Assembly (NCBI GenBank): GCA_002305315.1
Contig: DBQQ01000031.1
Location: 1 to 64,000, forward strand
Direction: 5' to 3'
From: Clostridiales bacterium UBA1390
GTDB lineage: Bacteria > Bacillota > Clostridia > Lachnospirales > Bianqueaceae
DNA: 64,000 nucleotides
Numbering within the stretch: the first letter of the stretch is position 1; each line of letters opens with the position of its first letter. Shown here piece after piece: positions 1 through 64,000 of this stretch. Both the position numbers and the translations under genes were made by a program. The notes under the pieces were generated by a model. That model worked only from the letters and a program-made list of their open reading frames with translations, was not told the DNA's origin and made no database searches.

Positions 1-218
1 TTATACGCAAAAGTGAAATTCTGTGGAGTCCTTTCGCGGGATTGCGTACATATTTGTAAGATATTTCCATTTCGAGCCTCGCGGGGACGGAGATGCACTC
101 AGAATTATACGCAAAAGTGAAATTCAGTAGAGTCCCTTCGCGGGATTGCGTATAAATCTGTAAGATATTTCCATTTCAGACGCGGCGGGGACGGAGACCC
201 TCCACTGCAATTATACGC
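1..218. repeat. Tandem intergenic repeat, two units plus a partial third
   Basis: Two units of about 105 bp begin at 1 and 105, and a truncated third begins at 211. Each opens with TTATACGCAAAAGTGAAATTC, then a conserved GAGTCC(T/C)TTCGCGGGATTGCGTA block, a TAAGATATTTCCATTTC block and a GCGGGGACGGAGA block. The units differ by scattered substitutions, so they are diverged rather than fresh copies. No convincing ORF lies in them. They sit beyond the 3' end of the leftward exporter gene, and the array may continue outside the window to the left. Function is unknown. Confidence 0.8.
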
Positions 219-246
219 ACTTGCGTGATGAAGGCTGCGATGTCTT

Positions 247-1107
247 TTACAGTAATAATCCGAGGGTTCCGGCTACGATAAATATGAGGCCCCATAATTC
301 TTTCCGCGCAAGTTTTTCGTGGAAAACGACGCGGGCAAAGAAAATTGTCACAAGGATGCTGAGTTTGTCAATAGGGGCGACTCTGCTGGCGGGGCCTTCT
401 TGTAATGCTCTGTAATAGCAAAGCCAGGAGGCGCCTGTGGCCAACCCGGAAAGGAAGATGAAGAGCAGTTCACGACGTGGAATCTGACGGAGCTCTTTTG
501 TTTTTCCTTGAATGGGGATCATAAGCCATGCCATGATGAGGACTACGCCCGTTCGGAGGGCCGTCCCAAGATTGGATTCAACGCCTTCAATCCCGATTTT
601 GCCCAGGATAGAGACCAGGCTGGCGAAGATGGCAGAGGCAAGGGCATAGAAGAACCAACTCTTTCCCCCTTTGGAAGTCACTTCACCTTTTGGTTTCTGT
701 ACCATCCAGTATGTGCCAAGCGCCATGATCAAAATGGATACTGCTTGGAACCACCCGATGGGCTCGCCCAAGAGCAGCGCGGCCAGAAGAATCGTGAGGA
801 TGGTGCTGGATTTGTCAATGGGCACGACTTTATGGATATCTCCCAGTTGCAGCGCTCGAAAATAGCAGAGCCAAGAGGCGCCTGTCGAGAGCCCGGACAG
901 GATGAGAAAACACCAGGTTTTCCCATCGATGTGCGTGACTTGGCCCTGCGAGCCTACAATAAAAACCAGGAGCCAGGAGAAGATGAGGACAACAACGGTG
1001 CGCAGCGCCGTCGCGACTGTGGAATCCGTCTTTTCAATTCCGCATTTTGCGAGAATCGCCGTCACTCCGGCAAAAAAGGCGGATCCGAACGCGTACGCGA
1101 TCCACAT
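247..1107 (-). CDS. EamA/DMT-family membrane transporter
   Basis: The 286-residue protein is almost entirely hydrophobic and made of two similar halves (about 1-137 and 150-286), each with five predicted membrane helices. This is the inverted-repeat plan of drug/metabolite transporters of the EamA family. Matching motifs occur in both halves, such as ATALRT/GTALRT and LSG(L)(S/A)TGASWLCY(F/Y)RALQ. The family exports small metabolites or amino acids; the substrate cannot be read from sequence. The ATG is preceded by AAGGAAGTGAG. It lies just downstream of the glycosidase gene on the same strand (about 25 bp apart), so the two may be cotranscribed. Confidence 0.85.
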   Translation of the reverse strand: MWIAYAFGSAFFAGVTAILAKCGIEKTDSTVATALRTVVVLIFSWLLVFIVGSQGQVTHIDGKTWCFLILSGLSTGASWLCYFRALQLGDIHKVVPIDKSSTILTILLAALLLGEPIGWFQAVSILIMALGTYWMVQKPKGEVTSKGGKSWFFYALASAIFASLVSILGKIGIEGVESNLGTALRTGVVLIMAWLMIPIQGKTKELRQIPRRELLFIFLSGLATGASWLCYYRALQEGPASRVAPIDKLSILVTIFFARVVFHEKLARKELWGLIFIVAGTLGLLL

Positions 1108-1131
1108 GGTCTCACTTCCTTTCTAAAGAAA

Positions 1132-4100
1132 TCAGTTTTCGTAAAATCTGGGTGAGCTTACGATGCCCTGCGGCACAAAACTATATTCATAATTCCAGAG
1201 ATCATCGGTGGAGCGCCAGCAATCAGGTCCCTGGGAGAATGGAATACTGGATACGTGATGCAGTGCTGCCAATGTGTTATAGCGTGTTGCATAGAGTGTA
1301 AAGTCGAACTGATGACAACCCGCCGCTAGAGCAGAAAGATCGCAGACATAGGGAGAATAGATGATGGGCTGTTCCTCGCCCCCATCCACGCGAAGACCTA
1401 CCATTGCGCCTCGATAATGCGGTACTCGTACACAGCCGCCGCCCTGCGTCTCCAGCGATACGTGATAGGTCACATTGCCGCTGTAGAAGGGTAAGCCCTG
1501 ATGTGTCCAGTCTCCAAAGGCCAGTTCTCGCACCGGCGCTATGATCGTTTTCTCGCATCCGGCTACGGAAACTCCAAAATCTCCCAGTAAATACATGTAT
1601 TCCAGCTTCGTGTTGAGACCAAGGGGGAATTCTGCTTCTAAAATATGTGTTCCTGCCGAAATCGAAGGCAGCGGCGTTGTGCGAATGATTCGATCTATGA
1701 ACCACCCCGTATCCCGAGGCTCTATTTTTTCGCCATCCAGCCATAACTGGCAGACGTCCATATTTTCCATCGCCAGTACCGGCGCCGAAAGTGAAATCTC
1801 GCTTTCTATCGTAAATCGAAGCCGAATGGTGTGACGCGCTGCTTCCTTTCGCATCTGATACGGCTGCTGCATCGCTCGTTTTCGGATGGGCAGGCCGCAC
1901 CGCTCGCGGCACAGATTTTCCAGCTTCAGGATTTCTTCCAGATCCTGATAAGGCTCCTGATCGAGAGCATACTCTGCCATATCCATCAGATACACGTTGG
2001 GCTCACTGAGGCTGACTGGAACCTTGTGGAAAATCCGACGGCCGCCCGGATATTCCCGAATCGGCTCTTCTGCTATCTCACAGCGTCCTGGAATCAGGCG
2101 CAGCAAGAGGCTGTCATGCATATACCATTTTCTGCGGAAGATGGTTTTTCCTTCTTTATATTGTGCGCCCATACGCTGCACCTTCCCTGTCAGCGTATCC
2201 CATACTTCCAGAATATATTCGCCCTGCAGCGTGAAGCGCAGGACTTCGGTCTCGTATTTCTGGCCCACATTGAATTTGATTGCCTGATTGGGAATGTCCA
2301 CGTCCGGGCTGGGCTGACTGCGCGTGGTCGCCAGGAAGAGCCAATACGCATCGTCTTCTTTACGAAGTTGGTGAACTAAATGCTGCGCGGCAGATCCATC
2401 CGGCAGATTCACACGCAGAAACTCATATGGCGCAAGGCAGTCGAGAAGTGCATTACAGTTCATGTCGATATGTTCCGCCTGATGATACAAGCGCTCTGCG
2501 CGGTTGTCGCGCACACCATCCACAAACCGGGGCGCCGTTCCCATGAAGATCAGACGGCCGCCTGCCTGCCAAAATGCTTCCAGCCTCTCCAACGTGGTCG
2601 AGCGCATCGTCTCAAGCCCCGGCACGATCACCACATCGTAAGCCATCTGTCCCACACGAAGCGGCGCTCCGCCTTGTTCGCACAGCTGCGGAAGCCGGGC
2701 CTCGGACAGAAAATCAAAATCCTGGAAGCCGTGAGACAACGTATGAATCAACTCTTCGAAATTTTTCTCATATTGCGCGAGGATCGCCGCGGAACGGTCG
2801 TTGGGACCCATATGCAGCCACACGCTTTCAATCGGATGTACGACGGCGATCCGCACCACGGGATTCCCCTTTGTGAGCGCCACATTCACCCTGGCAAAAT
2901 GATCCTCGATCCTGTGATACTGTCCCGCCCAGGCATTCTGATAGCTGATGGAGGCGGGATAGTCCCGTTTGGACTCTCCATTAAATGTATATAACGCATG
3001 ATGCGGCACGCGCAATGTCACGCCCATGGCGGCCTGCCAGTCTCCCTGCAGCTTATAGCCGCGGAAATCAAAGTCCCAGCCGGAAACTCCGTAAAGTTCG
3101 CTCATCATTCCTACGGACCCCTGCTGGCGCACGGCAGACTGACACTGCTTCGCTGTCGTGAATTCCAGCTTGTGACGGCCCAATACATCGATGCCCGGGA
3201 TATGGAATGCCCTGTAATTGCGCATCATCTCTCCGCCGATGGCCGCTTGCCCTTTGAGTGTCCCCTCTCCCATGATATGTCCCGTAAACATGATGCCATT
3301 CTGCTCGCACCATCTCCCCAGTGTATCGCAGAAGGAGGCCGCAAAACGCTCCGACAGGAAGTCATGATACAGGTACCGCGCTCGTGAAGCCGCGCCCTGC
3401 GGCAGATTCCAGATCAACTCCGGCATATAATCCAGGAGATCAAAACCCTCTTTTTCCAAAAAGGCTTCCCCAAATCCATTGCTCCAGGGCAGGATCACAT
3501 CGCCCTTTTCTTTCGCATACGCCAGTTCTCCCATGGAAGCGTACTGCGGTTCATCGGTAAATATGGCTGGGCTCACGTTTCCAAAGAAATCGCCCACGGT
3601 CTCTTTATATCGGTCATAGGTGATGCGCGCAAACTCCTGAATGGCCTCTGGGTTCAGCGTATCCACATAGGTCTGTTCCTCGTCCGTCGTCGCTGGCTGT
3701 TTTTCAAAATACAGGTACCAGACATCCGACGCCGTCTCCTCTGCAGCAAGACGCCGGTAGGATGCGAGATCCCCCTTTTCATCCAACTGTACCGTATATC
3801 GTGCCAGGAGTTCGCCCTGTGGATTTCTGGCAAAGCCTCGCTGCGGTACGGTATACTCCACGTCTTCCTCGTAGGAATAGGCGGTGAAGCGCAGATAGCG
3901 GCGCGTATACTCCGGATTGCGGGTGACGATACCGCCGGCCGGCCCTGACGGATAACGATCCTCATCATACAGCCAGGCATATAATCCTTCTTTCTGGGCT
4001 TTCTCACAGCAATCCCGCACCCGCTGCATGAATGCATCGCTCAGGTAGGGTGTGATGAGTCCGGCCCGGGCGTGCATATGAAAGCCGCCATATCCCATCC

Positions 4101-4218
4101 GCTTAAAGGTATCAATCTGTGTCAGAAGTTCCTCCTTCTCAAGATCTCCATCCCAGCCCCAGAAAGGAGCGCTGCGGTACTTCGCCGGCGGATTTTTGAA
4201 AATATCTTTTGTGTCCAT
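1132..4218 (-). CDS. Large glycoside hydrolase, GH106-like (alpha-L-rhamnosidase-type)
   Basis: The 1028-residue protein starts with the signature FWGWDGDLEKEEL followed by MGYGGFHMHARAGL, which I associate with the GH106-like glycosyl hydrolases of gut bacteria. A TIM-barrel catalytic part appears to occupy roughly residues 1-500, with FTDEPQYA (about residue 215) a candidate for acidic active-site residues. The C-terminal third looks like beta-sandwich accessory domains. There is no signal peptide, so it probably acts in the cytoplasm on imported oligosaccharides, with rhamnosides or related sugars the likeliest substrates. A promoter TTTACA-17-TATAAT lies at 4279-4251, and GGAGAAAG precedes the ATG. 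The exact substrate is not inferable. Confidence 0.75.
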   Translation of the reverse strand: MDTKDIFKNPPAKYRSAPFWGWDGDLEKEELLTQIDTFKRMGYGGFHMHARAGLITPYLSDAFMQRVRDCCEKAQKEGLYAWLYDEDRYPSGPAGGIVTRNPEYTRRYLRFTAYSYEEDVEYTVPQRGFARNPQGELLARYTVQLDEKGDLASYRRLAAEETASDVWYLYFEKQPATTDEEQTYVDTLNPEAIQEFARITYDRYKETVGDFFGNVSPAIFTDEPQYASMGELAYAKEKGDVILPWSNGFGEAFLEKEGFDLLDYMPELIWNLPQGAASRARYLYHDFLSERFAASFCDTLGRWCEQNGIMFTGHIMGEGTLKGQAAIGGEMMRNYRAFHIPGIDVLGRHKLEFTTAKQCQSAVRQQGSVGMMSELYGVSGWDFDFRGYKLQGDWQAAMGVTLRVPHHALYTFNGESKRDYPASISYQNAWAGQYHRIEDHFARVNVALTKGNPVVRIAVVHPIESVWLHMGPNDRSAAILAQYEKNFEELIHTLSHGFQDFDFLSEARLPQLCEQGGAPLRVGQMAYDVVIVPGLETMRSTTLERLEAFWQAGGRLIFMGTAPRFVDGVRDNRAERLYHQAEHIDMNCNALLDCLAPYEFLRVNLPDGSAAQHLVHQLRKEDDAYWLFLATTRSQPSPDVDIPNQAIKFNVGQKYETEVLRFTLQGEYILEVWDTLTGKVQRMGAQYKEGKTIFRRKWYMHDSLLLRLIPGRCEIAEEPIREYPGGRRIFHKVPVSLSEPNVYLMDMAEYALDQEPYQDLEEILKLENLCRERCGLPIRKRAMQQPYQMRKEAARHTIRLRFTIESEISLSAPVLAMENMDVCQLWLDGEKIEPRDTGWFIDRIIRTTPLPSISAGTHILEAEFPLGLNTKLEYMYLLGDFGVSVAGCEKTIIAPVRELAFGDWTHQGLPFYSGNVTYHVSLETQGGGCVRVPHYRGAMVGLRVDGGEEQPIIYSPYVCDLSALAAGCHQFDFTLYATRYNTLAALHHVSSIPFSQGPDCWRSTDDLWNYEYSFVPQGIVSSPRFYEN

Positions 4219-4250
4219 ATTATACTTTCTCCTTTTTTAGAATTGCATCT

Positions 4251-4319
4251 ATTATATCACTTCTCTGCAGGGCTGTAAACACGATCCGTCTTGTCAAGCG
4301 TCTCCATTTCTTTTATAAT
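4251..4319. promoter_or_regulatory. Divergent sigma-A-type promoters between the glycosidase and TraX-like genes
   Basis: On the minus strand TTTACA (4279-4274), a 17-bp spacer and TATAAT (4256-4251) face the glycosidase gene. On the plus strand TTGTCA (4291-4296), a 17-bp spacer and TATAAT (4314-4319) face the TraX-like gene. The -35 boxes are about 11 bp apart. Confidence 0.65.
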
Positions 4320-4339
4320 GAACAGGGGAGGTGAACTCG

Positions 4340-5173
4340 ATGCGTGTCTCTATTTCTACCGCTGTTCTCAAATGGATCGCCGTGTTTTCCATGGCGCTGG
4401 ATCATAGTGCTAAAATCCTGGGACCAGTACTTGGAATCGACCTGGCTCTTCTGGAACATCCGGGGCGCTGGGCCTTTCCCTTATTTTCCTTTTGCCTGGT
4501 GCAGGGCTGGATGCACACCCATGACCGCAAACGATATATGACGCGGCTGCTTTGGCTGGCTGTCGGTTCTCAGCTTCCTTTCGCGCTCACGTTTCAGCCG
4601 GGCGTGTCCGCGTCTTTCCATATCGATCTTTCCTTTGTATCTATGGCCCTCGCGGGCTGCGCGTTATTATTTTATCTACTCGGCCGGAACATGGGCCTTT
4701 CCTTCTGGGCTGCCCTGTTTAGCGCCGCCCTGCTGCCAGCCCTTCGCTGGACACAAAATGGCGTCATACTGCTGGCGCCGCCGCTCAATGTCGCGTATCC
4801 ACTCAGCCTAGGGCTCGGCCTTCTGTATCTTTGGGAACAGCGCAGGCCCTTGGCTATCCTGGCGGCATTCTGGGGATGCCTATGTTATGGCCTTGAAACC
4901 GACTATGGGTACTGCCTTTCCGGGATACTGCTGATCCTTCTGCTGCGGGCCGTATACACATCGCCTCGTCACAGCGGTCTCCTCATCCTTCTCTGGTCTC
5001 TGGCCCTGTATGGCATCGGTCAGGGACAATGGCTCTACGGTCTCAGCGGCGCGCTGGCAGGCTTCTTCGTCTACTTCCACGACGGCAGCCGCGGTCGATA
5101 TCCTGCCTCCTTCTTTTATGGGTTCTATCCTTCCCATCTCCTATTCTTAAAAATTCTTGCCCAATGGCTATAG
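4340..5173 (+). CDS. TraX-like polytopic membrane protein
   Basis: A hydrophobic protein of about 277 residues with roughly eight membrane segments. Its N-terminus, with K(W)IAVFSMALDHSAK followed by GRWAFPLFSFCLVQG, matches the TraX family, named for the F-pilin acetylase but common on clostridial chromosomes with no conjugation genes nearby; here no conjugation genes are seen either. An acyltransferase-like role on the cell envelope is a family-level guess. The ATG at 4340 is preferred over a GTG at 4331 because GGGGAGGTG then has normal spacing. The NUDIX gene follows 16 bp downstream. Confidence 0.75.
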   Translation: MRVSISTAVLKWIAVFSMALDHSAKILGPVLGIDLALLEHPGRWAFPLFSFCLVQGWMHTHDRKRYMTRLLWLAVGSQLPFALTFQPGVSASFHIDLSFVSMALAGCALLFYLLGRNMGLSFWAALFSAALLPALRWTQNGVILLAPPLNVAYPLSLGLGLLYLWEQRRPLAILAAFWGCLCYGLETDYGYCLSGILLILLLRAVYTSPRHSGLLILLWSLALYGIGQGQWLYGLSGALAGFFVYFHDGSRGRYPASFFYGFYPSHLLFLKILAQWL

Positions 5174-5189
5174 AAAGGGATCACGAATC

Positions 5190-5681
5190 ATGAAAAATAC
5201 GACGCTTTGTTATATGATCCAGAACGGGCAGTATCTCCTGCTGCATCGTGTGAAAAAGAAAAACGATGCCAACCAGGATAAATGGATTGGCATCGGCGGT
5301 AAGTTTGAAGATAAAGAAAGTCCGGAAGACTGCATGCTGCGGGAGTTTCAGGAGGAAACCGGATGCCGTCTTACAGACTATCGGTATCGAGGGATCATCA
5401 CCTTCGTCAGCGACAGCGCGGAAACCGAGTATATGCATCTGTTCACCGCATCGCGATATGAAGGCACCCTCGCCGAATGTGACGAGGGTGTACTGGAATG
5501 GGTCTCTCCCGCGCAGTTTTCTTCTCTCCGTTTCTGGGAGGGAGACTATATCTTTCTGGATCTGCTGCAGCAGGATATCCCCTTCTTCTCCTTAAAGCTT
5601 GTCTATCAGGGTGAACGTTTAATACAGGCCGTTCTTAATGGATTGGCTCTCCCGCTGCCTTATTCCGGCGTATTTTCTTAA
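5190..5681 (+). CDS. NUDIX hydrolase, MutT/8-oxo-dGTP diphosphatase-like
   Basis: A protein of about 163 residues carrying a complete NUDIX box (G-x5-E-x7-RE-x-QEETG) at residues 34-56. The family hydrolyses nucleoside diphosphates linked to another group; small clostridial members of this shape are usually annotated as 8-oxo-dGTP diphosphatase. AGAAAGGGA precedes the chosen ATG, and an upstream in-frame ATG at 5157 would lie inside the preceding gene. The last 47 bp overlap the 3' end of the convergent MATE gene, so transcription of the two may interfere. Confidence 0.85.
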   Translation: MKNTTLCYMIQNGQYLLLHRVKKKNDANQDKWIGIGGKFEDKESPEDCMLREFQEETGCRLTDYRYRGIITFVSDSAETEYMHLFTASRYEGTLAECDEGVLEWVSPAQFSSLRFWEGDYIFLDLLQQDIPFFSLKLVYQGERLIQAVLNGLALPLPYSGVFS

Positions 5682-6993
5682 AAAACAAGAGCAGGATCAC
5701 ACCGGATAGAATCGCGGCCAGAAGGGCAGTCAATGGGAAATTTAACCAGAGTCCCTGAAGCCCCAGTCCCCACAACGCTGCGATCAGGATGACTGGAAAC
5801 ACCAACGCGGTTCCCACCGATATGAAGGAAGCCTGCAATGGCCGTTCGATGGCAGACATGAAGCTTTGCGTCGCGAAAGAAAACCAACGGGTAAGATAGG
5901 TCATGCTGAAGATGCCTAATGCGGTGACTGCCATTGTCATCGTTGCCTCGTCCGTATCGCCCATGAAAAGCGTAGTCACCTTCTCTGGGAACATGAAGAT
6001 GATAGAGGCTGCCGCCAAAGCTAAGATCGCGCTGGCCAAAAAGCAACGCTTCTCAACCGCCTTCACGCGGGACAAATTCCCCGCGCCCCAGTTATAGCCA
6101 ACAGCAGGCTGCAAAGAATCACATAGACCATACAAGAGTGGTTGTACAACGCCATCAGCGAACATCAGTATCCCGTAGACGGATACAGCCTGTTCGCCGC
6201 CCATTTGCAGGAGTACCGTGTTCATCAGAATCGAGGTAATACGCCCCGCGATATTATTCAGGAAACTCGGCGCTCCGCAGGAAACAATCTGCCGAATCAT
6301 CTTAATGCTGAAGCGCGGACGGCAGAACCGCAGCTGCATCCGTCCTCGGATAAAAGGGTAGAAAGCTATCAGCGCACAAATAATCATGCCGGAACAGGTT
6401 GCCAATGCGGCTCCCCAGATTCCCCACCGGAAAACATACAAGAATGTGAATTCCAACACAACGCTTAGAATGGACATGAAAATATTCAAGATCATACTGC
6501 CCTGAATCTTTCCGCATATGCGTAAGTAGTTATCTACTGCAAATATGATGGTTGTTACCGGCGAGCAGATCGCATATACCCGCAAGTACTGCACGGCCTG
6601 CTCGTGCAGCGTCCCATCGGCGCCCATGAGGCTGATTAAAGCCGGCGCACTGGCAAATAGGATTCCACCGATCAAAACGCCGGCCGCAATGATCATCAGA
6701 CAGGCGCAGGTGAATATGTTATTTGCTTTATCCTCTTCCCCCGCACCCAGACGTACGGAAATTGGCACCGCGGAACCCACGCCGATGAGATCCGCCAGTG
6801 CAAAATTGATAATGACAAAAGGCATGGCTAGGTTGAGCGCCGCAAACGCGGTATCTCCCAAGATCCGCCCGACAAAAATACCATCAATGAGCTGATACAG
6901 CGCGGATGCCAGCATCCCGGCGCAACCGGGCAGCGCCGCTCGAAAAAACAGACGTGTCGGCGGCGTTTTCGAGAATAATTCTTTATAATCCAT
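5635..6993 (-). CDS. MATE-family multidrug/Na+ efflux pump
   Basis: A 452-residue protein with about 12 membrane helices in two MATE (MatE/PF01554-type) halves. Typical segments are seen, for example ALYQLIDGIFVGRILG near residue 30 and VGYNWGAGN near residue 300. It should export cationic compounds or drugs using a Na+ or H+ gradient. It is transcribed away from a MerR-type regulator, and its promoter has the 19-bp spacer diagnostic of MerR control. AAAAAGGAG precedes the ATG. The 3' end overlaps the convergent NUDIX gene. Confidence 0.9.
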   Translation of the reverse strand: MDYKELFSKTPPTRLFFRAALPGCAGMLASALYQLIDGIFVGRILGDTAFAALNLAMPFVIINFALADLIGVGSAVPISVRLGAGEEDKANNIFTCACLMIIAAGVLIGGILFASAPALISLMGADGTLHEQAVQYLRVYAICSPVTTIIFAVDNYLRICGKIQGSMILNIFMSILSVVLEFTFLYVFRWGIWGAALATCSGMIICALIAFYPFIRGRMQLRFCRPRFSIKMIRQIVSCGAPSFLNNIAGRITSILMNTVLLQMGGEQAVSVYGILMFADGVVQPLLYGLCDSLQPAVGYNWGAGNLSRVKAVEKRCFLASAILALAAASIIFMFPEKVTTLFMGDTDEATMTMAVTALGIFSMTYLTRWFSFATQSFMSAIERPLQASFISVGTALVFPVILIAALWGLGLQGLWLNFPLTALLAAILSGVILLLFFKKIRRNKAAGEPIH

Positions 6994-7032
6994 AAAAAAC
7001 TCCTTTTTTGCTTGCTTTCTCCAACGGGATAG

Positions 7033-7063
7033 TATAAACTATGGAGTAGCTCCATAGTCAAGC
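7033..7063 (-). promoter_or_regulatory. MerR-type promoter of the MATE gene, 19-bp spacer with palindrome
   Basis: On the minus strand TTGACT (7063-7058) and TATACT (7038-7033) are separated by 19 bp. The spacer region carries the perfect inverted repeat CTATGGAG-TAG-CTCCATAG (7039-7057). An over-long spacer filled by a palindrome is the hallmark of promoters twisted into activity by MerR-family proteins. The regulator is encoded immediately to the right. Confidence 0.85.
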
Positions 7064-7082
7064 ATTTTTCAGGAGGTTTTTT

Positions 7083-7910
7083 ATGATGAAGAGATAGAGG
7101 GAGAAAAACTATTCTACCGGTGAATTTGCCAGATACTTCGGTATTCCTAAAGACACGCTGCTGTATTATGATCGGATCGGCCTGTTTTCTCCCGAGTTCA
7201 TCGCTCCGAATGGATATCGGCAATATAGCGCTTCGCAGATTGCGACTTTCAGCATTCTTCTATCTCTCCGGGAGATGGATGTTTCGATTCAGGAAATTCG
7301 TCAGTATCTGAGCGAAAAGTCGCCGGAACGCTTCTCAGAAATCGCCGGAACGCAGCTTCGTAAGCTGGATCTGGAAATTCAAAAGCTGGAGAAGATTCGC
7401 CAGGGATTCCGCCGAGCCGCAAGGACCATTCAGGAAGCGCAAAATGCTCCGCTGGAACAGGTCCTCTTTCGGGAGCTTCCAGAAGCCTGCCTGGTTTTTC
7501 ATGCCAGCCCCTCTCTCCTCACGAATTTGGATGAGAATCCGCAAACCTGGTGGGATGCCTGCAGCGATTTTATTAGGAAAACCGGTATTCCCGGCATTAC
7601 CTATGTGGGTTCTTACATTGGTCAAAACCATCTCGAAAGCGGCCAGTTCAACCAGGTGGATCGCCTGTTCATGTGGACGGACCGCGTCACAGACAGTACA
7701 CGACCCGCAGGCACCTATGCCGTTCTCTATCACAAAGGCTCCTATGACACGCTGCACGCTTCTTATACGCATCTGCTGCAGGAGATCCGGAAACGCCAGT
7801 ACCGTATGACAAGCGGCGCTTATGAAGAATACCTTTTAGATGAGCTGGAGGTCAATACGCAGGAAGAATATGTGACCAAGATCTCCGTGCGCGTCGAACA
7901 TTGGGTATGA
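7083..7910 (+). pseudogene. MerR-family regulator with in-frame TAG at codon 5
   Basis: Reading from an ATG at 7083, placed after a strong AGGAGG, gives MMKR, a TAG at 7095-7097, then an uninterrupted MerR-type protein to the stop at 7908. The part after the stop contains the winged helix (STGEFARYFGIPKDTLLYYD), a dimerisation helix near the REMDVSIQEIRQYL segment and a C-terminal effector-binding-like domain of about 150 residues. No ATG, GTG or TTG lies between the TAG and the helix-turn-helix, and the next ATG (7275) would remove the DNA-binding domain. It is therefore a very recent pseudogene, a sequencing error or a readthrough case. It was presumably the drug-responsive activator of the MATE pump. 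Confidence 0.8.
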
Positions 7911-7999
7911 CTCGGCCAGGCGGAGTATCGCTCACCGGGTTGGCTCGGGCCGCAATATAACACTCCTCGCTGCACCCACTTCGACAGGGCTATTTTACT

Positions 8000-9904
8000 T
8001 TACTCAAATTTCCGGTCATACAGCAACGCAGCAAGCAGCACCACAAAGCAGGAACCCGCATTATGTACCAGTGCGCCAGTAACCGGAGTAAGTATTTCCA
8101 GCAGAGACAGTACGATAGCCACAAAATTGATGTACATAGATAGAGTAATGCTAAACTGTATTGTCCTTACTGTAGCGTTGGAAAGCCGTTTCAAATAAGG
8201 GATCTTTGAGATGTCATCACTCATCAAGGCAATATCGGCAGCTTCCACCGCGATGTCACTGCCCATGCTTCCCATTGCCACGCCCACATCGGCAGTTTTC
8301 AGGGCAGGGGCATCATTTACGCCGTCTCCGATCATGCAGACCTTCCGGCCTGCTTCCCGCAGGGATTCCACATTCTGTACTTTTTCCTCCGGCAGTAATT
8401 CCGCCCGTACTTCTGAGATACCTGCTTGCTTTGCAAAATAATCAGCTGTTTTCCGGTTGTCACCGGTGAGCAGGACGGTACTGGTGTGCATGGCCGTAAG
8501 TCGAGAGACCATGTCTTTGGCTTCAGGACGCAGCACGTCAGACAAAGCGATCACGCCGATACAAACGCCCTTTTCCGCCACAAGAATAGAAGCTTTTCCT
8601 TCGGTATGAAGTTTTTCCAATGTACCATGAACCTGTCTGTCAACGGTAACGCCATACTCCAGAAGGTATTTTTCATTGCCGCAGAGTAGGCTCCTGCCGG
8701 AGACTTTTGCAGAAATACCCTTACCTGCTACCATCTTGAAATCCTCGGATTCTGTTAAAGGAAGATTCTGCTCTTTGGCTCCAGCTACGATTGCCTTGCC
8801 CAATGGATGTTCGCTTTTGTCCTCAGCCGATGCGGTTAATGTGAGTAGTTCCTTTTCCGTGAGCGAGGAATCAAAGGAAATGACATCACTGATTTCCAAA
8901 CGGCCATAGGTAAGCGTACCTGTCTTGTCGAAAGCAATCGTGTCTACCTTTCCCATCTTTTCCAACGATTCACCCGACTTAATGATAACTCCATGTTTTG
9001 TGGCCTGCCCAATAGCCGCCATAATAGCAGTGGGGGTTGCCAGCACCAAAGCGCAAGGACAAAACACGACCAGTACAGTAACGCCAGTCACGATGTTCCT
9101 GGTGAATACATAGGCCAGAATTGCAATCAGTAGAGCCACCGGCACCAGCCAGCTTGCCACCCGGTCAGCGATGCGCTGCATGGGAGCTTGCTTATTCTCC
9201 GCGTCCTCTACCATACGGATCAGCTTTTGTAGGGAGCTGTCCTCACCCACTTTTGTTGCTGTAATGTCAATGGATCCATAACGGTTGATGGTGCCACAGA
9301 ACACCTCGTCCCCAACTGCTTTATCCACGGGTAGAGATTCTCCAGTCATAATGGACTGATCTACCGATGTTTCTCCGTTCAGGATTTTCCCGTCTACCGG
9401 AATGATCTCTCCGGCCAGGATACGCAGTACATCCCCTTTCCGAATGTCCTCTGCGGGGATCATTTCTTCCTTCCTGTCCCGGATACGGCGTCCCTGTGTG
9501 GGCGCCAGACTGATCAATTTTTTCAAACCCTTTTTCGCGCGGTTTGTGGTTGCATCTTCCAGCAATGCGCCCAGTGCCATAATAAAGGCGACTTCGCCCG
9601 CCGCAAACAATTCTCCGATAGCGAGCGCTGCAAACATGGCGATACAGATCAATAGGGCAGAAGAAATTTTTGCGATACCTTGATTAAAAATCATTCGCCA
9701 AATTGCCAAGTACAGCAACGGGATGCCGCTGATAATGATGGTTACCCATGAGGGGTCAAAGGGTAAAAAGCGCAAGTGCACCTGCATTCCACCAAATTCT
9801 TCCATCAAATGCGGGACTAAATCCAGCAACAGAAAGGCTCCGGCCACAATGGTCATTGGCAATCCGGCCAGAAAATCATTGATTTTCTTCAGTGTCGTTA
9901 CCAC
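8000..9904 (-). CDS. Heavy-metal-translocating P1B-type ATPase
   Basis: The protein of about 634 residues has every P-type ATPase hallmark: actuator TGES, the membrane CPC motif (VFCPCALVLATP), phosphorylation site DKTGTLT, the P1B SEHPLGKA motif and the hinge GDGVNDAP. The N-terminal metal-binding HMA domain is absent. The class exports Cu+, Zn2+, Cd2+ or related ions; the metal cannot be fixed from motifs alone. GTG at 9904 is chosen because GAGAGGAGG lies six bases upstream; an in-frame start at 9937 has no such site. A divergent TetR-family gene lies 180 bp away, suggesting local regulation. Its base composition looks lower in GC than its neighbours, which hints at transfer. Confidence 0.9.
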   Translation of the reverse strand: MVTTLKKINDFLAGLPMTIVAGAFLLLDLVPHLMEEFGGMQVHLRFLPFDPSWVTIIISGIPLLYLAIWRMIFNQGIAKISSALLICIAMFAALAIGELFAAGEVAFIMALGALLEDATTNRAKKGLKKLISLAPTQGRRIRDRKEEMIPAEDIRKGDVLRILAGEIIPVDGKILNGETSVDQSIMTGESLPVDKAVGDEVFCGTINRYGSIDITATKVGEDSSLQKLIRMVEDAENKQAPMQRIADRVASWLVPVALLIAILAYVFTRNIVTGVTVLVVFCPCALVLATPTAIMAAIGQATKHGVIIKSGESLEKMGKVDTIAFDKTGTLTYGRLEISDVISFDSSLTEKELLTLTASAEDKSEHPLGKAIVAGAKEQNLPLTESEDFKMVAGKGISAKVSGRSLLCGNEKYLLEYGVTVDRQVHGTLEKLHTEGKASILVAEKGVCIGVIALSDVLRPEAKDMVSRLTAMHTSTVLLTGDNRKTADYFAKQAGISEVRAELLPEEKVQNVESLREAGRKVCMIGDGVNDAPALKTADVGVAMGSMGSDIAVEAADIALMSDDISKIPYLKRLSNATVRTIQFSITLSMYINFVAIVLSLLEILTPVTGALVHNAGSCFVVLLAALLYDRKFE

Positions 9905-9971
9905 AAATATCCTCCTCTCACGAAAGGTACTTGACAATGGTCAAATCCTTCCGTACAATAAATTTGATAGC

Positions 9972-10066
9972 GAACATTTTGTTCTCTTTTATTGTATGGA
10001 GAAAATGACCAGATAGCAATAGATAATTTTCTAAAAGTATTCGTTATCGAACACTTTTAGAAAATT
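9972..10066. promoter_or_regulatory. Divergent ATPase/TetR control region with inverted repeats
   Basis: A minus-strand promoter TTGCTA (10019-10014), 17 bp, TACAAT (9996-9991) faces the ATPase gene. A perfect 14-bp inverted repeat AATTTTCTAAAAGT / ACTTTTAGAAAATT (10025-10038 and 10053-10066) lies just before the tetR gene, and a smaller palindrome GAACA-TTT-TGTTC lies at 9972-9984. Similar words (TAGCGAACATTTT and TATCGAACACTTTT) occur near both. These are the natural candidates for TetR operators. Confidence 0.6.
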
Positions 10067-10086
10067 GTACAGAAAGGAAAAGGTAA

Positions 10087-10650
10087 ATGGATAGACGACA
10101 GCAAAAAACACGGGCGGCTATATTTCAGGCGTTTAGTACACTCTTGGCAGAACAAAGCTACAACCATATTACTGTTCAGGAAATCATCGACCTGGCTAAT
10201 GTAGGACGCACTACATTTTACGCTCATTTTGAGACAAAGGATGCGCTATTAAAAGCATTATGTGAAAACCTATTCGGCCATATCATTTCCAGCGCAAAAG
10301 ATTGTACCCACACCCATGGACTATACTCCAATGGTAGTGCGCCGAAATCCATTTTCTGCCATCTGCTTCAACACCTACAGGAAAATGACAATAATGTCCT
10401 TGGCTTACTCTCCTGTGAGAGCAGTGAGATTTTTCTCCGCTATTTCAAGGATAGCTTAAACGACTTAATTCAATCTCAATTTGTGGTACAAAACCATCAC
10501 ACCAATAAAAAATTACCGGATGACTTTTTAGTAAACCACATATCGGGTAGTTTTGTAGAAATGGTGCTCTGGTGGATCAAAGGAAGGATGAAGCAGACAC
10601 CCGAGGAATTGGATCGTTATTTTCGGGCTGTGATTGAACCAATTTTTTGA
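10087..10650 (+). CDS. TetR/AcrR-family transcriptional regulator
   Basis: A 187-residue protein with a TetR helix-turn-helix in residues 1-55, including ITVQEIIDLANVGRTTFYAHF, a typical recognition-helix region. The C-terminal half is helical and variable, as expected for a ligand-binding domain (TetR_C-like). It is divergent from the metal ATPase, with inverted repeats between them, so repression of the ATPase and of itself is the simplest reading. The signal it senses is unknown. An A/G-rich ribosome site (AAAGGAAAAGG) precedes the ATG. Confidence 0.85.
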   Translation: MDRRQQKTRAAIFQAFSTLLAEQSYNHITVQEIIDLANVGRTTFYAHFETKDALLKALCENLFGHIISSAKDCTHTHGLYSNGSAPKSIFCHLLQHLQENDNNVLGLLSCESSEIFLRYFKDSLNDLIQSQFVVQNHHTNKKLPDDFLVNHISGSFVEMVLWWIKGRMKQTPEELDRYFRAVIEPIF

Positions 10651-10814
10651 CGAGAAAATTCCGCTTTGCCGGATCCTTTCCTCTCCTCGGTGAAAAAAGA
10701 TATGTCTTAAGACCTTTTGCGCTTGCTTTTTGACCAGCGTTGTATAAGCTGACACTCATAGAAGTAAAACGCATCTTCGCAGAGAACGCAATCATACTGA
10801 AAATATCTGAAATC

Positions 10815-10860
10815 ACAAAAAACAGAAACAGCCCTCCGATCTGGAAGGCTGTTTCTGTAC
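10815..10860 (-). terminator. Rho-independent terminator downstream of tRNA-Arg
   Basis: Reading the minus strand, the arms ACAGAAACAGCC and GGCTGTTTCTGT form a 12-bp stem with a 12-nt loop and are followed by TTTTTT. It lies about 25 bp beyond the 3' end of the tRNA. Confidence 0.85.
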
Positions 10861-10882
10861 GAAAGGTTGTCCCTTTAGACGC

Positions 10883-10955
10883 TGCACCTGGAAGGATTCG
10901 AACCCTCGACGCGTGGCTCCGGAAGCCACCGCTCTATCCCCTGAGCTACAAGTGC
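10883..10955 (-). tRNA. tRNA-Arg (anticodon CCG)
   Basis: The minus strand folds into a full cloverleaf of 73 nt. The acceptor arms GCACTTG and CAGGTGC pair, the anticodon stem GTGGC/GCCAC encloses the loop TTCCGGA, and the T-arm has GGTTCGAATCC. The anticodon is CCG, reading CGG (Arg). The 3' CCA is not encoded. It is a single gene with its own terminator. The ATPase/TetR pair lies next to its 3' side, a common position for acquired DNA, although no att-like duplication was found. Confidence 0.95.
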
Positions 10956-11063
10956 ATTTTTGAGACCTTATAAGTATAGCCCAAAATGGGGAAAGATGCA
11001 AGCTTTTTTTGAAAAAACATGAAAAAGACTTTTGTTCCACTTCTCCTCCTCCGGAACTGGCAC

Positions 11064-11092
11064 TTGACTTTTCCCTTCCCCTCTTATATGAT
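11064..11092 (+). promoter_or_regulatory. Promoter of the DapA-family/reductase operon
   Basis: TTGACT (11064-11069), a 17-bp spacer and TATGAT (11087-11092) precede the DapA-family gene; AAGGGGGC is its ribosome site. Confidence 0.65.
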
Positions 11093-11123
11093 AGGATTAT
11101 CTCAAATCAAAGGGGGCTTATTT

Positions 11124-12053
11124 ATGAATCCTACATACCCGGGCGGCGTCTGGCCCGTGATGCTGACGCCTTTCACCGAAGAGAACAGAGTCGATGAGGC
11201 TGCGCTAGAAAAGCTGGTGGATTGGTATATTGACAGAGGCGTGGACGGTCTTTTTGCCGTCTGCCAGTCGAGTGAGATGTTCTTTCTCTCCTTCGAAGAA
11301 CGTGTACATATCACCGAATTGGTCGTACGGTTCGCCGCGGGGCGTGTTCCCGTCATCTCCAGCGGCCAAGTGTCTGAGGATCTGTCGGAACAGGTGCGGG
11401 AAGTGGAGGCCATCTGGAAGGCTGGCGCTGCCGCTGTCGTTCTGATCACCAATCGTTTTGCCAAAGAGAACGAGTCCGATGAAGTCTGGTTCTCGAATCT
11501 GTCACGCCTGTTAGATGCGGTGGACCCGTCGATTCCCCTGGGCTTCTATGAATGCCCCTATCCTTACAAACGAGTACTCGGGCCCGAATTGCTGCGCCGT
11601 TGTGCCGAGACTGGCCGTTTCTATCTGATGAAGGACACCTGTTGCGATGCCCAGATGCTGCGGGAAAAGATCGCGGCGATCGAGGGTACTCCCCTGCGGC
11701 TTTATAATGCGAACACCGCCACCCTGCTGGATTCTTTGCAGGCAGGTGCCGCCGGGTATTCCGGTGTCATGGCCAATTTTCATCCGGAACTCTACGTATG
11801 GCTCACGCGGCACTTCCAGGATTCCCCGGAACAAGCTGGGCTCTTGGCCGATTTTCTGACCATTGCTTCCTTTATCGAACATAAGCCATATCCAGTCAAT
11901 GCCAAGTATAATCTGCAGCTCGTAGGCATTGGAAACACCCTGATGACACGGACGCGTCCGGCATCGGATCTGAATGAGACCAACCGCTCGGAGGTTCGTC
12001 AGCTCAAGGAACTGTCCGATGCCATTGCCCAGCATCTGGAGGCCTCGTTATGA
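11124..12053 (+). CDS. Dihydrodipicolinate synthase / N-acetylneuraminate lyase family protein
   Basis: A protein of about 309 residues of the DapA/NanA TIM-barrel aldolase family. The Schiff-base lysine is visible in FYLMKDTCCD (about residue 170), and the partner tyrosine lies in GFYECPYPYK. The family makes or cleaves C-C bonds with pyruvate or a similar 2-oxo acid. The context is not lysine biosynthesis: the stop codon overlaps the start of a ketopantoate-reductase-like gene (ATGA), so the pair probably handles a sugar-acid or hydroxy-acid substrate. The ATG at 11124 is preferred over one at 11019 because of AAGGGGGC. Confidence 0.85.
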   Translation: MNPTYPGGVWPVMLTPFTEENRVDEAALEKLVDWYIDRGVDGLFAVCQSSEMFFLSFEERVHITELVVRFAAGRVPVISSGQVSEDLSEQVREVEAIWKAGAAAVVLITNRFAKENESDEVWFSNLSRLLDAVDPSIPLGFYECPYPYKRVLGPELLRRCAETGRFYLMKDTCCDAQMLREKIAAIEGTPLRLYNANTATLLDSLQAGAAGYSGVMANFHPELYVWLTRHFQDSPEQAGLLADFLTIASFIEHKPYPVNAKYNLQLVGIGNTLMTRTRPASDLNETNRSEVRQLKELSDAIAQHLEASL

Positions 12054-12973
12054 AAACAGTAGCACTCATCGGAGCAGGCGCCGTCGGCGCCTATTTCATC
12101 TGGGGGATGCAGGATGCGCTGGGAGCCGATTTCTGCGTGGTCGCGCAGGGGGAGCGCAAAACCCGCCTGGAACGGGATGGCCTATGGATCAATGATCGCT
12201 TGTATCATCCGCTTGTGAAGACGCCTGAGGAGGCCCACGGAGTGGATCTGCTTCTGGTTTCCACAAAATACGGGGCATTGTCCTCTATTTTGCCGGATAT
12301 TGCAGCAGTCGTGGACGACCATACGGCGGTCATCAGCCTTCTCAACGGAGTGGATAGTGAGGAAATCATCGGCGGATATATCGGCATGGAACATATGCTC
12401 TATGCGGTCATGCGGATTGCGGCGGAACGGGATCAGAACCGCATCTTCTTTGATCCGGAGGCTACCCAGGGAGTTTATTTCGGCGAGGCTCATCATCAAA
12501 GTCCGACGCCCCGTGTACAGGAGGTATCGGATCTTCTTGCCCGAACCCGTGTCCATCATCAGTTTTTCCCGAATATTCTTACGACACTCTGGGTGAAGTT
12601 TGCAGGCAATGTTTCCAACAATCTGCCCCAAGCCATTCTGGGCGCTGGTGTCGGCATCTACCTGGTCAGTACGCATGCCGCTTTTATCGCACAGAAGATG
12701 TGGGATGAGGTCTCGCGGCTGGCCCAGACGAAGGGGATTGACGTGGGGCCCTTTGAGCCGGAGGCCTGGGCGGGGCGCAAAAATGCGCGTTTCTCCACGC
12801 TTCAAGATCTGGATCATAAGCGCCATACCGAGGTGGACATGCTGGCGGGTACTGTGATTCGTCTATCGCAGGAAGCCGGCCTTGCGGCGCCCTACTGCAC
12901 CTTTGCCTACCATGCCATCAAGGCGCTGGAAGAAAAAAATGATGGACGGTTTGATTTTGACACCATGTGCTAA
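12050..12973 (+). CDS. Ketopantoate reductase (PanE/ApbA)-family oxidoreductase
   Basis: The 307-residue protein has an N-terminal Rossmann motif GAGAVGAYF (residues 7-15) and a C-terminal helical domain with WVKFAGNVSNN, matching the catalytic Lys/Asn region of ketopantoate reductases. The family reduces 2-oxo acids with NADPH. No other pantothenate gene is near, and it is translationally coupled to a DapA-family aldolase, so it may reduce that enzyme's product rather than ketopantoate. A strong bidirectional terminator follows. Confidence 0.8.
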   Translation: MKTVALIGAGAVGAYFIWGMQDALGADFCVVAQGERKTRLERDGLWINDRLYHPLVKTPEEAHGVDLLLVSTKYGALSSILPDIAAVVDDHTAVISLLNGVDSEEIIGGYIGMEHMLYAVMRIAAERDQNRIFFDPEATQGVYFGEAHHQSPTPRVQEVSDLLARTRVHHQFFPNILTTLWVKFAGNVSNNLPQAILGAGVGIYLVSTHAAFIAQKMWDEVSRLAQTKGIDVGPFEPEAWAGRKNARFSTLQDLDHKRHTEVDMLAGTVIRLSQEAGLAAPYCTFAYHAIKALEEKNDGRFDFDTMC

Positions 12974-12980
12974 TGCTATA

Positions 12981-13026
12981 AAAAAGGATCCGTGAGAAAC
13001 GTAAACTCGTTCTCAGGATCCTTTTT
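12981..13026. terminator. Bidirectional terminator between convergent operons
   Basis: The arms AAAAAGGATCC-GTGAGAA and TTCTC-AGGATCCTTTTT form a long hairpin flanked by A-run and T-run, so it can work in both directions. It separates the reductase gene from the rsmA operon. Confidence 0.85.
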
Positions 13027-13028
13027 CT

Positions 13029-13625
13029 CTATTTCACACACCGAAGCACATGAAAACCAGACTGCCGCGCTATGGTTTCACAGTTTCCGAAGATCTGCGT
13101 CAGTTCCTTCACCGCTGACGGTGCCCCCTGATTCTTACGAATCACCACATAGAGGCGTCCCGTCGGCACGAGCCAGTCATAGGACTTACGAAACAGATCA
13201 TAGATTACGGCCTTACCGGCACGGATCGGAGGATTCGTAATGACCACATCTGCCTTGCCGGTCGGGACATCTTCTGCTGTCCCGACCAGGATTCGATCTG
13301 AGACCTGGTTTTCCGCTGCATTCCGCCGCGCGAGATCCATGGCACGCTCATTGACATCAATCAGGTGAAACTGGACGCTTGGCGAAAGCGCCGCCAGACT
13401 GATCCCAATAGGACCATATCCGCAGCCCAGATCGATGGCTTTTCCCGTCAGATGCGGCTCTTCCTTCCGAACCGCATGAATCAGAATATCCGAGCCGTGA
13501 TCCACCCGATCTATGGAAAAGACGCCGTGGTCCGTCCAAAATCGAAACGGCTGCCCTTCTAATTCGTATCGGATCTGTTTCTCTTCCGAAAGGGAAGAAG
13601 GATCCACAGAATAATAATGTTCCAT
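13029..13625 (-). CDS. RsmC-like class I SAM methyltransferase
   Basis: A protein of about 198 residues with the SAM-binding motif DLGCGYGPIG and the catalytic NPP motif in ITNPPIRAGK. NPP(I/F)RAGK is characteristic of the small RsmC-like methyltransferases (16S rRNA guanine-1207 N2 family; YbxB-type in Firmicutes). It is downstream of rsmA in the same operon, supporting a role in rRNA modification. ATG at 13625 is preferred over a TTG at 13634 that would sit against the GGAGG. Confidence 0.85.
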   Translation of the reverse strand: MEHYYSVDPSSLSEEKQIRYELEGQPFRFWTDHGVFSIDRVDHGSDILIHAVRKEEPHLTGKAIDLGCGYGPIGISLAALSPSVQFHLIDVNERAMDLARRNAAENQVSDRILVGTAEDVPTGKADVVITNPPIRAGKAVIYDLFRKSYDWLVPTGRLYVVIRKNQGAPSAVKELTQIFGNCETIARQSGFHVLRCVK

Positions 13626-13630
13626 TCGTG

Positions 13631-14497
13631 TCAATCCTCCATCAGGGCATCTGATAACGCCGCAAACTGCTGCAATGTGAGTGCTTCCCCACGAATCTGT
13701 TCGGATATGCCCAAGCTTTCCAAAGCTTCCAGTATTCGCTCTTTGTCCAGAGCAAGCGCCTCCGCATTGCGAAGACAGTTTACGAGGGTCTTACGCCGCT
13801 GCCCAAAGGCCGCTCGAATGAGAGAAAACATCCTCTTTTCATCTTTTACCGACACGGGCTTTTCTTTATACGTGGTTAGCTGCAGCACTGCCGATCCCAC
13901 CTTGGGACGGGGCATAAAACAATTCTGGGGCACAAACGCCGCGATATATGCCTCTGCATAATACTGTACTGCCAGACTCAGCGCACCGTAATCTTTAGAT
14001 CCCGGCCCGGCCTGAATTCGTCTGGCCACTTCTTCTTGCACCATCACAGTCATTCCCGCTAAGGGTATGCCGCTCTCAAACAGCCCCATAATAATCGGGG
14101 TGGTAATATAGTAGGGGAGATTGGCAATCACTTTAATGGGCCGATGAATCCCCTTCTCTTCCAACAGGGCTTTCACATCCAGTTTCAGAAAGTCCTGATG
14201 AATCAATGTTACATTCGAATACGCTTTGAGATTTTCCTGAAGAATGGGAATCAACCGATCGTCAATCTCCACGGCGATCACTTCTCTGGCATGTTCTGCC
14301 AGCGCCTGCGTCAGACTGCCGATACCTGGGCCAATCTCCACGCAGACATCCTCTGCTTGTACATCGGCTGCCCGAATGATTTTATCCAGTACATGAAGAT
14401 CAATCAAAAAATTCTGTCCAAACTTCTTCAGGAACTGAAAATCATTCGATTGCAAAATCTCGATTGTCTTCGCTGGGGACGCAATTCTCTCCTCCAT
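13631..14497 (-). CDS. rsmA: 16S rRNA adenine dimethyltransferase RsmA (KsgA)
   Basis: The 288-residue protein begins with the family signature KKFGQNFLID, followed by the SAM site VEIGPGIGSLTQ and the catalytic NLPYYITTP motif. RsmA dimethylates two adjacent adenines near the 3' end of 16S rRNA as a late step of 30S maturation. The length is normal for the family. GGAAGGAG precedes the ATG. It lies between a BlaI-like repressor gene and an RsmC-like gene, all leftward, with about 30 bp to blaI. Confidence 0.95.
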   Translation of the reverse strand: MEERIASPAKTIEILQSNDFQFLKKFGQNFLIDLHVLDKIIRAADVQAEDVCVEIGPGIGSLTQALAEHAREVIAVEIDDRLIPILQENLKAYSNVTLIHQDFLKLDVKALLEEKGIHRPIKVIANLPYYITTPIIMGLFESGIPLAGMTVMVQEEVARRIQAGPGSKDYGALSLAVQYYAEAYIAAFVPQNCFMPRPKVGSAVLQLTTYKEKPVSVKDEKRMFSLIRAAFGQRRKTLVNCLRNAEALALDKERILEALESLGISEQIRGEALTLQQFAALSDALMED

Positions 14498-14526
14498 GCG
14501 CTACTCCTTCCCTCTATGTCGTATGG

Positions 14527-14892
14527 TCACTCCAGCTCTTCCAGGAAGTCTTTCAACTCCTGAATCTCCTTTTTGCTGACCGTCTTCCCATCATACAGAG
14601 CGGTCACAAAATTCTTCATAGAATTGCCATACAGCGTAGAGAAAATGGACTTGCTTTCCGCCTGCAGATATTCGTCTTCAGGCACCAGAGCAGAATACAG
14701 GTTGATCTTCCCCTGTTTCTCCATTTTGACAAACCCTTTATCTTCTAATCGTGAGAGGAACGACAGAATCGTATTGGGCAGCACTTTACGGCTGGGGTCC
14801 ATCCGAGCCTCTATTTCCATACGAGTAATCGGACCATCTGCGTTCCATATAATCATCATCAATTCTAACTCCGACTGCGGTAACCGTTTCAT
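14527..14892 (-). CDS. BlaI/MecI-family transcriptional repressor
   Basis: A 121-residue protein with the BlaI/MecI winged-helix pattern: LPQSELELMMIIWNADGPITR at the N-terminus, then TILSFLSRLEDKGFV. Family members are dimeric repressors cleaved when a BlaR1-type membrane protease is triggered. Such a protease gene lies immediately upstream on the same strand. A promoter-like TTGACA-17-CATAGT starts about 60 bp upstream of the ATG, and AGGAGG is the ribosome site. The C-terminal dimerisation region is present. Confidence 0.9.
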   Translation of the reverse strand: MKRLPQSELELMMIIWNADGPITRMEIEARMDPSRKVLPNTILSFLSRLEDKGFVKMEKQGKINLYSALVPEDEYLQAESKSIFSTLYGNSMKNFVTALYDGKTVSKKEIQELKDFLEELE

Positions 14893-14969
14893 GCGTTTCC
14901 TCCTTATATTCTTTCATCACCGTTCACTATGACACATTTTTTACCCTTTGTCAATGTTTTTTTTCGACT

Positions 14970-17900
14970 TTAGATGTCTTCTACCGACACAAGTTGCTCC
15001 CCTTCGTTGGCTGGCGTCGTATAGAAGGTATAGGCTTCTACGGTGCCGCCGGCCACAAACTCATTCCGTGCCGCCTGATATTCTTCGTCCGTCAGCTGCT
15101 GTCCGTTCACCTCATAGGATTCCTCTTCTCCCATTCCGATATGGTAGGAGAAGACTTCCTGCATCTGCCCGTCGATCAGTGTGCGATACACGTAATCCTG
15201 CTCGCCGCCACACAATAGATAGGCTCTGCCATCCTTATGGAGAATCTGCACACTGGGCTGCACGCTTGTTCCAATGTTCAGTACACGGCCCGTATAAATT
15301 TGTACCGCCTGCCCGTCCTGGTACTGATAGATTTCTTCCCGGTACGCGCCTGTATATTCGTTTGCCTCATCCACCTGAGAATAAGCGCAGTAGAACTCCA
15401 TCACCCCGTCTCCGTCGAAATCCACCAGTTTGGCCATGCATAATCCCTGAAACATGGAATACACCTGCGTGGCTACGCCGTATGACATCTGCAATTCCGC
15501 CAATAATTCTCGGAATACTGTACGTTCTGGACTCTCCTCCACGGGCTGGGATGGAATCTCCACGATATCCCGCGGCTGGGCCTCGCTCCAGTCTCCGTCC
15601 CAGTCGCTGGTTGTGAGCGTCCCTGTATCTGCGGCTTCTCTAAGCGCCTCCTGTAATGCATCGATCCGCTGCTCCGCAATCTGCGCCCCAGCATCCATCT
15701 CCTGCACCCAGCCTCCCACCTCCCAGGCATTGAGCTGCTGCCTGAGTTCATTGGAACTCATTTCCACCCCATTATAGCTGCTCTGTGTACCGGCCTGCCG
15801 CCCATAATCATACTGTACCACGGGTACCATCTGCCCATCTTCCAAAGCATAATAGTATCCGCGATCCCCGATATAATCTGTGCTCCAGCGCAGATATATG
15901 CGGTTGTCTTTTTGCAGGAAGATCGTGGTGAATCCGTAGTCCCCGCTCTCTCTGGCCATCTGAGAATCCCAGAGCAAGACGGCGCCGTCTTCTGTATAGC
16001 CATAGATCTGCTCCCAATTGACGCCCCATTCGAACTCCCGATTCTCTTCCCGGAACGTACAATAGAGTTCTGCGGTCCCATCTCCATCAAAGTCGAGCAG
16101 CCGGCAGATTCCCATCTGATCGTATGTCTGTTCCAGGCCTTCGATAATATCCAGATATTCCGCGGCTATACGTCTTGTACGACTGGCCACCAGGGTACTC
16201 TCATCATAGACATAAGGTTCTACGCTGCTCCAACACGCCGCATCGGATGGCAGAATCAATTTTCCTTCTGATACGCCTGTACGGAGCGCCTCCCATGTAT
16301 CCACCGTCAAGTCCTGCATACTTTGTTCAGGCTCTTGGAAATCAATCACCTGTTCTAACGCACCCTCCAGCATATGATTCATTTGTATGCAGTAATCCTC
16401 TAATGAAAGAACCCCGCCGTTGATCTGTGCCGTCCCCTCTTCCCAGCTGGTCTCGTCATATTGCCAGATAGATTCCATCCGCCCATTGTGGAACTCCCAG
16501 AAATCTCCCTGCAATTCCGGCGTCACAGACGCCCAACGCAGCATATAACGATCATCCTGGTGAATCAACCATATCTTGGGGTCTTCTTCGGTTCCGGAAA
16601 GCGACGCCTCTTCCTCCCACAGCAGCTCAGGCTGTCCATCCCGGTACTGATAGATTCTCAGCCAGGCTGTATTCTCCCGACTGCCTGCACACAGAAGCTC
16701 CGGAACTCCATCCATGCTGAAATCCAGAAGACGAACCGTCCCCGTAACCTCATCCGGCCACAGATCCTCGACCACAGAAAGATAGGTCTGCGCCAGAAGT
16801 CCGTCTGCCGTTACCTGGGGATCCTCCGAAACAGAGTCTTCCCCCACGCTCTCCTCCGCCTGCTGTCCTATCGGCTTTTCCTCTGGAATCGACGTTCCGC
16901 TGCCCCGGCTCAGCGTGGTCAACAGGCTTGCTGCCGCCAGGCCGAGCAGAAGCACGGCGCAGATGCCATACGCCTTATGCAGCCTGTTGCCGCGAACGAC
17001 TTGGACAAAACGATCCTTCATCCGCTCGATCCGGCTCCCAAAGCAGGTGGAAAACTCCATCTTCTCCTCCTGCTTACGCACCATATACTTCAGGAGCACT
17101 TCACTGTATTCCTTGCGCTGCGCCGCTTCCATGTCCTGTACCACCTGAGAATCACAGAGAATCTCGATATCATCGCTCATCTCCCGATACATCAGAGCCG
17201 TGGCCGGATTGAACCAGTGAACGACGCGTACCAGAAGCATCAGGCTCTTCACCCAGACATCGTGCCGTTTCAAATGAGAAAGCTCATGGCGAAAGATGTA
17301 TTCCAGCTCCTTCGCGGTATAGCGTCCCTCCGGAATGACCAGAATCGGGTCTATGAGCCCCAGCATCATCGGGGATGTGATCCGCTTGCATACGCGAATC
17401 TGTACACGGTGTGTGACGCCCAGCAGATCCCGATATTCGTCAAAATATCGGCGTATTTCCTGCCCCAGCGGCGCGTAGGACCATCGCAATAAATATCTGC
17501 GCTGGTACAGATAACTCCCTAAAAACCAGACGGCCGTAATCCCCATGCCTCCTAACCAGATCCAGGGAATCATTTGCCACACAAGGTTCCAGTCGAATCC
17601 TGCTGCCGTCGCCGGCGCTTCCACGGGATTATCCACATGCCCCTGCGATGGTTCTTCATCGCGAACCGGGGAGTTCCCTCCCGTTTCCGGGATCTCTATG
17701 GAATCGGTTCCTGTATGCTCTGGCACAGACGTTTGCGCAGGAGTCTGCGGCCCCTCTGCCTCGACGGACTGCGGCAGTTCTATGGTCAGTACCGGATTGG
17801 AAATAGAAACATCAAAAGGAAGCAGCATACGCACTGCCAGCACGATCCAGAATACATATCTCCACTTCCGACCGATCCGATTGCGTAAGAGCCGTGTGAT

Positions 17901-17972
17901 TCCCGTCGCCAGCAGAATCAGCAGCCCGCATACCAGAGACACCAAGAAAAAATATGTCAGCATTTCTCTCAC
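14970..17972 (-). CDS. BlaR1-like M56 membrane metallopeptidase with a large triple-repeat ectodomain
   Basis: The 1000-residue protein starts with membrane helices (two near 1-60, one near 130-150), then the gluzincin HELSHLKRHD (about residue 228) and the downstream Glu in EMSDDIEILCD of M56/BlaR1 proteases, then a last helix near 335-355. The remaining 640 residues should be extracellular. They hold three related domains with Asp-rich loops: LLDFSMDGVPELLC (about 414), RLLDFDGDGTAELYC (about 622) and KLVDFDGDGVMEFYC (about 848). There is no penicillin-binding sensor domain. The third domain aligns well with those of the lipoproteins at 47-52 kb. Start: GTG at 17972 or ATG at 17963. It probably signals to the adjacent BlaI-type repressor. 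Confidence 0.85.
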   Translation of the reverse strand: MREMLTYFFLVSLVCGLLILLATGITRLLRNRIGRKWRYVFWIVLAVRMLLPFDVSISNPVLTIELPQSVEAEGPQTPAQTSVPEHTGTDSIEIPETGGNSPVRDEEPSQGHVDNPVEAPATAAGFDWNLVWQMIPWIWLGGMGITAVWFLGSYLYQRRYLLRWSYAPLGQEIRRYFDEYRDLLGVTHRVQIRVCKRITSPMMLGLIDPILVIPEGRYTAKELEYIFRHELSHLKRHDVWVKSLMLLVRVVHWFNPATALMYREMSDDIEILCDSQVVQDMEAAQRKEYSEVLLKYMVRKQEEKMEFSTCFGSRIERMKDRFVQVVRGNRLHKAYGICAVLLLGLAAASLLTTLSRGSGTSIPEEKPIGQQAEESVGEDSVSEDPQVTADGLLAQTYLSVVEDLWPDEVTGTVRLLDFSMDGVPELLCAGSRENTAWLRIYQYRDGQPELLWEEEASLSGTEEDPKIWLIHQDDRYMLRWASVTPELQGDFWEFHNGRMESIWQYDETSWEEGTAQINGGVLSLEDYCIQMNHMLEGALEQVIDFQEPEQSMQDLTVDTWEALRTGVSEGKLILPSDAACWSSVEPYVYDESTLVASRTRRIAAEYLDIIEGLEQTYDQMGICRLLDFDGDGTAELYCTFREENREFEWGVNWEQIYGYTEDGAVLLWDSQMARESGDYGFTTIFLQKDNRIYLRWSTDYIGDRGYYYALEDGQMVPVVQYDYGRQAGTQSSYNGVEMSSNELRQQLNAWEVGGWVQEMDAGAQIAEQRIDALQEALREAADTGTLTTSDWDGDWSEAQPRDIVEIPSQPVEESPERTVFRELLAELQMSYGVATQVYSMFQGLCMAKLVDFDGDGVMEFYCAYSQVDEANEYTGAYREEIYQYQDGQAVQIYTGRVLNIGTSVQPSVQILHKDGRAYLLCGGEQDYVYRTLIDGQMQEVFSYHIGMGEEESYEVNGQQLTDEEYQAARNEFVAGGTVEAYTFYTTPANEGEQLVSVEDI

Positions 17973-18043
17973 CCCACTTCCTATCCTGGTTGCCGCGAAT
18001 CCTGTAACCAGTCACTTTCTACAATAGCCTAACTTCTGTTTTC

Positions 18044-18072
18044 AGTATAGCGGATTTCAGATGATTTGTCAA
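18044..18072 (-). promoter_or_regulatory. Promoter of the BlaR1-like gene
   Basis: TTGACA (18072-18067), a 17-bp spacer and TATACT (18049-18044) on the minus strand form a near-consensus sigma-A promoter about 70 bp upstream of the start codon. Confidence 0.75.
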
Positions 18073-18095
18073 GACACAATACCAAAAAACATGGG

Positions 18096-18146
18096 AAAAG
18101 AAAATGCGTCAAGTACGATTCGCAGATCATACTTAACGCATCATAT
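18096..18146 (-). terminator. Terminator hairpin, first copy of a duplicated 51-bp sequence
   Basis: The arms ATGCGTCAAGTA and TACTTAACGCAT enclose a 14-nt loop; on the minus strand the hairpin is followed by a T-rich run. It terminates the lipoprotein gene at 18171. The same 51 bp recur at 24627-24677 with one base difference, behind tatD. Confidence 0.85.
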
Positions 18147-18170
18147 ACTGAGAAGGTGCCAATTTATTTT

Positions 18171-19388
18171 CTATCCGTTTTCATCATTGTAAACGGTATA
18201 ACGCACCAGCACTTCCTCTTTTTCTGCAGAAGAAAACGGAATACGAATGAGTACATATTCTCGCTTTTCCAAAGAATAGCTTTCCTGCTGAAATAGCCAT
18301 CCTGTTGAATCGCATCCATTACAAATCAGTTCTTTTCCTGGTGCTTCTCCCTCTCGAATCAAATTTCCTTCCCAATCATAAATTCGATATTTCGCTGTAT
18401 TTGCATACAGACCAGGAAGCATCATGAAATATCCTTCTTCCAGTCCTATTCCCCAAAAATCCTCTTCCGCGGGAATTTCTACAACATCTGAAATTTTCAT
18501 TTGCTGCTTCTCTAGCCAATACGTATAGAACCGAGTATAATATCCCGTTCTTCTATCTCCATCGGTTCGGCTGTTGATCGCCGCAATATGTATTCCTTCT
18601 TCTTCCGCAATCATGTTATATACATTTCCCTCTATATTCCCTGTCCAGAGTTTTTCCATAACTGCTTCACTAATATTATACCGGTATAGCTCCCCATTTG
18701 TTTGACCATCATTTTCCAGACTGCCATAATCAATCATCAGATAGAGCGCATTCCCTTCAAATCGGCAGCGATAATGACAATCTTGTTCTCCCGGATAATA
18801 TCCTCGAAATACCTCTTCTGCGGCATCTTCCAAATTGGACATTTTATATTGGTATATGGATACTTCTGTTTTTGCCTCCCCCTCTATGACGGTCGGTTTC
18901 ATTGTGCTGATATATAGCATATCACGATGAATTACAAAACGTGGGTTCACGCCTTCCATTACCGCACTTTTATCGGGACGTTCCAATATTCCGATGCCTT
19001 CATGATTTGATCCATCTAACTCCATCCTGTAAAGCGTGTTCTGCTCAATCCAGTATATTTTTTCTTGATAGGCTTGTATGCAGGAACCATAAGCATTCAC
19101 ATAAGAGTTGCAGCTTGCATCTTCATGTGTACAGTCTGCTTTCCCACACAACAAGCCCGATGCACCTGTTTCATCATCATAATACAAAACTCGATTCGTT
19201 ATGATAGGCATGTAATAATAAACAGAACCTACCTTACAAAGTCTTCCATCTGACGATGCATATTCCTGTTGAGCATCAAACTCTGAGTTATATACAGTAG
19301 AGTCCTCTTCTAATTGTACATTCGATACACAGGAACAACAAAAGAGAAGTACGACGGAAAAAAACAAGATTATAGATTTGCGTTTCAT
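18171..19388 (-). CDS. Secreted lipoprotein with propeller-like repeats, function unknown
   Basis: A protein of about 405 residues with a lipoprotein signal (MKRKSIILFFSVVLLFCCSC). The mature part has spaced aromatic blade-like segments (YYYMPIITNRVLYYDD, IYWIEQNTLYRMELDG, LYISTMKP), suggesting a beta-propeller of the DUF5050 kind, and a CGKADCTHEDASC cysteine motif near residue 80. ATG at 19388 gives the clean signal peptide; a TTG at 19403 is possible because GGAG stands close to it. It follows the small secreted gene so closely that they must be cotranscribed. GC is lower than in the flanking housekeeping genes, and both genes lie in the bracketed island. Confidence 0.7.
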   Translation of the reverse strand: MKRKSIILFFSVVLLFCCSCVSNVQLEEDSTVYNSEFDAQQEYASSDGRLCKVGSVYYYMPIITNRVLYYDDETGASGLLCGKADCTHEDASCNSYVNAYGSCIQAYQEKIYWIEQNTLYRMELDGSNHEGIGILERPDKSAVMEGVNPRFVIHRDMLYISTMKPTVIEGEAKTEVSIYQYKMSNLEDAAEEVFRGYYPGEQDCHYRCRFEGNALYLMIDYGSLENDGQTNGELYRYNISEAVMEKLWTGNIEGNVYNMIAEEEGIHIAAINSRTDGDRRTGYYTRFYTYWLEKQQMKISDVVEIPAEEDFWGIGLEEGYFMMLPGLYANTAKYRIYDWEGNLIREGEAPGKELICNGCDSTGWLFQQESYSLEKREYVLIRIPFSSAEKEEVLVRYTVYNDENG

Positions 19389-19395
19389 TTTTTGA

Positions 19396-19776
19396 TTAAG
19401 CAAATAACTCCATAAATTCTACCTGAGATCCCCCGATATAATACGCACATGACGCATAAACATACTCTCCTGGTTTTTGAGTATAACAGCTATTATAAGC
19501 ACCAGAAGCTTGGAAAACATCATATAATCCAGTTTTTGCGCTCCGTGCATTCCCGAGCAAGCGTACACTATAGACATCACTAGGGCTTTCTGGAGAACAA
19601 GAAACTGAAGCAGATACATAATTCCTGTCGGTCTGAATTGTCAAATTGGTCGAATATGATCCTCCTCCGTATTCGCCAAATCTCGTTGTTGATGCGGCAT
19701 TTACCGTTAGCATCCTTCCACATACCATAGCTAACGACAGAATCACTGCAAATAATCTTTTTGCATTCTTTTTCAT
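19396..19776 (-). CDS. Small secreted protein of unknown function
   Basis: A protein of about 126 residues with a Sec signal peptide (MKKNAKRLFAVILSLAMVCG, probable cleavage after VNA-A). The mature part of about 100 residues is rich in Ser, Tyr and Gly, contains three cysteines and no recognised motif; it looks like an all-beta extracellular module. GGAGG precedes the ATG at 19776, which beats an earlier start at 19797. It is the first gene of a two-gene unit with the propeller-like lipoprotein. I do not recognise the family. Confidence 0.65.
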   Translation of the reverse strand: MKKNAKRLFAVILSLAMVCGRMLTVNAASTTRFGEYGGGSYSTNLTIQTDRNYVSASVSCSPESPSDVYSVRLLGNARSAKTGLYDVFQASGAYNSCYTQKPGEYVYASCAYYIGGSQVEFMELFA

Positions 19777-20196
19777 AGTATTCCTCCATTCTACCATCTT
19801 TCAGTTGACGGCATAAATTGTCATAACAATTTCAACATTCTTTACGGTTGCTCTACAATAACAAAAAATACATTATAGAGCTTTCAAAAGTAAACTGTAA
19901 AAACTTTATGATCCCTTCCACTAACAAAAGAATACTAAGATGCTAAATATACGAATACTGTTCCAAACATCTACAAAGCATTAGAAAATTAACTACCTAG
20001 AGTCTTTCACTTGTAAAAGGAACCAATTCTTAATACCCATCAAAAAAGATAAATCCCTTTCGCTTTCTCTATACCATATCTACTGCCCTCCCTTTCCCTA
20101 CAATATACACCTATAACCCATCCTTTGGAATTTGCAAATATCACCTTAAATAAGATCTATTTAGCAAATCCCTTCTCATACTTTTATGATACCACA
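19777..20196. other. AT-rich intergenic stretch, nothing recognised
   Basis: About 420 bp of AT-rich sequence upstream of the small secreted gene. No ORF with a ribosome site, strong hairpin or repeat was recognised. It should contain the promoter of the two secreted-protein genes. Confidence 0.5.
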
Positions 20197-20282
20197 TTAT
20201 CATATACAATGCAAGAACTTTTTCATTTTTTTATACTCCTAAAATGAAATCTAAAATTCTACTTTTCTTGTAGATGATAAAA
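20197..20282. repeat. 86-bp direct repeat, left copy
   Basis: This sequence, starting TATCATATACAATGCAAGAA and ending TGTAGATGATAAAAT, is identical as read to 23787-23872. The two copies flank 3.5 kb holding the IS110 and IS1634-like elements. Confidence 0.9.
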
Positions 20283-20424
20283 TCCCGTCTTTCGTAGTTA
20301 ACACCAGAAATCTTTGGCACCATTTCTCATAGAAATCCTTCGAAAACGCCTTGAAATAAGGCTTTTTTAGTGCCATAAAAGTGTAGCAGTTAGAGAACCT
20401 TCTCTACTTGCTGCGCTTATTTTG

Positions 20425-20610
20425 TATAATAAGGGAAGTAGTTGGTCTGGCGAGGTGCTTTTTTGGATCTTCGCATCCGACATAAAAACCGTCAACCAGC
20501 CCCTTATTATATGAACTCGTTTAAGCAGGTTGGGACAATAAAGAAGCTTCCGTGTAACGAACTAAAATGAGTTGTAATAAGTGCGGTTGGACAGCTACAA
20601 AATATACTCA
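20425..20610 (+). ncRNA. Candidate structured RNA in the IS110 5' end (bridge-RNA-like)
   Basis: The non-coding stretch before the IS110 transposase starts with a TATAAT (20425-20430) and holds a strong fold. The 10-bp arms ATAATAAGGG (20426-20435) and CCCTTATTAT (20501-20510) are perfect, extended inward by GTTGGT (20441-20446) with ACCAGC (20495-20500). An inner hairpin GGAT-CTTCGC-ATCC lies at 20465-20478. IS110-family elements are known to encode a bridge RNA that specifies donor and target DNA, in the left end for the IS621 group. Position and structure fit; the guide loops were not identified here. The outer arm overlaps the -10 box, so part of the pairing may act at the DNA level. Confidence 0.4.
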
Positions 20611-20620
20611 GGAGGTCGTT

Positions 20621-21820
20621 ATGATAAGCGTAGGAATCGATATTTCAAAAGGTAAAAGTACAGCTTGTGCCATTAAACCCTATGGCAAGGTCGTTGTCAG
20701 TCCGTTTGAGTTTCAGCATGCAGAAACGGATTTGAAATCCCTGTGTAACATGTTCCGGAGGATGAATGATGAGGTCAGAATCGTGATGGAAGCTACCGGC
20801 ATTTACCATCTACCGGTGGCAACATATCTGATAGAACATGGAATGTTTGTGTCCGTGGTTAATCCGTATGAAATGAAGCAATATCGCACGCGGGGATTGC
20901 GGAAGGTCAAGACGGATCGTGCGGATTCTATGATGATAGCCAGATATGGCATTGATTATTGGTACTCTTTGAAAGAGTTTCAGGTATCACAGGATGTATA
21001 TGCAGAACTGAGAATACTCAGCCGTCAGTATCGCCATCATATGCAGCTTCGGATATCTGCATTGCTCGGTCTCACTCACTTGTTGGATTATACAATGCCA
21101 GGAATCAAGCGTGAGCTGAAGAGCTGGAACGAAGATAACGGCAAGGATAAACTTGGAGATTTTGTTGATAAATACTGGCATTACGACAATATTACAAAGA
21201 TGTCGGAATCCAAGTTCATTGAGCATTACTGTAAATGGACAGAGAAAAAGGGATATCATCAAAACCAGAGTAAAGCCGCTAAGATTTATTCTATGGCTAA
21301 AGAAGGCATCCCTACACTCCCAGCGAATCAAACCACTAAAATGCTGGTGCATGAGGCAGTTGAAGTGCTGAGAAGAGTCAACGAGACTCTCAACACAATA
21401 TTAGCACGTATGAAGGAACTCGCCAAGAGCCTTCCTGAATATCCAGTAGTCAGGAAGATGGGAGGTGTTGGAGAAACACTTGCACCAAGACTGATAGCAG
21501 ATATCGGTGATGTGAGACGTTTTCATAACAGTAAGGCTTTGATTGCGTTCGCCGGAATAGATGCGCCACCCTATCAATCAGGGCAATTCGTTGGCACAGA
21601 ACGTCACATATCTAAACGAGGGTCGTCAGCGATTCGTAAAACCGGATATGAAGTTATGCGCTCCCTTAAATCACACAAGGAGCCAGAGGACAGTGCAGTA
21701 TACCATTTCATACTCAAAAAAGAAGCGGAGGGTAAGCCGAAGAAAGTGGCAAAGATAGCAGGACTGAATAAATTTCTGAGGATCTATTACGCCAGAGTGC
21801 AAGAAGTGTATAGCGAATAG
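20621..21820 (+). CDS. IS110-family transposase (DEDD type)
   Basis: The protein of about 399 residues has the two IS110 domains. The N-terminal DEDD RuvC-like domain shows GIDISKGKSTACAI (first Asp), MEATGIYHLPVATYL (Glu) and KVKTDRADSMMIARY (Asp pair). The C-terminal Tnp_IS110/transposase_20 domain shows ADIGDVRRFHNSKALIAFAG with the downstream serine-containing GSSAIRK. It appears intact. AGGAGG lies just before the ATG at 20621, so the possible upstream start at 20567 is unlikely. The upstream leader may encode the element's guide RNA. Confidence 0.95.
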   Translation: MISVGIDISKGKSTACAIKPYGKVVVSPFEFQHAETDLKSLCNMFRRMNDEVRIVMEATGIYHLPVATYLIEHGMFVSVVNPYEMKQYRTRGLRKVKTDRADSMMIARYGIDYWYSLKEFQVSQDVYAELRILSRQYRHHMQLRISALLGLTHLLDYTMPGIKRELKSWNEDNGKDKLGDFVDKYWHYDNITKMSESKFIEHYCKWTEKKGYHQNQSKAAKIYSMAKEGIPTLPANQTTKMLVHEAVEVLRRVNETLNTILARMKELAKSLPEYPVVRKMGGVGETLAPRLIADIGDVRRFHNSKALIAFAGIDAPPYQSGQFVGTERHISKRGSSAIRKTGYEVMRSLKSHKEPEDSAVYHFILKKEAEGKPKKVAKIAGLNKFLRIYYARVQEVYSE

Positions 21821-21844
21821 TCCTACTTGAGATAAATATTGAAA

Positions 21845-21866
21845 AGGTCGGGGAGAACTCCGACCT
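21845..21866 (+). terminator. Hairpin after the IS110 transposase
   Basis: AGGTCGG (21845-21851) pairs with CCGACCT (21860-21866), followed by GTTTGT. It is a weak terminator or an end structure of the element. Confidence 0.5.
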
Positions 21867-21958
21867 GTTTGTGATACAAGAAATCTTACTAAAAAACCTG
21901 CAATGAAGAGTTAGATTTCTGCTTGACTTTTCTTAGCAGGTTTTATTGCCAAAAACAC

Positions 21959-21987
21959 TTGCAAAATTTTCTTTTTTGTGTTATAAT
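21959..21987 (+). promoter_or_regulatory. Promoter of the IS1634-like transposase
   Basis: TTGCAA (21959-21964), a 17-bp spacer and TATAAT (21982-21987) lie 38 bp before the ATG; GAAAGGAG is the ribosome site. Confidence 0.7.
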
Positions 21988-22025
21988 AATGGCGTTAGCG
22001 GCGTTATATTCGAAAGGAGATCATC

Positions 22026-23702
22026 ATGGCTTACTATCTGAAAAAAACCAAGTTAAAAGGCCGCACTTATCTTTCCATTGATGAAAGTTTCTATAATCAC
22101 GAAAAGAAAGGAACTTCCCATCGCTGTTATCAATCCCTTGGTTCTGTTGAAACCTGGCAATCCAAGGGCATGGCGGATCCCATTGCTCATTTCCAGAAGG
22201 AGGTCGATGCCTTAAATCAACAGCATTCCCAAAGTAGTGTCCGCAAAATCTCTGATCATTCCCCTCTTCTTTCCCTTGGGTACTTCCCTTTGAAAGCGAT
22301 CCTTACAAAGCTTCAGGTGAAAAAATACGTGGATTATTTCAAACTCACCACAGATTTCCATTTCGATCTCTATGAGATGCTCTCTTCCCTGGTCTATGCC
22401 AGAGCAGTAAACCCCTGCAGTAAATATAAAACCTTCCACGAAGTCCTTCCCAACCTTTTTGATCCAATCCAGTATTCCTATGATCAGTTGATGGATGGCT
22501 TGGCTTTTATCGGAAACGAATATCAAAAGTTTATTGAGATCTTTACGGTCCAGACAAAAAAGATTTTTGGCCTTGACACTTCCAAAACGTATTTTGACTG
22601 CACAAACTTCTATTTTGAGATCGATCGGGAAGATGATTTCCGCAGGAAGGGACCCAGTAAAGAAGGACGGAAAGAGCCAATCGTTGGATTGGGTCTCTTG
22701 TTAGATCACGATCAGATCCCGATCGGCATGAAGATGTATCCCGGAAATGAATCCGAAAAGCCGATTCTTCGAGATGTGATTGACCAGCTCAAGGCGCAAA
22801 ATAACATATCCGGAAAAACCATCCATGTCGCGGACAAGGGTCTTAACTGTGTTGGGAACATTGCTTTTTCAAAACAGAACGGGGATGGATATCTTTTTTC
22901 GAAATCCGTCAAAAGTCTTCCGCAGACGGAAAAAACATGGGTGTTCTTAGAAGACGGATGGAAGGATGTGAAAGACAAAAACGGCAAGTTGCTCTACCGG
23001 TATAAATCCTGCATCGATGAGTTTCCCTACAAAGTGGAACAAGACGGGAAAACAGTTATCGTACATCTGAAAGAGAAACGTCTCCTTACGTTCAATCCTT
23101 CTCTTGCCGCAAAGAAACGCTATGAGATCAAACGTTTAGCGGAAAAGGCGAGAGTATTGACTATATCTAGGGCCAAAAAGAGTGAATACGGAGAATCCGG
23201 GAAATATGTATTGTTCACAGACAAGTCCGGTAAGAAGGCACAGGTAACGATCGACGAGGACGCTATTGATCGCGATCTAAAGCTTGCTGGCTACAATCTC
23301 CTGGTCACTTCCGAAACAAGGATGCGGGATCAAGATATCTATGAAACATACCACAACCTCTGGCGGATCGAGGAATCCTTTAAAATCATGAAGTCTGACT
23401 TGGATGCACGGCCTGCGTTTTGCCAAAAGGAAGAGACGATCAAAGGACATTTCCTGATCTGTTATCTTACCGTCCTTTTGGAACGGATCCTGCAGTTCAA
23501 AATCCTGAAGAATACGTATGGGACATCCGAGATCTTTGAGTTTGTGCGGGATTTTCGAGTCACGAAAGCGGAGACAAAATATATCAATACCGCAAGATCC
23601 AGCGAGATCATCTGTGGATTGGCAGAAAAATTTGGCCTTCCCTTGACGAATTATTTTCTGACGGAAACCCAGATCCGGTCGATCCTGAAGCAAAAAATAT
23701 AA
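22026..23702 (+). CDS. IS1634-family (IS4-like) DDE transposase
   Basis: A 558-residue, apparently intact transposase. The start MAYYLKKTKLKGRTYLSI and the core segment TYFDCTNFYFEID (first Asp), followed by VADKGLNC (second Asp region) and DIYETYHNLWRIEESFKIMKSDLDARP (Y-x2-RWxIE-like final Glu), fit the IS1634/IS4 group. A second long inverted-repeat hairpin (GAAAGTTGC / GCAGCTTTC) lies after the stop at about 23709-23737. Terminal inverted repeats could not be set with confidence; the word AATGGCGTTA occurs in inverted orientation near both ends. Together with IS110 it is flanked by 86-bp direct repeats. Confidence 0.85.
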   Translation: MAYYLKKTKLKGRTYLSIDESFYNHEKKGTSHRCYQSLGSVETWQSKGMADPIAHFQKEVDALNQQHSQSSVRKISDHSPLLSLGYFPLKAILTKLQVKKYVDYFKLTTDFHFDLYEMLSSLVYARAVNPCSKYKTFHEVLPNLFDPIQYSYDQLMDGLAFIGNEYQKFIEIFTVQTKKIFGLDTSKTYFDCTNFYFEIDREDDFRRKGPSKEGRKEPIVGLGLLLDHDQIPIGMKMYPGNESEKPILRDVIDQLKAQNNISGKTIHVADKGLNCVGNIAFSKQNGDGYLFSKSVKSLPQTEKTWVFLEDGWKDVKDKNGKLLYRYKSCIDEFPYKVEQDGKTVIVHLKEKRLLTFNPSLAAKKRYEIKRLAEKARVLTISRAKKSEYGESGKYVLFTDKSGKKAQVTIDEDAIDRDLKLAGYNLLVTSETRMRDQDIYETYHNLWRIEESFKIMKSDLDARPAFCQKEETIKGHFLICYLTVLLERILQFKILKNTYGTSEIFEFVRDFRVTKAETKYINTARSSEIICGLAEKFGLPLTNYFLTETQIRSILKQKI

Positions 23703-23770
23703 TGCACAGAAAGTTGCTGCAGGTAGTTGCAGCTTTCTATGCATTGGAATTAACGCCATTTTTGAATGTC

Positions 23771-23791
23771 TGATACCAAAGTCAGGTATCA
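23771..23791. repeat. Palindrome TGATACC-7-GGTATCA
   Basis: Seven-bp arms separated by AAAGTCA. It lies between the IS1634-like gene and the right 86-bp direct repeat and overlaps that repeat's first bases, so it may be part of the IS end. Confidence 0.6.
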
Positions 23792-23872
23792 TATACAATG
23801 CAAGAACTTTTTCATTTTTTTATACTCCTAAAATGAAATCTAAAATTCTACTTTTCTTGTAGATGATAAAAT
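23787..23872. repeat. 86-bp direct repeat, right copy
   Basis: Identical as read to 20197-20282. It ends where a sequence resembling an IS30-type terminal repeat begins (ATTTACTTTTGTACATGA, from about 23871). Confidence 0.9.
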
Positions 23873-23956
23873 TTACTTTTGTACATGATATATTTACTTT
23901 CTCATATGTTAGTACTATGATTATTTTCCTTCTAACAGTAGTAGAAGGAGGACATA

Positions 23957-24575
23957 ATGAGTAAATTTATTCCTGATAACCAAAAACACCTTACTCCATT
24001 GAGATGGATACGGTTCGCTCCCCAGACAGTCGAAAAAGTCCCTTTTAACCATATTTTTGTCAAAGGCGATGCTCTTTCTTGCCTTCCTGATGAACCGCTT
24101 TACTCAAGGTGCATACGCCTTGTTTTGATTGTTTAGAAAAGCATTTGGATACTTCTTTATTTCTCATCCTATTCCAATATATCTTGACCGACTAAGGCTC
24201 CGAATTTGGCGATCCTATGACCCTGGCATCCAGCGCTCCCATATCTATTATTGCGATCCTATGCAGAGCAGTTAGAAGGGTAGCATTGAGCAAGCTCACA
24301 TAATGCTACGAATGACTCTTTCCAAAAGTACAAGTTTTGAGTTTCTTACCCCATGGGGCGTGAACCTGATCATGAACCATATTAATTCGACCACCAGATA
24401 ATGTCTGGGCAAAAATCGCTGTACTGTATAATATTGGAAATGCTTAAAAGAGAAACTTAAACGTGTTTCTGCTGAGGCCTCTTGAGCCCGAACAAATCAA
24501 TCTGACGTCTGAGCTTATCCGATTTATCATTACTGCCGCCAGTCTAAAAAACTTCTCAAACTAGCAAATATAACA
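23957..24575 (+). pseudogene. IS30-family transposase remnant
   Basis: After GAAGGAGG an ATG opens MSKFIPDNQKHLT, the usual start of IS30-type transposases, but the frame then leaves the family and stops at 24136. Around 24316-24390 the segment FEFLTPWGVNLIMNHINST resembles the IS30 C-terminal region, interrupted by stops and a frameshift. It resumes as LRPLEPEQINLTSELIRF near 24475-24528. The catalytic core is mostly missing. It is a decayed element with internal deletion; its left terminal repeat probably starts near 23871, and no right end was recognised. Confidence 0.65.
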
Positions 24576-24626
24576 AAAACCTTTTCCTTATAAAACAGAA
24601 AAACATGGATGTCTTCTCTTAACTTA

Positions 24627-24677
24627 AAAAGAAAATGCGTCAAGTACGATTCGCAGATCATACTTGACGCATCATAT
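24627..24677 (-). terminator. Terminator behind tatD, second copy of the duplicated 51-bp sequence
   Basis: ATGCGTCAAGTA pairs with TACTTGACGCAT over a 14-nt loop; on the minus strand TTTTCTTTTT follows. The stem is fully paired here, whereas the copy at 18096-18146 has one mismatch. That makes this copy, placed directly after tatD, the likelier original. Confidence 0.85.
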
Positions 24678-24679
24678 TC

Positions 24680-25453
24680 TCACGAGATCCCAAACAACCG
24701 TTTGGCGTTTTCTGTTGTGACTCTGGCCACTTCCTCCGGTGTGATACCCTTGATCTCGGCGATCCGCGCCGCCGTGTAGCGCAGGTTCCGGGAGTCGTTG
24801 CGTTTTCCCCGCATCGGCACAGGGGCCAGATATGGACAATCTGTCTCGATCAGCAGTCTCTCCAGAGGGATCTTTTCCACGGTCAGCGCCACTTTCTTCG
24901 CGTTTTCAAACGTGACCATGCCGCCGATTCCCAGGTAGAATCCCATGTCCACATATTTCTGCGCCATCTCCGGCGCCCCACTGTAGCTATGCAATACGCC
25001 GCCCACCTGCGCCGCGTCGTAATCGCGCAGGATCTCATAAGTATCCTGTGCTGCGTCTCGGCTATGCACAATGATGGGCAGTTCCAGCTCCTTCGCCAGT
25101 TCGATCTGCTCGATGAACCATTCCTGCTGCACGTCTCGACTTGGATTATCCTCATAATGATAATCCAAGCCGATTTCTCCCACCGCCACGATCTTCGGGG
25201 AATCCTCGATATAACCATACAGCGATGTGACTGCTTCTGGATCCAGATCTCCCACCGCCTCTGGATGGATCCCGATCGCGCCATACATAAAATCATAACG
25301 GTCTACCAGATCCAATACCTTCTCGGCGCTGGCAAGATCGGACGCGCAGTCGATGACGTAATCCACGCCAGCCTCTGGCAGGCTTTTTAACAGCGCGTCC
25401 CGATCCGCATGAAATTGTGCATCGTCATAATGGGCATGACTATCAAAATACAT
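24680..25453 (-). CDS. tatD: TatD-family metal-dependent hydrolase (DNase)
   Basis: A 257-residue TIM-barrel protein with the TatD metal-site motifs: DSHAHYDD at residues 4-11, VGEIGLDYHY near residue 92, VHSRDA and VLHSYSG in the middle, and LIETDCPYLAP near residue 200. TatD proteins are Mg2+-dependent 3'-5' exonucleases/deoxyribonucleases; the typical Firmicute neighbour is metG, as here. The ATG overlaps the metG stop (TGATG), so it is translationally coupled. Confidence 0.93.
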   Translation of the reverse strand: MYFDSHAHYDDAQFHADRDALLKSLPEAGVDYVIDCASDLASAEKVLDLVDRYDFMYGAIGIHPEAVGDLDPEAVTSLYGYIEDSPKIVAVGEIGLDYHYEDNPSRDVQQEWFIEQIELAKELELPIIVHSRDAAQDTYEILRDYDAAQVGGVLHSYSGAPEMAQKYVDMGFYLGIGGMVTFENAKKVALTVEKIPLERLLIETDCPYLAPVPMRGKRNDSRNLRYTAARIAEIKGITPEEVARVTTENAKRLFGIS

Positions 25454-27405
25454 CAGCGAACCTCCCCGCCCGACTGCACATCCTTCTCGGGGCTGACGAC
25501 CGCAAATCCTCCCTCTTCATCCGAAGCGCACAGAACCATGCCCTCGGAAAGTACGCCGCGCAGTTTCACCGGCTTCAGATTGGTCACCACGACCACCTTC
25601 TTGCCGACAAACTCCTCCGGCTGATACCACTTGGCGATCCCGGATACGATCTGTCTTGTCTCCTCCCCGATACGAATCTGCGAGACCAAAAGCTTATCCG
25701 CGCCCTTGACTCGTTCGCAGGCTATGACCTCTCCTACCTTGAGTTCCACCTTGCTGAAGTCATCCATGGTGATCTCTGGCGCTGACTCCTCTTTCTGGGG
25801 AGCTGATTTTTCCGGCGCCGGTGTCTGCGCCTTCTTCTCTGCCTCCAGCTCCGCCAGCTTCTTTTTCTCATCGATCCGGGCAAACAGCGGAACCGGATCC
25901 TCGGTCACATCGCCTGCCTTCAACATACCAAACGTAGCGGCACTGTCCAGCGTCTTCGCCTCTTCGGCTACCGCCAACTGCCGCAGAATCTCAGCGCCCG
26001 TATCCGGCAGGAAGGGCTCGATCAGGATCCCGATGATACGAATGGATTCCAACAGATGATACAGCACCGTCCCCAGACGTTCCTTCTGGCTTTCGTCCTT
26101 TGCCAGTACCCAGGGCGCTGTCTCGTCAATATACTTGTTGCTGCGGCGTGCCAATACCATGATCTCTTCCAGGGCGTCTGCCACATGCAGCGTTTCCATA
26201 CACTGATCCACGTTTTCCACAGCCTTATGCGCAGCCTCTTTGAGTTCTGCATCCACAGGCTCCGTCACCGTGGGCGCCTGAATCACACCGCCAAAATACT
26301 TCTTACCCATGGCAATGGTCCGGTTCACCAGATTGCCCAGTGTATTGGCCAGATCCGCATTGTAGCGGGCAATCATACTCTCATAGGTAATATTGCCGTC
26401 AGAGGCAAACGGCATCTCGCGCAGGACGTAGTATCGCACACCGTCCACGCCAAAATGACGCACCAGATCATCCGCGTAGATCACGTTGCCCAGAGATTTG
26501 CTCATCTTAGACTCCGCAAAAAGCAACCAGGGATGTCCAAAGATCTGTTTGGGCAGCGGTTCTCCCAATGCCATCAGCATGATGGGCCAATAGATGGTAT
26601 GGAAGCGCAGAATGTCCTTGCCGATGATGTGTACATTCGCAGGCCAGTATTTTTTATACAGCTCACTGGGATGCTCCGTATCGTAGCCCAATCCCGTAAT
26701 ATAGTTGCTGAGCGCATCGATCCAGACATATACCACATGCTTTTCATCGAATGTCACGGGAACGCCCCACTTGAAAGAGGTTCGGGAGACACACAGATCC
26801 TGCAGGCCCGGCTTCAGGAAGTTGTTGACCATCTCCTTCTTACGCGCTTCCGGCTGAATAAACTCCGGATGCTCCTCGATATACTGCAGGAGCCTATCCT
26901 GATACTTACTCATACGGAAGAAATAGGCTTCTTCTTTGCTCCGCTGCACCGGACGGCCGCAGTCTGGGCACTTGCCGTCCACCACCTGCGTCTCCGTGAA
27001 GAAGGATTCACAGGGCGTGCAATACCAACCCTCATACTGCCCTTTGTAGATATCTCCCTGATCGTACAGCTTCTTAAAGATCTTCTGCACCTGCTTTACG
27101 TGATCCTCATCCGTCGTCCGAATAAAGCGGTCATAGCTCGTGTTCATCAGATCCCAGATCCGCTTGATCTCTCCGGCAATCTGATCCACATACTCCTTGG
27201 GCTCCATGCCCGCTGCCTTCGCATTCTCCTCTACCTTCTGACCATGCTCATCCGTGCCGGTCATGAAACGTACATCATACCCCTGCGCCCGACGCATTCT
27301 CGCGATCGCATCCGTGAGAATCACCTCATAGGTATTACCGATATGCGGCTTTCTGGACGTGTAGGCAATGGCCGTCGTGATATAATAGGTTCCCTTTTTG
27401 CTCAA
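25453..27405 (-). CDS. metG: Methionyl-tRNA synthetase with C-terminal tRNA-binding domain
   Basis: A class I synthetase of about 650 residues. The HIGH box appears as PHIGN near residue 20, a zinc knuckle as CTPCESFF...CPDCGRP near 130-150, and the KMSKS box as ESKMSKSLGNV near 300. A C-terminal EMAPII/Trbp111-like domain (from about residue 545, DFSKVELKVGEV) is fused, as in many Firmicutes. The start is TTG at 27405, with AGGAGGAG six bases upstream; the first in-frame ATG lies too far inside the conserved N-terminus. A methionine T-box leader precedes it, and tatD follows. Confidence 0.97.
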   Translation of the reverse strand: MSKKGTYYITTAIAYTSRKPHIGNTYEVILTDAIARMRRAQGYDVRFMTGTDEHGQKVEENAKAAGMEPKEYVDQIAGEIKRIWDLMNTSYDRFIRTTDEDHVKQVQKIFKKLYDQGDIYKGQYEGWYCTPCESFFTETQVVDGKCPDCGRPVQRSKEEAYFFRMSKYQDRLLQYIEEHPEFIQPEARKKEMVNNFLKPGLQDLCVSRTSFKWGVPVTFDEKHVVYVWIDALSNYITGLGYDTEHPSELYKKYWPANVHIIGKDILRFHTIYWPIMLMALGEPLPKQIFGHPWLLFAESKMSKSLGNVIYADDLVRHFGVDGVRYYVLREMPFASDGNITYESMIARYNADLANTLGNLVNRTIAMGKKYFGGVIQAPTVTEPVDAELKEAAHKAVENVDQCMETLHVADALEEIMVLARRSNKYIDETAPWVLAKDESQKERLGTVLYHLLESIRIIGILIEPFLPDTGAEILRQLAVAEEAKTLDSAATFGMLKAGDVTEDPVPLFARIDEKKKLAELEAEKKAQTPAPEKSAPQKEESAPEITMDDFSKVELKVGEVIACERVKGADKLLVSQIRIGEETRQIVSGIAKWYQPEEFVGKKVVVVTNLKPVKLRGVLSEGMVLCASDEEGGFAVVSPEKDVQSGGEVR

Positions 27406-27420
27406 ATTGATCTCCTCCTG

Positions 27421-27681
27421 ACAGAATAAAAATCGTCCTTCCTCCACAAAGGACGAAAGGACGATTCGTGTTACCACCTTGCTTCGCCGTTACCTCACGA
27501 TAACGACCTTATGAAGTCTATGACTCCTGCGCTTTTACGGGCGCTCCCGTCGCAGCCTAAAATCTTCGGTGCGCGGCTCCGAGGCCATCTTCAGCCGATT
27601 TCCCGCATCCCCTCCCAGCCATCAGGGACTCTCTGCGGCGGTCCGCCGGCATACTCTCCTCTTCTTTGCCTTTTTCCTTAT
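27421..27681 (-). promoter_or_regulatory. T-box riboswitch upstream of metG (methionine specifier)
   Basis: The leader runs from a TTGACA-17-TATAAT promoter (27716-27688) to the metG ribosome site. Its 3' part contains AAGGTGGTAACACG (27480-27467), a T-box sequence that differs from the common AGGGTGGTACCGCG. This is followed by a terminator with AATCGTCCTT/AAGGACGATT arms and a T-run (27466-27427). A long Stem I precedes these; in it GAAGATGG places ATG (27588-27586) as the specifier codon, which matches methionine. Uncharged tRNA-Met should stabilise the antiterminator and raise metG and tatD expression. Confidence 0.9.
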
Positions 27682-27687
27682 AAACCC

Positions 27688-27716
27688 ATTATAATGGGCC
27701 TTCTGCCGATTGTCAA
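27688..27716 (-). promoter_or_regulatory. metG promoter
   Basis: A full-consensus TTGACA (27716-27711), a 17-bp spacer and TATAAT (27693-27688) start the T-box leader. Confidence 0.85.
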
Positions 27717-27733
27717 GGCCGGAAAAGGAGATT

Positions 27734-29173
27734 TTAATACGTATCAATCGGCGGCTTGACCGTGTCTGGCAGCGGACAGGTATAGCGTCCGCCATTCCGA
27801 CGCAGCACCTCCTGCTTCGCCTCTTCCACGGCCTGTGGCTCCTGCATGGTTCGTAGGCAACTCAGGGCCAGCATCTTTCCCGCGGCTAGAGTACCTTTTT
27901 CGCCCAAGATACTGCCTGCCTGCGCGGTCATCTGCCAGGTATGGCCAATATTGCCAAGACAAGCACAGGCCACGTTCAGGTTGAGACATGGCACGGCATA
28001 CCCCACGTCTCCCACATCTGTGGAGCCGGCGCTCAGATACACCTTATCCGGTGTAAACGGATGAATCTCGCTGTCTAAGGGCTTCTCCCACTTCTCCTCC
28101 CAGTCCTCCGGATAGTCTTCCATAAATTTTTGACGAATCGCTTTTTTGCTCTCTTCCGGGAAGGACTCCAGGAACTGCTTGGCCAGGCGATAGTCTGCCT
28201 CATCCCACTGCGGCGCCCCTATCTCCTGCATACACTGATCCGCAATGCGTGCCAGCGCGAAATTCGGAAGGTATTCTGTAAACGCCATCGCCAACTCCGG
28301 CGTCACCTCCGTCTCGGTCATCATAGCCGCACCCTGGGCCACCTTGACCACACGGTCGTAGAGTTCTTTTGTCTGGCGGACATAGGGAGCGCGGACTTCA
28401 TACCGCACCACGGCCCGGTCCTGCACCACGTTTGGCGCGGTTCCCCCGGCGTCAATATAGGCATAGTGCAGACGCGCCTCCGGGATCATGTGTTCCCGCA
28501 GATAGTTGCATCCCACGCTCATCAGCTCGGCCGCGTCCAGAGCGCTTCTTCCCAGATGCGGAGTCGCGCCCGCATGTGCCGTCCGCCCTTTGAAGTAAAA
28601 ATTAGCCCCCATGATCGCATTGGAATGCATGGCGTCTACCTCATTTTTGGAGGATGGATGCCAGGTATAGATAAAGTCACACACATCAAAGAGGCCTGCG
28701 CGCGCCATGAACTGCTTTGCGCCAGCGCCCTCCTCGGCGGGGCATCCGTAGTAGATCACCTTGCCGGGAATCTGATGGGTCTCCAGATATTCTTTCACCA
28801 GGATCGCTGCCGCCAGCGCCCCCGTCCCCAGGCAGCAGTGACCACAGCCATGTCCCGGCGCATTCTCTTCCACGGGGTTTTGCACCGTACATCCGGCCTC
28901 CTGGCTCAAGCCATCCAGCGCGTCAAACTCGCCCAGAAGCCCCATGGTCATACCGCCTTCTCCGTACTGGTACTCTCCGGTAAAGCAGGTCGGGATCTCC
29001 GCTAAGCCCCGCTTCACATCGAAACCATGCTTTGTCAGCGTCTCGCATAAAATCTCTGCGGACTTTGTCTCCTTATACGGCAGTTCCGCGTAGTTAAAAA
29101 TCGCGTCCCGCACCTTCATCATCTCAGGACGGATCCGCTCCATCCCTTCTATAATAAACTCAATATCTTTCAT
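27734..29173 (-). CDS. M20-family amidohydrolase, AbgB-like
   Basis: A protein of about 479 residues related to AbgB/HmrA amidohydrolases. Metal ligands are visible in LGEFDALDG, in GHGCGHCCLGTGA (GHGCGH is typical) and in the PAEEGAGAK segment near residue 140. A dimerisation domain follows. The family releases amino acids from N-acyl or p-aminobenzoyl-type conjugates. It is the last gene of an operon with an amino-acid ABC importer, so a likely job is to cleave the imported conjugate in the cytoplasm. ATG at 29173 has AGGGGG upstream; the longer frame to 29299 would overlap the preceding gene. Confidence 0.87.
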   Translation of the reverse strand: MKDIEFIIEGMERIRPEMMKVRDAIFNYAELPYKETKSAEILCETLTKHGFDVKRGLAEIPTCFTGEYQYGEGGMTMGLLGEFDALDGLSQEAGCTVQNPVEENAPGHGCGHCCLGTGALAAAILVKEYLETHQIPGKVIYYGCPAEEGAGAKQFMARAGLFDVCDFIYTWHPSSKNEVDAMHSNAIMGANFYFKGRTAHAGATPHLGRSALDAAELMSVGCNYLREHMIPEARLHYAYIDAGGTAPNVVQDRAVVRYEVRAPYVRQTKELYDRVVKVAQGAAMMTETEVTPELAMAFTEYLPNFALARIADQCMQEIGAPQWDEADYRLAKQFLESFPEESKKAIRQKFMEDYPEDWEEKWEKPLDSEIHPFTPDKVYLSAGSTDVGDVGYAVPCLNLNVACACLGNIGHTWQMTAQAGSILGEKGTLAAGKMLALSCLRTMQEPQAVEEAKQEVLRRNGGRYTCPLPDTVKPPIDTY

Positions 29174-29183
29174 AATTGGCCCC

Positions 29184-29936
29184 CTATAATACCTTGCTGA
29201 GAAAATCTTTGCAGCGTTCACTCTTCGGATTTCCAAACACTTCTTCCGGTGTGCCTTCCTCCTGCACCAGTCCCTCATCCATAAACAGAACACGATCACT
29301 CACGTTTCTGGCAAAGCCCATCTCATGGGTGACGATGACCGTGGTCATTCCGGACTGTGTCAGTTCTCCGATGACATCCAGAACCTCTTTGACCATCTCC
29401 GGATCCAGTGCGCTGGTCGGCTCATCAAACAGGATCACCTGCGGTTCCATGGCCAGCGCCCGGACAATGGCCAGACGCTGTTTCTGTCCGCCGGAAAGCT
29501 TTGTCGGATACTCGTCACGCTTATCCAGCAGGCCCACCCGTTTTAGCAGGTCCTCCGCCATGGCCTCCGCCTTCGCCTTTTCCATCTTTTTTTCCAGTAT
29601 GGAAGCCAAGGTGATGTTCTCGATGACCTTCAGATGGGGAAATACATGAAAATGCTGAAAGACCATGCCAATCTTCTGCCGATATTGATCCAGTTCTTTC
29701 TTTTTCAGCTTCTTATTGGTGATCTCCGTACCTTCAAAAAACACCTGGCCTTCCTCCGGCTTTTCCAGCAGATTTAAGCACCGTAAAAATGTGCTCTTTC
29801 CGCTGCCGCTGGGGCCGATGATGCTGACTACCTCACCCTCGTAGATCACCTGGTCGATACCGCAGAGCACAGGGAGCTTGCCAAAACTCTTCTTCAGGCC
29901 CTGTACCCGGATCATCTCTTTGTCGTAATTAATCAT
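29184..29936 (-). CDS. Polar amino-acid ABC transporter, ATP-binding protein
   Basis: A 250-residue GlnQ-like ATPase. Walker A is GPSGSGKST, the Q-loop region is [11 protein letters not shown], the ABC signature is [11 protein letters not shown] and Walker B is [13 protein letters not shown]. The length and the FPHL motif fit the polar amino-acid uptake subfamily. It overlaps the permease gene by 8 bp, so the two are translationally coupled, and the amidohydrolase follows after 10 bp. Confidence 0.95.
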
Positions 29937-30591
29937 TGGCGCGCAGCCTCCTCTCTGCCAGTTTCACCAGGAAGGACGATACCGTTGTCAACAGCAGATA
30001 TAATCCTCCTGAGATCATCAGTGCCGGTATCGTGATAAATGTCGCAGACTGTACCGTCTTGAAGGCACTGGTAATCTCGGTGATAAAGAATACCGACGCC
30101 ATGGAAGCTTCCTTTATCATCACGATAAACTCATTTCCCAACGCAGGTAAAATGTTTTTGACAGCCTGCGGCAGGATGACACGGGTCATCGTGTGAAATC
30201 CACTCATGCCCAAACTCTTGGCTGCTTCTGTCTGGCCCGCATCCACGGCCTGAATTCCAGAACGGATGATCTCCGCCACATATGCACTGGCATTGACCAC
30301 CAGTGCCATGATGATGCACTGTTCTTCAGATAACTCAAACGGCAGATATTGCGGCAGGAAAAAGTAAAAGAAATACAACTGCAGCAGAACGGGCGTGCCG
30401 CGAATAATCCAGATGTAGAATCCGCTGACTGCCTGCAAGATCCGGAACCGAGACATCTTCAGAATCGAAAACAGCATTCCGATAATGGATCCAAACAGAA
30501 CCGTCATAAAGGCAATATAAATGGTTCCCCAGGTACCCTCTAAATACACGTACCCGTATCGATCCCAGATCTGGGCAATGGTCTCCAGCAT
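29929..30591 (-). CDS. Polar amino-acid ABC transporter, permease
   Basis: A 220-residue membrane protein with about five helices and the cytoplasmic EAA loop ([22 protein letters not shown]) that contacts the ATPase. It belongs to the HisM/GlnP permease family. Only one permease gene is present, so the channel is probably a homodimer. It sits between the binding-protein and ATPase genes. Confidence 0.93.
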
Positions 30592-30612
30592 AGGTCCCTC
30601 TCCCTCTCTTCC

Positions 30613-31467
30613 TTACAGCCCTAGTGTGGCCGCGTATTCTGTATACTCATCATACCATTGCTGGTAGATTCCATTTTCCACGACCTCATCCACAATCTCA
30701 TTGATTCGCTCAAGCAGCGCGTCCTCACCTTTTTTCATGGCGACGACCATACCGTTATAGCGCTCATCAGCCTCGAATCGGAAACTCTCTACCATGGAGA
30801 TGCCGCAGCCCTCGTTGGCATCAATATAGAGTCTGGCGAAAGACGTCGCCGTCGCAACCGCATCCGCCTTGCCCTCCTGCACCATCAGAAAGGCATCGTT
30901 GGTAGAAGACACATACTTGATCTCCTTATAGGCGGGCACCTGTTCCTCCAGGAAATATTGCTGCAGAGAACCCTGCTGTACCACAATCACCAGATCGGCC
31001 AAATCTTCCACAGATTGTATCTGATCCACCATATCAGAACGCACCGCAATCCCGTACCCCTCGCTGTTTTCCGATGTATAATAGGAATTGGACAGATTCA
31101 TGTTCTCCGCACGGTCCGGCTTATACGCCAGGGCGGAAATCGCGATATCATATTTGCCCTCGGTGATACTGCTTAACACCGTCGTGAAATCCAGCGGAAC
31201 AATGCGGCATTCCACACCCAGCTCATTCGCAATGTACTTAGCCAGCTCAATATCCGCTCCCACATACTGCTCATCTCCCTCCTTCGAAGGATCAATGAAC
31301 TCATTCGGCGCAAAATAAGGCTCTGTCGTCACCGTAATATATCCTCGCTCCAAGATCTCGTTCAGGCGATTATTCTCCTGCTGCGCCTCTCCGCAGCCTC
31401 CCAGTACCACTGCCAGAATCAGACATAGTGTCATGGCGATCCATCGTCTTCCGAATCTCTTTCTCAT
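30613..31467 (-). CDS. Amino-acid ABC transporter substrate-binding lipoprotein
   Basis: A protein of about 284 residues with a lipoprotein signal ending in LAVVLGGC (lipobox Cys near residue 25) and a family 3 periplasmic-type binding fold (ITVTTEPYFAPNEF, VGADIELAKYIANELG, DIAISALAYKPDRAENMNLS). It should deliver an amino acid or conjugate to the adjacent permease; the ligand is not readable. ATG at 31467 has GGAGGATGGA upstream. The promoter TTGACA-17-TATCAT lies at 31561-31533. Confidence 0.92.
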   Translation of the reverse strand: MRKRFGRRWIAMTLCLILAVVLGGCGEAQQENNRLNEILERGYITVTTEPYFAPNEFIDPSKEGDEQYVGADIELAKYIANELGVECRIVPLDFTTVLSSITEGKYDIAISALAYKPDRAENMNLSNSYYTSENSEGYGIAVRSDMVDQIQSVEDLADLVIVVQQGSLQQYFLEEQVPAYKEIKYVSSTNDAFLMVQEGKADAVATATSFARLYIDANEGCGISMVESFRFEADERYNGMVVAMKKGEDALLERINEIVDEVVENGIYQQWYDEYTEYAATLGL

Positions 31468-31532
31468 GTCTCCATCCTCCATCTTCGTTACTTTAGTTCG
31501 CTAATGCGATAAATTGATGATGCAACAAAGAT

Positions 31533-31561
31533 ATGATACCCTATTTTCGGAGCCATGTCAA
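31533..31561 (-). promoter_or_regulatory. Promoter of the amino-acid ABC/amidohydrolase operon
   Basis: TTGACA (31561-31556), a 17-bp spacer and TATCAT (31538-31533) on the minus strand, about 65 bp upstream of the binding-protein start. Confidence 0.7.
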
Positions 31562-31590
31562 GCTTTTTTTGCAGAAATTTTATCTATAAC

Positions 31591-31641
31591 AAAAGAAAAA
31601 CCATTATCTCATAGATCCTTCTGTATCTATGAAACAATGGT
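31591..31641 (-). terminator. Terminator after the DRE-TIM carboligase gene
   Basis: On the minus strand AACCATTGTTTCATAGAT pairs with ATCTATGAGATAATGGTT, followed by TTTTC. The internal mismatch does not disrupt the hairpin. Confidence 0.8.
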
Positions 31642-31649
31642 TCCCTTTC

Positions 31650-33053
31650 TTAACGAAGTTTGACCTCATATTCTGCTGCGTATTTCTCCGCCTGTTCCGT
31701 AAGCTCCATATCAGAGATCGCGGTCACTCGGCCGTTTTCGTACTCCTGATCCACCCATTCCTTGATCTTGAGAATCATAGGACTATCTTTAGACAAGCGC
31801 GCCTCATTTTTCAGATTATAGGTACTGTTGATCCAGTGCGCAATGCCCGCGGCTCCAGAAGTATTTGTAATCATCACCTTCGGAGGACGATTCAGCAGGA
31901 GGCCCGTGTTGAACACGTTGTAGATCTCCTCATCTTTCATCAGACCATCCGCGTGAACACCTGCCCGGGTCACATTGAAATATTCTCCGACAAACGGGGT
32001 CCGGGGCGCGATATATTCTCCCAGCTCTGTCCGATAATAATCCGCGATCTCTGTGATCACCGTCGTATCCATGCCATCCAATGTACCGCGCAGCTGGGCG
32101 TATTCCATGACCATTGCCTCCAGCGGACAATTCCCGGTACGTTCTCCAATTCCCAGAAGAGAGCAGTTGACGGCAGCGGCTCCGTAAAGCCAGGCTGTGA
32201 CAGAATTGGTGACTGCGGCATAAAAATCGTTATGTCCGTGCCACTCGATCAGTTCAGAGGGTACACGCGCGTGATAGCGCAAGCCATAGATGATGCCTGG
32301 CACACTGCGCGGCAGAGCTACACCGGGAATGGATACGCCGTATCCCATGGTATCGCAGGCCCGAATCTTGATGGGCACGCCGCTCTCCTTGCGAAGCTTG
32401 GTCAGCTCGGACACAAATGGCACCACAAATCCATAGAAGTCGGCCCGCGTGATATCTTCAAAATGGCACCGGGGACGAATCCCCACTTCCAGACAATCCC
32501 GCACGACATTCAGATAATGCTCGATGGCCTGTTTACGGGTCATATGTAGTTTATTGAAAATATGATAGTCGGAGCAGCTGACCAGAATCCCTGTCTCCTT
32601 CATCCCCATTTCCTTGACCATCTGAAAGTCCTTCTTCGATGCGCGGATCCAACTGGTGACCTCTGGAAACTCGTATCCCAACTCCATACACTTGTATGCC
32701 GCATCTCGGTCTTTTTTACTATACAAGAAAAACTCACTCTGGCGAATCAATCCCTTCGGACCGCCCAGCCGGTGAAGCATCTCATATAAACGCACAATCT
32801 GTTCTGTCGTATACGGTTCTCTGGACTGTTGGCCATCCCGGAAGGTCGTATCCGTAATCCAGATTTCTCCTGGCATCTCCATCGGAACCAATCGACGGTT
32901 AAAAACGATCTTCGGAACTTCATCATATTTGAAATTCTGACGGTACAGATTGGGCTTTTCCACATCTTGCAGAATATAATTGAACTCTGCCTGCTCCAAA
33001 AGATTAGTCTTTGGATTCATATGCAGATCGGCATTCGTGTCGAAACTGTTCAT
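31650..33053 (-). CDS. DRE-TIM carboligase: isopropylmalate/homocitrate/Re-citrate synthase family
   Basis: A 467-residue HMGL-like enzyme. The DRE motif appears as WITDTTFRDGQQS (near residue 65), and the metal-binding HxH as EWHGHND (near 270). It condenses acetyl-CoA with a 2-oxo acid. It lacks the C-terminal leucine-regulatory domain of LeuA, no leu genes are near, and the N-terminus has an extra stretch of about 60 residues. Clostridia often carry such proteins as Re-citrate synthase or as isopropylmalate/homocitrate-synthase-like enzymes; I cannot decide between these. GGAGGAG precedes the ATG, and TTGACT-17-TATGAT lies at 33135-33107. Confidence 0.8.
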   Translation of the reverse strand: MNSFDTNADLHMNPKTNLLEQAEFNYILQDVEKPNLYRQNFKYDEVPKIVFNRRLVPMEMPGEIWITDTTFRDGQQSREPYTTEQIVRLYEMLHRLGGPKGLIRQSEFFLYSKKDRDAAYKCMELGYEFPEVTSWIRASKKDFQMVKEMGMKETGILVSCSDYHIFNKLHMTRKQAIEHYLNVVRDCLEVGIRPRCHFEDITRADFYGFVVPFVSELTKLRKESGVPIKIRACDTMGYGVSIPGVALPRSVPGIIYGLRYHARVPSELIEWHGHNDFYAAVTNSVTAWLYGAAAVNCSLLGIGERTGNCPLEAMVMEYAQLRGTLDGMDTTVITEIADYYRTELGEYIAPRTPFVGEYFNVTRAGVHADGLMKDEEIYNVFNTGLLLNRPPKVMITNTSGAAGIAHWINSTYNLKNEARLSKDSPMILKIKEWVDQEYENGRVTAISDMELTEQAEKYAAEYEVKLR

Positions 33054-33081
33054 GTTCTGCTCCTCCTTTCTTCTTTTACAA

Positions 33082-33135
33082 ACACCCCATAGGGTGTGTA
33101 GACTTTATCATACTAAATTCCCCGATGGAAGTCAA
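33082..33135 (-). promoter_or_regulatory. Promoter and leader palindrome of the carboligase gene
   Basis: TTGACT (33135-33130), 17 bp, TATGAT (33112-33107). Just downstream in the leader lies a palindrome with ACACCC/GGGTGT arms (33082-33097), a candidate operator. Confidence 0.55.
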
Positions 33136-33283
33136 GTATTTTTTGTATCAAACCGAATTTTTGGACAACTTTTATAATTTTTTTTATAAAATCAGTGGAA
33201 CACTGGAAAAGCTATCGTAATATCCTGTAGTATCGAGGGAAACTTCTCCCCGAAAAATCATCATTGGAAAGGGGGCTCTCCCT

Positions 33284-33469
33284 ATGGGATGTGCCGGACA
33301 AAACAACTATTGGATCATTATTCTACTGCTGCTCTGCTGCTGCGGAGATAATGGCGGATTCTTCAGCGGCGACGGCTGCGGAAACGACAGCTGCAGCTGG
33401 ATCATCTTCCTGATCCTGATTATGTGCTGCTGCGGCAATGGAAACGGCAGATCTTCCTGCGGCTGCTAA
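33284..33469 (+). CDS. Cys/Gly-rich hydrophobic mini-protein (high-cysteine protein type)
   Basis: A 61-residue peptide made of two similar halves: a WIIILLLLCCCG block and a WIIFLILIMCCCG block, each followed by Gly/Asn/Asp-rich linker and cysteines. AAAGGGGG gives a good ribosome site. Similar mini-proteins are annotated in clostridia as high-cysteine chorion-like proteins with no known function. The alternation of a hydrophobic stretch with CCC-G suggests membrane association or a self-assembling, disulfide- or metal-binding coat component. A terminator follows. Confidence 0.7.
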   Translation: MGCAGQNNYWIIILLLLCCCGDNGGFFSGDGCGNDSCSWIIFLILIMCCCGNGNGRSSCGC

Positions 33470-33520
33470 TCTGCCATCACATACCAGAATACCTCCTAAA
33501 AAACACCTATATTTCCTGCA

Positions 33521-33550
33521 GGCCCTTCGAGGATTACAGCTCGAAGGGCC
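33521..33550. terminator. Bidirectional terminator hairpin
   Basis: GGCCCTTCGAG (33521-33531) pairs with CTCGAAGGGCC (33540-33550), between the mini-protein gene and the convergent DUF815 gene. The stem is strong, but the T-runs on either side are short. Confidence 0.65.
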
Positions 33551-33567
33551 TTGGGAAATGACAAACA

Positions 33568-34845
33568 TTATTTTTTTTGCTGGTAATATAGAATGAACTG
33601 CCTAGCGCTGCGTCCCGAGAACCCTTTTTGTTCCATGGACCACTGCAGTGCCGCACGTTCCAGTGTCTTTGGGTCTTCTATGATCCCATTTTTCTCCGCA
33701 AGGAAGTGGACAATTTCCAGATACAGCGCCTGATTAGGCACAGGATACGTCAGGGTCAGGCCAAAACGCTGTGATAAAGAAAGCTTTTCATTCATGGCCT
33801 CGATTCCATGCACCTCTTCATCATAGTGTTCCGTCTGACGATCCTTCCATTTCTGCTGAATGATATGACGCCGGTTTGATGTGGCATAGAAGACCACATT
33901 TTCCGGCTTTTTCTCTACACTGCCTTCCAACAGCGACTTCATATACTTATAATCCGTCTCGAAGTCTTCAAAAGAAAGGTCATCTATGAAAAGAATGAAT
34001 CGTTTTCCCCGTCCCGCAATATAGGAAAGAACCTGCGGCAGCTGATCCATCTGATCCTTTCCAATCTCCAGGAGCCTGAGTCCCTGATCAAAATATTCAT
34101 TGGCCAGTGCCTTGACCGCAGAAGATTTTCCTGTGCCTCCTGCTCCGGCCAGCAGTACGTTGTTGGCTTCCTTACCCTGCACAAACGCAAGCGTATTGGC
34201 AATCAGCATCTCTTTCTGATAACGGTACCCCACCAGATCTTCCATACGAATTGTATCGTAATTTTCCACTCCGACAAGTCCCTTCTCCCGGTCCCATCGA
34301 AACATGGGAAACATGGCGAGAATCCCACACCCCTGCCGATGATAGTATTCTGCCAGACTCTCCGCCAGTTCCTCATCCGTAGCCGGCCCGGTCAAACTAT
34401 GATGTTCACAGAACTCTTTCAGCACCTTCGCCCGATGTTCTGCCGGCGATGTGTCCGCTCGCTTTTTGGCACAGCGCACATATTGAACGGCAAACTCGGC
34501 CAAGCCATAGGTTTTCAGGCATTCCACTCCGGCGGCAAGCGAACTTCTGATAATGTGCAGATCGCGAAGAACCCCCTGGTACAGGCTGCTTTCCTGCGGT
34601 ACCTGCCAGCCATTCTCGCAGTTCATGCTAAATGCGTTGACATCTCCTAAGATCCGGTGCCAGAGCCATGCCTCTAAAACAGGCCCCTCCAACAGGTATT
34701 TTTCTGACTGACGAATCAAGAGAGCCACCAGCTGACTGGCCTTCTCCTCCCCCTCCTGCGATGAACATTCGACTAATTCTGACAGGCTTCGTGGGATAGG
34801 ATGTTCCATAATTCGACGAAATACGGTCAAGTGATTCAAATTCAT
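33568..34845 (-). CDS. DUF815-type AAA ATPase
   Basis: A protein of about 425 residues with Walker A GAGGTGKSS (near residue 220), Walker B RFILFIDDLSF and a downstream arginine region YATSNRRH, the arrangement of the DUF815 ATP-binding family common in Firmicutes. Residues 1-180 form a helical N-terminal part with no known domain. The biological role of the family is not established to my knowledge. ATG at 34845 has GGGGAGGAAAG upstream; the open frame continues to 35007 but without a ribosome site. It is divergent from an XRE-type regulator. Confidence 0.82.
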   Translation of the reverse strand: MNLNHLTVFRRIMEHPIPRSLSELVECSSQEGEEKASQLVALLIRQSEKYLLEGPVLEAWLWHRILGDVNAFSMNCENGWQVPQESSLYQGVLRDLHIIRSSLAAGVECLKTYGLAEFAVQYVRCAKKRADTSPAEHRAKVLKEFCEHHSLTGPATDEELAESLAEYYHRQGCGILAMFPMFRWDREKGLVGVENYDTIRMEDLVGYRYQKEMLIANTLAFVQGKEANNVLLAGAGGTGKSSAVKALANEYFDQGLRLLEIGKDQMDQLPQVLSYIAGRGKRFILFIDDLSFEDFETDYKYMKSLLEGSVEKKPENVVFYATSNRRHIIQQKWKDRQTEHYDEEVHGIEAMNEKLSLSQRFGLTLTYPVPNQALYLEIVHFLAEKNGIIEDPKTLERAALQWSMEQKGFSGRSARQFILYYQQKK

Positions 34846-34932
34846 TTCTCTTTCCTCCCCGATTTTACCATGAGGACAGCAACCGCTAAACTCACAGTTT
34901 ATAAAACTTGAAAAATTTACCAATTTTGTCAA

Positions 34933-35009
34933 TTGTAAGCAATTTTGATTTACGTTATAATAAGAATACTGCAAGATCCTATCTTGCAAATTTTGTCGAA
35001 ATTGCAAGA
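34933..35009 (+). promoter_or_regulatory. Promoter and palindromic operator of the XRE-type gene
   Basis: TTGTAA (34933-34938), 17 bp, TATAAT (34956-34961). Overlapping the expected transcription start is the perfect palindrome TGCAAGAT-CCT-ATCTTGCA (34970-34988), with a further half-site TTGCAAGA at 35002-35009. The spacing suggests autoregulation by the encoded helix-turn-helix protein. Confidence 0.7.
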
Positions 35010-35027
35010 CTATGAAAGGAGCCTTTG

Positions 35028-35477
35028 ATGTCCGTGCGCATTATTCCCTTTGATTATCAGGAAATTGGCCGTGAAATTCGTGCCCGGCGCAACAAATTGG
35101 GAATGACACAACGCCAATTAGCCGCAAAGATCCCGTGCAGTCTTACATATATTTCGCGCATCGAAAATGGTGCGAAACCCAGCCTGGAAGTGCTTGTCCG
35201 CATTGCGCACATTCTGGATATGAGCCTGGACTCCATCTTTTGCGTACAAGCCGAGGACGATACGGAATTCACCCGCGTTCTGCGCGTAGTCCTCCACCAA
35301 TCCCCAGAAGTTCGTCAGATCGCGTTGAACATGCTGTATGCGTGTCTTCATTCTCCGGAATCATCAGGAAATACCTATGAACCGCCGGAACCGCCGGAAC
35401 CGCCGGAACCCCCCAATCTGGAAGATTCCAGTTCCATACAATCCCTGCTGTCTGATGCGCCGGAAGATTGGCAGTAG
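35028..35477 (+). CDS. XRE-family regulator with an (EPP)n tail
   Basis: A 149-residue protein. Residues 8-66 form an XRE/Cro-type helix-turn-helix (IGREIRARRNKLGMTQRQLA, then PCSLTYISRIENGAKPSLEVL), and the rest is a short helical part ending in four EPP repeats plus an acidic tail. The EPP stretch comes from a 9-bp DNA repeat (35379-35413) whose copy number could change without a frameshift. AAGGAGC precedes the ATG. A palindrome in the leader suggests autoregulation. It may also regulate the divergent DUF815 gene; targets are otherwise unknown. Confidence 0.85.
   Translation: MSVRIIPFDYQEIGREIRARRNKLGMTQRQLAAKIPCSLTYISRIENGAKPSLEVLVRIAHILDMSLDSIFCVQAEDDTEFTRVLRVVLHQSPEVRQIALNMLYACLHSPESSGNTYEPPEPPEPPEPPNLEDSSSIQSLLSDAPEDWQ
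35379..35413 (+). repeat. 9-bp in-frame microsatellite (GAACCGCCG)n
   Basis: About 3.8 tandem copies of a 9-bp unit encode EPPEPPEPPEPP in the XRE-type regulator. Confidence 0.9.
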
Positions 35478-35519
35478 AACCTATACGCTTTTCATTGTAT
35501 CCCCTCTTGCCCTCTCTTG

Positions 35520-36296
35520 TCAAGATGCAGGATGCTGTCGTCCCTGCGAGTCTATCCAGCCGCCTTCTGGCCAGATCAGATCCGAAACTGTTCCTATCCT
35601 GTATCCCTGCTCTTCCAGACCTGTCAGAATCGCATCCAACGATGCCGCCGTATACTTCGTATTATTGTGAAAAAGCAGAATCGCGCCGTTTCCCAACTGC
35701 GTATGATGCAATACCCGCTCTATCATTTCTTCTTTTCCATACTCTTTCCAATCCAAGCTGTCAACCGACCATTGTATGGTCTCATAGCCGCACTCTTTGG
35801 CAGCCTGTATGACCGTATTATTATACGATCCGTATGGAGGTCTGAATAATACTGTGGTATATCCGGTCAGCGCCGCGATTTCCTCCTGAGCGCCCACGAT
35901 TTCCTGTTTGCACTCCTCCAAGCCTAGTTCCGTATAATCCACATGGTGATTCCCGTGATTCGCAAGTTCATGCCCTGCCTCATAAAGCATTTTTACTTCC
36001 TGGGGCCAGTGTCGGATCCAACTCCCCAGAAGAAAGAATGTAGCCTTGACCTGATGCCGCTCCAGGACATCCAGGATCTGCGCCAAATCCTCTGTGCCTG
36101 TCGCAATATCAAAAGTAAGCGCTATACGCGGCTCTTGTGTCTCTACGCTGTAGATGGGCAGCTCCCTTGCCTCCGCTGCGGCTGATTGCATTTCTTTACC
36201 AATTATATGGTGAAGCTCAGCGCCATACAAGCATACCATGAAACACAAAATGCCCAGCAAAACCAAGATTGGCACATCCTTTTGGCCCTTCTTCAT
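35520..36296 (-). CDS. PdaB-like polysaccharide deacetylase, membrane-anchored
   Basis: A protein of about 258 residues with one N-terminal membrane anchor (VPILVLLGILCFMVCLYGAEL) and a NodB-type domain. Motif 1 reads ALTFDIATG, where the usual TFDDG has lost its second Asp; the TFDI form is seen in the sporulation proteins of the PdaB group. Motif 2 is NHGNHHVDY and motif 3 is RPPYGSYN. PdaB is needed for spore cortex stability, but its deacetylase activity is uncertain; the changed motif 1 makes that relevant here. The chosen ATG gives a clean anchor; an extended N-terminus to 36386 would be basic and lacks a ribosome site. Confidence 0.85.
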   Translation of the reverse strand: MKKGQKDVPILVLLGILCFMVCLYGAELHHIIGKEMQSAAAEARELPIYSVETQEPRIALTFDIATGTEDLAQILDVLERHQVKATFFLLGSWIRHWPQEVKMLYEAGHELANHGNHHVDYTELGLEECKQEIVGAQEEIAALTGYTTVLFRPPYGSYNNTVIQAAKECGYETIQWSVDSLDWKEYGKEEMIERVLHHTQLGNGAILLFHNNTKYTAASLDAILTGLEEQGYRIGTVSDLIWPEGGWIDSQGRQHPAS

Positions 36297-36426
36297 GACA
36301 TCTTTCCCCTTTCCCTTTGCAATCCTTTTTGCAACGTTAACATTTTGCGCCTTGTTTTTTCTTTTGGGTTGTGGTATTGTAAACAAAGACAGGCGCCAGG
36401 AGGAACCGTCTGTGTGGGAGGTTATT

Positions 36427-37398
36427 ATGAGAATTCGATATATGACCCTGGGACTGCTGCTTTTGACGCTTTGTATCTTTCATTCTGGATGTTCTTCGGC
36501 GCAGGAATATACAGCCTACTATTTCGACTATTTTGATACCTTCTCTACTTTGACGGTATATGCCGAAAGCGAGGAAGAATTCGAAACCTATCGTCAGATT
36601 GTGGACAAGGTATTTCAAGAATATCATAGACTCTGCAACGCTTATGAACCCTTTGATTCGGTTGTGAACCTATATACTCTGAATCAGTCCGCCGGACAGG
36701 GTCCCGTGGCTGTAGAGGCACCGCTGTACGAGTTTTTAGAATACTGCGTGGAAGCCTATGAGAGCAGCCTTGGCACTGTCAATATCGCTCTGGGCTCCGT
36801 TCTCCAGCTCTGGCAAGAACAGATGAATGCGGATGACCCTGTCATCCCTTCTGAAGAAGCACTCGCGCAGGCCGCTCAACATACGGATATCTCACAGATG
36901 ATCCTGGATCCTGATTCTCAGACTGTAGAACTGTTGGATCCTGAGATGTCCCTGGATGCTGGTGCTTTAGCCAAAGGGTATGCGACTGCCATTGCCCAGG
37001 AACAATTAATCGAGGCTGGCTGCGAGAGCGCTCTGCTCAATGCCGGCGGCAACATCGTCTGCATCGGTACCTATCCCGGCCTCAATGGCTGGAATGTAGG
37101 GATTCTGAACCCAGATACCTCTTCTGAAACTTCCTTATATACCACATGGTTGGTTCGTGATGCCTGTGTTGTTACGAGCGGAGATTATGAACGGTATTTT
37201 GAGGTGGATGGCGTCCGGTATCATCACATCATTGATCCCGATACGCTTTATCCCGCGAACCGGTATCACAGCGTCAGTATTCAGTGTACTGACGCCGCGG
37301 CAGCAGACATGTTGTCCACCGCTCTTTTCATCCTTCCCAGAGAGGAGGGCGAAGCTTTAGCCGCGCAGTACCATGCTCAGGTTCTTTATATTGATTGA
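36427..37398 (+). CDS. apbE: FAD:protein FMN transferase (ApbE family), lipoprotein
   Basis: A protein of about 323 residues with a lipoprotein signal (LLLTLCIFHSGC, Cys near residue 20) and the ApbE signatures: FDYFDTFSTLTVYA at the start, SLDAGALAKGYAT in the middle and HHIIDPDTLYP near the end. ApbE attaches FMN covalently to Thr/Ser of extracytoplasmic flavoproteins such as RnfG/NqrC or flavin-based electron-transfer proteins. No such partner lies in this window. ATG at 36427 follows GGGAGGTT. Confidence 0.93.
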   Translation: MRIRYMTLGLLLLTLCIFHSGCSSAQEYTAYYFDYFDTFSTLTVYAESEEEFETYRQIVDKVFQEYHRLCNAYEPFDSVVNLYTLNQSAGQGPVAVEAPLYEFLEYCVEAYESSLGTVNIALGSVLQLWQEQMNADDPVIPSEEALAQAAQHTDISQMILDPDSQTVELLDPEMSLDAGALAKGYATAIAQEQLIEAGCESALLNAGGNIVCIGTYPGLNGWNVGILNPDTSSETSLYTTWLVRDACVVTSGDYERYFEVDGVRYHHIIDPDTLYPANRYHSVSIQCTDAAAADMLSTALFILPREEGEALAAQYHAQVLYID

Positions 37399-37400
37399 GT

Positions 37401-37694
37401 CTACATTCCTCGTTTGGATCCCCATCGTTTCTCGCGCGGATCCTGACATAAGCAGGCCGGCGGATCCAGATCTACCAGGATAAAGTCACATCCTATTCGA
37501 TAGATCATGTCCCAGGGAACCCGATACTCCGTATCCCTTCCTCCGAGTCCAAAAAACTTGGCGGGACAGCTCACGAAAAACGCGCAAATCTTACCGCAGG
37601 CCAGATCCATTTCCAGATCAAAAACATATCCTAACCGGGCGCCGTCTCGGATATTGATCACTTCTTTTTCTTCTAATTCGTCCAGACGAACCAT
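37401..37694 (-). CDS. YlmC/YmxH-family PRC-barrel sporulation protein
   Basis: A 97-residue single-domain protein. MVRLDELEEKEVINIRDGARLG followed by DLEMDLACGKICAFFV matches the PRC-barrel family called YlmC/YmxH, widespread in spore formers and often sigma-E/G-linked. Its molecular role is unclear. It is convergent with apbE, with only two bases between the stops. Confidence 0.85.
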   Translation of the reverse strand: MVRLDELEEKEVINIRDGARLGYVFDLEMDLACGKICAFFVSCPAKFFGLGGRDTEYRVPWDMIYRIGCDFILVDLDPPACLCQDPREKRWGSKRGM

Positions 37695-37766
37695 TTTCTC
37701 ACTTCCTTACTGGATGTTTATCATATTCTATGCGAATCAGGTTGTATTCTTTCGGGAGGGTTTACC

Positions 37767-38261
37767 ATGTCATGTGTTTTCTTTGTGATCGGCCTCATTC
37801 TGGCGGCTCTGGATCTTTATATTGATACGATGGATATACTGGTGGATGCAGCCGGTTTCGTCGTGATTTTGTTCAGTCTTCTGCCCCTTCTGGCCCAGCG
37901 CCAATTTCCTCTCCCGCATCTGATTTGGCCGCTTGGCGCTCTTCTATGCAGTATTCTCCTATGGATTCCTGAAAACTCTCTGCGTCTTCTCTGCACCAAT
38001 GCCCAAAACCTTTGCTTTTGGCTCTTACTTTGGGCATTGGGACGATGCCTGTTTCCTCACCGCGAGAAGGGTTCCACCGAACGCATTCTCTATCAGAGCT
38101 ACCTTACGGCAAACCTGTTTCTGATGTTAAGCAAAACCTTTGGCGGTCTTTTGAGCGCCGTAGAAATTATAGGGGTCCTGATTCTATTCTTTCAGGTCAT
38201 CCTGCTTATCTTTGAGATCATCATCACCTGGCGGCGTTGGCCGGCACGGATGATCGATTAA
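37767..38261 (+). CDS. Hypothetical polytopic membrane protein
   Basis: A 164-residue protein with about five hydrophobic segments and few charged residues outside the loops (PHREKGSTER, WRRWPAR). GGGAGGG precedes the ATG. I do not recognise the family. It lies 20 bp upstream of the sugar-epimerase operon in the same direction and may be cotranscribed with it. Confidence 0.7.
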   Translation: MSCVFFVIGLILAALDLYIDTMDILVDAAGFVVILFSLLPLLAQRQFPLPHLIWPLGALLCSILLWIPENSLRLLCTNAQNLCFWLLLWALGRCLFPHREKGSTERILYQSYLTANLFLMLSKTFGGLLSAVEIIGVLILFFQVILLIFEIIITWRRWPARMID

Positions 38262-38281
38262 TCTATATACAAGGGGGTTGT

Positions 38282-39061
38282 ATGATGTCAATGTCACTGG
38301 GCGCACAGCTTTACACCGTGCGCGAATTTACAAAAACACCGGAGGGAATCGAGAAAACCCTACGGCGCATCAAGCAGATGGGATTTAAAACGATTCAGAT
38401 TTCCGCTTTTGGTCCTGTGGATCCGAAATTGCTGGCCGATTGGATCCATGAACTGGATCTATATGTCTGTGTCACCCATAATCCCTTTGATCGGCTGAAA
38501 AATGACTTGCCGGCGCTGATCGCGGAACATCGGCTAATGGGCTGCGATACGATTGGCCTGGGCGCGATGCCCGGAGAATACCGCAGCAGCGGTGAAGAGG
38601 GGTTCCTTCAGTTTATCAAGGACATTGCCCCGATTGCCCATGCGATTCATGAAGAAGGCCTGCAGTTTGCTTATCACAATCATAATTTTGAATTTGCCCG
38701 TTTCGGCGATCATACGGGAATGGATCTTCTATATGAGGCCACGAATCCGGAGGAATTCCACTTTATCCTGGATACCTACTGGCTGCAGATGGGCGGCGTC
38801 AACCCGCCGGATTACATCCGCAGGGCCACCGGCCGTATGAAGGTCTGCCATTTTAAGGACTTCGCCGTCGATGGATTTACACCCCGGTTTGCGGAAGTCG
38901 GGGAGGGGAATCTGGATCTGGGCGCCTGTTACCGTGCCTGTAAGGAAGCGGGCGTCAAAGATATCGTCATCGAGCAGGACGTCTGCCCCGGCGATCCCTT
39001 CGACTCTTTAGCGATTAGTTTCAAGAATCTGAAACAACTGGCGGCAAAGGAGGAAGCATGA
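38282..39061 (+). CDS. Sugar phosphate isomerase/epimerase family protein (TIM barrel)
   Basis: A protein of about 259 residues of the AP_endonuc_2/xylose-isomerase-like fold. The sequence starts LGAQLYTVREFTKTPEG; metal-site segments are visible in LQFAYHNHNFEF, FILDTYWLQMGG and VCHFKDFAV, then VIEQD near the C-terminus. Relatives act on sugars or inositols. Its stop overlaps the start of a second, different epimerase-like gene and a Gfo/Idh/MocA gene follows, a set typical for oxidising and rearranging an inositol- or glycoside-derived 3-keto-sugar. The substrate is inferred only loosely. Confidence 0.85.
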   Translation: MMSMSLGAQLYTVREFTKTPEGIEKTLRRIKQMGFKTIQISAFGPVDPKLLADWIHELDLYVCVTHNPFDRLKNDLPALIAEHRLMGCDTIGLGAMPGEYRSSGEEGFLQFIKDIAPIAHAIHEEGLQFAYHNHNFEFARFGDHTGMDLLYEATNPEEFHFILDTYWLQMGGVNPPDYIRRATGRMKVCHFKDFAVDGFTPRFAEVGEGNLDLGACYRACKEAGVKDIVIEQDVCPGDPFDSLAISFKNLKQLAAKEEA

Positions 39062-39933
39062 TGCTGAAAGAAACACTGACCGGCTTTGCTGACGAAATCT
39101 CGCCAGATCTAAACGTACAGATGGATGTACTAGATTCTCTCGATATTCACTATATCGAGATGCGAGGCGTGGATGGCCGCAATCTCTGCGACTATTCTCT
39201 GGAAGAGGCGCGTACCGTAAAGACCAGGCTCTGCGAACGTGGCTTTGCGCTGTCTGCTGTCGGCTCTCCGATTGGAAAGATAAAGATTTCTGATCCTTTT
39301 GAGCCTCACTTTGAAAAATTCTGTCATGCCTGCGATCTGGCCGATCTTTTTGAGACGCCTCGTATTCGTATCTTTAGTTTCTACATCCCACCAGAAGAGG
39401 ATCCTGCCTCCTATCGGGATGAGGTTCTTCGACGCATGTCCGCTATGGTGGATGAGGCGAAGAAGCGTGGGCTTGTGCTATTGCATGAAAATGAAAAGCA
39501 TATCTACGGCGATACGCCAGAGCGCTGTCTGGATCTGATGCAGGAATTCTATGGTGAACATTTTCAGGCGACCTTTGATCCGGCTAATTTCGTACAATGC
39601 CAAGTCAACGTGTATCCTCATGCTTATGATCTTCTGGCTCCCTATATTGCCTATATGCATATCAAAGATGCACACCTGACCGACGGAACCGTCACTGTAG
39701 CGGGTCGTGGAGACGGTGGCGTCAAAGAGGTGCTGTCTCGTTTATCCGAGAAAAATTTTGAGGGATTTCTGTCCCTGGAACCGCATCTGACAGATTTCGT
39801 TGGTTTTAAGGATCTGGAACAGCATGCTGTAGAAGAAGTAAAAGAAGACGCTGGTATGGGCGCAAAACTCTTTGCCGCGGCTGCAGGCGCATTGCGCGGA
39901 TTATTGGAAGAGATTCGGAAGGAGGGACATTAA
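39058..39933 (+). CDS. Second sugar isomerase/epimerase-like TIM-barrel protein
   Basis: A 291-residue protein with the xylose-isomerase-like fold: FADEISPDLNVQMDVL at the start, VLLHENEKHIYGDTPERC (Glu ligand), ATFDPANFVQC (Asp ligand) and YMHIKDAHL (His ligand). It overlaps the preceding gene by four bases (ATGA) and abuts the oxidoreductase gene. It is paralogous in fold to the upstream protein but clearly different in sequence, so the two probably act in sequence on one pathway rather than redundantly. Confidence 0.85.
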   Translation: MMLKETLTGFADEISPDLNVQMDVLDSLDIHYIEMRGVDGRNLCDYSLEEARTVKTRLCERGFALSAVGSPIGKIKISDPFEPHFEKFCHACDLADLFETPRIRIFSFYIPPEEDPASYRDEVLRRMSAMVDEAKKRGLVLLHENEKHIYGDTPERCLDLMQEFYGEHFQATFDPANFVQCQVNVYPHAYDLLAPYIAYMHIKDAHLTDGTVTVAGRGDGGVKEVLSRLSEKNFEGFLSLEPHLTDFVGFKDLEQHAVEEVKEDAGMGAKLFAAAAGALRGLLEEIRKEGH

Positions 39934-41100
39934 ATGAAAAAAGTTCGTTTTGGTGTCATCGGTATCGGAAACATGGGAACCAGCCATAGTGAAAAACTGG
40001 ATCGCGGAATCGTACCAGAGATTGAACTGACCGCCGTCTGTGATCTGAAAGAGGATCGTTGCCAATGGGCCAGAGAACATCTGAGTTCTTCTGTCCAGGT
40101 CTATCAGGATCCTGAGGAAATGATGACCAAGGCGCCGCTGGACGCCGTGATCGTAGCGACTCCTCATTATGATCATCCCAGACTCGTCATGGATGCGTTT
40201 CGCCATGGTCTGCATGCTATCACCGAAAAGCCCGCGGGCGTTTATACGGCTGCCGTACGAGAGATGAACGAAGCCGCCAAGAAGAGTGGAAAGCTTTTTG
40301 GTATCATGTACAACCAGCGCACCAATCCGGTCTACGCAAAAGTCAAGGAACTCCTGGCCAGTGGAGAGATGGGAGAGATCAAGCGTGTCGTGTGGCTGAT
40401 CACGAACTGGTACCGTTCACAGAGTTATTATAATTCCGGTGGATGGAGAGCTACCTGGGAAGGAGAAGGCGGCGGCGTGCTGCTGAATCAGTGCCCTCAC
40501 AACCTGGATTTGCTGCAGTGGATTGCGGGAATGCCATGTGGCGTGCGTGCTTTCATGAAGTATGGTTGTCATCGGGATATCGAAGTCGAAAACGATGTGA
40601 CGGCCTATCTGGAATACCCGAATGGCGCCACGGGTCTTTTTGTCACCTCCACGCACGAGACACCGGGAACAAACCGTCTGGAGATTTCCGGTGATCGCGG
40701 TAAGATTGTCGTAGAAAATAACAAGATCACCTTCTTCCGTACCCGTATCGGAGAAACAGAGTTTAACCAGACATGGACTGGCGGTTTTGGGTCTCCCGAA
40801 TATTGGCAGATCCCGATTGAACCGGCTAAGGCTCCTGCGCTCACGGAACACATGGGAATCTTCGCGAATTTTGCTTCTGCTATTTTACACGGAACGCCGC
40901 TCCTGGCGCCGGGTGAAGAAGGTATTCTGGGGCTATCCATCTCCAATGCCATGCATCTGTCCGATTGGACCGGCCAAATGGTTGACCCCATGCATCTGGA
41001 CGAGGCACTGTTCAAACAATTGCTGGATGAACGAATCGCCGCTTCTACGATGCATAAAGAAGATGTGAATGTGACATTGGATGTCACCGGGACGCATTAA
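39934..41100 (+). CDS. Gfo/Idh/MocA-family oxidoreductase
   Basis: A 388-residue protein with an N-terminal Rossmann domain (GVIGIGNMGTSHS), the conserved EKPAGVYT, and a C-terminal alpha/beta domain with WRATWEGEGGGVLLNQCPHNLDLLQW, where the QCPHNLD His is the usual catalytic residue. Such enzymes use NAD(P) to oxidise or reduce sugars, inositols or glycosides. It is the third catabolic gene in a tight operon with two epimerase-like proteins; a strong terminator follows. Confidence 0.92.
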   Translation: MKKVRFGVIGIGNMGTSHSEKLDRGIVPEIELTAVCDLKEDRCQWAREHLSSSVQVYQDPEEMMTKAPLDAVIVATPHYDHPRLVMDAFRHGLHAITEKPAGVYTAAVREMNEAAKKSGKLFGIMYNQRTNPVYAKVKELLASGEMGEIKRVVWLITNWYRSQSYYNSGGWRATWEGEGGGVLLNQCPHNLDLLQWIAGMPCGVRAFMKYGCHRDIEVENDVTAYLEYPNGATGLFVTSTHETPGTNRLEISGDRGKIVVENNKITFFRTRIGETEFNQTWTGGFGSPEYWQIPIEPAKAPALTEHMGIFANFASAILHGTPLLAPGEEGILGLSISNAMHLSDWTGQMVDPMHLDEALFKQLLDERIAASTMHKEDVNVTLDVTGTH

Positions 41101-41122
41101 AGCGGACGGAGATCTACTGCGA

Positions 41123-41169
41123 AAAAATCCGGCGTCTTCTCGGTTTCGAGAGTAGGACGCCGGATTTTT
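41123..41169. terminator. Bidirectional terminator
   Basis: AAAAATCCGGCGTC pairs with GACGCCGGATTTTT; it ends both the epimerase/oxidoreductase operon and the convergent M42 peptidase gene. Confidence 0.9.
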
Positions 41170-41178
41170 GTACTGCAT

Positions 41179-42252
41179 TTATAAACTTCCTAACAACTCA
41201 GGTGTCAGGGCTTTTACGATCTCTATCACAGCCTGAGCAGCCTGCTCCAGATCCTGCATGGCTGCGAAACCTTGTGGTGTATGGACATACCGACTCGGAA
41301 TCGAAATCGTGATGGAAGGAATTCCCTTTTGCATCGAATGGTATACGCCGCCGTTCGTTCCTCCTCCACTCCGTACAGCGACCTGCAGCGGAATCTCCTT
41401 GGCTTGGCATACATGCATCGCAAAATGTGCCAGCCCCGGGTGCGTAATCATAGACACATCCATCAGACGAATCATTGGTCCCTTCTTCATGGCGGACTGC
41501 ACTGCGTAGTCCGGTGTGAACGTGTCATCCGCGGGACACCCTTCGAAGCCCAGTGTAATCACTGGATCCACACGTCTGGCCGCTACACGGGCACCGCGGC
41601 CTCCGACTTCTTCCTGACTGGACAAAACGCCAATCACATCCACTGCCAGCTCCTCATCTGCTAACGCTTTCATCGCCTTCAAAAGGGCAAGACAGCCGAC
41701 ACGACAGTCAAATGCTTTTCCCGTCATAATCCCGCGCACAGGATCCTGCTGAAAGGATACCGCAGGCGCCACCGGATCTCCTACCTGAACCCCAAAGACC
41801 TCTTTGGCCTCCTGATCCGACACCGCGCCGATATCTATCACCATGTCCTGAATATGCGGCATTTGATTGGCCTCTTCCTTTGTCATAAAGTGTACCGGTT
41901 TCGCTGCCACAATCCCTGGAATATATTCTCCTTTCTGATTCCGTACATACACCTTGGTACCCGGAATCGAGGATTCGTTCCAACTTCCCAGCGGAAGAAA
42001 CTGCAGCGTGCCGTTGGGCTTGATGAACTGTACCATAAACCCTACTTCATCACTATGCGCATCCAGCATAATCAGAGGTTTATCTCCTGTGTTGGATCGC
42101 CGTTTGATATAAAGATTACGAATGTTATCCTCTTCTACATCCGCAAACTCCTGGGCATACTCCCGGGCTACTGCCGTGACCTCTTCTTCAAATCCAGAAG
42201 GTCCAAATGCGTTGGACAGTCGTTCCATCCAGCTGAAATCTTCCTGATTCAA
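41179..42252 (-). CDS. M42-family metallo-aminopeptidase/endoglucanase-like
   Basis: A 357-residue protein with M42 metal-site segments: LDAHSDEVGFMV near residue 62, CRVGCLALL, SSQEEVGGRGA (catalytic Glu-Glu) and GFEGCPADDTF. The family are co-catalytic Zn/Co aminopeptidases forming large tetrahedral assemblies. The start is TTG at 42252, with GGAGGAATC upstream, and it overlaps the araC stop by four bases, so its expression should be coupled to that regulator. Confidence 0.9.
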   Translation of the reverse strand: MNQEDFSWMERLSNAFGPSGFEEEVTAVAREYAQEFADVEEDNIRNLYIKRRSNTGDKPLIMLDAHSDEVGFMVQFIKPNGTLQFLPLGSWNESSIPGTKVYVRNQKGEYIPGIVAAKPVHFMTKEEANQMPHIQDMVIDIGAVSDQEAKEVFGVQVGDPVAPAVSFQQDPVRGIMTGKAFDCRVGCLALLKAMKALADEELAVDVIGVLSSQEEVGGRGARVAARRVDPVITLGFEGCPADDTFTPDYAVQSAMKKGPMIRLMDVSMITHPGLAHFAMHVCQAKEIPLQVAVRSGGGTNGGVYHSMQKGIPSITISIPSRYVHTPQGFAAMQDLEQAAQAVIEIVKALTPELLGSL

Positions 42253-43196
42253 GATGATTCCTCCTCTTTTTTATCCTCTTTTTTGAGCGTTATATTCAGA
42301 GCTCTCTCCCTGTCCTCATATTGGCGTTCTGTCTTTCGATAATTTAATGGGGACTCTCCAGAGATCTTTCGAAACACACGGCCAAAGTGCGTCATCGTGC
42401 CAAAGCCAACCATCTCCGCGATCTGTGCTACCGGATAGCTGGTCTTGTACAGGAGCCTCTGTGCTTCCTTGATTCGAATATTACTCAGGTATTCCACAAA
42501 AGTGAAACCTGTTACTTCCTTAAATGCATGACTTAGATAAAACTTACTGATAAAGAATTCCTGCGCCACACTCTCCAGAGACAGATTCTCTGCATAGTGT
42601 GTGTTGATGTAGTTTAAAATCTCAAAGATCCGCTTATTGGCTTTGCGCAGCGAATCCTCCGCCTTTTTGCGCCATGCGACTCGATTCCGAGCCGCGAAAA
42701 TCAGAATCTGCAGCACATAATTACGCACCTGCAGTTCGTAACCTGTTTCCTTCTGCCGTATTTCCTGATACATGCGGCCTACCAGGTCATCCATATATTC
42801 CTTATCCTCACCCTTGAAAGATAGGATCAGGCTGCCCTCTTGAAACAGTTCAGACAAGAGCTCCTTAAAATGACCGGATCGATCCGGAATCATATGATCG
42901 TAGACATTCATCAGCACGCGGTAATGGAACTTTTCCATAGTTTCCAGCGTACGGTGCAGTTCTCTTTTGTCCACCAAAACCAGGTCTCCTGCCTTGACAT
43001 AATACGTATTATCCTTGATGAAGTAATACCGGCTGCCGCCCAAAAGATAATATACTTCATAGAAGTTATGAAAATGTTGATTGGCCATTGTGTAAGATCC
43101 GCTTCGCTGTGCAAACGCGATCATGGTACCGTCCGGATCTGAATAGGAACAATTGTTTTCGTAATCGGTTTCCAATACCTGTTCTTTTTCCACCAT
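42249..43196 (-). CDS. AraC-family transcriptional regulator with cupin sensor
   Basis: A 315-residue protein. Residues 25-110 look like an AraC-type cupin (NQHFHNFYEVYYLLGG, YYVKAGDLVLVDKRELHR), and the last 100 form two helix-turn-helix motifs ending in the AraC signature VGFGTMTHFGRVFRKISGESP. It probably senses a sugar or small metabolite. It is cotranscribed with the M42 peptidase and faces toward the sugar-epimerase operon, which is a plausible but unproven target. Confidence 0.9.
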   Translation of the reverse strand: MVEKEQVLETDYENNCSYSDPDGTMIAFAQRSGSYTMANQHFHNFYEVYYLLGGSRYYFIKDNTYYVKAGDLVLVDKRELHRTLETMEKFHYRVLMNVYDHMIPDRSGHFKELLSELFQEGSLILSFKGEDKEYMDDLVGRMYQEIRQKETGYELQVRNYVLQILIFAARNRVAWRKKAEDSLRKANKRIFEILNYINTHYAENLSLESVAQEFFISKFYLSHAFKEVTGFTFVEYLSNIRIKEAQRLLYKTSYPVAQIAEMVGFGTMTHFGRVFRKISGESPLNYRKTERQYEDRERALNITLKKEDKKEEESS

Positions 43197-43206
43197 AGTC
43201 TCCTCT

Positions 43207-43242
43207 GAAAAAAAGACCGGCTGCCTGTAAAGACAGCCGGTA
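43207..43242 (-). terminator. Terminator downstream of the M18 peptidase gene
   Basis: On the minus strand ACCGGCTG pairs with CAGCCGGT and TCTTTTTTT follows. It lies 140 bp from the peptidase stop and close to the araC start. Confidence 0.75.
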
Positions 43243-43248
43243 AAATGG

Positions 43249-43310
43249 TTTAATAAGAAACGGGGATTCTTATTAAAACGAGGTGAGCAATTCTATCGCA
43301 TTGCGATAGA
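43249..43310. repeat. Two further small inverted repeats
   Basis: TTTAATAAGAA / TTCTTATTAAA (about 43249-43276) and the near-contiguous palindrome TTCTATCGCA-TTGCGATAGAA (43290-43310) lie between the M18 stop and the terminator. They could be araC operators, since they are just upstream of that gene. Confidence 0.5.
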
Positions 43311-43380
43311 AGACATTTGTAGTATAGCATTGCCATCTCGGTCTGTCAAGCTTTTTGCATTTGTTTTTTTCTCTTTTTTA

Positions 43381-44760
43381 TTATACTCTCGTCAGAAAGA
43401 CCTTATAAGCACGATATGCCTCATATATGTCTGCCTTCGATGCAATCTCGAAAGGAGCGTGCATGCTATGCAGCGGGATTCCCATATCAATCACATCCAT
43501 GGACATCTGTGCGGGAATATAGGCGATCGTTCCGCCGCCGCCCTGGTCTACCTTCCCCAGTTCTCCCATCTGGAATGCGATGCCTTCTTCATCAAACAAT
43601 TTTCGAAGCTGCGCAATGTATTCGGCGGAAGCATCATTGGATCCGCTCTTTCCTCTGGAACCCGTGTACTTGAAGAATGCGGGACCATAGCCAAAGAACG
43701 GCGTATTATTCTTTTCGCTGACAGAGGGGAAGTTGGGATCGAACGCAGCCGACACATCGGAAGACAGCATCTTAGACGCAGCCAATGCCCGGCGCAGCTT
43801 CATTTCTGAATAGGTGCCGCAGCACTCCATCACTTCCGCAATGACATTCTCAAAGAATCGAGAATGCATACCGGTAGCTCCTACGCTTCCGATTTCCTCC
43901 TTATCCGTCAACACGGTGACAACGGTCCGGTCCGTCTTAGGACAATCCATCATTGCCATAAAAGATGTGTAGCCGCATACTCTGTCATCGTGACCATATC
44001 CCATGATCATGCTTCGATCCAGTCCATAGTCTCTGGCCTCTCCGGCAGGAACGATCTCCAGTTCTGAAGAGAGGAAGTCTTCCTCTTCCATACCGTATTT
44101 TTCCGCTAACAGCTTCAAAATATGACGCTTTACCGGATTCTCTCCTTCATCCTCGTCCGGAATGCTGCCGATGCAGACATTCAGATCTTCGCCGCCAAAG
44201 GCCTCTCCCAGCTTCTTGACAGCCTGATCCTTCCCCAGATGCGGCAGAATATCGGAAATACCCAGAACCGGATCCGACGGATCTTCTCCCAAAACGACTT
44301 CCTGCGTGGTTCCATCCTTCTTTACAATGACGCCATGTAATGCCAACGGCAGCGTAACCCACTGGAACTTCTTGATGCCGCCATAATAGTGTGTCTTCAG
44401 CATGGCCAGTCCAGAATCCTCATACAACGGATTCGGCTTTAAATCCAGGCGGGGAGAATCGATATGGGCTCCCAGAATATTGATTCCTTCTTCTATGGGC
44501 TTCTCTCCTACCTGTACCAGCACCAGCATCTTTCCACGATTGACCGCGTATACTTTGTCTCCCGGCTTCAGCGTCTTCTTGCTCGCGATCACCTCGTCGA
44601 GATCCTCATATCCATAGGACTTAGCCTGCTTCACCATGTCCGTAACGCATTCGCGTTCTGTCTTGCAAGCCGACAGGTGGTCCTTATATCCTTCACAAAA
44701 TTCCGTCATCGCTGTCTTTTGCTCCGGTGTATAAGTTTCCCAAAGCGTTTTTTTGCTCAT
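43381..44760 (-). CDS. M18-family aspartyl aminopeptidase
   Basis: A 459-residue protein with the M18 metal and catalytic segments LGAHIDSPRLDLKP (near residue 95), GYGHDDRVCGYTSF, DKEEIGSVGATGM (catalytic Glu pair) and a late MGIPLHSMHAPFE histidine. The family removes N-terminal amino acids, often Asp/Glu, in the cytoplasm. The length is normal. GAGGAGG precedes the ATG. The promoter TTGCGT-17-TATACT lies at 44838-44810. Confidence 0.92.
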   Translation of the reverse strand: MSKKTLWETYTPEQKTAMTEFCEGYKDHLSACKTERECVTDMVKQAKSYGYEDLDEVIASKKTLKPGDKVYAVNRGKMLVLVQVGEKPIEEGINILGAHIDSPRLDLKPNPLYEDSGLAMLKTHYYGGIKKFQWVTLPLALHGVIVKKDGTTQEVVLGEDPSDPVLGISDILPHLGKDQAVKKLGEAFGGEDLNVCIGSIPDEDEGENPVKRHILKLLAEKYGMEEEDFLSSELEIVPAGEARDYGLDRSMIMGYGHDDRVCGYTSFMAMMDCPKTDRTVVTVLTDKEEIGSVGATGMHSRFFENVIAEVMECCGTYSEMKLRRALAASKMLSSDVSAAFDPNFPSVSEKNNTPFFGYGPAFFKYTGSRGKSGSNDASAEYIAQLRKLFDEEGIAFQMGELGKVDQGGGGTIAYIPAQMSMDVIDMGIPLHSMHAPFEIASKADIYEAYRAYKVFLTRV

Positions 44761-44809
44761 GACTTCATACCTCCTCTATGATCCATTGGACAATATCCGT
44801 CCATCCTCT

Positions 44810-44889
44810 AGTATAAGCCCAAATGAAAAATAACGCAATACCGATTTCCATAAACTCATCTTGCGATTTGCAGAACTTGCGTGTATAAT
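44810..44889. promoter_or_regulatory. Divergent promoters of the M18 peptidase and fumarase genes
   Basis: Minus strand: TTGCGT (44838-44833), 17 bp, TATACT (44815-44810). Plus strand: TTGCGA (44861-44866), 17 bp, TATAAT (44884-44889). The two -35 boxes are about 22 bp apart. Confidence 0.75.
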
Positions 44890-44925
44890 GAATCCGAATA
44901 CCATACTTTAGAAAAGAGGGATCTG

Positions 44926-45768
44926 ATGCGAGAGATTGCATGGAATACGATCCGAGATACCGTCGCTCAATTGGCGATTCGCGCCAATACGGTACTGGAT
45001 ACAAAAGTAGAAGAGGCGATACGTCAGGCAAGGACGACAGAGGAATCGCCGGTAGGACTTGCCATTCTTGACCAGCTTCTGGAAAACAGCCAGATTGCCC
45101 GGGAGACGGCCACTCCCATCTGTCAGGACACGGGGCTTGCTGTCGTTTTCGTGACCATTGGACAGGAAGTTCATATCACAGGAGGAAGCCTGGAGGAGGC
45201 GATTCACGCGGGAGTTGCCAAAGGGTATACCGAGGGTTATCTTCGTAAGTCTGTGGTGCGGGATCCGCTGGATCGGGTGAACACGGGAGATAATACGCCA
45301 GCCATCATCCATTATAAAATCGTACCCGGCGATACGTTCCTCATCACCGTTGCTCCCAAAGGAATCGGCAGTGAAAACATGAGTCGTATTTTTATGCTCA
45401 AACCCTCTCAAGGCCTTGCTGGAATTCGTCAGGCTGTTTTAGATACGGTTCTTTCTGCCGGCAGTAATGCCTGTCCGCCTCTTGTCATCGGCGTGGGCGT
45501 CGGAGGCAATTTTGAAAAATGCGCGCAATTAGCAAAAGAAGCTTTATTGCGGCCTATTGGTCAGTATTCTCAGGACCCAGCCTGGGCACAGATCGAAAAA
45601 GATCTGCTTTTTGCTGTCAACGATCTGGGAATCGGGCCACAGGGCTTTGGCGGACGTACCACGGCACTCTGGCTGGCTGTGGAAACCTATCCTACCCATA
45701 TCGGCGGTATGCCGGTGGCCGTGAATATCAATTGCCACGTGGCTCGGCACGAATCCGCGTCATTATAA
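44926..45768 (+). CDS. Class I fumarate hydratase, alpha subunit
   Basis: A 280-residue protein of the two-subunit, oxygen-sensitive [4Fe-4S] fumarase/tartrate dehydratase family. Cluster cysteines are likely in PICQDTGLAV (near residue 64) and in the NACPPLVIGVGVGGNFEKC segment. With the beta subunit it interconverts fumarate and malate. L-tartrate dehydratase is the alternative reading; fumarase is the more common function in clostridia. ATG at 44926 follows AAAAGAGGGA. The beta gene follows after 12 bp. Confidence 0.9.
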   Translation: MREIAWNTIRDTVAQLAIRANTVLDTKVEEAIRQARTTEESPVGLAILDQLLENSQIARETATPICQDTGLAVVFVTIGQEVHITGGSLEEAIHAGVAKGYTEGYLRKSVVRDPLDRVNTGDNTPAIIHYKIVPGDTFLITVAPKGIGSENMSRIFMLKPSQGLAGIRQAVLDTVLSAGSNACPPLVIGVGVGGNFEKCAQLAKEALLRPIGQYSQDPAWAQIEKDLLFAVNDLGIGPQGFGGRTTALWLAVETYPTHIGGMPVAVNINCHVARHESASL

Positions 45769-45780
45769 GGAGGCCATCCC

Positions 45781-46332
45781 ATGAAACATATTACCACACC
45801 CTTTACCGAGTCGATCGTACGAGATCTCACATCCGGTGATACGGTCCTGATCAGCGGGACGATCTATACCGCGCGGGACGCTGCGCATAAGCGTCTGTGC
45901 GAAGCCATTGCAGAAGGCCAGCCTCTTCCCTTTGATCTCCAGGATGCCGTGATCTATTATGTGGGTCCTACCCCTCCTAAGCCGGGACAGGTTATCGGCG
46001 CCGCCGGTCCTACCACCAGCGGCCGGATGGACGCCTATGCTCCCACACTCATGGAACATGGCCTGCGGGGCATGATCGGAAAAGGGGAACGTTCCCAGAC
46101 CGTCATCGACAGTATAAAAGGTCATACTGCCGTATATCTGGCTGCTACCGGCGGTGCGGGCGCACTTCTTTCTCACTGCATCCTGGAAAGTGAAACCATT
46201 GCCTATGAGGATCTGGGTACCGAAGCCATCCGTAAGCTCACTGTCAAGGACTTTCCTGCCACTGTCGTCATCGATTGCCAGGGAAATGATCTGTATCAGA
46301 CAGCGCCTGCCGCATATCGCCGGAACGCATAG
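45781..46332 (+). CDS. Class I fumarate hydratase, beta subunit
   Basis: A 183-residue protein corresponding to the swivelling C-terminal domain of class I fumarases: SGTIYTARDAAHKRL, VIYYVGPTPP, GAAGPTTSGRMD and GGAGALLS are family hallmarks. AGGAGG precedes the ATG. It forms a two-gene operon with the alpha subunit; a terminator hairpin lies at 46417-46449. Confidence 0.93.
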   Translation: MKHITTPFTESIVRDLTSGDTVLISGTIYTARDAAHKRLCEAIAEGQPLPFDLQDAVIYYVGPTPPKPGQVIGAAGPTTSGRMDAYAPTLMEHGLRGMIGKGERSQTVIDSIKGHTAVYLAATGGAGALLSHCILESETIAYEDLGTEAIRKLTVKDFPATVVIDCQGNDLYQTAPAAYRRNA

Positions 46333-46416
46333 TGTTCTCTACATGAATAGAATGCCCTGTTGCAAAACGCCTACGATGTCTCACCATTTGCACAGGCTGA
46401 AAGAGTACGACCTCCT

Positions 46417-46449
46417 AAGGAGTTCCGTAGATACACGGACTCCTTTTTC
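46417..46449 (+). terminator. Terminator of the fumarase operon
   Basis: AAGGAGTTCCGT pairs with ACGGACTCCTT (one bulged base), followed by TTTTCT. Confidence 0.75.
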
Positions 46450-46510
46450 TATTTCCAGGACGCTTAATCAGAGTATTACGATTTCACCACCCATGGCATG
46501 GAGCCTGGTA

Positions 46511-46570
46511 CATTTTCTCATTGGTCTGGCTTCAGAAATATTACATCGCTCAAGAAGCAATGAGAAATCC
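46511..46570. repeat. Stem-loop repeat element, copy A
   Basis: TTTCTCATTG and CAATGAGAAA form 10-bp arms around a loop of about 34 nt containing TCTGGCTTCAGAAATATTAC. The reverse complement of 56303-56364 has the same plan and clear loop similarity, so both belong to one repeat family. Confidence 0.7.
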
Positions 46571-46655
46571 GGGGGTGCAATAATAAATCAAGACTGGACA
46601 CGATGAAATAATCTATATATCATGAAACAGCATTCCATGGACAGGAGGTTTACCA

Positions 46656-46745
46656 ATGAAGTATACTACGGAACAGCGCTTGGACATCGCCAAGCACGTA
46701 TAGAATAGAAAACTCACGATTGAGAAAGCTGCGCCAAATCTGTCC
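46656..46745 (+). pseudogene. IS3-type transposase OrfA N-terminal remnant
   Basis: After AGGAGG an ATG opens MKYTTEQRLDIAKHV, then TAG, then in the same frame NRKLTIEKAAPNLSI. This looks like the helix-turn-helix start of an IS3/IS150-type OrfA protein. The rest of the element is missing. Confidence 0.6.
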
Positions 46746-47009
46746 ATACATCTTTGCTTCCTATCTCCCTACAGATTTCTTCCAGACCAAAATATGTTTT
46801 ATGGTTTCTTTTGACAATGCTCCGCTTTGTTCCAGATCCTGTTTTTTCAAAAAGAAGCCATGGCTTCATCCATTTTACAACAGCCCCGTTTTCACTATGA
46901 TGCCCCTTCCTTATCGTGTAATTCCGAAACCTATGAAATACCCCATTGGCCAGGGTTCCTCATACGCTATAAAGTCATTAAATTGTAATAATACTTAATG
47001 ATTCTGTTA
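46746..47009. other. Intergenic stretch without recognised genes
   Basis: AT-rich sequence after the IS3 fragment. A 92-codon open frame (46720-46998) overlaps the fragment and has no ribosome site or family signature, so it is not called as a gene. Confidence 0.5.
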
Positions 47010-47038
47010 TTGTATTTTAGGCAGTTTCCGAATATACT
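47010..47038 (+). promoter_or_regulatory. Candidate promoter of the lipoprotein array
   Basis: TTGTAT (47010-47015), a 17-bp spacer and TATACT (47033-47038) lie about 160 bp before the first lipoprotein start. No terminator lies between the five genes, so one transcript could cover all of them. Confidence 0.5.
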
Positions 47039-47198
47039 GAAGCTAGAAGGAAACTCATCCAGGCATATGATTGTGGAGAGTTAAAAAATTTACCTTTATC
47101 TTCTACAATCGCCGTACATTTTCCTAGGTTTCCTTGAACCCGTCTTTCCGCGGATATTTACCGCATTTTGTACTCTCAGATTGATGGAGGTGTTGATC

Positions 47199-48119
47199 AT
47201 GAGAAAAAGTTTATCTTTTATCCTTTCGATTCTTCTCGTCCTGACCCTTTGCCTGAGTGGATGTAATCCCTCTGAACCAGAGGAACCCAGCGCCTCTCTC
47301 GAGGAAAGCTCTGTGCCAGAAAAGTCTTCTCAGCCGGAAGAGAGTTCCGTTCCTGAGGAATCTTCACAGCCTGAAGAGAGTTCTGTGCTTGAAGAGTCCT
47401 CTCTGCCGGAAGAAAGTTCCGTGCCTGATGAGTCCTCTCAACCGGAACAGAATTCTGTTCCTGAAGAGTCTTCTCTGCCGGAGGAGAGTTCCGTGCCGGA
47501 AGATCCTTCCCTCTCCGTAGAACGTCCCGCCTCTCCTTCTGCTGGCGATACAGAAGAGATGCTTGCCGCTTTCCGTGATATTGTTGCCTCTCTTGAAGAA
47601 GAACATGGCAAGACAACCGGTAAGGCAGATGGTCTCTGCTTCGTCAAGCTCATCGATCTGGATCGTGATGGCGTGGATGAACTCTTCTGTGCTTGGGAGG
47701 TAGACCAATACTGTTCCTATATGACCGAAATCTACCAATGGATTGATAATGAGGTTGTTTTACTTCATCAGGAGCCCAGTTATAATATTGGTACCAGTAT
47801 CCAGCCTTGTGTATGTTTCTACATCGGAGAAGATACGGTTTACATTCCATATGGCAGCGAGAATTATTATGAGTATAAATCTTTAATCAATCATAAGATT
47901 GAAACTGCTTTTACAACGTATTATTCTCAGGGTTATCCACTTTCCCCTGATGCTGGCCCCCACGAAATCAATGGAACCCCTTATCTTACCTATGATGAAT
48001 ATGCGCAAGCCATAGATGATTTAATTGGGGACATGGAAAGAGTTTATTATGAATTTATCGATATTGATAACGAACTCTTTCCTGAAGAGCATCCTCCTGT
48101 CATCATTGAAGTATTCTGA
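47199..48119 (+). CDS. Stalked lipoprotein 1 of a five-gene tandem array
   Basis: A protein of about 306 residues: signal peptide with lipobox LCLSGC (Cys near 20), a linker NPSEPEEPSAS, a low-complexity stalk of about 11 hexapeptide units (SSVPEE/SSQPEE type, residues 33-105), a short PSLSVERPASPSAGDTEE joint and a globular C-terminal domain of about 180 residues with the Asp-rich loop KLIDLDRDGVDELFCAWEV. The stalk is acidic, extended and probably spans the cell wall. The C-terminal domain resembles the third ectodomain repeat of the BlaR1-like protein at 14970-17972. GGAGG precedes the ATG. Function unknown. Confidence 0.85.
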   Translation: MRKSLSFILSILLVLTLCLSGCNPSEPEEPSASLEESSVPEKSSQPEESSVPEESSQPEESSVLEESSLPEESSVPDESSQPEQNSVPEESSLPEESSVPEDPSLSVERPASPSAGDTEEMLAAFRDIVASLEEEHGKTTGKADGLCFVKLIDLDRDGVDELFCAWEVDQYCSYMTEIYQWIDNEVVLLHQEPSYNIGTSIQPCVCFYIGEDTVYIPYGSENYYEYKSLINHKIETAFTTYYSQGYPLSPDAGPHEINGTPYLTYDEYAQAIDDLIGDMERVYYEFIDIDNELFPEEHPPVIIEVF

Positions 48120-48145
48120 CAGAAATCACCAAGGAGGTGCTGATC

Positions 48146-49006
48146 ATGAGAAAAAGTTTTTCTCTTATCCTTTCGATTCTGCTCGTCCTGACCCTTTGCC
48201 TGGGTGGATGTAATCCCTCTGAACCAGAGGAACCCAGTGCCTCTCTCGAAGAAAGCTCTATACCTGAAGAGAGTTCTGTGCTTGAAGAGTCTTCTCTGCC
48301 GGAGGAAAGTTCCGTTCCGGAGGAATCTTCTCTGCCGGAGGAAAGCTCTGTTCCTGAGGAATCTTCGCAACCTGAAGAGAGTTCTGCGTCGGAAGAGTCC
48401 TCTCTGCCGGAGGAGAGTTCCATGCCTGAAGATCCTTCCCTCTCCGTAGAGCGTCCCGCTTCTCCTTCTGCTGGCGATACAGAAGAGATGCTGGCCGCTT
48501 TCCGCGATGTTGTTGCCTCTCTTGAAGAAGAACATGGCAAGACAACCGGGAAGGCAGATGGTCTCTGCTTTGTCAAGCTCATCGATCTGGATCGTGATGG
48601 CGTGGATGAACTCTTCTGTGCTTGGGCTGTTATTCCCTCTATTCAATATCAAAATGTTATTTACCAATGGCAAGATGGTCAGCCTGTTCTTCTCCTTGAA
48701 CGAACAGGATTTAACCAGGGAACCGGTATACAGCCTAAAATCGTCTTCTATGTAGGAGACGACACCACGTATCTAAAATACGGTTCTGAAATGCAAGACG
48801 AATATCTTGCATTAATCGATCATGAAATAACGACCGTTGCAACAACTTCTTACACATTTGGAGCAGAATCCCAACTTTTTAACGGTACTGCTTATTCTGA
48901 TGAAGAATTCCGCGAAAAACTAGATACTTTCTTGAATGACACAGAGTGTATTACTTATGAATTTGATCCTTCGTCTCCAGCCTATGTTATGGTAGAGACT
49001 TTCTAG
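48146..49006 (+). CDS. Stalked lipoprotein 2
   Basis: A protein of about 286 residues with the same plan as its neighbours: nearly identical signal peptide (lipobox LCLGGC), the shortest stalk of the array (about 10 hexapeptide units) and the KLIDLDRDGVDELFCAW domain. After that loop the sequence diverges strongly from copies 1, 3 and 4 (VIPSIQYQNVIYQWQDG, then GFNQGTGIQPKIVFYVG). The preceding intergenic segment with AAGGAGGTGCTGATC is shared with other copies at the DNA level. The divergent C-terminal half suggests a different binding specificity. Confidence 0.85.
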   Translation: MRKSFSLILSILLVLTLCLGGCNPSEPEEPSASLEESSIPEESSVLEESSLPEESSVPEESSLPEESSVPEESSQPEESSASEESSLPEESSMPEDPSLSVERPASPSAGDTEEMLAAFRDVVASLEEEHGKTTGKADGLCFVKLIDLDRDGVDELFCAWAVIPSIQYQNVIYQWQDGQPVLLLERTGFNQGTGIQPKIVFYVGDDTTYLKYGSEMQDEYLALIDHEITTVATTSYTFGAESQLFNGTAYSDEEFREKLDTFLNDTECITYEFDPSSPAYVMVETF

Positions 49007-49025
49007 AAAGCAGGAGGTGTTGATC

Positions 49026-50054
49026 ATGAGAAAAAGTTTGTCTCTTATCCTTTCGATTCTGCTCGTCCTGACCCTTTGCCTGGGTGGATGTAATCCCTCT
49101 GAACCAGAGGAACCCAGTGCCTCTCTCGGGGAAAGCTCTATTCCTGAAGAGAGTTCTGTGCCGGAAGAATCTTCTCAGCCAGAAGAAAGTTCCGTTCCCG
49201 AAGAGTCTTCGCAACCGGAGGAGAGTTCTGTTCCTGAGGAATCTTCTCTGCTGGAGGAAAGCTCTATTCCAGAAGAGTCCTCTCAACCGGAAGAAAGTTC
49301 TGTTCCTGAGGATTCTTCGCAACCGGAAGAAAGTTCCGTTCCTGAAGATTCCTCTCAACCGGAAGAGTCTTCCGTTCCTGAGGATTCTTCTCTGCCGGAG
49401 GAAAGCTCTATTCCAGAAGAATCCTCTCAGCCGGAGGAGAGTTCCGTGCCTGAAGATCCTTCCCGCTCCGTAGAGCGTCCCGCTTCTCCTTCTGCTGGCG
49501 ACACAGAAGAGATGCTTGCCGCTTTCCGCGATATTGTTGCCTCTCTTGAAGAAGAACATGGCAAGACAACCGGGAAGGCAGATGGTCTCTGCTTTGTCAA
49601 ACTCATCGATCTGGATCGTGATGGTGTGGATGAACTCTTCTGTGCTTGGGAGGTTGCCCAGTACAACTTCTATATGACCGAAATCTACCAATGGATTGAT
49701 AACGAGGCTGTTTTACTCCACCAGGAAACCAGTTTTAATCAGGGTACCAGTGTTCAGCCTACTGTTCGCTTCTACATCGGGGATGATACGGTTTATATTC
49801 CATATGGTCATGAAAACTATTATGAGTATAGAGCTTTGATTGATCATAAGGTCGAAACTTCTTTTACAGTGTTTTATTCTTTTGATTCCGACAATGCCCA
49901 TGAGGTTAATGGCATTCCTTGTACTACATATGATGAATTTATGCAAGCCCTCGATGATATATTAGGTGATATGGAAGCGTTGAATTATCACTTCATCGAT
50001 ATTACCTATCCCTATGCTGATGAGTTTCCTCCTGTCTTCATTGAAGTATTCTAA
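49026..50054 (+). CDS. Stalked lipoprotein 3
   Basis: A protein of about 342 residues: signal peptide, a long stalk of about 18 hexapeptide units including SSVPED variants, and the Asp-loop domain. The C-terminal domain (FCAWEVAQYNFYMTEIYQW, then NQGTSVQPTVRFYIGDD) is very close to copy 4, including the last 20 residues, and fairly close to copy 1. The 19-bp gap after copy 2 holds only a ribosome site, so it is in the same operon. Confidence 0.85.
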   Translation: MRKSLSLILSILLVLTLCLGGCNPSEPEEPSASLGESSIPEESSVPEESSQPEESSVPEESSQPEESSVPEESSLLEESSIPEESSQPEESSVPEDSSQPEESSVPEDSSQPEESSVPEDSSLPEESSIPEESSQPEESSVPEDPSRSVERPASPSAGDTEEMLAAFRDIVASLEEEHGKTTGKADGLCFVKLIDLDRDGVDELFCAWEVAQYNFYMTEIYQWIDNEAVLLHQETSFNQGTSVQPTVRFYIGDDTVYIPYGHENYYEYRALIDHKVETSFTVFYSFDSDNAHEVNGIPCTTYDEFMQALDDILGDMEALNYHFIDITYPYADEFPPVFIEVF

Positions 50055-50080
50055 CAGAAATCACCAAGGAGGTGTTGATC

Positions 50081-51127
50081 ATGAGAAAAAGTTTATCTCT
50101 TATCCTTTCAATTCTGCTCGTCCTGACCCTTTGCCTGGGTGGATGTAATCCCTCTGAACCAGAGGAACCCAGTGCCTCTCTCGAGGAAAGCTCTATGTCA
50201 GAAAAGTCTTCTCAGCCGGAAGAAAGTCCCGTGCCGGAAGAGTCCTCTCAACCGGAGGAGAGTTCTGTGCTTGAAGAGTCCTCTCAACCGGAAGAAAGTT
50301 CTGTTCCGGAGGAATCTTCTCTACCAGAGGAGAGTTCCGTTCCTGAAGATTCCTCTCAACCGGAAGAGTCTTCCGTTCCGGAGGAATCTTCTCTGCCGGA
50401 GGAAAGCTCTGTTCCTGAGGAATCTTCTCTGCCGGAGGAAAGCTCTGTTCCTGAGGAATCTTCGCAACCTGAAGAGAGTTCTGCGTCGGAAGAGTCCTCT
50501 CAGCCGGAGGAAAGTTCTGTTCCCGAAGATCCTTCCCTCTCCGTAGAACGTCCCGCCTCTCCTTCTGCTGGCGATACAGAAGAGATGCTTGCCGCTTTCC
50601 GCGATGTCGTTGCCTCTCTTGAAGAAGAACATGGCAAGACAACCGGGAAGGCAGATGGTCTCTGTTTCGTCAAGCTCATCGATCTGGATCGTGATGGTGT
50701 GGATGAACTCTTCTGTGCTTGGGAGGTTGCCCAGTACAACTTCTATATGACCGAAATCTACCAATGGATTGATAACGAGGCTGTTTTGCTTCACCAGGAA
50801 ACCGGTTTTAATTATGGTACCAGTGTTCAGCCTACTGTTCGCTTCTACATCGGGGATGATACCGTTTATATTCCATACGGTCATGCCAACTATTATGAAT
50901 ATAGATCTTTAGTCAATCATAAGATCGAAACTGCTTTTACCTTATATCAACCTTATGATCCGGATCAATTAAATGAGATCAACGGTGTCCCCTATTCTAC
51001 CTTCGATGAATATACACAGGCTCTAGAAAATCTATTAGATGATATGGAAGAAGTAAATTATCACTTCATCGATATCACCTATCCCTATGCTGATGAGTTT
51101 CCTCCTGTCTTCATTGAAGTATTCTGA
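50081..51127 (+). CDS. Stalked lipoprotein 4
   Basis: A protein of about 348 residues with the longest stalk (about 19 hexapeptide units) and a C-terminal domain nearly identical to copy 3 over its first half and its last 20 residues, with a variable patch between (LYQPYDPDQLNEINGVPYS). The mosaic of identical and variable blocks suggests gene conversion between copies 3 and 4. Signal peptide and ribosome site as in the others. Confidence 0.85.
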   Translation: MRKSLSLILSILLVLTLCLGGCNPSEPEEPSASLEESSMSEKSSQPEESPVPEESSQPEESSVLEESSQPEESSVPEESSLPEESSVPEDSSQPEESSVPEESSLPEESSVPEESSLPEESSVPEESSQPEESSASEESSQPEESSVPEDPSLSVERPASPSAGDTEEMLAAFRDVVASLEEEHGKTTGKADGLCFVKLIDLDRDGVDELFCAWEVAQYNFYMTEIYQWIDNEAVLLHQETGFNYGTSVQPTVRFYIGDDTVYIPYGHANYYEYRSLVNHKIETAFTLYQPYDPDQLNEINGVPYSTFDEYTQALENLLDDMEEVNYHFIDITYPYADEFPPVFIEVF

Positions 51128-51153
51128 CAGAAATCACCAAGGAGGTGTTGATC

Positions 51154-52116
51154 ATGAGAAAAAGTGTATCTTTCATCCTTTCGATTCTACTTGTCCTGAC
51201 CCTTTGCCTGGGTGGATGTAATCCCTCTGAACCAGAGAAACCCAGTGCCTCTCTCGAGGAAAGCTCTGTGCCAGAAAAGTCTTCTCAGCCGGAAGAGAGT
51301 TCCGTGCCGGAGGAATCTTCTCTGGTTGATGAAAGTTCCATTCCAGAAGAGTCTTCACAACCTGAAGAGAGTTCTGTTCCGGAAGAGTCCTCTCAACCGG
51401 AGGAGAGCTCTGTACCAGAAGAGTCCTCTCAGCCGGAAGAAAGTTTTGTGCCTGATAAGTCTTCTCAACCGGAAGAGAGTTCTGCGTCCGAGGAATCTGC
51501 GCCTGAGGAATCCCTAGAAACAATAGAAGGCGTCTACCTTGAAATCATTAATGACTTGATTCATGAATATGGAGAGGGTACAATTGCAAGTCAGTCTGAT
51601 CCATATCCTCAAGAAGCTCTTGTTGGCCTTGTTGTTGCAAAGCTGATTGATTTTGATCAAGATGGACAACCAGAATTGTTCTGCAGTTATAGAAGTATGG
51701 ACGATGCCTTTGCCCCCATTGCTCACCAAACAGTTTATGGAGTAAAAAATGGTTCTGTCCAAATCCTGTTTCACGAAGATGCTGGTTCTAAAGGAGGCGC
51801 GAATCCAGGCTCTACCATTCAAATTCACAACGATGGTACTCCTTACATTTTTCGTTATGATGGATCCGTCGTCGATTATCTAACCCTGCAGGATGATGAA
51901 TTTATCTTGGCTCATCAGATAAATTATGACTCCTCTTCTTGGGATGACTCGCAGATGACATCTCAAGAACTCTCTGAATATCTCAATGAATTTTGGATGG
52001 ATGCCTCCACTCCTGTTTCTGTATGGTATCTGAATCCTGATGCTACAGACTTCTCTCAGATACTTCTAGATACGCAAGCTACTATACAATCCCTGCAGAA
52101 AATGGCAAATGCGTAA
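51154..52116 (+). CDS. Stalked lipoprotein 5, divergent C-terminal domain
   Basis: A protein of about 320 residues. The signal peptide and stalk (about 13 units, ending SASEESAPEESLETIE) belong to the array, but the PSLSVERPASPS joint is missing and the C-terminal domain is only distantly related. It keeps AKLIDFDQDGQPELFCSY and a later GSTIQIHNDGTPYIF, and is otherwise distinct. This looks like the array's 5' cassette joined to another member of the domain family. A strong terminator follows at 52132-52166. Confidence 0.85.
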   Translation: MRKSVSFILSILLVLTLCLGGCNPSEPEKPSASLEESSVPEKSSQPEESSVPEESSLVDESSIPEESSQPEESSVPEESSQPEESSVPEESSQPEESFVPDKSSQPEESSASEESAPEESLETIEGVYLEIINDLIHEYGEGTIASQSDPYPQEALVGLVVAKLIDFDQDGQPELFCSYRSMDDAFAPIAHQTVYGVKNGSVQILFHEDAGSKGGANPGSTIQIHNDGTPYIFRYDGSVVDYLTLQDDEFILAHQINYDSSSWDDSQMTSQELSEYLNEFWMDASTPVSVWYLNPDATDFSQILLDTQATIQSLQKMANA

Positions 52117-52131
52117 TATGGTGTTTTATGG

Positions 52132-52166
52132 AAAACAGGTGGTTTTGCAAAAACCACCTGTTTGTT
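52132..52166. terminator. Bidirectional terminator between lipoprotein array and lysis cassette
   Basis: AAACAGGTGGTTTT pairs with AAAACCACCTGTTT over a 3-nt loop, flanked by A-rich and T-rich sequence. Confidence 0.85.
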
Positions 52167-52179
52167 TATAACGTTCCTT

Positions 52180-53487
52180 TTAAGCAACCTGCAGCATGTC
52201 TTTCCAGGTTGCAATACCAATAATTCCATCGGCTACCAAGCCATGATCCTGCTGATACTGAATCGTTGCATTGACACTTTCTGTCCAGAAATCTCCATCA
52301 ATACCGGAGTTAGGCAGAGAATATCCATACGCTACCAGCATGGTCTGTGCAAATGTTGCCAAGGGTCCCATTGTCCCTTTTTCGACCTCTGCGTATACCG
52401 CTACAGATGCTGTTTCATTACCCCAGATGCCATCTACCGTAATCTGGGCTACTCCTGCGTCGCAGACAGCCTGCTGAAACATTCGAATATAATCCCGACG
52501 TCCGGATACTGGAATCTTAATTTCCTGTCCAACATAGATTGTATCTGGATCCGAGATGCTATTAAATGCCGCGACTTCTGCGACTGTCAGGCCATAGGAC
52601 ACTGCGATCCTTCCCAATGAATCCCCACTTTTTACAGTATACGTGGTATAACTCTGACTGCTTCCTGTGGGAATATAAAGGACTTGCCCTACATAAATCA
52701 GATTTACATCACTGATTCCATTGTAATCAGCAATAGCCTGCGCCGTTGTACCATATCTGGCCGCAATATCATTCAGTGTATCTCCTTCCTGGACGATATA
52801 AGTGATCACATCGGGATCCTCAGGCTCTTCTGGCTCCGTTACTTCTGTATTAGGGATGTAGAAAACATCACCTGTTTGAATGTCATTAGGATCACTAATT
52901 TGATTCTGATTTATAATCCACTCCACTGGTACATCATACTTCGCGGCAATTCCATTAAGTGTATCAGAGGATTCTACCATATGCCAGGTTCCGTGCTCAT
53001 CTGAATCAAATAAAGGGTAACCATAGCCAGAAATATCCGTACTATTAATATCATGTTTTCTAGCTTTTACACTACTAGTCCAATTTCCCTCAATTGTATA
53101 TACGTACCCAGCTCGTATAGCAATCACAATTCCCGTATGATCTACTCCAAATACAACTTGTGCTCCTACTTTTGGAGTTGAACCCCATCTTCCATTTCGA
53201 CTATACAATCTCTCAAGATAGGCACATCCTGCCCGTAAAGAAGAGTAGGGATCTTGATTGAACAACATCTGCACCGCTTTGTTAAAACCAAATGTCTTTA
53301 CGTAACACCAGTCATGAAAAATTGTACACCAATCCGCACCATTCTTTTTCGTATTGAACCATTCTGTCCATCCCGGTTTGGTATCAAAGTCATTTGCATA
53401 TTTATTCCATCGTCCGGTACTCGTTGAACTTTCAGTATATCCAAGTTCTCCAACTGCTGTCTGAATCAGTCTATCAATTTGTGTCAT
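52180..53487 (-). CDS. Phage-type endolysin: CHAP-like amidase, three LysM, peptidoglycan-binding end
   Basis: A protein of about 435 residues without a signal peptide. Residues 1-165 look like a CHAP-type NlpC/P60 fold: ADWCTIFHDWCY (catalytic Cys near 53), VDHTGIVIAI (His) and IEGNW (Asn). Three LysM modules follow (near 170-212, 228-272 and 280-325, each ending in YIP or IKIP). The last 110 residues resemble peptidoglycan-binding domains (VDGIWGNETAS, DGDFWTESVNATIQYQQDHG). It should cleave peptidoglycan cross-bridges after release by the adjacent holin. AAGGAG precedes the ATG; the longer frame to 53604 runs into the holin gene. Confidence 0.9.
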   Translation of the reverse strand: MTQIDRLIQTAVGELGYTESSTSTGRWNKYANDFDTKPGWTEWFNTKKNGADWCTIFHDWCYVKTFGFNKAVQMLFNQDPYSSLRAGCAYLERLYSRNGRWGSTPKVGAQVVFGVDHTGIVIAIRAGYVYTIEGNWTSSVKARKHDINSTDISGYGYPLFDSDEHGTWHMVESSDTLNGIAAKYDVPVEWIINQNQISDPNDIQTGDVFYIPNTEVTEPEEPEDPDVITYIVQEGDTLNDIAARYGTTAQAIADYNGISDVNLIYVGQVLYIPTGSSQSYTTYTVKSGDSLGRIAVSYGLTVAEVAAFNSISDPDTIYVGQEIKIPVSGRRDYIRMFQQAVCDAGVAQITVDGIWGNETASVAVYAEVEKGTMGPLATFAQTMLVAYGYSLPNSGIDGDFWTESVNATIQYQQDHGLVADGIIGIATWKDMLQVA

Positions 53488-53516
53488 ATTCTTTATTCTC
53501 CTTTTCTCATCATATT

Positions 53517-53723
53517 TTATTCCTGTACCTCTGACAGACCGGCTATACTCGTCAACATGGATAACAATCCCGCGAGTAATGCCGTGCTGCCTACCATGAT
53601 CCAATCTACTTCATTCAACACGACTGCGGTTCCAATCGTTGCCAATGCTGTCTGCGCAATGGTTTTGATGGCACGAGCGGATGCAGCACAGAACCAGCGG
53701 CTCCATTTGGAACGCTCCTTCAT
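53517..53723 (-). CDS. Phage holin (phi-LC3/PF04531-like)
   Basis: A protein of about 68 residues: a basic start (MKERSKWSRWF), two membrane helices (ALATIGTAVVL and WIMVGSTALLAGLLSML) with a short turn and an acidic end. This is the usual small holin plan. AAAGGGAG gives best spacing to the ATG at 53723; two starts six and nine bases upstream are possible. It sits between the XhlA-like gene and the endolysin gene. Confidence 0.85.
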   Translation of the reverse strand: MKERSKWSRWFCAASARAIKTIAQTALATIGTAVVLNEVDWIMVGSTALLAGLLSMLTSIAGLSEVQE

Positions 53724-53738
53724 TTTCATCACTCCCTT

Positions 53739-54053
53739 TCATAAGTTGATTCCAAATTGCATCAGGATGTAGGCAAGAAGTGCTCCTGCGAGCGCTGTCA
53801 TGACATAGCGCGATACGCTGCGCCACTTCTCCCCATCCCGACCTTCTAGCCGTTTTAGACGATTTCCCTGTTCGACTTGCTCCAACGCCATTCTCTCCAT
53901 ACTCACTGCTAATTTCTCGACAGATATTGTCAACACTGATGTTTGACGCACGGTCTCTTCCAACAGATTCAGCCGGTGATTCTGACGTCTATCCTCTGCC
54001 TCAATGCGCCGTACAAACTCGTCATGTTCTGCACGGCCAATATAATCCTCCAT
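53739..54053 (-). CDS. XhlA-like coiled-coil membrane protein of the lysis cassette
   Basis: A protein of about 104 residues: a long amphipathic helix (HDEFVRRIEAEDRRQNHRLN, then a hydrophobic-heptad stretch) ending in a single C-terminal membrane helix (YVMTALAGALLAYILMQFG). This matches XhlA/haemolysin-type proteins that accompany holins in PBSX-like lysis modules. The first gene of the cassette; GAGGAGGTG precedes the ATG at 54053. Confidence 0.75.
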   Translation of the reverse strand: MEDYIGRAEHDEFVRRIEAEDRRQNHRLNLLEETVRQTSVLTISVEKLAVSMERMALEQVEQGNRLKRLEGRDGEKWRSVSRYVMTALAGALLAYILMQFGINL

Positions 54054-54158
54054 AATCTCTTCACCTCCTCTCGGTTCGGTGGATTCCATCGCCAGCAAGC
54101 CTAAATTTATACATTGGGCCTGAGCGCTCTTCCGCTGGCAATTCTTTCTAAATGTCTC

Positions 54159-54304
54159 TTGACAGAGGCTAAGATTCCTTATATAATTAGGATTAGATCT
54201 TAGCTATTCAGAAAACCGTTATATGCGGCGTAGTGTAGCTTCGATTTCTTAGCTACAATCATAGTATAGCAAAGCTTTCTGTGTTTGTCAACCCTTTTTG
54301 ACAA
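54159..54304. promoter_or_regulatory. Divergent promoter/operator region of the lysis cassette
   Basis: Plus strand: a perfect TTGACA (54159-54164), 17 bp, TATAAT (54182-54187) toward the repressor. Minus strand: TTGACA (54291-54286), 17 bp, TATACT (54268-54263) toward the lysis genes. The minus -35 lies in the inverted repeat TTGTCAA-CCCTTT-TTGACAA (54285-54304), and just beyond its start site is GTAGCT-TCGATTTCTT-AGCTAC (54237-54258). TTAGCTA words recur near 54201. The layout resembles a phage CI operator region. Confidence 0.7.
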
Positions 54305-54340
54305 AGTTTTTTTAGTTATTTTACGAAAGGAACCTGAGAT

Positions 54341-54799
54341 ATGTATGAGATATTCGAAAAACTGCTGAAAGAACGAGGGATCACCGCCTATCGCGTGGCT
54401 CAGGAAACAGGAGTGACTACTTCCACACTGACCAGTTGGAAACAGGGCAAATATGTTCCTAAAATGGATAAATTAAGAAAAATCGCCGATTATCTTCAGG
54501 TTTCGGTAGAATACCTGATGACAGGGGAAGAATCTGCAAAAGATGCTGCATCGCCTCAGCTAACACCTTCCGAAGAGCATGATATTGCTAAAAAAATGGC
54601 TGTTTTAATTGGTGAACTGAATCAGCGCAATGAAGCTCTTATGTTTAATGGTGAACCATTGGATGACGAATCTCGAGAACTTCTTCGAGAAAGTCTGGAA
54701 AATAGTCTTCGGATCGGCAAGCTCTTAGCTAAGAAAAAATACACTCCTCATAAATATCAAACACTTAAGGGAAGTGATACGGATGAAAGAGCAGATTAA
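54341..54799 (+). CDS. CI-like XRE-family repressor
   Basis: A 152-residue protein. Residues 1-62 form a Cro/CI-type helix-turn-helix (ERGITAYRVAQETGVTTSTL, then SWKQGKYVPKMDKLRKIADYL) and the remainder is a helical region (about 80 residues) without an autocleaving LexA/CI peptidase domain. That fits repressors inactivated by a separate ImmA protease, whose gene overlaps its 3' end by 17 bp. It probably represses the divergent lysis genes. AAAGGAAC precedes the ATG. Confidence 0.9.
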   Translation: MYEIFEKLLKERGITAYRVAQETGVTTSTLTSWKQGKYVPKMDKLRKIADYLQVSVEYLMTGEESAKDAASPQLTPSEEHDIAKKMAVLIGELNQRNEALMFNGEPLDDESRELLRESLENSLRIGKLLAKKKYTPHKYQTLKGSDTDERAD

Positions 54800-55214
54800 A
54801 AAACGGGTCCTATCCCTCGTTTCCCAATACCATACGCAGGATCCTGTTGAACTGGCAGAATCTCTGAATATTCTTGTCCTTTTCGAAGATCTCGGCCAGA
54901 TAGGTGGATATTATAATACTGCCTATCGTCAAAAAATGATTCATATTAACCATCGCCTATCGGATCCTATGCGTAAATTCACAGCAGCGCATGAATTGGG
55001 CCATGCCTTACTTCACCCGCATATGAACACAACCTTTCTGCGAACCAATACCTATTTTTCTGTGGATGCATTTGAACGTCAGGCCAATACATTTGCGGCT
55101 TATCTTTTAATTTCTGATGAAGATCTTCGCGAAAATGCGCATCTGACGCAGGAACAGTATGCGAAGCTACTGGGGTATCCCCAGCCATTGATCGCATTGC
55201 GGTTATCATTATGA
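54783..55214 (+). CDS. ImmA/IrrE-family metallo-endopeptidase
   Basis: A 143-residue protein with the HExxH zinc motif in AAHELGHALLHPHM (near residue 75) and the family's later FERQANTFAAYLLI segment. ImmA-type proteases cleave the cognate repressor in response to stress, as in ICEBs1. It is translationally coupled to the CI-like gene (17-bp overlap; ATG at 54783 preferred over the GTG at 54774). It should switch the lysis cassette on. Confidence 0.92.
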   Translation: MKEQIKKRVLSLVSQYHTQDPVELAESLNILVLFEDLGQIGGYYNTAYRQKMIHINHRLSDPMRKFTAAHELGHALLHPHMNTTFLRTNTYFSVDAFERQANTFAAYLLISDEDLRENAHLTQEQYAKLLGYPQPLIALRLSL

Positions 55215-55460
55215 TAGTCCACCCTCTTATCCGGTTGGCTGAAATATTGGAAGCGTCTTACAGCGAATTGCTGGGGGCAAAAATTGAAAGTGAAAATACC
55301 GCCAGTGATGTCGCAGAACAGTTGTCAAGGATAAATGAGTAGCTTGTAATCAAAAATAGCCGCTCACGCCGTATTTGGAAAATCGTTGCCATTATATTGG
55401 CGGCTATAGTTTTATAAACATTTTCATTGCCGTGTTTTCAGCGTTCCAAACCTCAATGAA
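55211..55460 (+). pseudogene. Decayed XRE/membrane regulator fragment
   Basis: An ATG overlapping the immA stop opens a 43-codon frame (VHPLIRLAEILEASYSELLG ... EQLSRINE) that ends in TAG at 55340. The same frame continues as LVIKNSRSRRIWKIVAII, then a frameshift leads to INIFIAVFSAFQT. This looks like the end of a helix-turn-helix domain, a linker and a membrane helix of a clostridial XRE-type regulator, with the N-terminal helix-turn-helix missing. A terminator-like hairpin lies at 55594-55628. Confidence 0.6.
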
Positions 55461-55593
55461 GGCCTTCAGAGCAATCAGCCAGAGGTAACTGGTCAAACAC
55501 AAAACATAGACGAATGAATGGCCAAGACAGCGGAGCCCGTCAGTCTGATCAGACTTTACAAAATTAAATATCCGTCGCCATTGGAGACCAGTG

Positions 55594-55628
55594 AAAGCAG
55601 CATGTCTGAAAAAGATGTGCTGCTTTTT
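55594..55628 (+). terminator. Terminator-like hairpin
   Basis: AAAGCAGCA (55594-55602) pairs with TGCTGCTTT (55618-55626) and is followed by TTA. It can end the repressor/immA transcript. Confidence 0.65.
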
Positions 55629-55749
55629 ATGTTCGTTTAGCATTTTAGAAAAAAGTATCTGACATGCGCTTATCATATGCCTTACATTAATTTGATTGAA
55701 TATTTCAGCCGTTACAGGCTATAATTTTCAATGAAAAGGAGTGGTCAAT

Positions 55750-56082
55750 ATGGAGATCAAAAGAGACAGTTATCTGCAGCAGCTCATATCCTATCGTTTT
55801 GATGGACTGGTGAAGGTCATTACCGGGATCCGTCGGTGCGGCAAATCCTATCTGCTAATGAATCTATATAAAGATTACCTGCTGCGCAGCGGCGTCAAGG
55901 AAGACCAGATCATCGTGATCCAGCTGGATCTTGCTAAAGATATCAGATACCGCAACCCGCTAGAGCTATCTGCCTATGTCCGCAGCATGGTGGAAGGCAA
56001 GAACGAAGAGTTCTATTTATTCGTTGATGAAATCCAGATGTCGGATAAGGGTATCCGAAAAAGAAGGTCCCTGCTCTTTTAA
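55750..56082 (+). pseudogene. Truncated AAA ATPase (AAA_14/DUF4143 type)
   Basis: The 110 residues cover the N-terminal ATPase half: VKVITGIRRCGKSYLLMNLY (Walker A) and FYLFVDEIQMSD (Walker B). Full-length members have about 400 residues with a C-terminal DUF4143 domain, which is absent. After Walker B the sequence changes to KGIRKRRSLLF and stops, so the gene was cut and joined to unrelated DNA. AAAAGGAG and ATG at 55750 are intact. Confidence 0.75.
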
Positions 56083-56412
56083 TTTCAGATCCTTTAGATC
56101 CCTCTTCAGCCTCAATGCCGATCTTCATACCGAAAAATGTCAGCATCTCCTTCACAGACCATCCTTATCAATAAAAAAGCCCGGATTTCTCCAGGCAAAG
56201 AAAAAAGCCGACTTCTCGGCTCATCGTAATTTAGCATAACTAAAAAATCTGATTTAGCGGTCTAGCCGCATCCAGGCTGCCATGTATGATTTCTTTCTTC
56301 AATCCATTTTCTCATTAGTCTACGCCTTATGTAACATTTTCTGCGCCAAACTAATGAGAAAACTGCCTATACTCATCAGCGCGCGGTGCTATAAAACAAC
56401 TCCATTCTCTTC
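56083..56412. other. Intergenic stretch with decayed sequence and a stem-loop repeat
   Basis: About 330 bp without a supported gene. It contains a small hairpin near 56198-56225 (AAAAGCCGA/TCGGCT) and the stem-loop repeat at 56303-56364. Confidence 0.5.
56303..56364. repeat. Stem-loop repeat element, copy B
   Basis: TTTTCTCATTAGT (56307-56319) and ACTAATGAGAAAA (56350-56362) form perfect 13-bp arms. On the minus strand the loop reads TTGGCGCAGAAAATGTTACAT, similar to the loop of copy A at 46511-46570. Confidence 0.75.
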
Positions 56413-57579
56413 CTATAGTCTATGCGGTCCGTCTCCGATAGAGACGCTGTAGAAATCGGCTGCGTAGCCGATCTGCTTCAGATACGCAGTGCCGACTGCC
56501 CGCATGAAGTCATCCACACACTCTTCCCGTACCAGGCTGATCGTACAGCCGCCAAAGCCAGCGCCCGTCATGCGGGAACCCAATACGCCGGGTTGTTTCC
56601 AGGCAGTTTCTACCAGGGTATCCAATTCCTTACCCGTCACTTCATAATCATCGCGTAAGGATCTATGGGAAGCATTCATCAGCTGACCGAACTGTTCCAG
56701 ATCCCCCTGCTGTAAGGCGGATACCGCCTGAATCGTTCTCTGATTCTCTGTCACCGCATGTCTGGCTCGGCGGCGCTGCACAGGGTCTGCAATGTTTTCT
56801 GCAAGCGCTTCAAACTCTTCTGTGGTCAGGTCTCCCAGGCTTTGAATCGGCTTTACTTTCTGGATCTGCGCAAGCGCTGCCTCGCACTCGCTGCGCCGTT
56901 CATTATACTTAGAATCGGCCAGTCCCCGTTTTTTATTGCTGCAGGCAATGACCAGACGCATTCCCTGTAAAGATAAGGGTACATACGTATACGACAGATC
57001 TGCCGTATCCAGGAAAATCGCGTGATCCTTCTTTCCCATCGCGATGGCAAACTGATCCATGATTCCACAGTTAACGCCATTGAACTCATTCTCTGCCTTT
57101 TGTGTCAGTTTGGCCAAGGTAACGCCATCCATCTTCCAACCGAACTGGTCCAGTAAAATCTTACCCGTCAGCACTTCAATGCAGGCAGAAGAAGAAAGCC
57201 CCGCGCTATTCGGCAAGTTGCCATGATATAAGATATCCAGACCCCGCGGCAATGTGTAGCCAGCCTCTTGAAACGCCCAGACTACACCCTTGGGATAATT
57301 GCACCAGTCATCTTCTTTTTGATAGCACAGTGCATCCAACGAGATCATCCTAGGAGGTTGATCCGGAAAATTCATAGAAAAAAGACGCAGATTCCTGTCC
57401 TTTCTGGGACGTACCGCCGCCCAGGTTCCGATGGTCAGTGCACAAGGAAACACGTGCCCCCCATTATAATCCGTATGCTCTCCGATCAGATTCACACGTC
57501 CCGGAGCAAAGTAACAGGAGATTTCTCCACCCTCTCCCAGCGTTTTGATAAACTCGTCTTGTAGTCTCTCAACTTCCAT
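56413..57579 (-). CDS. galK: Galactokinase
   Basis: A 388-residue GHMP kinase with the galactokinase signature GRVNLIGEHTDYNGG near residue 30, the ATP-binding LPNSAGLSSSA near 125 and the C-terminal GSRMTGAGFGGC. It phosphorylates galactose to galactose-1-phosphate in the Leloir pathway. No galT or galE lies nearby. GGAGG inside the end of the upstream lipoprotein gene serves as the ribosome site, so the two are cotranscribed with a two-base gap. Confidence 0.96.
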   Translation of the reverse strand: MEVERLQDEFIKTLGEGGEISCYFAPGRVNLIGEHTDYNGGHVFPCALTIGTWAAVRPRKDRNLRLFSMNFPDQPPRMISLDALCYQKEDDWCNYPKGVVWAFQEAGYTLPRGLDILYHGNLPNSAGLSSSACIEVLTGKILLDQFGWKMDGVTLAKLTQKAENEFNGVNCGIMDQFAIAMGKKDHAIFLDTADLSYTYVPLSLQGMRLVIACSNKKRGLADSKYNERRSECEAALAQIQKVKPIQSLGDLTTEEFEALAENIADPVQRRRARHAVTENQRTIQAVSALQQGDLEQFGQLMNASHRSLRDDYEVTGKELDTLVETAWKQPGVLGSRMTGAGFGGCTISLVREECVDDFMRAVGTAYLKQIGYAADFYSVSIGDGPHRL

Positions 57580-57581
57580 GC

Positions 57582-58322
57582 TTATGCAGCCTCCACATAC
57601 GATGAAAAATCCGGAAAACTCATGGTGACAGGCTGACCCGGATTATGATAAATCAGCTCCATCGTCATCTGCACCGTAATCGTCTCTCCCTCTACTGTCA
57701 TGGAGAAAGGCATGTCCAAGGTCAGCTCCGTAGCGTATCCGTCACTATTTAACGTCATGGTTCCCGTGACCTCATTGACTGTGACGCCCTCCATGCTCTC
57801 CCCATCCTGCAAAGAGGCCGTCTGATCGGTGATAAAATCCGTCATCTGTGAACCATCAATCGTAAAATGCAGCGTGGTAACGCCATTTTCCGTCTCCGCC
57901 TCGATATCCTGCACAATCTCAATATCCTCCCCGATGGAAAGATCCTCTGTATCCAACATGGACATCGCATCATCCAGAGACGCTGCCACTTTGATCTGCT
58001 GTCCCTGCGTATCCAGATACAGATATCCGCCGGTATAATACACATTCGTGGCCACACTGCCCTGACCAGGAATCTCCACATTGCTCTCCATTAAGAACTC
58101 CTCAGCTACGGTCTGAATATGACTATCCATGACGAAATTCATCGTCTCTCCCAGAACCGACATGGACATATCCATATTCATCTCCATATCAATTTCCTCG
58201 AGTTCATTCATCTTATCTACCGCACCCTGATACAACTCCTTCGGATCTGCCTGCGAACATCCTGCAAAAGAAGCCAGAAGAAGTATCCCTACACTCAGCA
58301 GAACGAACCATTTCTTTTTCAT
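57582..58322 (-). CDS. LolA/DUF6612-like lipoprotein with Met-rich segment
   Basis: A protein of about 246 residues with lipobox LLASFAGC (Cys near 20) and a predominantly beta mature part. Residues 38-60 are unusually Met/Glu-rich (IDMEMNMDMSMSVLGETMNF). The overall pattern resembles the LolA-like DUF6612 lipoproteins of Firmicutes, whose function is not settled. ATG at 58322 has AGGGGG with normal spacing. Promoter TTGCAA-17-TACAAT at 58394-58366. It leads an operon with galK. Confidence 0.75.
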   Translation of the reverse strand: MKKKWFVLLSVGILLLASFAGCSQADPKELYQGAVDKMNELEEIDMEMNMDMSMSVLGETMNFVMDSHIQTVAEEFLMESNVEIPGQGSVATNVYYTGGYLYLDTQGQQIKVAASLDDAMSMLDTEDLSIGEDIEIVQDIEAETENGVTTLHFTIDGSQMTDFITDQTASLQDGESMEGVTVNEVTGTMTLNSDGYATELTLDMPFSMTVEGETITVQMTMELIYHNPGQPVTMSFPDFSSYVEAA

Positions 58323-58365
58323 CGTCATTCCCCCCTGATCGTCAAGAATTTTATCCTTCAAAGCT

Positions 58366-58394
58366 ATTGTACAATAAGAATAAAAAATTTGCAA
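58366..58394 (-). promoter_or_regulatory. Promoter of the lipoprotein/galK operon
   Basis: TTGCAA (58394-58389), a 17-bp spacer and TACAAT (58371-58366) on the minus strand. Confidence 0.65.
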
Positions 58395-58402
58395 GAGAAT
58401 AT

Positions 58403-59986
58403 TTATGCCTGTACAAGATTCTCAACGGGGAGTTCCGGGAAAATCCGCGGAAAAGAAAGAATACTCTTAAACAAATCGCCATCGATCTCCAATGCCAGCC
58501 TGCCGTGCTGCAGCTGCGCCAGGCTCTGCGCGATGGAAAGACCCAGTCCGCTTCCTTCCGTAGAACGGGACGCATCTCCCCGAACAAACCGGTTCATTAG
58601 CTCTTCTGCCGGAATATTGAGCGGATATTGCGATATATTTCGCTGAATCAGACGCACTTCTTTCTCATCCATCTCCAGCGTTACATAAAAACGAGAACCC
58701 GGCATGGCATATTTACATACATTACTCATCAGATTGTCCAGAATACGCCATAAAAGCCTCCCATCCGCCATGATAAAGACTTCTTCCTCCGGCTTCAGCA
58801 GTACCGTAGTCAGCTGGCTTTTTTTCAGACGTTCATCATATTCTCCTATGGCCTGTTCCAGTACCAATCCCAAGTCCGTAGGCTTCGCATTGACGGCAAT
58901 ATTCCCCGTAGACGCCTTAGACGCCTCCACCAAATCCTCTGTCAGTTTTTTCAGTCTGGCGGACTGACGATCCAATACTTCGATATATTCCTGCGCCTTC
59001 TCATTTTGTATGTCTTCTTTTTTGAGCAGATCCACGTAATTAACAATCGACGTCAACGGCGTCTTGATATCATGAGATACATTGGTGATCAGTTCCGTCT
59101 TGAGTCTTTCACTCTTCATTTTCTGCTCTACTGCTTTGGAAATACCCTGCCGAATACTGTTTAGGTTCTCTCCATGTTCTCGGAGCGCAGGAAACATGTG
59201 TCTTGTATTGATCCTGTACTGCAGATTGCCTTTTGTGATCTCCTGCCCCGCTTCTTTAAGCCGGCGCATCTGATACACCAGGAAGATCAGAAGTGCAGAT
59301 ACCGCACATTTTTCCAACAGGAAATAAAAAGTATATGCCGTATCGTTTACCGAAAGCAGACACATCATCCATTCACAAAAACCCCACGCCAGTATCAACA
59401 TTGTCCATTTCCATACGAATGGAATACAATGAAAAAGCTGACGCAGCACACGCAGAATTCGATATAATAAAGAATTTCTCCATAGTGTCCTGGATTTATA
59501 TCTTGTCGCAATGGTTAAAAAGAGGGAAAGCACGTTCAATACCATTGCCACATAGATTAACGTCCCGAATACCAGTATAATGGGGATCGAATAGCTTTCG
59601 ATCGTCATACTGGCACATACAAACAGAACGATAAACAGAACAATTTCCAGGCAGAGCATGATCTCCAGGGGAATCCGATCCAGGCTGTTTCTCTCGATTC
59701 TCTCGCTGTCTTTTCGATGTCCTGCGCTAATCATTAAGAAGACCAGAACCAGAACCGCGAACAGAATACTCACGAGTAAAATGATAATGACAATATATCG
59801 ATAATCGAACAATGTCATCAGCCAGACCTCACCCATGGCAAAGATCACGTCCCATGTTGTCGTATATAGATCCAGATAATAGGCCATATATGTGAGAATT
59901 GCACTAATGAGGGCAATACAGCACATCAGTACAAAAATCACGATGCCCGTGATTTTTGCCGCCAAACAGTGTGTCAGCTGGTTCAT
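58403..59986 (-). CDS. Sensor histidine kinase with multi-helix N-terminal domain
   Basis: A 527-residue protein. Residues 1-260 hold about seven membrane helices without a large extracytoplasmic domain, suggesting intramembrane or lipid sensing. The kinase part has the H-box VSHDIKTPLTSIVNYVDLL, N-box DNLMSNVCKYAMPG and G-box GSGLGLSIAQSL. It overlaps the response regulator stop by one base (TAATG), so the two are coupled. HAMP is not obvious. Confidence 0.93.
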   Translation of the reverse strand: MNQLTHCLAAKITGIVIFVLMCCIALISAILTYMAYYLDLYTTTWDVIFAMGEVWLMTLFDYRYIVIIILLVSILFAVLVLVFLMISAGHRKDSERIERNSLDRIPLEIMLCLEIVLFIVLFVCASMTIESYSIPIILVFGTLIYVAMVLNVLSLFLTIATRYKSRTLWRNSLLYRILRVLRQLFHCIPFVWKWTMLILAWGFCEWMMCLLSVNDTAYTFYFLLEKCAVSALLIFLVYQMRRLKEAGQEITKGNLQYRINTRHMFPALREHGENLNSIRQGISKAVEQKMKSERLKTELITNVSHDIKTPLTSIVNYVDLLKKEDIQNEKAQEYIEVLDRQSARLKKLTEDLVEASKASTGNIAVNAKPTDLGLVLEQAIGEYDERLKKSQLTTVLLKPEEEVFIMADGRLLWRILDNLMSNVCKYAMPGSRFYVTLEMDEKEVRLIQRNISQYPLNIPAEELMNRFVRGDASRSTEGSGLGLSIAQSLAQLQHGRLALEIDGDLFKSILSFPRIFPELPVENLVQA

Positions 59987-60681
59987 TAAACCGCTCCTTC
60001 CATCTTATACCCTTGTCCCCAAACAACCTTAAGATACTGCGGTTCTGCCGGATTGATCTCCAACTTCTCCCGCAAATGGCGTATGTGCACAGCCACTGTG
60101 TTTTCTGCCCCATAGGGGGTATCCTTCCATACTCTGGCATAAATCTCACGCGGTGAAAATACCTGTCCCGGATGTTCCATCAGAAACCGCAGAATATCGT
60201 ATTCCCGCGGTGTGAGATTGACCGGCTCCTCGTTCAGCGTGACCTTCTTGGTCTTATCGTCCATCACGATGGGCCCAATCTGCAGACGGCTTTCCTGCAT
60301 AGCGCCGCCTCCAAGCTGCATATAACGCCGAAGCTGCGACCGCACACGCGCTAGAAGCTCTACCGGATTGAAGGGTTTTGTGATATAGTCGTCTGCTCCC
60401 ACATTTAACCCCAGCACTTTATCGGTATCTTCGCTTTTCGCCGTGAGCAAGATCACAGGCACATTGGAAGACTGCCGCATCTGGGCCATAGCAGAAATCC
60501 CATCCATTACCGGCATCATGATATCCATCAGTACAAGATGAATGTCATGTGTCTCCAGCACTTTCAATGCTTCCTGTCCATTCTTTGCTTCGTATACCTG
60601 ATATCCTTCTGCCTCTAAGTAGATTCTCAACGCGTTTACGATATCTTTTTCATCGTCGCAAACCAAAATGTGATATGTCAA
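59986..60681 (-). CDS. OmpR/PhoB-family response regulator
   Basis: A 231-residue protein with a receiver domain (acidic pair VCDDEKD, phosphoacceptor in LVLMDIMMPVMDG, Lys in LLTAKSEDTDK) and a C-terminal winged helix (LTPREYDILRFL, RVWKDTPYGAENTVAVHIRH). The start is TTG at 60681, with GGAGGGAAAG upstream. Partner of the following histidine kinase and placed 20 bp after the GDPD gene. Confidence 0.95.
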   Translation of the reverse strand: MTYHILVCDDEKDIVNALRIYLEAEGYQVYEAKNGQEALKVLETHDIHLVLMDIMMPVMDGISAMAQMRQSSNVPVILLTAKSEDTDKVLGLNVGADDYITKPFNPVELLARVRSQLRRYMQLGGGAMQESRLQIGPIVMDDKTKKVTLNEEPVNLTPREYDILRFLMEHPGQVFSPREIYARVWKDTPYGAENTVAVHIRHLREKLEINPAEPQYLKVVWGQGYKMEGAV

Positions 60682-60701
60682 TTCGCTTTCCCTCCTTTAA
60701 T

Positions 60702-62552
60702 TTATGTTGTAGCCTCTGAATCCGAACCATTCAGCAAGGTTCTTACCCATGTATGAATCCACTGATCATCTCCGGGTGTCGATAAAATATACTCCGTCTG
60801 ATAGGCCTCATCTGTTACAATGCAGTCCACTTTCAGACTCTTCAGTTTTCGAATCTCCTCTTCCTGATTGACAGTCCATACATACAATGGTTTTTTCAAA
60901 GAGCGCAGTACACTGACGAGCTTTGGGGTGACAAAGGATGCTTCCACACTGTAAATGTCCACTGCGTCCAACGTATAAAGTTTACCATATGCAATAAAAG
61001 TTATCAACTGTGTTGTGATCTCCGGATTGAATTCTTTGCTCTTCTTCAACACATCGTAGTTCATGGATGCCAGAATACACTGCTCCGTCATATCCTTTTC
61101 CGCGATCATCTTCACAACCTGTTCTATGAGCCCCTGCTCATGCCCGTTCAGCTTAATTTCAATCACCAGCTGAAACCAGGGAACAGTCTTCACATAATCC
61201 AAAACCTCTTCTAACGTACTGATTGGCGTATCCGCCCATTCCTCTCCGCAGTATGCCCCCATATCATACGTAAGGGCCTCTTCATAATTCACATCCCATA
61301 CATTCCGATCCACGCCTGCAATTCGTTTGAAATTACTGTCATGCATCAGCACAATGGTTCCATCTTTCAACTGCTGTACATCAATCTCTGCTGAGGAGAT
61401 CACATTTTCAGAGATCAGACGGCGAAGGCTCGCCAGATTATTCTCCGGAAATCCCTTTACACTGCCTCTATGCGCACATACCGAAGTCGCCTGGATCCAT
61501 TGTCCGCTGGCTCCGGAAAAGTAGGCGCAAAAACCTACCAAAGCGACAATAGCTCCCAGACGGATCCACCATCCGTGATGGCTGCGTTTTACATGCACAG
61601 GTTCATAAGAAACAGTCATTGCCGGATTCTTTTTCTGCCGTATATAGTACCAGGCCGCTGAGATCCACGCGTATCTGGCCAATACCTGTATGCCGTCTGT
61701 AAGGACGACTTTCCATTTTCCTACCAGATCGTACCAGCTCCAGAAAATGGATGTTTCATACGCTTGGCCGCAGAAGAGTTTAACACACAAAATGGATACA
61801 AAAAGAAACAAGAAGTATATAATATAGCCAATTCCTAATAGAAACAGACTCCACGCAAAGTATACAAATATGATCCGTATCATACGATGTTTCACCATGA
61901 GGTGGCTTTGCAGACAGGCCCCTCGAAAGTTTTTTCCTCGCAGCGTATATTCATGGATGCTAAAAATCCATCGGAAACAGATGATCGCCGCTAGAATCCC
62001 TAATAGAATATACAAAACACGGGGAACGCTCATCGAGGAAATATATTCTGAGACAAACTCCGGAATCTGCATAAAGGAGAACAGGCTGGAGACCAGTGTC
62101 AGATTGGTTAATGGAACCACCAGCGCCACAAAAAGCAGCAGACAGAGATTATTCGGGCTCCCAATACGAAGCGCCTGCTTCCAGGAACGCCGCAATAACT
62201 CTAAAATTGTGACTTTCTCTTTATTTCGTGCTGCCTCAAAATAATGGATAATCACGGTTATTTCTATAAACTCATAAAATACCATGATGAGTCCCAATAC
62301 GAAAAAAAGCAGGATACACCATGGTTTACGCAGAATGGACAGCAGATTAAACTGACTCAAAACCAGCACTCCGTTTTGCTCTATGCCCCACTGCAGCACC
62401 ATTTTCACAAAAGGAATCAAAATCGTAAGGGATAGCAGCCGATATAGGAACTCAAACAGGAGGAGCGTCTGTGGATCCCAGCGAATTAACCGAAATACCA
62501 TCTGAAAGATGGCTCTTCCGTCTCTGTACAGCTTTTGTATACGGACTTTCAC
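60702..62552 (-). CDS. Membrane-anchored glycerophosphodiester phosphodiesterase
   Basis: A protein of about 616 residues. Residues 1-330 form roughly eight membrane helices (GPDPase membrane-domain type), followed by a GDPD catalytic domain with CAHRGSVKGFPENN (active-site His-Arg), SAEIDVQQLKDG (metal Glu-x-Asp), MHD and VIEIKL. It hydrolyses glycerophosphodiesters or lipoteichoic-acid-type polymers outside the cell. GTG at 62552 is preferred (GGGAGG upstream) over an earlier frame start. Promoter TTGACT-17-TACAAT at 62611-62583. First gene of an operon with a two-component system. Confidence 0.92.
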   Translation of the reverse strand: MKVRIQKLYRDGRAIFQMVFRLIRWDPQTLLLFEFLYRLLSLTILIPFVKMVLQWGIEQNGVLVLSQFNLLSILRKPWCILLFFVLGLIMVFYEFIEITVIIHYFEAARNKEKVTILELLRRSWKQALRIGSPNNLCLLLFVALVVPLTNLTLVSSLFSFMQIPEFVSEYISSMSVPRVLYILLGILAAIICFRWIFSIHEYTLRGKNFRGACLQSHLMVKHRMIRIIFVYFAWSLFLLGIGYIIYFLFLFVSILCVKLFCGQAYETSIFWSWYDLVGKWKVVLTDGIQVLARYAWISAAWYYIRQKKNPAMTVSYEPVHVKRSHHGWWIRLGAIVALVGFCAYFSGASGQWIQATSVCAHRGSVKGFPENNLASLRRLISENVISSAEIDVQQLKDGTIVLMHDSNFKRIAGVDRNVWDVNYEEALTYDMGAYCGEEWADTPISTLEEVLDYVKTVPWFQLVIEIKLNGHEQGLIEQVVKMIAEKDMTEQCILASMNYDVLKKSKEFNPEITTQLITFIAYGKLYTLDAVDIYSVEASFVTPKLVSVLRSLKKPLYVWTVNQEEEIRKLKSLKVDCIVTDEAYQTEYILSTPGDDQWIHTWVRTLLNGSDSEATT

Positions 62553-62582
62553 GCGGTTTCCTCCCTTCCTGATAATAGCCCC

Positions 62583-62611
62583 ATTGTAGGCGATTCCCCT
62601 CAAAAAGTCAA
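62583..62611 (-). promoter_or_regulatory. Promoter of the GDPD/two-component operon
   Basis: TTGACT (62611-62606), a 17-bp spacer and TACAAT (62588-62583) on the minus strand. Confidence 0.7.
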
Positions 62612-62720
62612 TGAAGGAAAGGCTTACAAATCATTAGGATTCCTTAATTTTTTCTTTTCTTTCCTTCGCTTTTTTGTTATAATCTGTATATTCTCCAATG
62701 AAGCTAGGGAGGCGTACATC

Positions 62721-63776
62721 ATGATCCTGATTCTATCTGTTCTTTTCGTTCTTTGCATCCTCTGCGGTGCTTTATTCCTGACCGCTCATCTGATCCTGCG
62801 CCGATTTTTTGGGGTACGGTGCGAGGGAAATCCTAATGTAACGTATTTTCAAGCTGAGGATTTTCCCGGTTTGCAGGCAAAGAGCGTCTCCTTCCCTTCG
62901 AATCGGGGACAGCTTTTACGTGGTTTTATATACTCTATGGATTTTCCCTCTTATAAGGGGCTGATCATATTCGTTCATGGCATGGGAGGCGGCCATACTG
63001 CCTATATGACGGAAATTCATGCGCTTGCGCAGGAGGGCTACCTTGTGCTGGGATATGATAATACGGGCACGATGCTCTCCGATGGAGCAGAATTAGGCGG
63101 CTTTCCTCAGGCGTTTCTGGACCTTCGCCATGCGATCTCTTTTTTGCGGAATTCACCTCTCTATCGTTCGTATCCTCTGTTCCTGGTAGGACATTCCTGG
63201 GGAGCCTATACAGTATGTAATTTCCCGCATCTTCACGAAAATATCCAGGGGGTGATCGCACTCTCTGCCTTCGACAATATGAGCAGCCTGCTTGTTCGTC
63301 TCATACAGAATCAAACAGGAAAACGGCTTTCTTTTCTCAAGCCGTTCTTCCTCCTATCCATATTCATAGACTATCGGGGATTGGCCCTGTATCGTCCCTC
63401 CTACTCGCTTCAGGAAGCGGATTGCCCGGTCCTGATTCTTCATGGAGATCATGATCCTACGGTTCCCCTCGAAGAAAGTCCATTGGCACACCAGGAAGTT
63501 TTACATCAAAACTCGTATATTCAGACGCAAATATGCCCTGACAAGGGGCATAATGTCTATGCCTCTGTCAGGGCTGAACAATATATGGCTCAGGTTTTTG
63601 GTTCTTATGAAAAACTGGAAAAAGAGTATGATCAGCAGCTTCCTCCTGAAATTCGCCTGGAATACTTTGAAAAAGTAGATTTTCGCAGAATGACCGAAGA
63701 AGATCCCGATGTCATGTCCTTGATTTCAAACTTTCTGAATCAATGTCTTCCGGAAGCGGAGGAAAAAATACGCTGA
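62721..63776 (+). CDS. Membrane-anchored alpha/beta-fold hydrolase
   Basis: A protein of about 351 residues with an N-terminal membrane anchor (residues 1-27) and an alpha/beta-hydrolase core: oxyanion region FVHGMGGGH, nucleophile elbow VGHSWGAY, acid in [11 protein letters not shown] and catalytic His in DKGHNVYAS. Substrate unknown; lipase/esterase or peptidase activity is possible. ATG at 62721 follows AGGGAGGCG. Its 3' end overlaps the convergent histidine-kinase gene by 65 bp, and its terminator lies inside that gene. Confidence 0.88.
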
Positions 63777-64000
63777 TGCAAGTGCCCTCTCCCAGGGCAC
63801 TTTTCATTTGGATCTGAGCACCATGCTGCTGTACGATATGCTTGACGATCGCAAGCCCCAGTCCGGTTCCTCCCGTCTCCCGGGATCTTCCCTTATCCAC
63901 ACGATAAAAACGTTCAAAGATTCGCCGCTGATGTTCTTCTGAAATGCCGATTCCCGTATCCTGTACTTCCAGAATCGTTCCATCGGTTTGCGGGTCCGCC
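63712..64000 (-). CDS. Sensor histidine kinase, C-terminal part (runs off the window)
   Basis: The visible 95 residues contain the ATPase G1/G2 boxes of a HATPase_c domain: [20 protein letters not shown] and [18 protein letters not shown], followed by the usual [11 protein letters not shown] end. This is close to PhoR/VicK-type kinases. The N-terminal sensor and HisKA parts lie beyond 64000. Confidence 0.93.
63781..63804 (+). terminator. Terminator of the hydrolase gene, inside the convergent kinase gene
   Basis: AGTGCCCT pairs with AGGGCACT over a 5-nt loop, followed by TTTTC, four bases after the hydrolase stop. The same bases encode residues near the end of the histidine kinase on the other strand. 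Confidence 0.8.

Follow-up and report, generated by a model that had tools for sequence, protein, structure and literature searches.

Predicted stalked lipoproteins encoded in tandem opposite a phage-type endolysin gene in a Clostridiales bacterium

To our knowledge, most protein inhibitors described for peptidoglycan hydrolases come from Gram-negative bacteria. Pneumococcal fratricide pairs CbpD, a CHAP-type murein hydrolase, with the immunity protein ComM under competence control. In ImmA systems, an XRE repressor undergoes ImmA-type inactivation. XAC2610 inhibits the hydrolase XAC2609 and has only 7% and 12% identity to Tsi1 and PliI (PMC10933484, PMC6536674). Finally, a Listeria metzincin and its TIMP-like lipoprotein partner are encoded in a phage-derived locus with XRE regulators (PMC8235301).

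Here, we analyze a window of 64,000 nucleotides from Clostridiales bacterium UBA1390, a gut bacterium. Five lipoprotein genes stand in direct succession on the plus strand (47199 to 52116), with 19 to 26 bp between neighbors. A single chromosomal insert contains the array together with genes for lysis (holin and endolysin) and regulation (XRE and ImmA) (Table 1).

Table 1. Features of the window (CTD, C-terminal domain)
Feature	Position	Strand	Remarks
BlaI-type repressor	14536..14877	-	PF03965 7.0e-25; adjoins M56 sensor
BlaR1-like M56 sensor	14970..17972	-	Peptidase_M56 3.6e-48; three array-family CTDs in tandem make up the C-terminal part
Insert limits against sister species G002	46325..56423		10.1 kb here, 60 bp between aligned flanks in G002
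Lipoprotein 1	47199..48119	+	306 aa; stalk about 47301-47513; CTD about 47541-48116, type 1
Lipoprotein 2	48146..49006	+	286 aa; stalk about 48248-48442; CTD about 48470-49003, type 2
Lipoprotein 3	49026..50054	+	342 aa; stalk about 49128-49466; CTD about 49494-50051, type 3
Lipoprotein 4	50081..51127	+	348 aa; stalk about 50183-50539; CTD about 50567-51124, type 4; AlphaFold model
Lipoprotein 5	51154..52116	+	320 aa; stalk about 51256-51513; CTD about 51511-52113, type 5 (remote); AlphaFold model
Inverted repeat, 14 bp, loop GCA	52133..52163		Between convergent lipoprotein 5 and endolysin genes; read from the sequence
Endolysin-like gene	52180..53604	-	Amidase-like N-terminus, three LysM, PG_binding_1 (Pfam LysM/PG_binding_1)
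Holin (Phage_r1t_holin)	53517..53732	-	PF16945 3.1e-13; phrog_443 holin 4.8e-14
Accessory lysis gene, PHROG "hemolysin"	53739..54098	-	phrog_937 6e-15; no Pfam match
Switch region	54159..54305		One sigma-70-like promoter per strand (12/12 and 11/12); consensus matches only
Inverted repeat TTTGTCAA-N6-TTGACAAA	54284-54305		Overlaps -35 of lysis promoter; predicted
XRE/CI-type repressor	54341..54799	+	HTH_3 1.2e-11
ImmA/IrrE-type metalloprotease (Peptidase_M78)	54774..55214	+	PF06114 1.2e-22

Leaders, stalks, and C-terminal domains

The five genes begin alike. Their first 105 nucleotides are identical at 97 to 102 positions in all 10 gene pairs, and the 20 nucleotides preceding the start codons agree at 13 to 20 positions, which bears out the near-identical leaders and ribosome sites of an earlier sequence-only reading. 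A lipobox, LCLGGC or LCLSGC, was read by eye in 5/5 proteins. Next comes a Ser/Glu/Pro stalk, which from ...PSASL to the CTD linker spans 71, 65, 113, 119, and 86 amino acids in genes 1 to 5, or 11.8, 10.8, 18.8, 19.8, and 14.3 hexapeptides; the measured range of 11 to 20 units takes the place of the about 10 to 19 first reported. In the stalk DNA, Tandem Repeats Finder reported arrays with periods of 18, 36, and 72 nucleotides. A whole-protein search matched the stalk on nine other contigs of the genome, and EESS-type linkers were present in both other stalk-matching proteins that we read (C55 and C12). Because such linkers occur in proteins on other contigs, the stalk sequence is not peculiar to the array. 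Against Pfam and NCBIfam, the whole lipoproteins gave weak matches only, mostly to stalk or leader (e.g., Drf_FH1). The sequence thus far supports the predicted display of surface lipoproteins on stalks of unequal length.

The CTDs of genes 1 to 4 share 57 to 83% pairwise identity, and that of gene 5 is remote (24 to 28%). The Asp-rich loop noted earlier holds up well, as D39, D43, and E47 (gene-4 CTD numbering) are invariant in 23/23 aligned CTDs, an alignment that takes in 23 of the 36 collected and omits 13. AlphaFold predicts a small propeller-like fold, and the weak, nonsignificant matches of a structure search include the peptidoglycan-hydrolase inhibitors XAC2610 and PliI. The VIA ranges are compatible with the acidic loop falling on XAC2610 151-159, at the level of ranges rather than of a residue alignment. 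The gene-4 model places a candidate loop at 56-58, after the acidic-loop strand, and position 60/61 is aromatic or His in 18/23 aligned CTDs. By sequence, the CTD matched no curated family or solved relative, PADLOC gave no credible match, and a viral structure library gave nothing significant. The matches of a PDB sequence search (e.g., Cullin-1) look like chance.

How the copies vary supports the recombination suggested earlier, as the leader and the first 52 CTD residues are homogenized. In population sequences, similar leaders and stalks are fused to different CTD types. P0009, which joins a gene-4 stalk to a gene-3 CTD, was found once, on a contig of 1 kb, and might be a chimera that arose in assembly. 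Type 2 cluster P0022 (lipoprotein 2) represents 8 contigs. Across the population sequences, stalk length differed within a single CTD type: the distance from GCNPS to the CTD is 89 to 124 amino acids for type 1 (full-length records), 76 to 131 for type 3, and 62 to 92 for type 5. The CTD repertoire itself is nearly closed. Among 26 leader-bearing proteins, 25 carry types 1 to 5 (24 placed by script and P0025 by eye), and one carries a sixth type (P0029). Compared with the copies of the other lineage, the types are 89 to 99% conserved in 17/19 records, the remaining 2 being broken (77 to 79%). The comparison of CTD types dropped P0021, P0025, P0035, and P0036, for which the script found no CTD start, and that of leaders dropped P0004, P0007, and P0015 (without leader) and P0029 (type 6). 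P0035 and P0036 resemble headless type-5 CTDs on contigs of <1.8 kb and were not relied on. Finally, positive selection was sought among the CTDs of genes 1, 3, and 4 by the Nei-Gojobori method and not found; dN/dS for these pairs is 0.22 to 0.29, indicating purifying selection, and dS was saturated where gene 2 was paired with genes 1, 3, and 4.

The insert and its relatives

The insert is flanked by fumarase (PF05681/PF05683) and galactokinase (by Pfam) genes, which lie side by side in G002. The endolysin-like product matched PHROGs endolysin families, including phrog_9589 over 41-200, and had no Pfam match to CHAP; its true start is likely near 53487, as judged by eye. The accessory lysis gene is one that we take to be XhlA-like. 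The inverted repeat between the convergent genes, absent from the list of a consensus scan, reads as probably a terminator common to the lipoprotein and endolysin genes. The other scanned genes beside the array are a piece of an AAA_14 ATPase and open reading frames without match.

The order of lipoprotein genes facing an endolysin gene, followed by XRE and ImmA, also occurs in both other genomes of the genus (3/3 with the window), with the regulators in one of the two called by similarity only. A holin, of a different family from that of the window, was recognized in one of these two. The unit occupies two different insertion sites. G002 has one headless type-5 CTD, without leader or stalk, and an endolysin with a CHAP match above cut-off. 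A genome search for CHAP gave 10 matches in three genomes, including the G001:C272 endolysin, and missed the G002 endolysin, and its counts were not used.

A possible immunity array and its alternatives

We tentatively favor, at somewhat below even confidence, an array that gives wall-spanning immunity against the adjacent convergent endolysin or against variants of it in relatives. In this model, the lipoproteins would be inhibitors of peptidoglycan hydrolases, anchored in the membrane. Upon induction, through ImmA-type inactivation of the XRE repressor, some cells would lyse and release endolysin, and in surviving kin the lipoproteins would hold their CTDs at several depths of the wall; at about 3 Angstrom for each residue of an extended chain, stalks of 62 to 137 amino acids would reach about 20 to 40 nm. 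The CTD would plug the endolysin with the loop after the acidic-loop strand. Copies would trade leaders and stalks and keep their target-facing parts distinct. Finally, the BlaR1-like sensor would detect such enzymes via the same domain and derepress BlaI-controlled genes. A simple search for TACA/TGTA patterns within 200 and 300 nucleotides upstream found no BlaI operator common to sensor and array. Among the functions that the sequence-only reading had offered, competition fits best, although that reading had not seen the lysis cassette, the regulators, or the BlaR1-like sensor. More doubtful is the full scenario, in which Gram-positive gut bacteria carry a mobile "lysis and immunity" island. 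An XRE/ImmA switch would control a holin and endolysin that have been domesticated as a weapon, the weapon would be joined to a wall-spanning array of inhibitor lipoproteins whose reach depends on stalk length, and a chromosomal BlaR1-like receptor would sense wall-lytic enzymes by the same inhibitor domain.

The same inhibitory mechanism might instead be aimed at foreign enzymes, such as animal-host lysozyme, bacteriocin lysins of competitors, or phage endolysins. The BlaR1-like protein would then be their detector, and the lysis cassette would be cotransferred cargo, not the partner. An M56 sensor encoded next to BlaI does have this domain as its C-terminal part, and RsiV is reportedly a lysozyme receptor in Gram-positives. 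Moreover, single lipoproteins with a CTD-family domain occur in five genomes with no adjacent endolysin seen, and those relatives that have a name are from the guts of animals (Candidatus Faecimorpha and a metagenome-assembled genome from roe deer rectum). We consider this explanation unlikely, however, as it leaves the convergent endolysin order in 3/3 genus genomes unexplained.

Another unlikely explanation is that the CTDs are extracellular ligand-binding or adhesive modules (for glycan, calcium, or wall polymer) on spacers and that the BlaR1-like protein senses the same ligand. FG-GAP_3 matched 12/23 CTDs with E values of 1 or less (the best being 5e-4) and the whole M56 sensor above the Pfam cut-off; array proteins had no Pfam FG-GAP match at the curated cut-off (gene 5 reached 13.1 bits of the 26.9 needed). 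An order-wide search, which scored at most 8 candidates per genome, found matches at E 0.001 in 42/392 genomes, most of them weak, and the six remote loci that we read resemble ordinary secreted proteins. Ligand binding does not explain a genetic unit that includes holin, endolysin, and XRE/ImmA, nor its two insertion sites.

We think it quite improbable that the locus is a degraded prophage, with a leftover lysis cassette, a repressor, and lipoproteins carried as cargo, for example for superinfection exclusion. Matches to phage families were obtained for each of the endolysin, the holin, the hemolysin-family gene, the CI-like repressor, and the metalloprotease, a tRNA gene adjoins the G002 copy, and a 17-nucleotide imperfect direct repeat, first spotted by eye, lies near both insert ends (46511 and 56305). 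A search for repeats of at least 18 nucleotides found, besides the stalk families, only one 24-nucleotide pair, away from the insert ends. Against a prophage, no integrase or head/tail gene was recognized among the insert open reading frames scanned (a subset of the small ones), the one array protein scanned had no PHROG match, and, when 2.9 million viral contigs were scanned for the pattern, 0 of 25 matches were confirmed.

A variable surface antigen for immune evasion is very unlikely: homogenized leaders, mosaic sequences, stalk-length variation, and the headless CTD of G002 speak for it, but an open-ended variable antigen is not supported by a nearly closed set of conserved CTD types, with purifying selection among the CTDs of genes 1, 3, and 4. 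In the window, a leader and a ribosome site precede each of the five copies, such that there is no silent-cassette arrangement here.

Implications and known systems

If the immunity-array model is true, the inhibitor array is a new way of protecting the Gram-positive cell surface, and its pairing with a lysis cassette would show how a cell whose wall is exposed can tolerate the lysin that it or its kin release, with relevance to lysin-based antibacterials. The BlaR1-like sensor, by carrying the same domain, makes what else M56 receptors sense directly testable.

Like BlaR1/MecR1 with BlaI/MecI, the window encodes an M56 metalloprotease sensor and an adjacent BlaI-type repressor (14536-17972). 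Unlike them, the sensor has no penicillin-binding domain in a Pfam scan, which gave M56 and FG-GAP only, and three array-family CTDs stand in place of the antibiotic-sensing part. In the CbpD/ComM system, a Gram-positive wall hydrolase is released among kin and met by a membrane immunity protein, as proposed here, but ComM is an integral membrane protein without a stalk or such a domain. The pilin and Vls silent-cassette systems resemble the array in a constant 5' part, a variable 3' part, and recombination between copies. The array differs from them in that a separate start and leader belong to each copy and the 3' types form a small, stable set; a single expression site with copies lacking the 5' end was not found, as leader and ribosome site are present in 5/5. 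In the Listeria locus, the lipoprotein looks like an enzyme inhibitor and alters how sensitive the cells are to lysis by phage, but there is one lipoprotein, the partner is a protease rather than an endolysin, and sensitivity is raised, not lowered (PMC8235301).

The array CTD has no detectable sequence relation to XAC2610, Tsi1, or PliI, and the structural match is nonsignificant. These proteins are exported, XAC2610 with a lipobox as in the array proteins, and have a propeller topology, which the predicted CTD fold may share (PMC10933484, PMC6536674). XAC2610 has an acidic calcium loop, to which the acidic loop of the CTD may correspond, and a candidate inhibitory loop would be similarly placed in the CTD model (PMC10933484, PMC6536674). 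XAC2610, Tsi1, and PliI are Gram-negative proteins set against T4SS/T6SS effectors, whereas the array is Gram-positive, has five stalked copies, and faces a phage-type endolysin (PMC10933484, PMC6536674).

The lipoprotein array and its lytic neighbors

Gene reading in the window upheld the five tandem lipoprotein genes (genes 1 to 5) that the sequence-only reading had placed at 47199-52116. The genes lie on a single strand with intergenic gaps of 19 to 26 bp, and they probably form one operon that ends at the inverted repeat 3' of the array. The 5'-most 105 nucleotides match at 97 to 102 positions in all pairs, and the 20 nucleotides upstream of the starts match at 13 to 20 of 20. Clusters nearly identical to gene 2 (P0022) and gene 5 (P0028) represent 8 and 5 contigs, respectively, and thus at least these two genes are not artifacts of a single assembly. 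The stalks are 65 to 119 amino acids long (11 to 20 hexapeptides). EESS-type linkers are also present in other proteins of the genome (G000), and the stalk is therefore a local habit rather than a signature of the array.

Features of the array, the lysis cassette, and the M56 sensor locus in the window
Feature	Position	Setting
BlaI repressor	14536-14877	after M56 gene
BlaR1-like M56 gene	14970-17972	three CTDs as C-terminal part
14-bp inverted repeat	52133-52163	3' of lipoprotein array
Endolysin	52180-53604	strand opposite to array, adjoining array
r1t-type holin	53517-53732	strand opposite to array
Hemolysin-family gene	53739-54098	strand opposite to array
XRE repressor	54341-54799	divergent from lysis genes, beyond them
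ImmA/IrrE protease	54774-55214	divergent from lysis genes, beyond them

Array, lysis genes, and regulators occupy a single insert relative to the sister species G002, in which the two flanks, here at 46325 (fumarase gene) and 56423 (galactokinase gene), are only 60 bp apart. An imperfect direct repeat of 17 nt, with one copy close to each end (46511-46527 and 56305-56321), is a possible junction repeat. By consensus matches only, sigma-70-like promoters (12/12 and 11/12) lie between the lysis genes and XRE/ImmA, with an inverted repeat spanning the -35 element of the lysis promoter, a pattern that would be expected of a CI-like switch. We note that a transposase-like reading frame start with an early stop was seen by eye near the left end of the insert (46656-46700) and that a 104-nt unit is tandemly repeated at the window edge (1-197).

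The convergent lipoprotein/endolysin arrangement is present in all three genomes of the genus, for G001 with the reservation on its regulators given below. The G002 module of about 6.2 kb has a location of its own, flanked by a NUDIX gene and tRNA-Trp, and encodes ImmA, XRE, a Hol44-type holin, an endolysin, and two lipoproteins; the matching place in G000 (contig C42) holds 557 bp of different sequence. The third genome, G001, repeats the gene order on contig C272 with a lipoprotein, an endolysin, an XRE-like gene, and an ImmA-like gene; there the regulators had no Pfam match and are called by similarity to G002 only (64% over 75 aa and 47% over 156 aa) and no holin was recognized. BLAST found no similarity between the G000 ImmA and the other three; the G000 XRE matches two of the three others, over 43 to 46 residues only. 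G000 and G002 have holins of separate families and endolysins that are 90% identical in the wall-binding half versus 38% in the catalytic part. Across the three genomes, CTD lipoproteins adjoin three of the six ImmA/IrrE genes over the cut-off.

Evolution of the array

Genes 1 to 4 switch sharply within the C-terminal domain (CTD): residues 1 to 52 are 98 to 100% identical and the remainder 37 to 78%, and dS is 0 to 0.21 from the leader through residue 52 versus 0.43 to saturation thereafter. Between types in the window, leaders are 88 to 95% identical versus 24 to 83% for CTDs. When each of 27 leader-bearing population proteins of types 1 to 5 was set against the same-type copy in the window, 19 had leaders just 62 to 80% identical and CTDs 77 to 99% identical (89 to 99% in 17, the two lowest values being broken records); the leaders of the other eight were 92 to 100% identical. 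These identities between and within types show a 5' half in concerted evolution and CTD types that last. Stalk length is not tied to CTD type among population proteins, as the distance from GCNPS to the CTD is 89, 100, or 124 aa in type 1 (counting full-length records), 76 to 131 aa in type 3, 100 to 137 aa in type 4, and 62 to 92 aa in type 5.

A leader-only search returned 26 proteins, of which 24 were assigned to types 1 to 5 by script and one, the frame-broken P0025, by eye; P0029 has a sixth type with likeness, by eye, to CTDs of G002 contig C115. The repertoire is thus nearly closed (25 of 26), which counts against open-ended antigenic variation. Separately, locus L049 of G002 (contig C12, 4753-5361) holds a type-5 CTD frame, 86% identical to gene 5 and without leader, stalk, or ribosome site, that is either a remnant now silent or the product of a junction in the assembly.

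Other carriers of the domain

Neither Pfam nor NCBIfam recognized the array CTD at cut-off. An iterated HMM search of the window plus 12 fetched loci found 36 copies. Beyond the array, carriers included a lone lipoprotein, lipoproteins of G001 and G002 that are paired or multi-domain, and BlaR1-like M56 proteins, in which the domain lies in the C-terminal part. The lone lipoprotein (G000 contig C42; L056 6162-7118), which may be the ancestral form, has counterparts in G002, G005, G009, and G012. It is found in a second genus too, and in G002 a GH95 glycoside hydrolase lies nearby, as does, by eye, a peptidyl-prolyl isomerase-like gene, as in G000. The window M56 sensor (14536-17972 locus) is without a penicillin-binding domain; genome searches found no other M56 or BlaI gene in G000 and none besides the corresponding pair in G002, and at least four of five M56 proteins in G001 bear the CTD. 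Two G001 loci (L057, contig C277; L058, contig C309) have M56 sensors as tandem pairs with two to four CTDs each. Order-wide, 42 of 392 genomes had a CTD match of some kind at E 0.001, and strong matches were confined to the genus itself and one related genus, except for G118 and G336.

Proposed function and comparison with known systems

Our best reading, held tentatively, is that the array provides immunity against wall-lytic enzymes, the neighboring endolysin foremost. Stalks of 62 to 137 aa, at about 3 Å per residue, would place the CTDs roughly 20 to 40 nm off the membrane, a reach similar in scale to a Gram-positive wall. A toxin-immunity pair would fit because gene order is convergent, the insert is shared, the endolysin catalytic part is divergent, and the CTD types differ. 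The nearest rival is that the array protects from foreign lysins or host lysozyme. Three points stand against an immunity array: fold matches of the CTD are weak and inconsistent, the CTD occurs elsewhere without an adjacent endolysin, and positive selection is absent.

Literature searched at the level of titles and abstract openings (and beyond that level for PMC10933484, PMC6536674, and PMC8235301) described neither a stalked lipoprotein array beside a holin-endolysin cassette nor BlaR1-like sensors with such CTDs. The organism belongs to the clostridial gut bacteria and is a relative of Candidatus Faecimorpha: P0018, a protein recorded under that name, has a CTD that matches the gene 1 CTD at 96% identity. 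The genus name also appears in a chicken gut study (PMC8035907).
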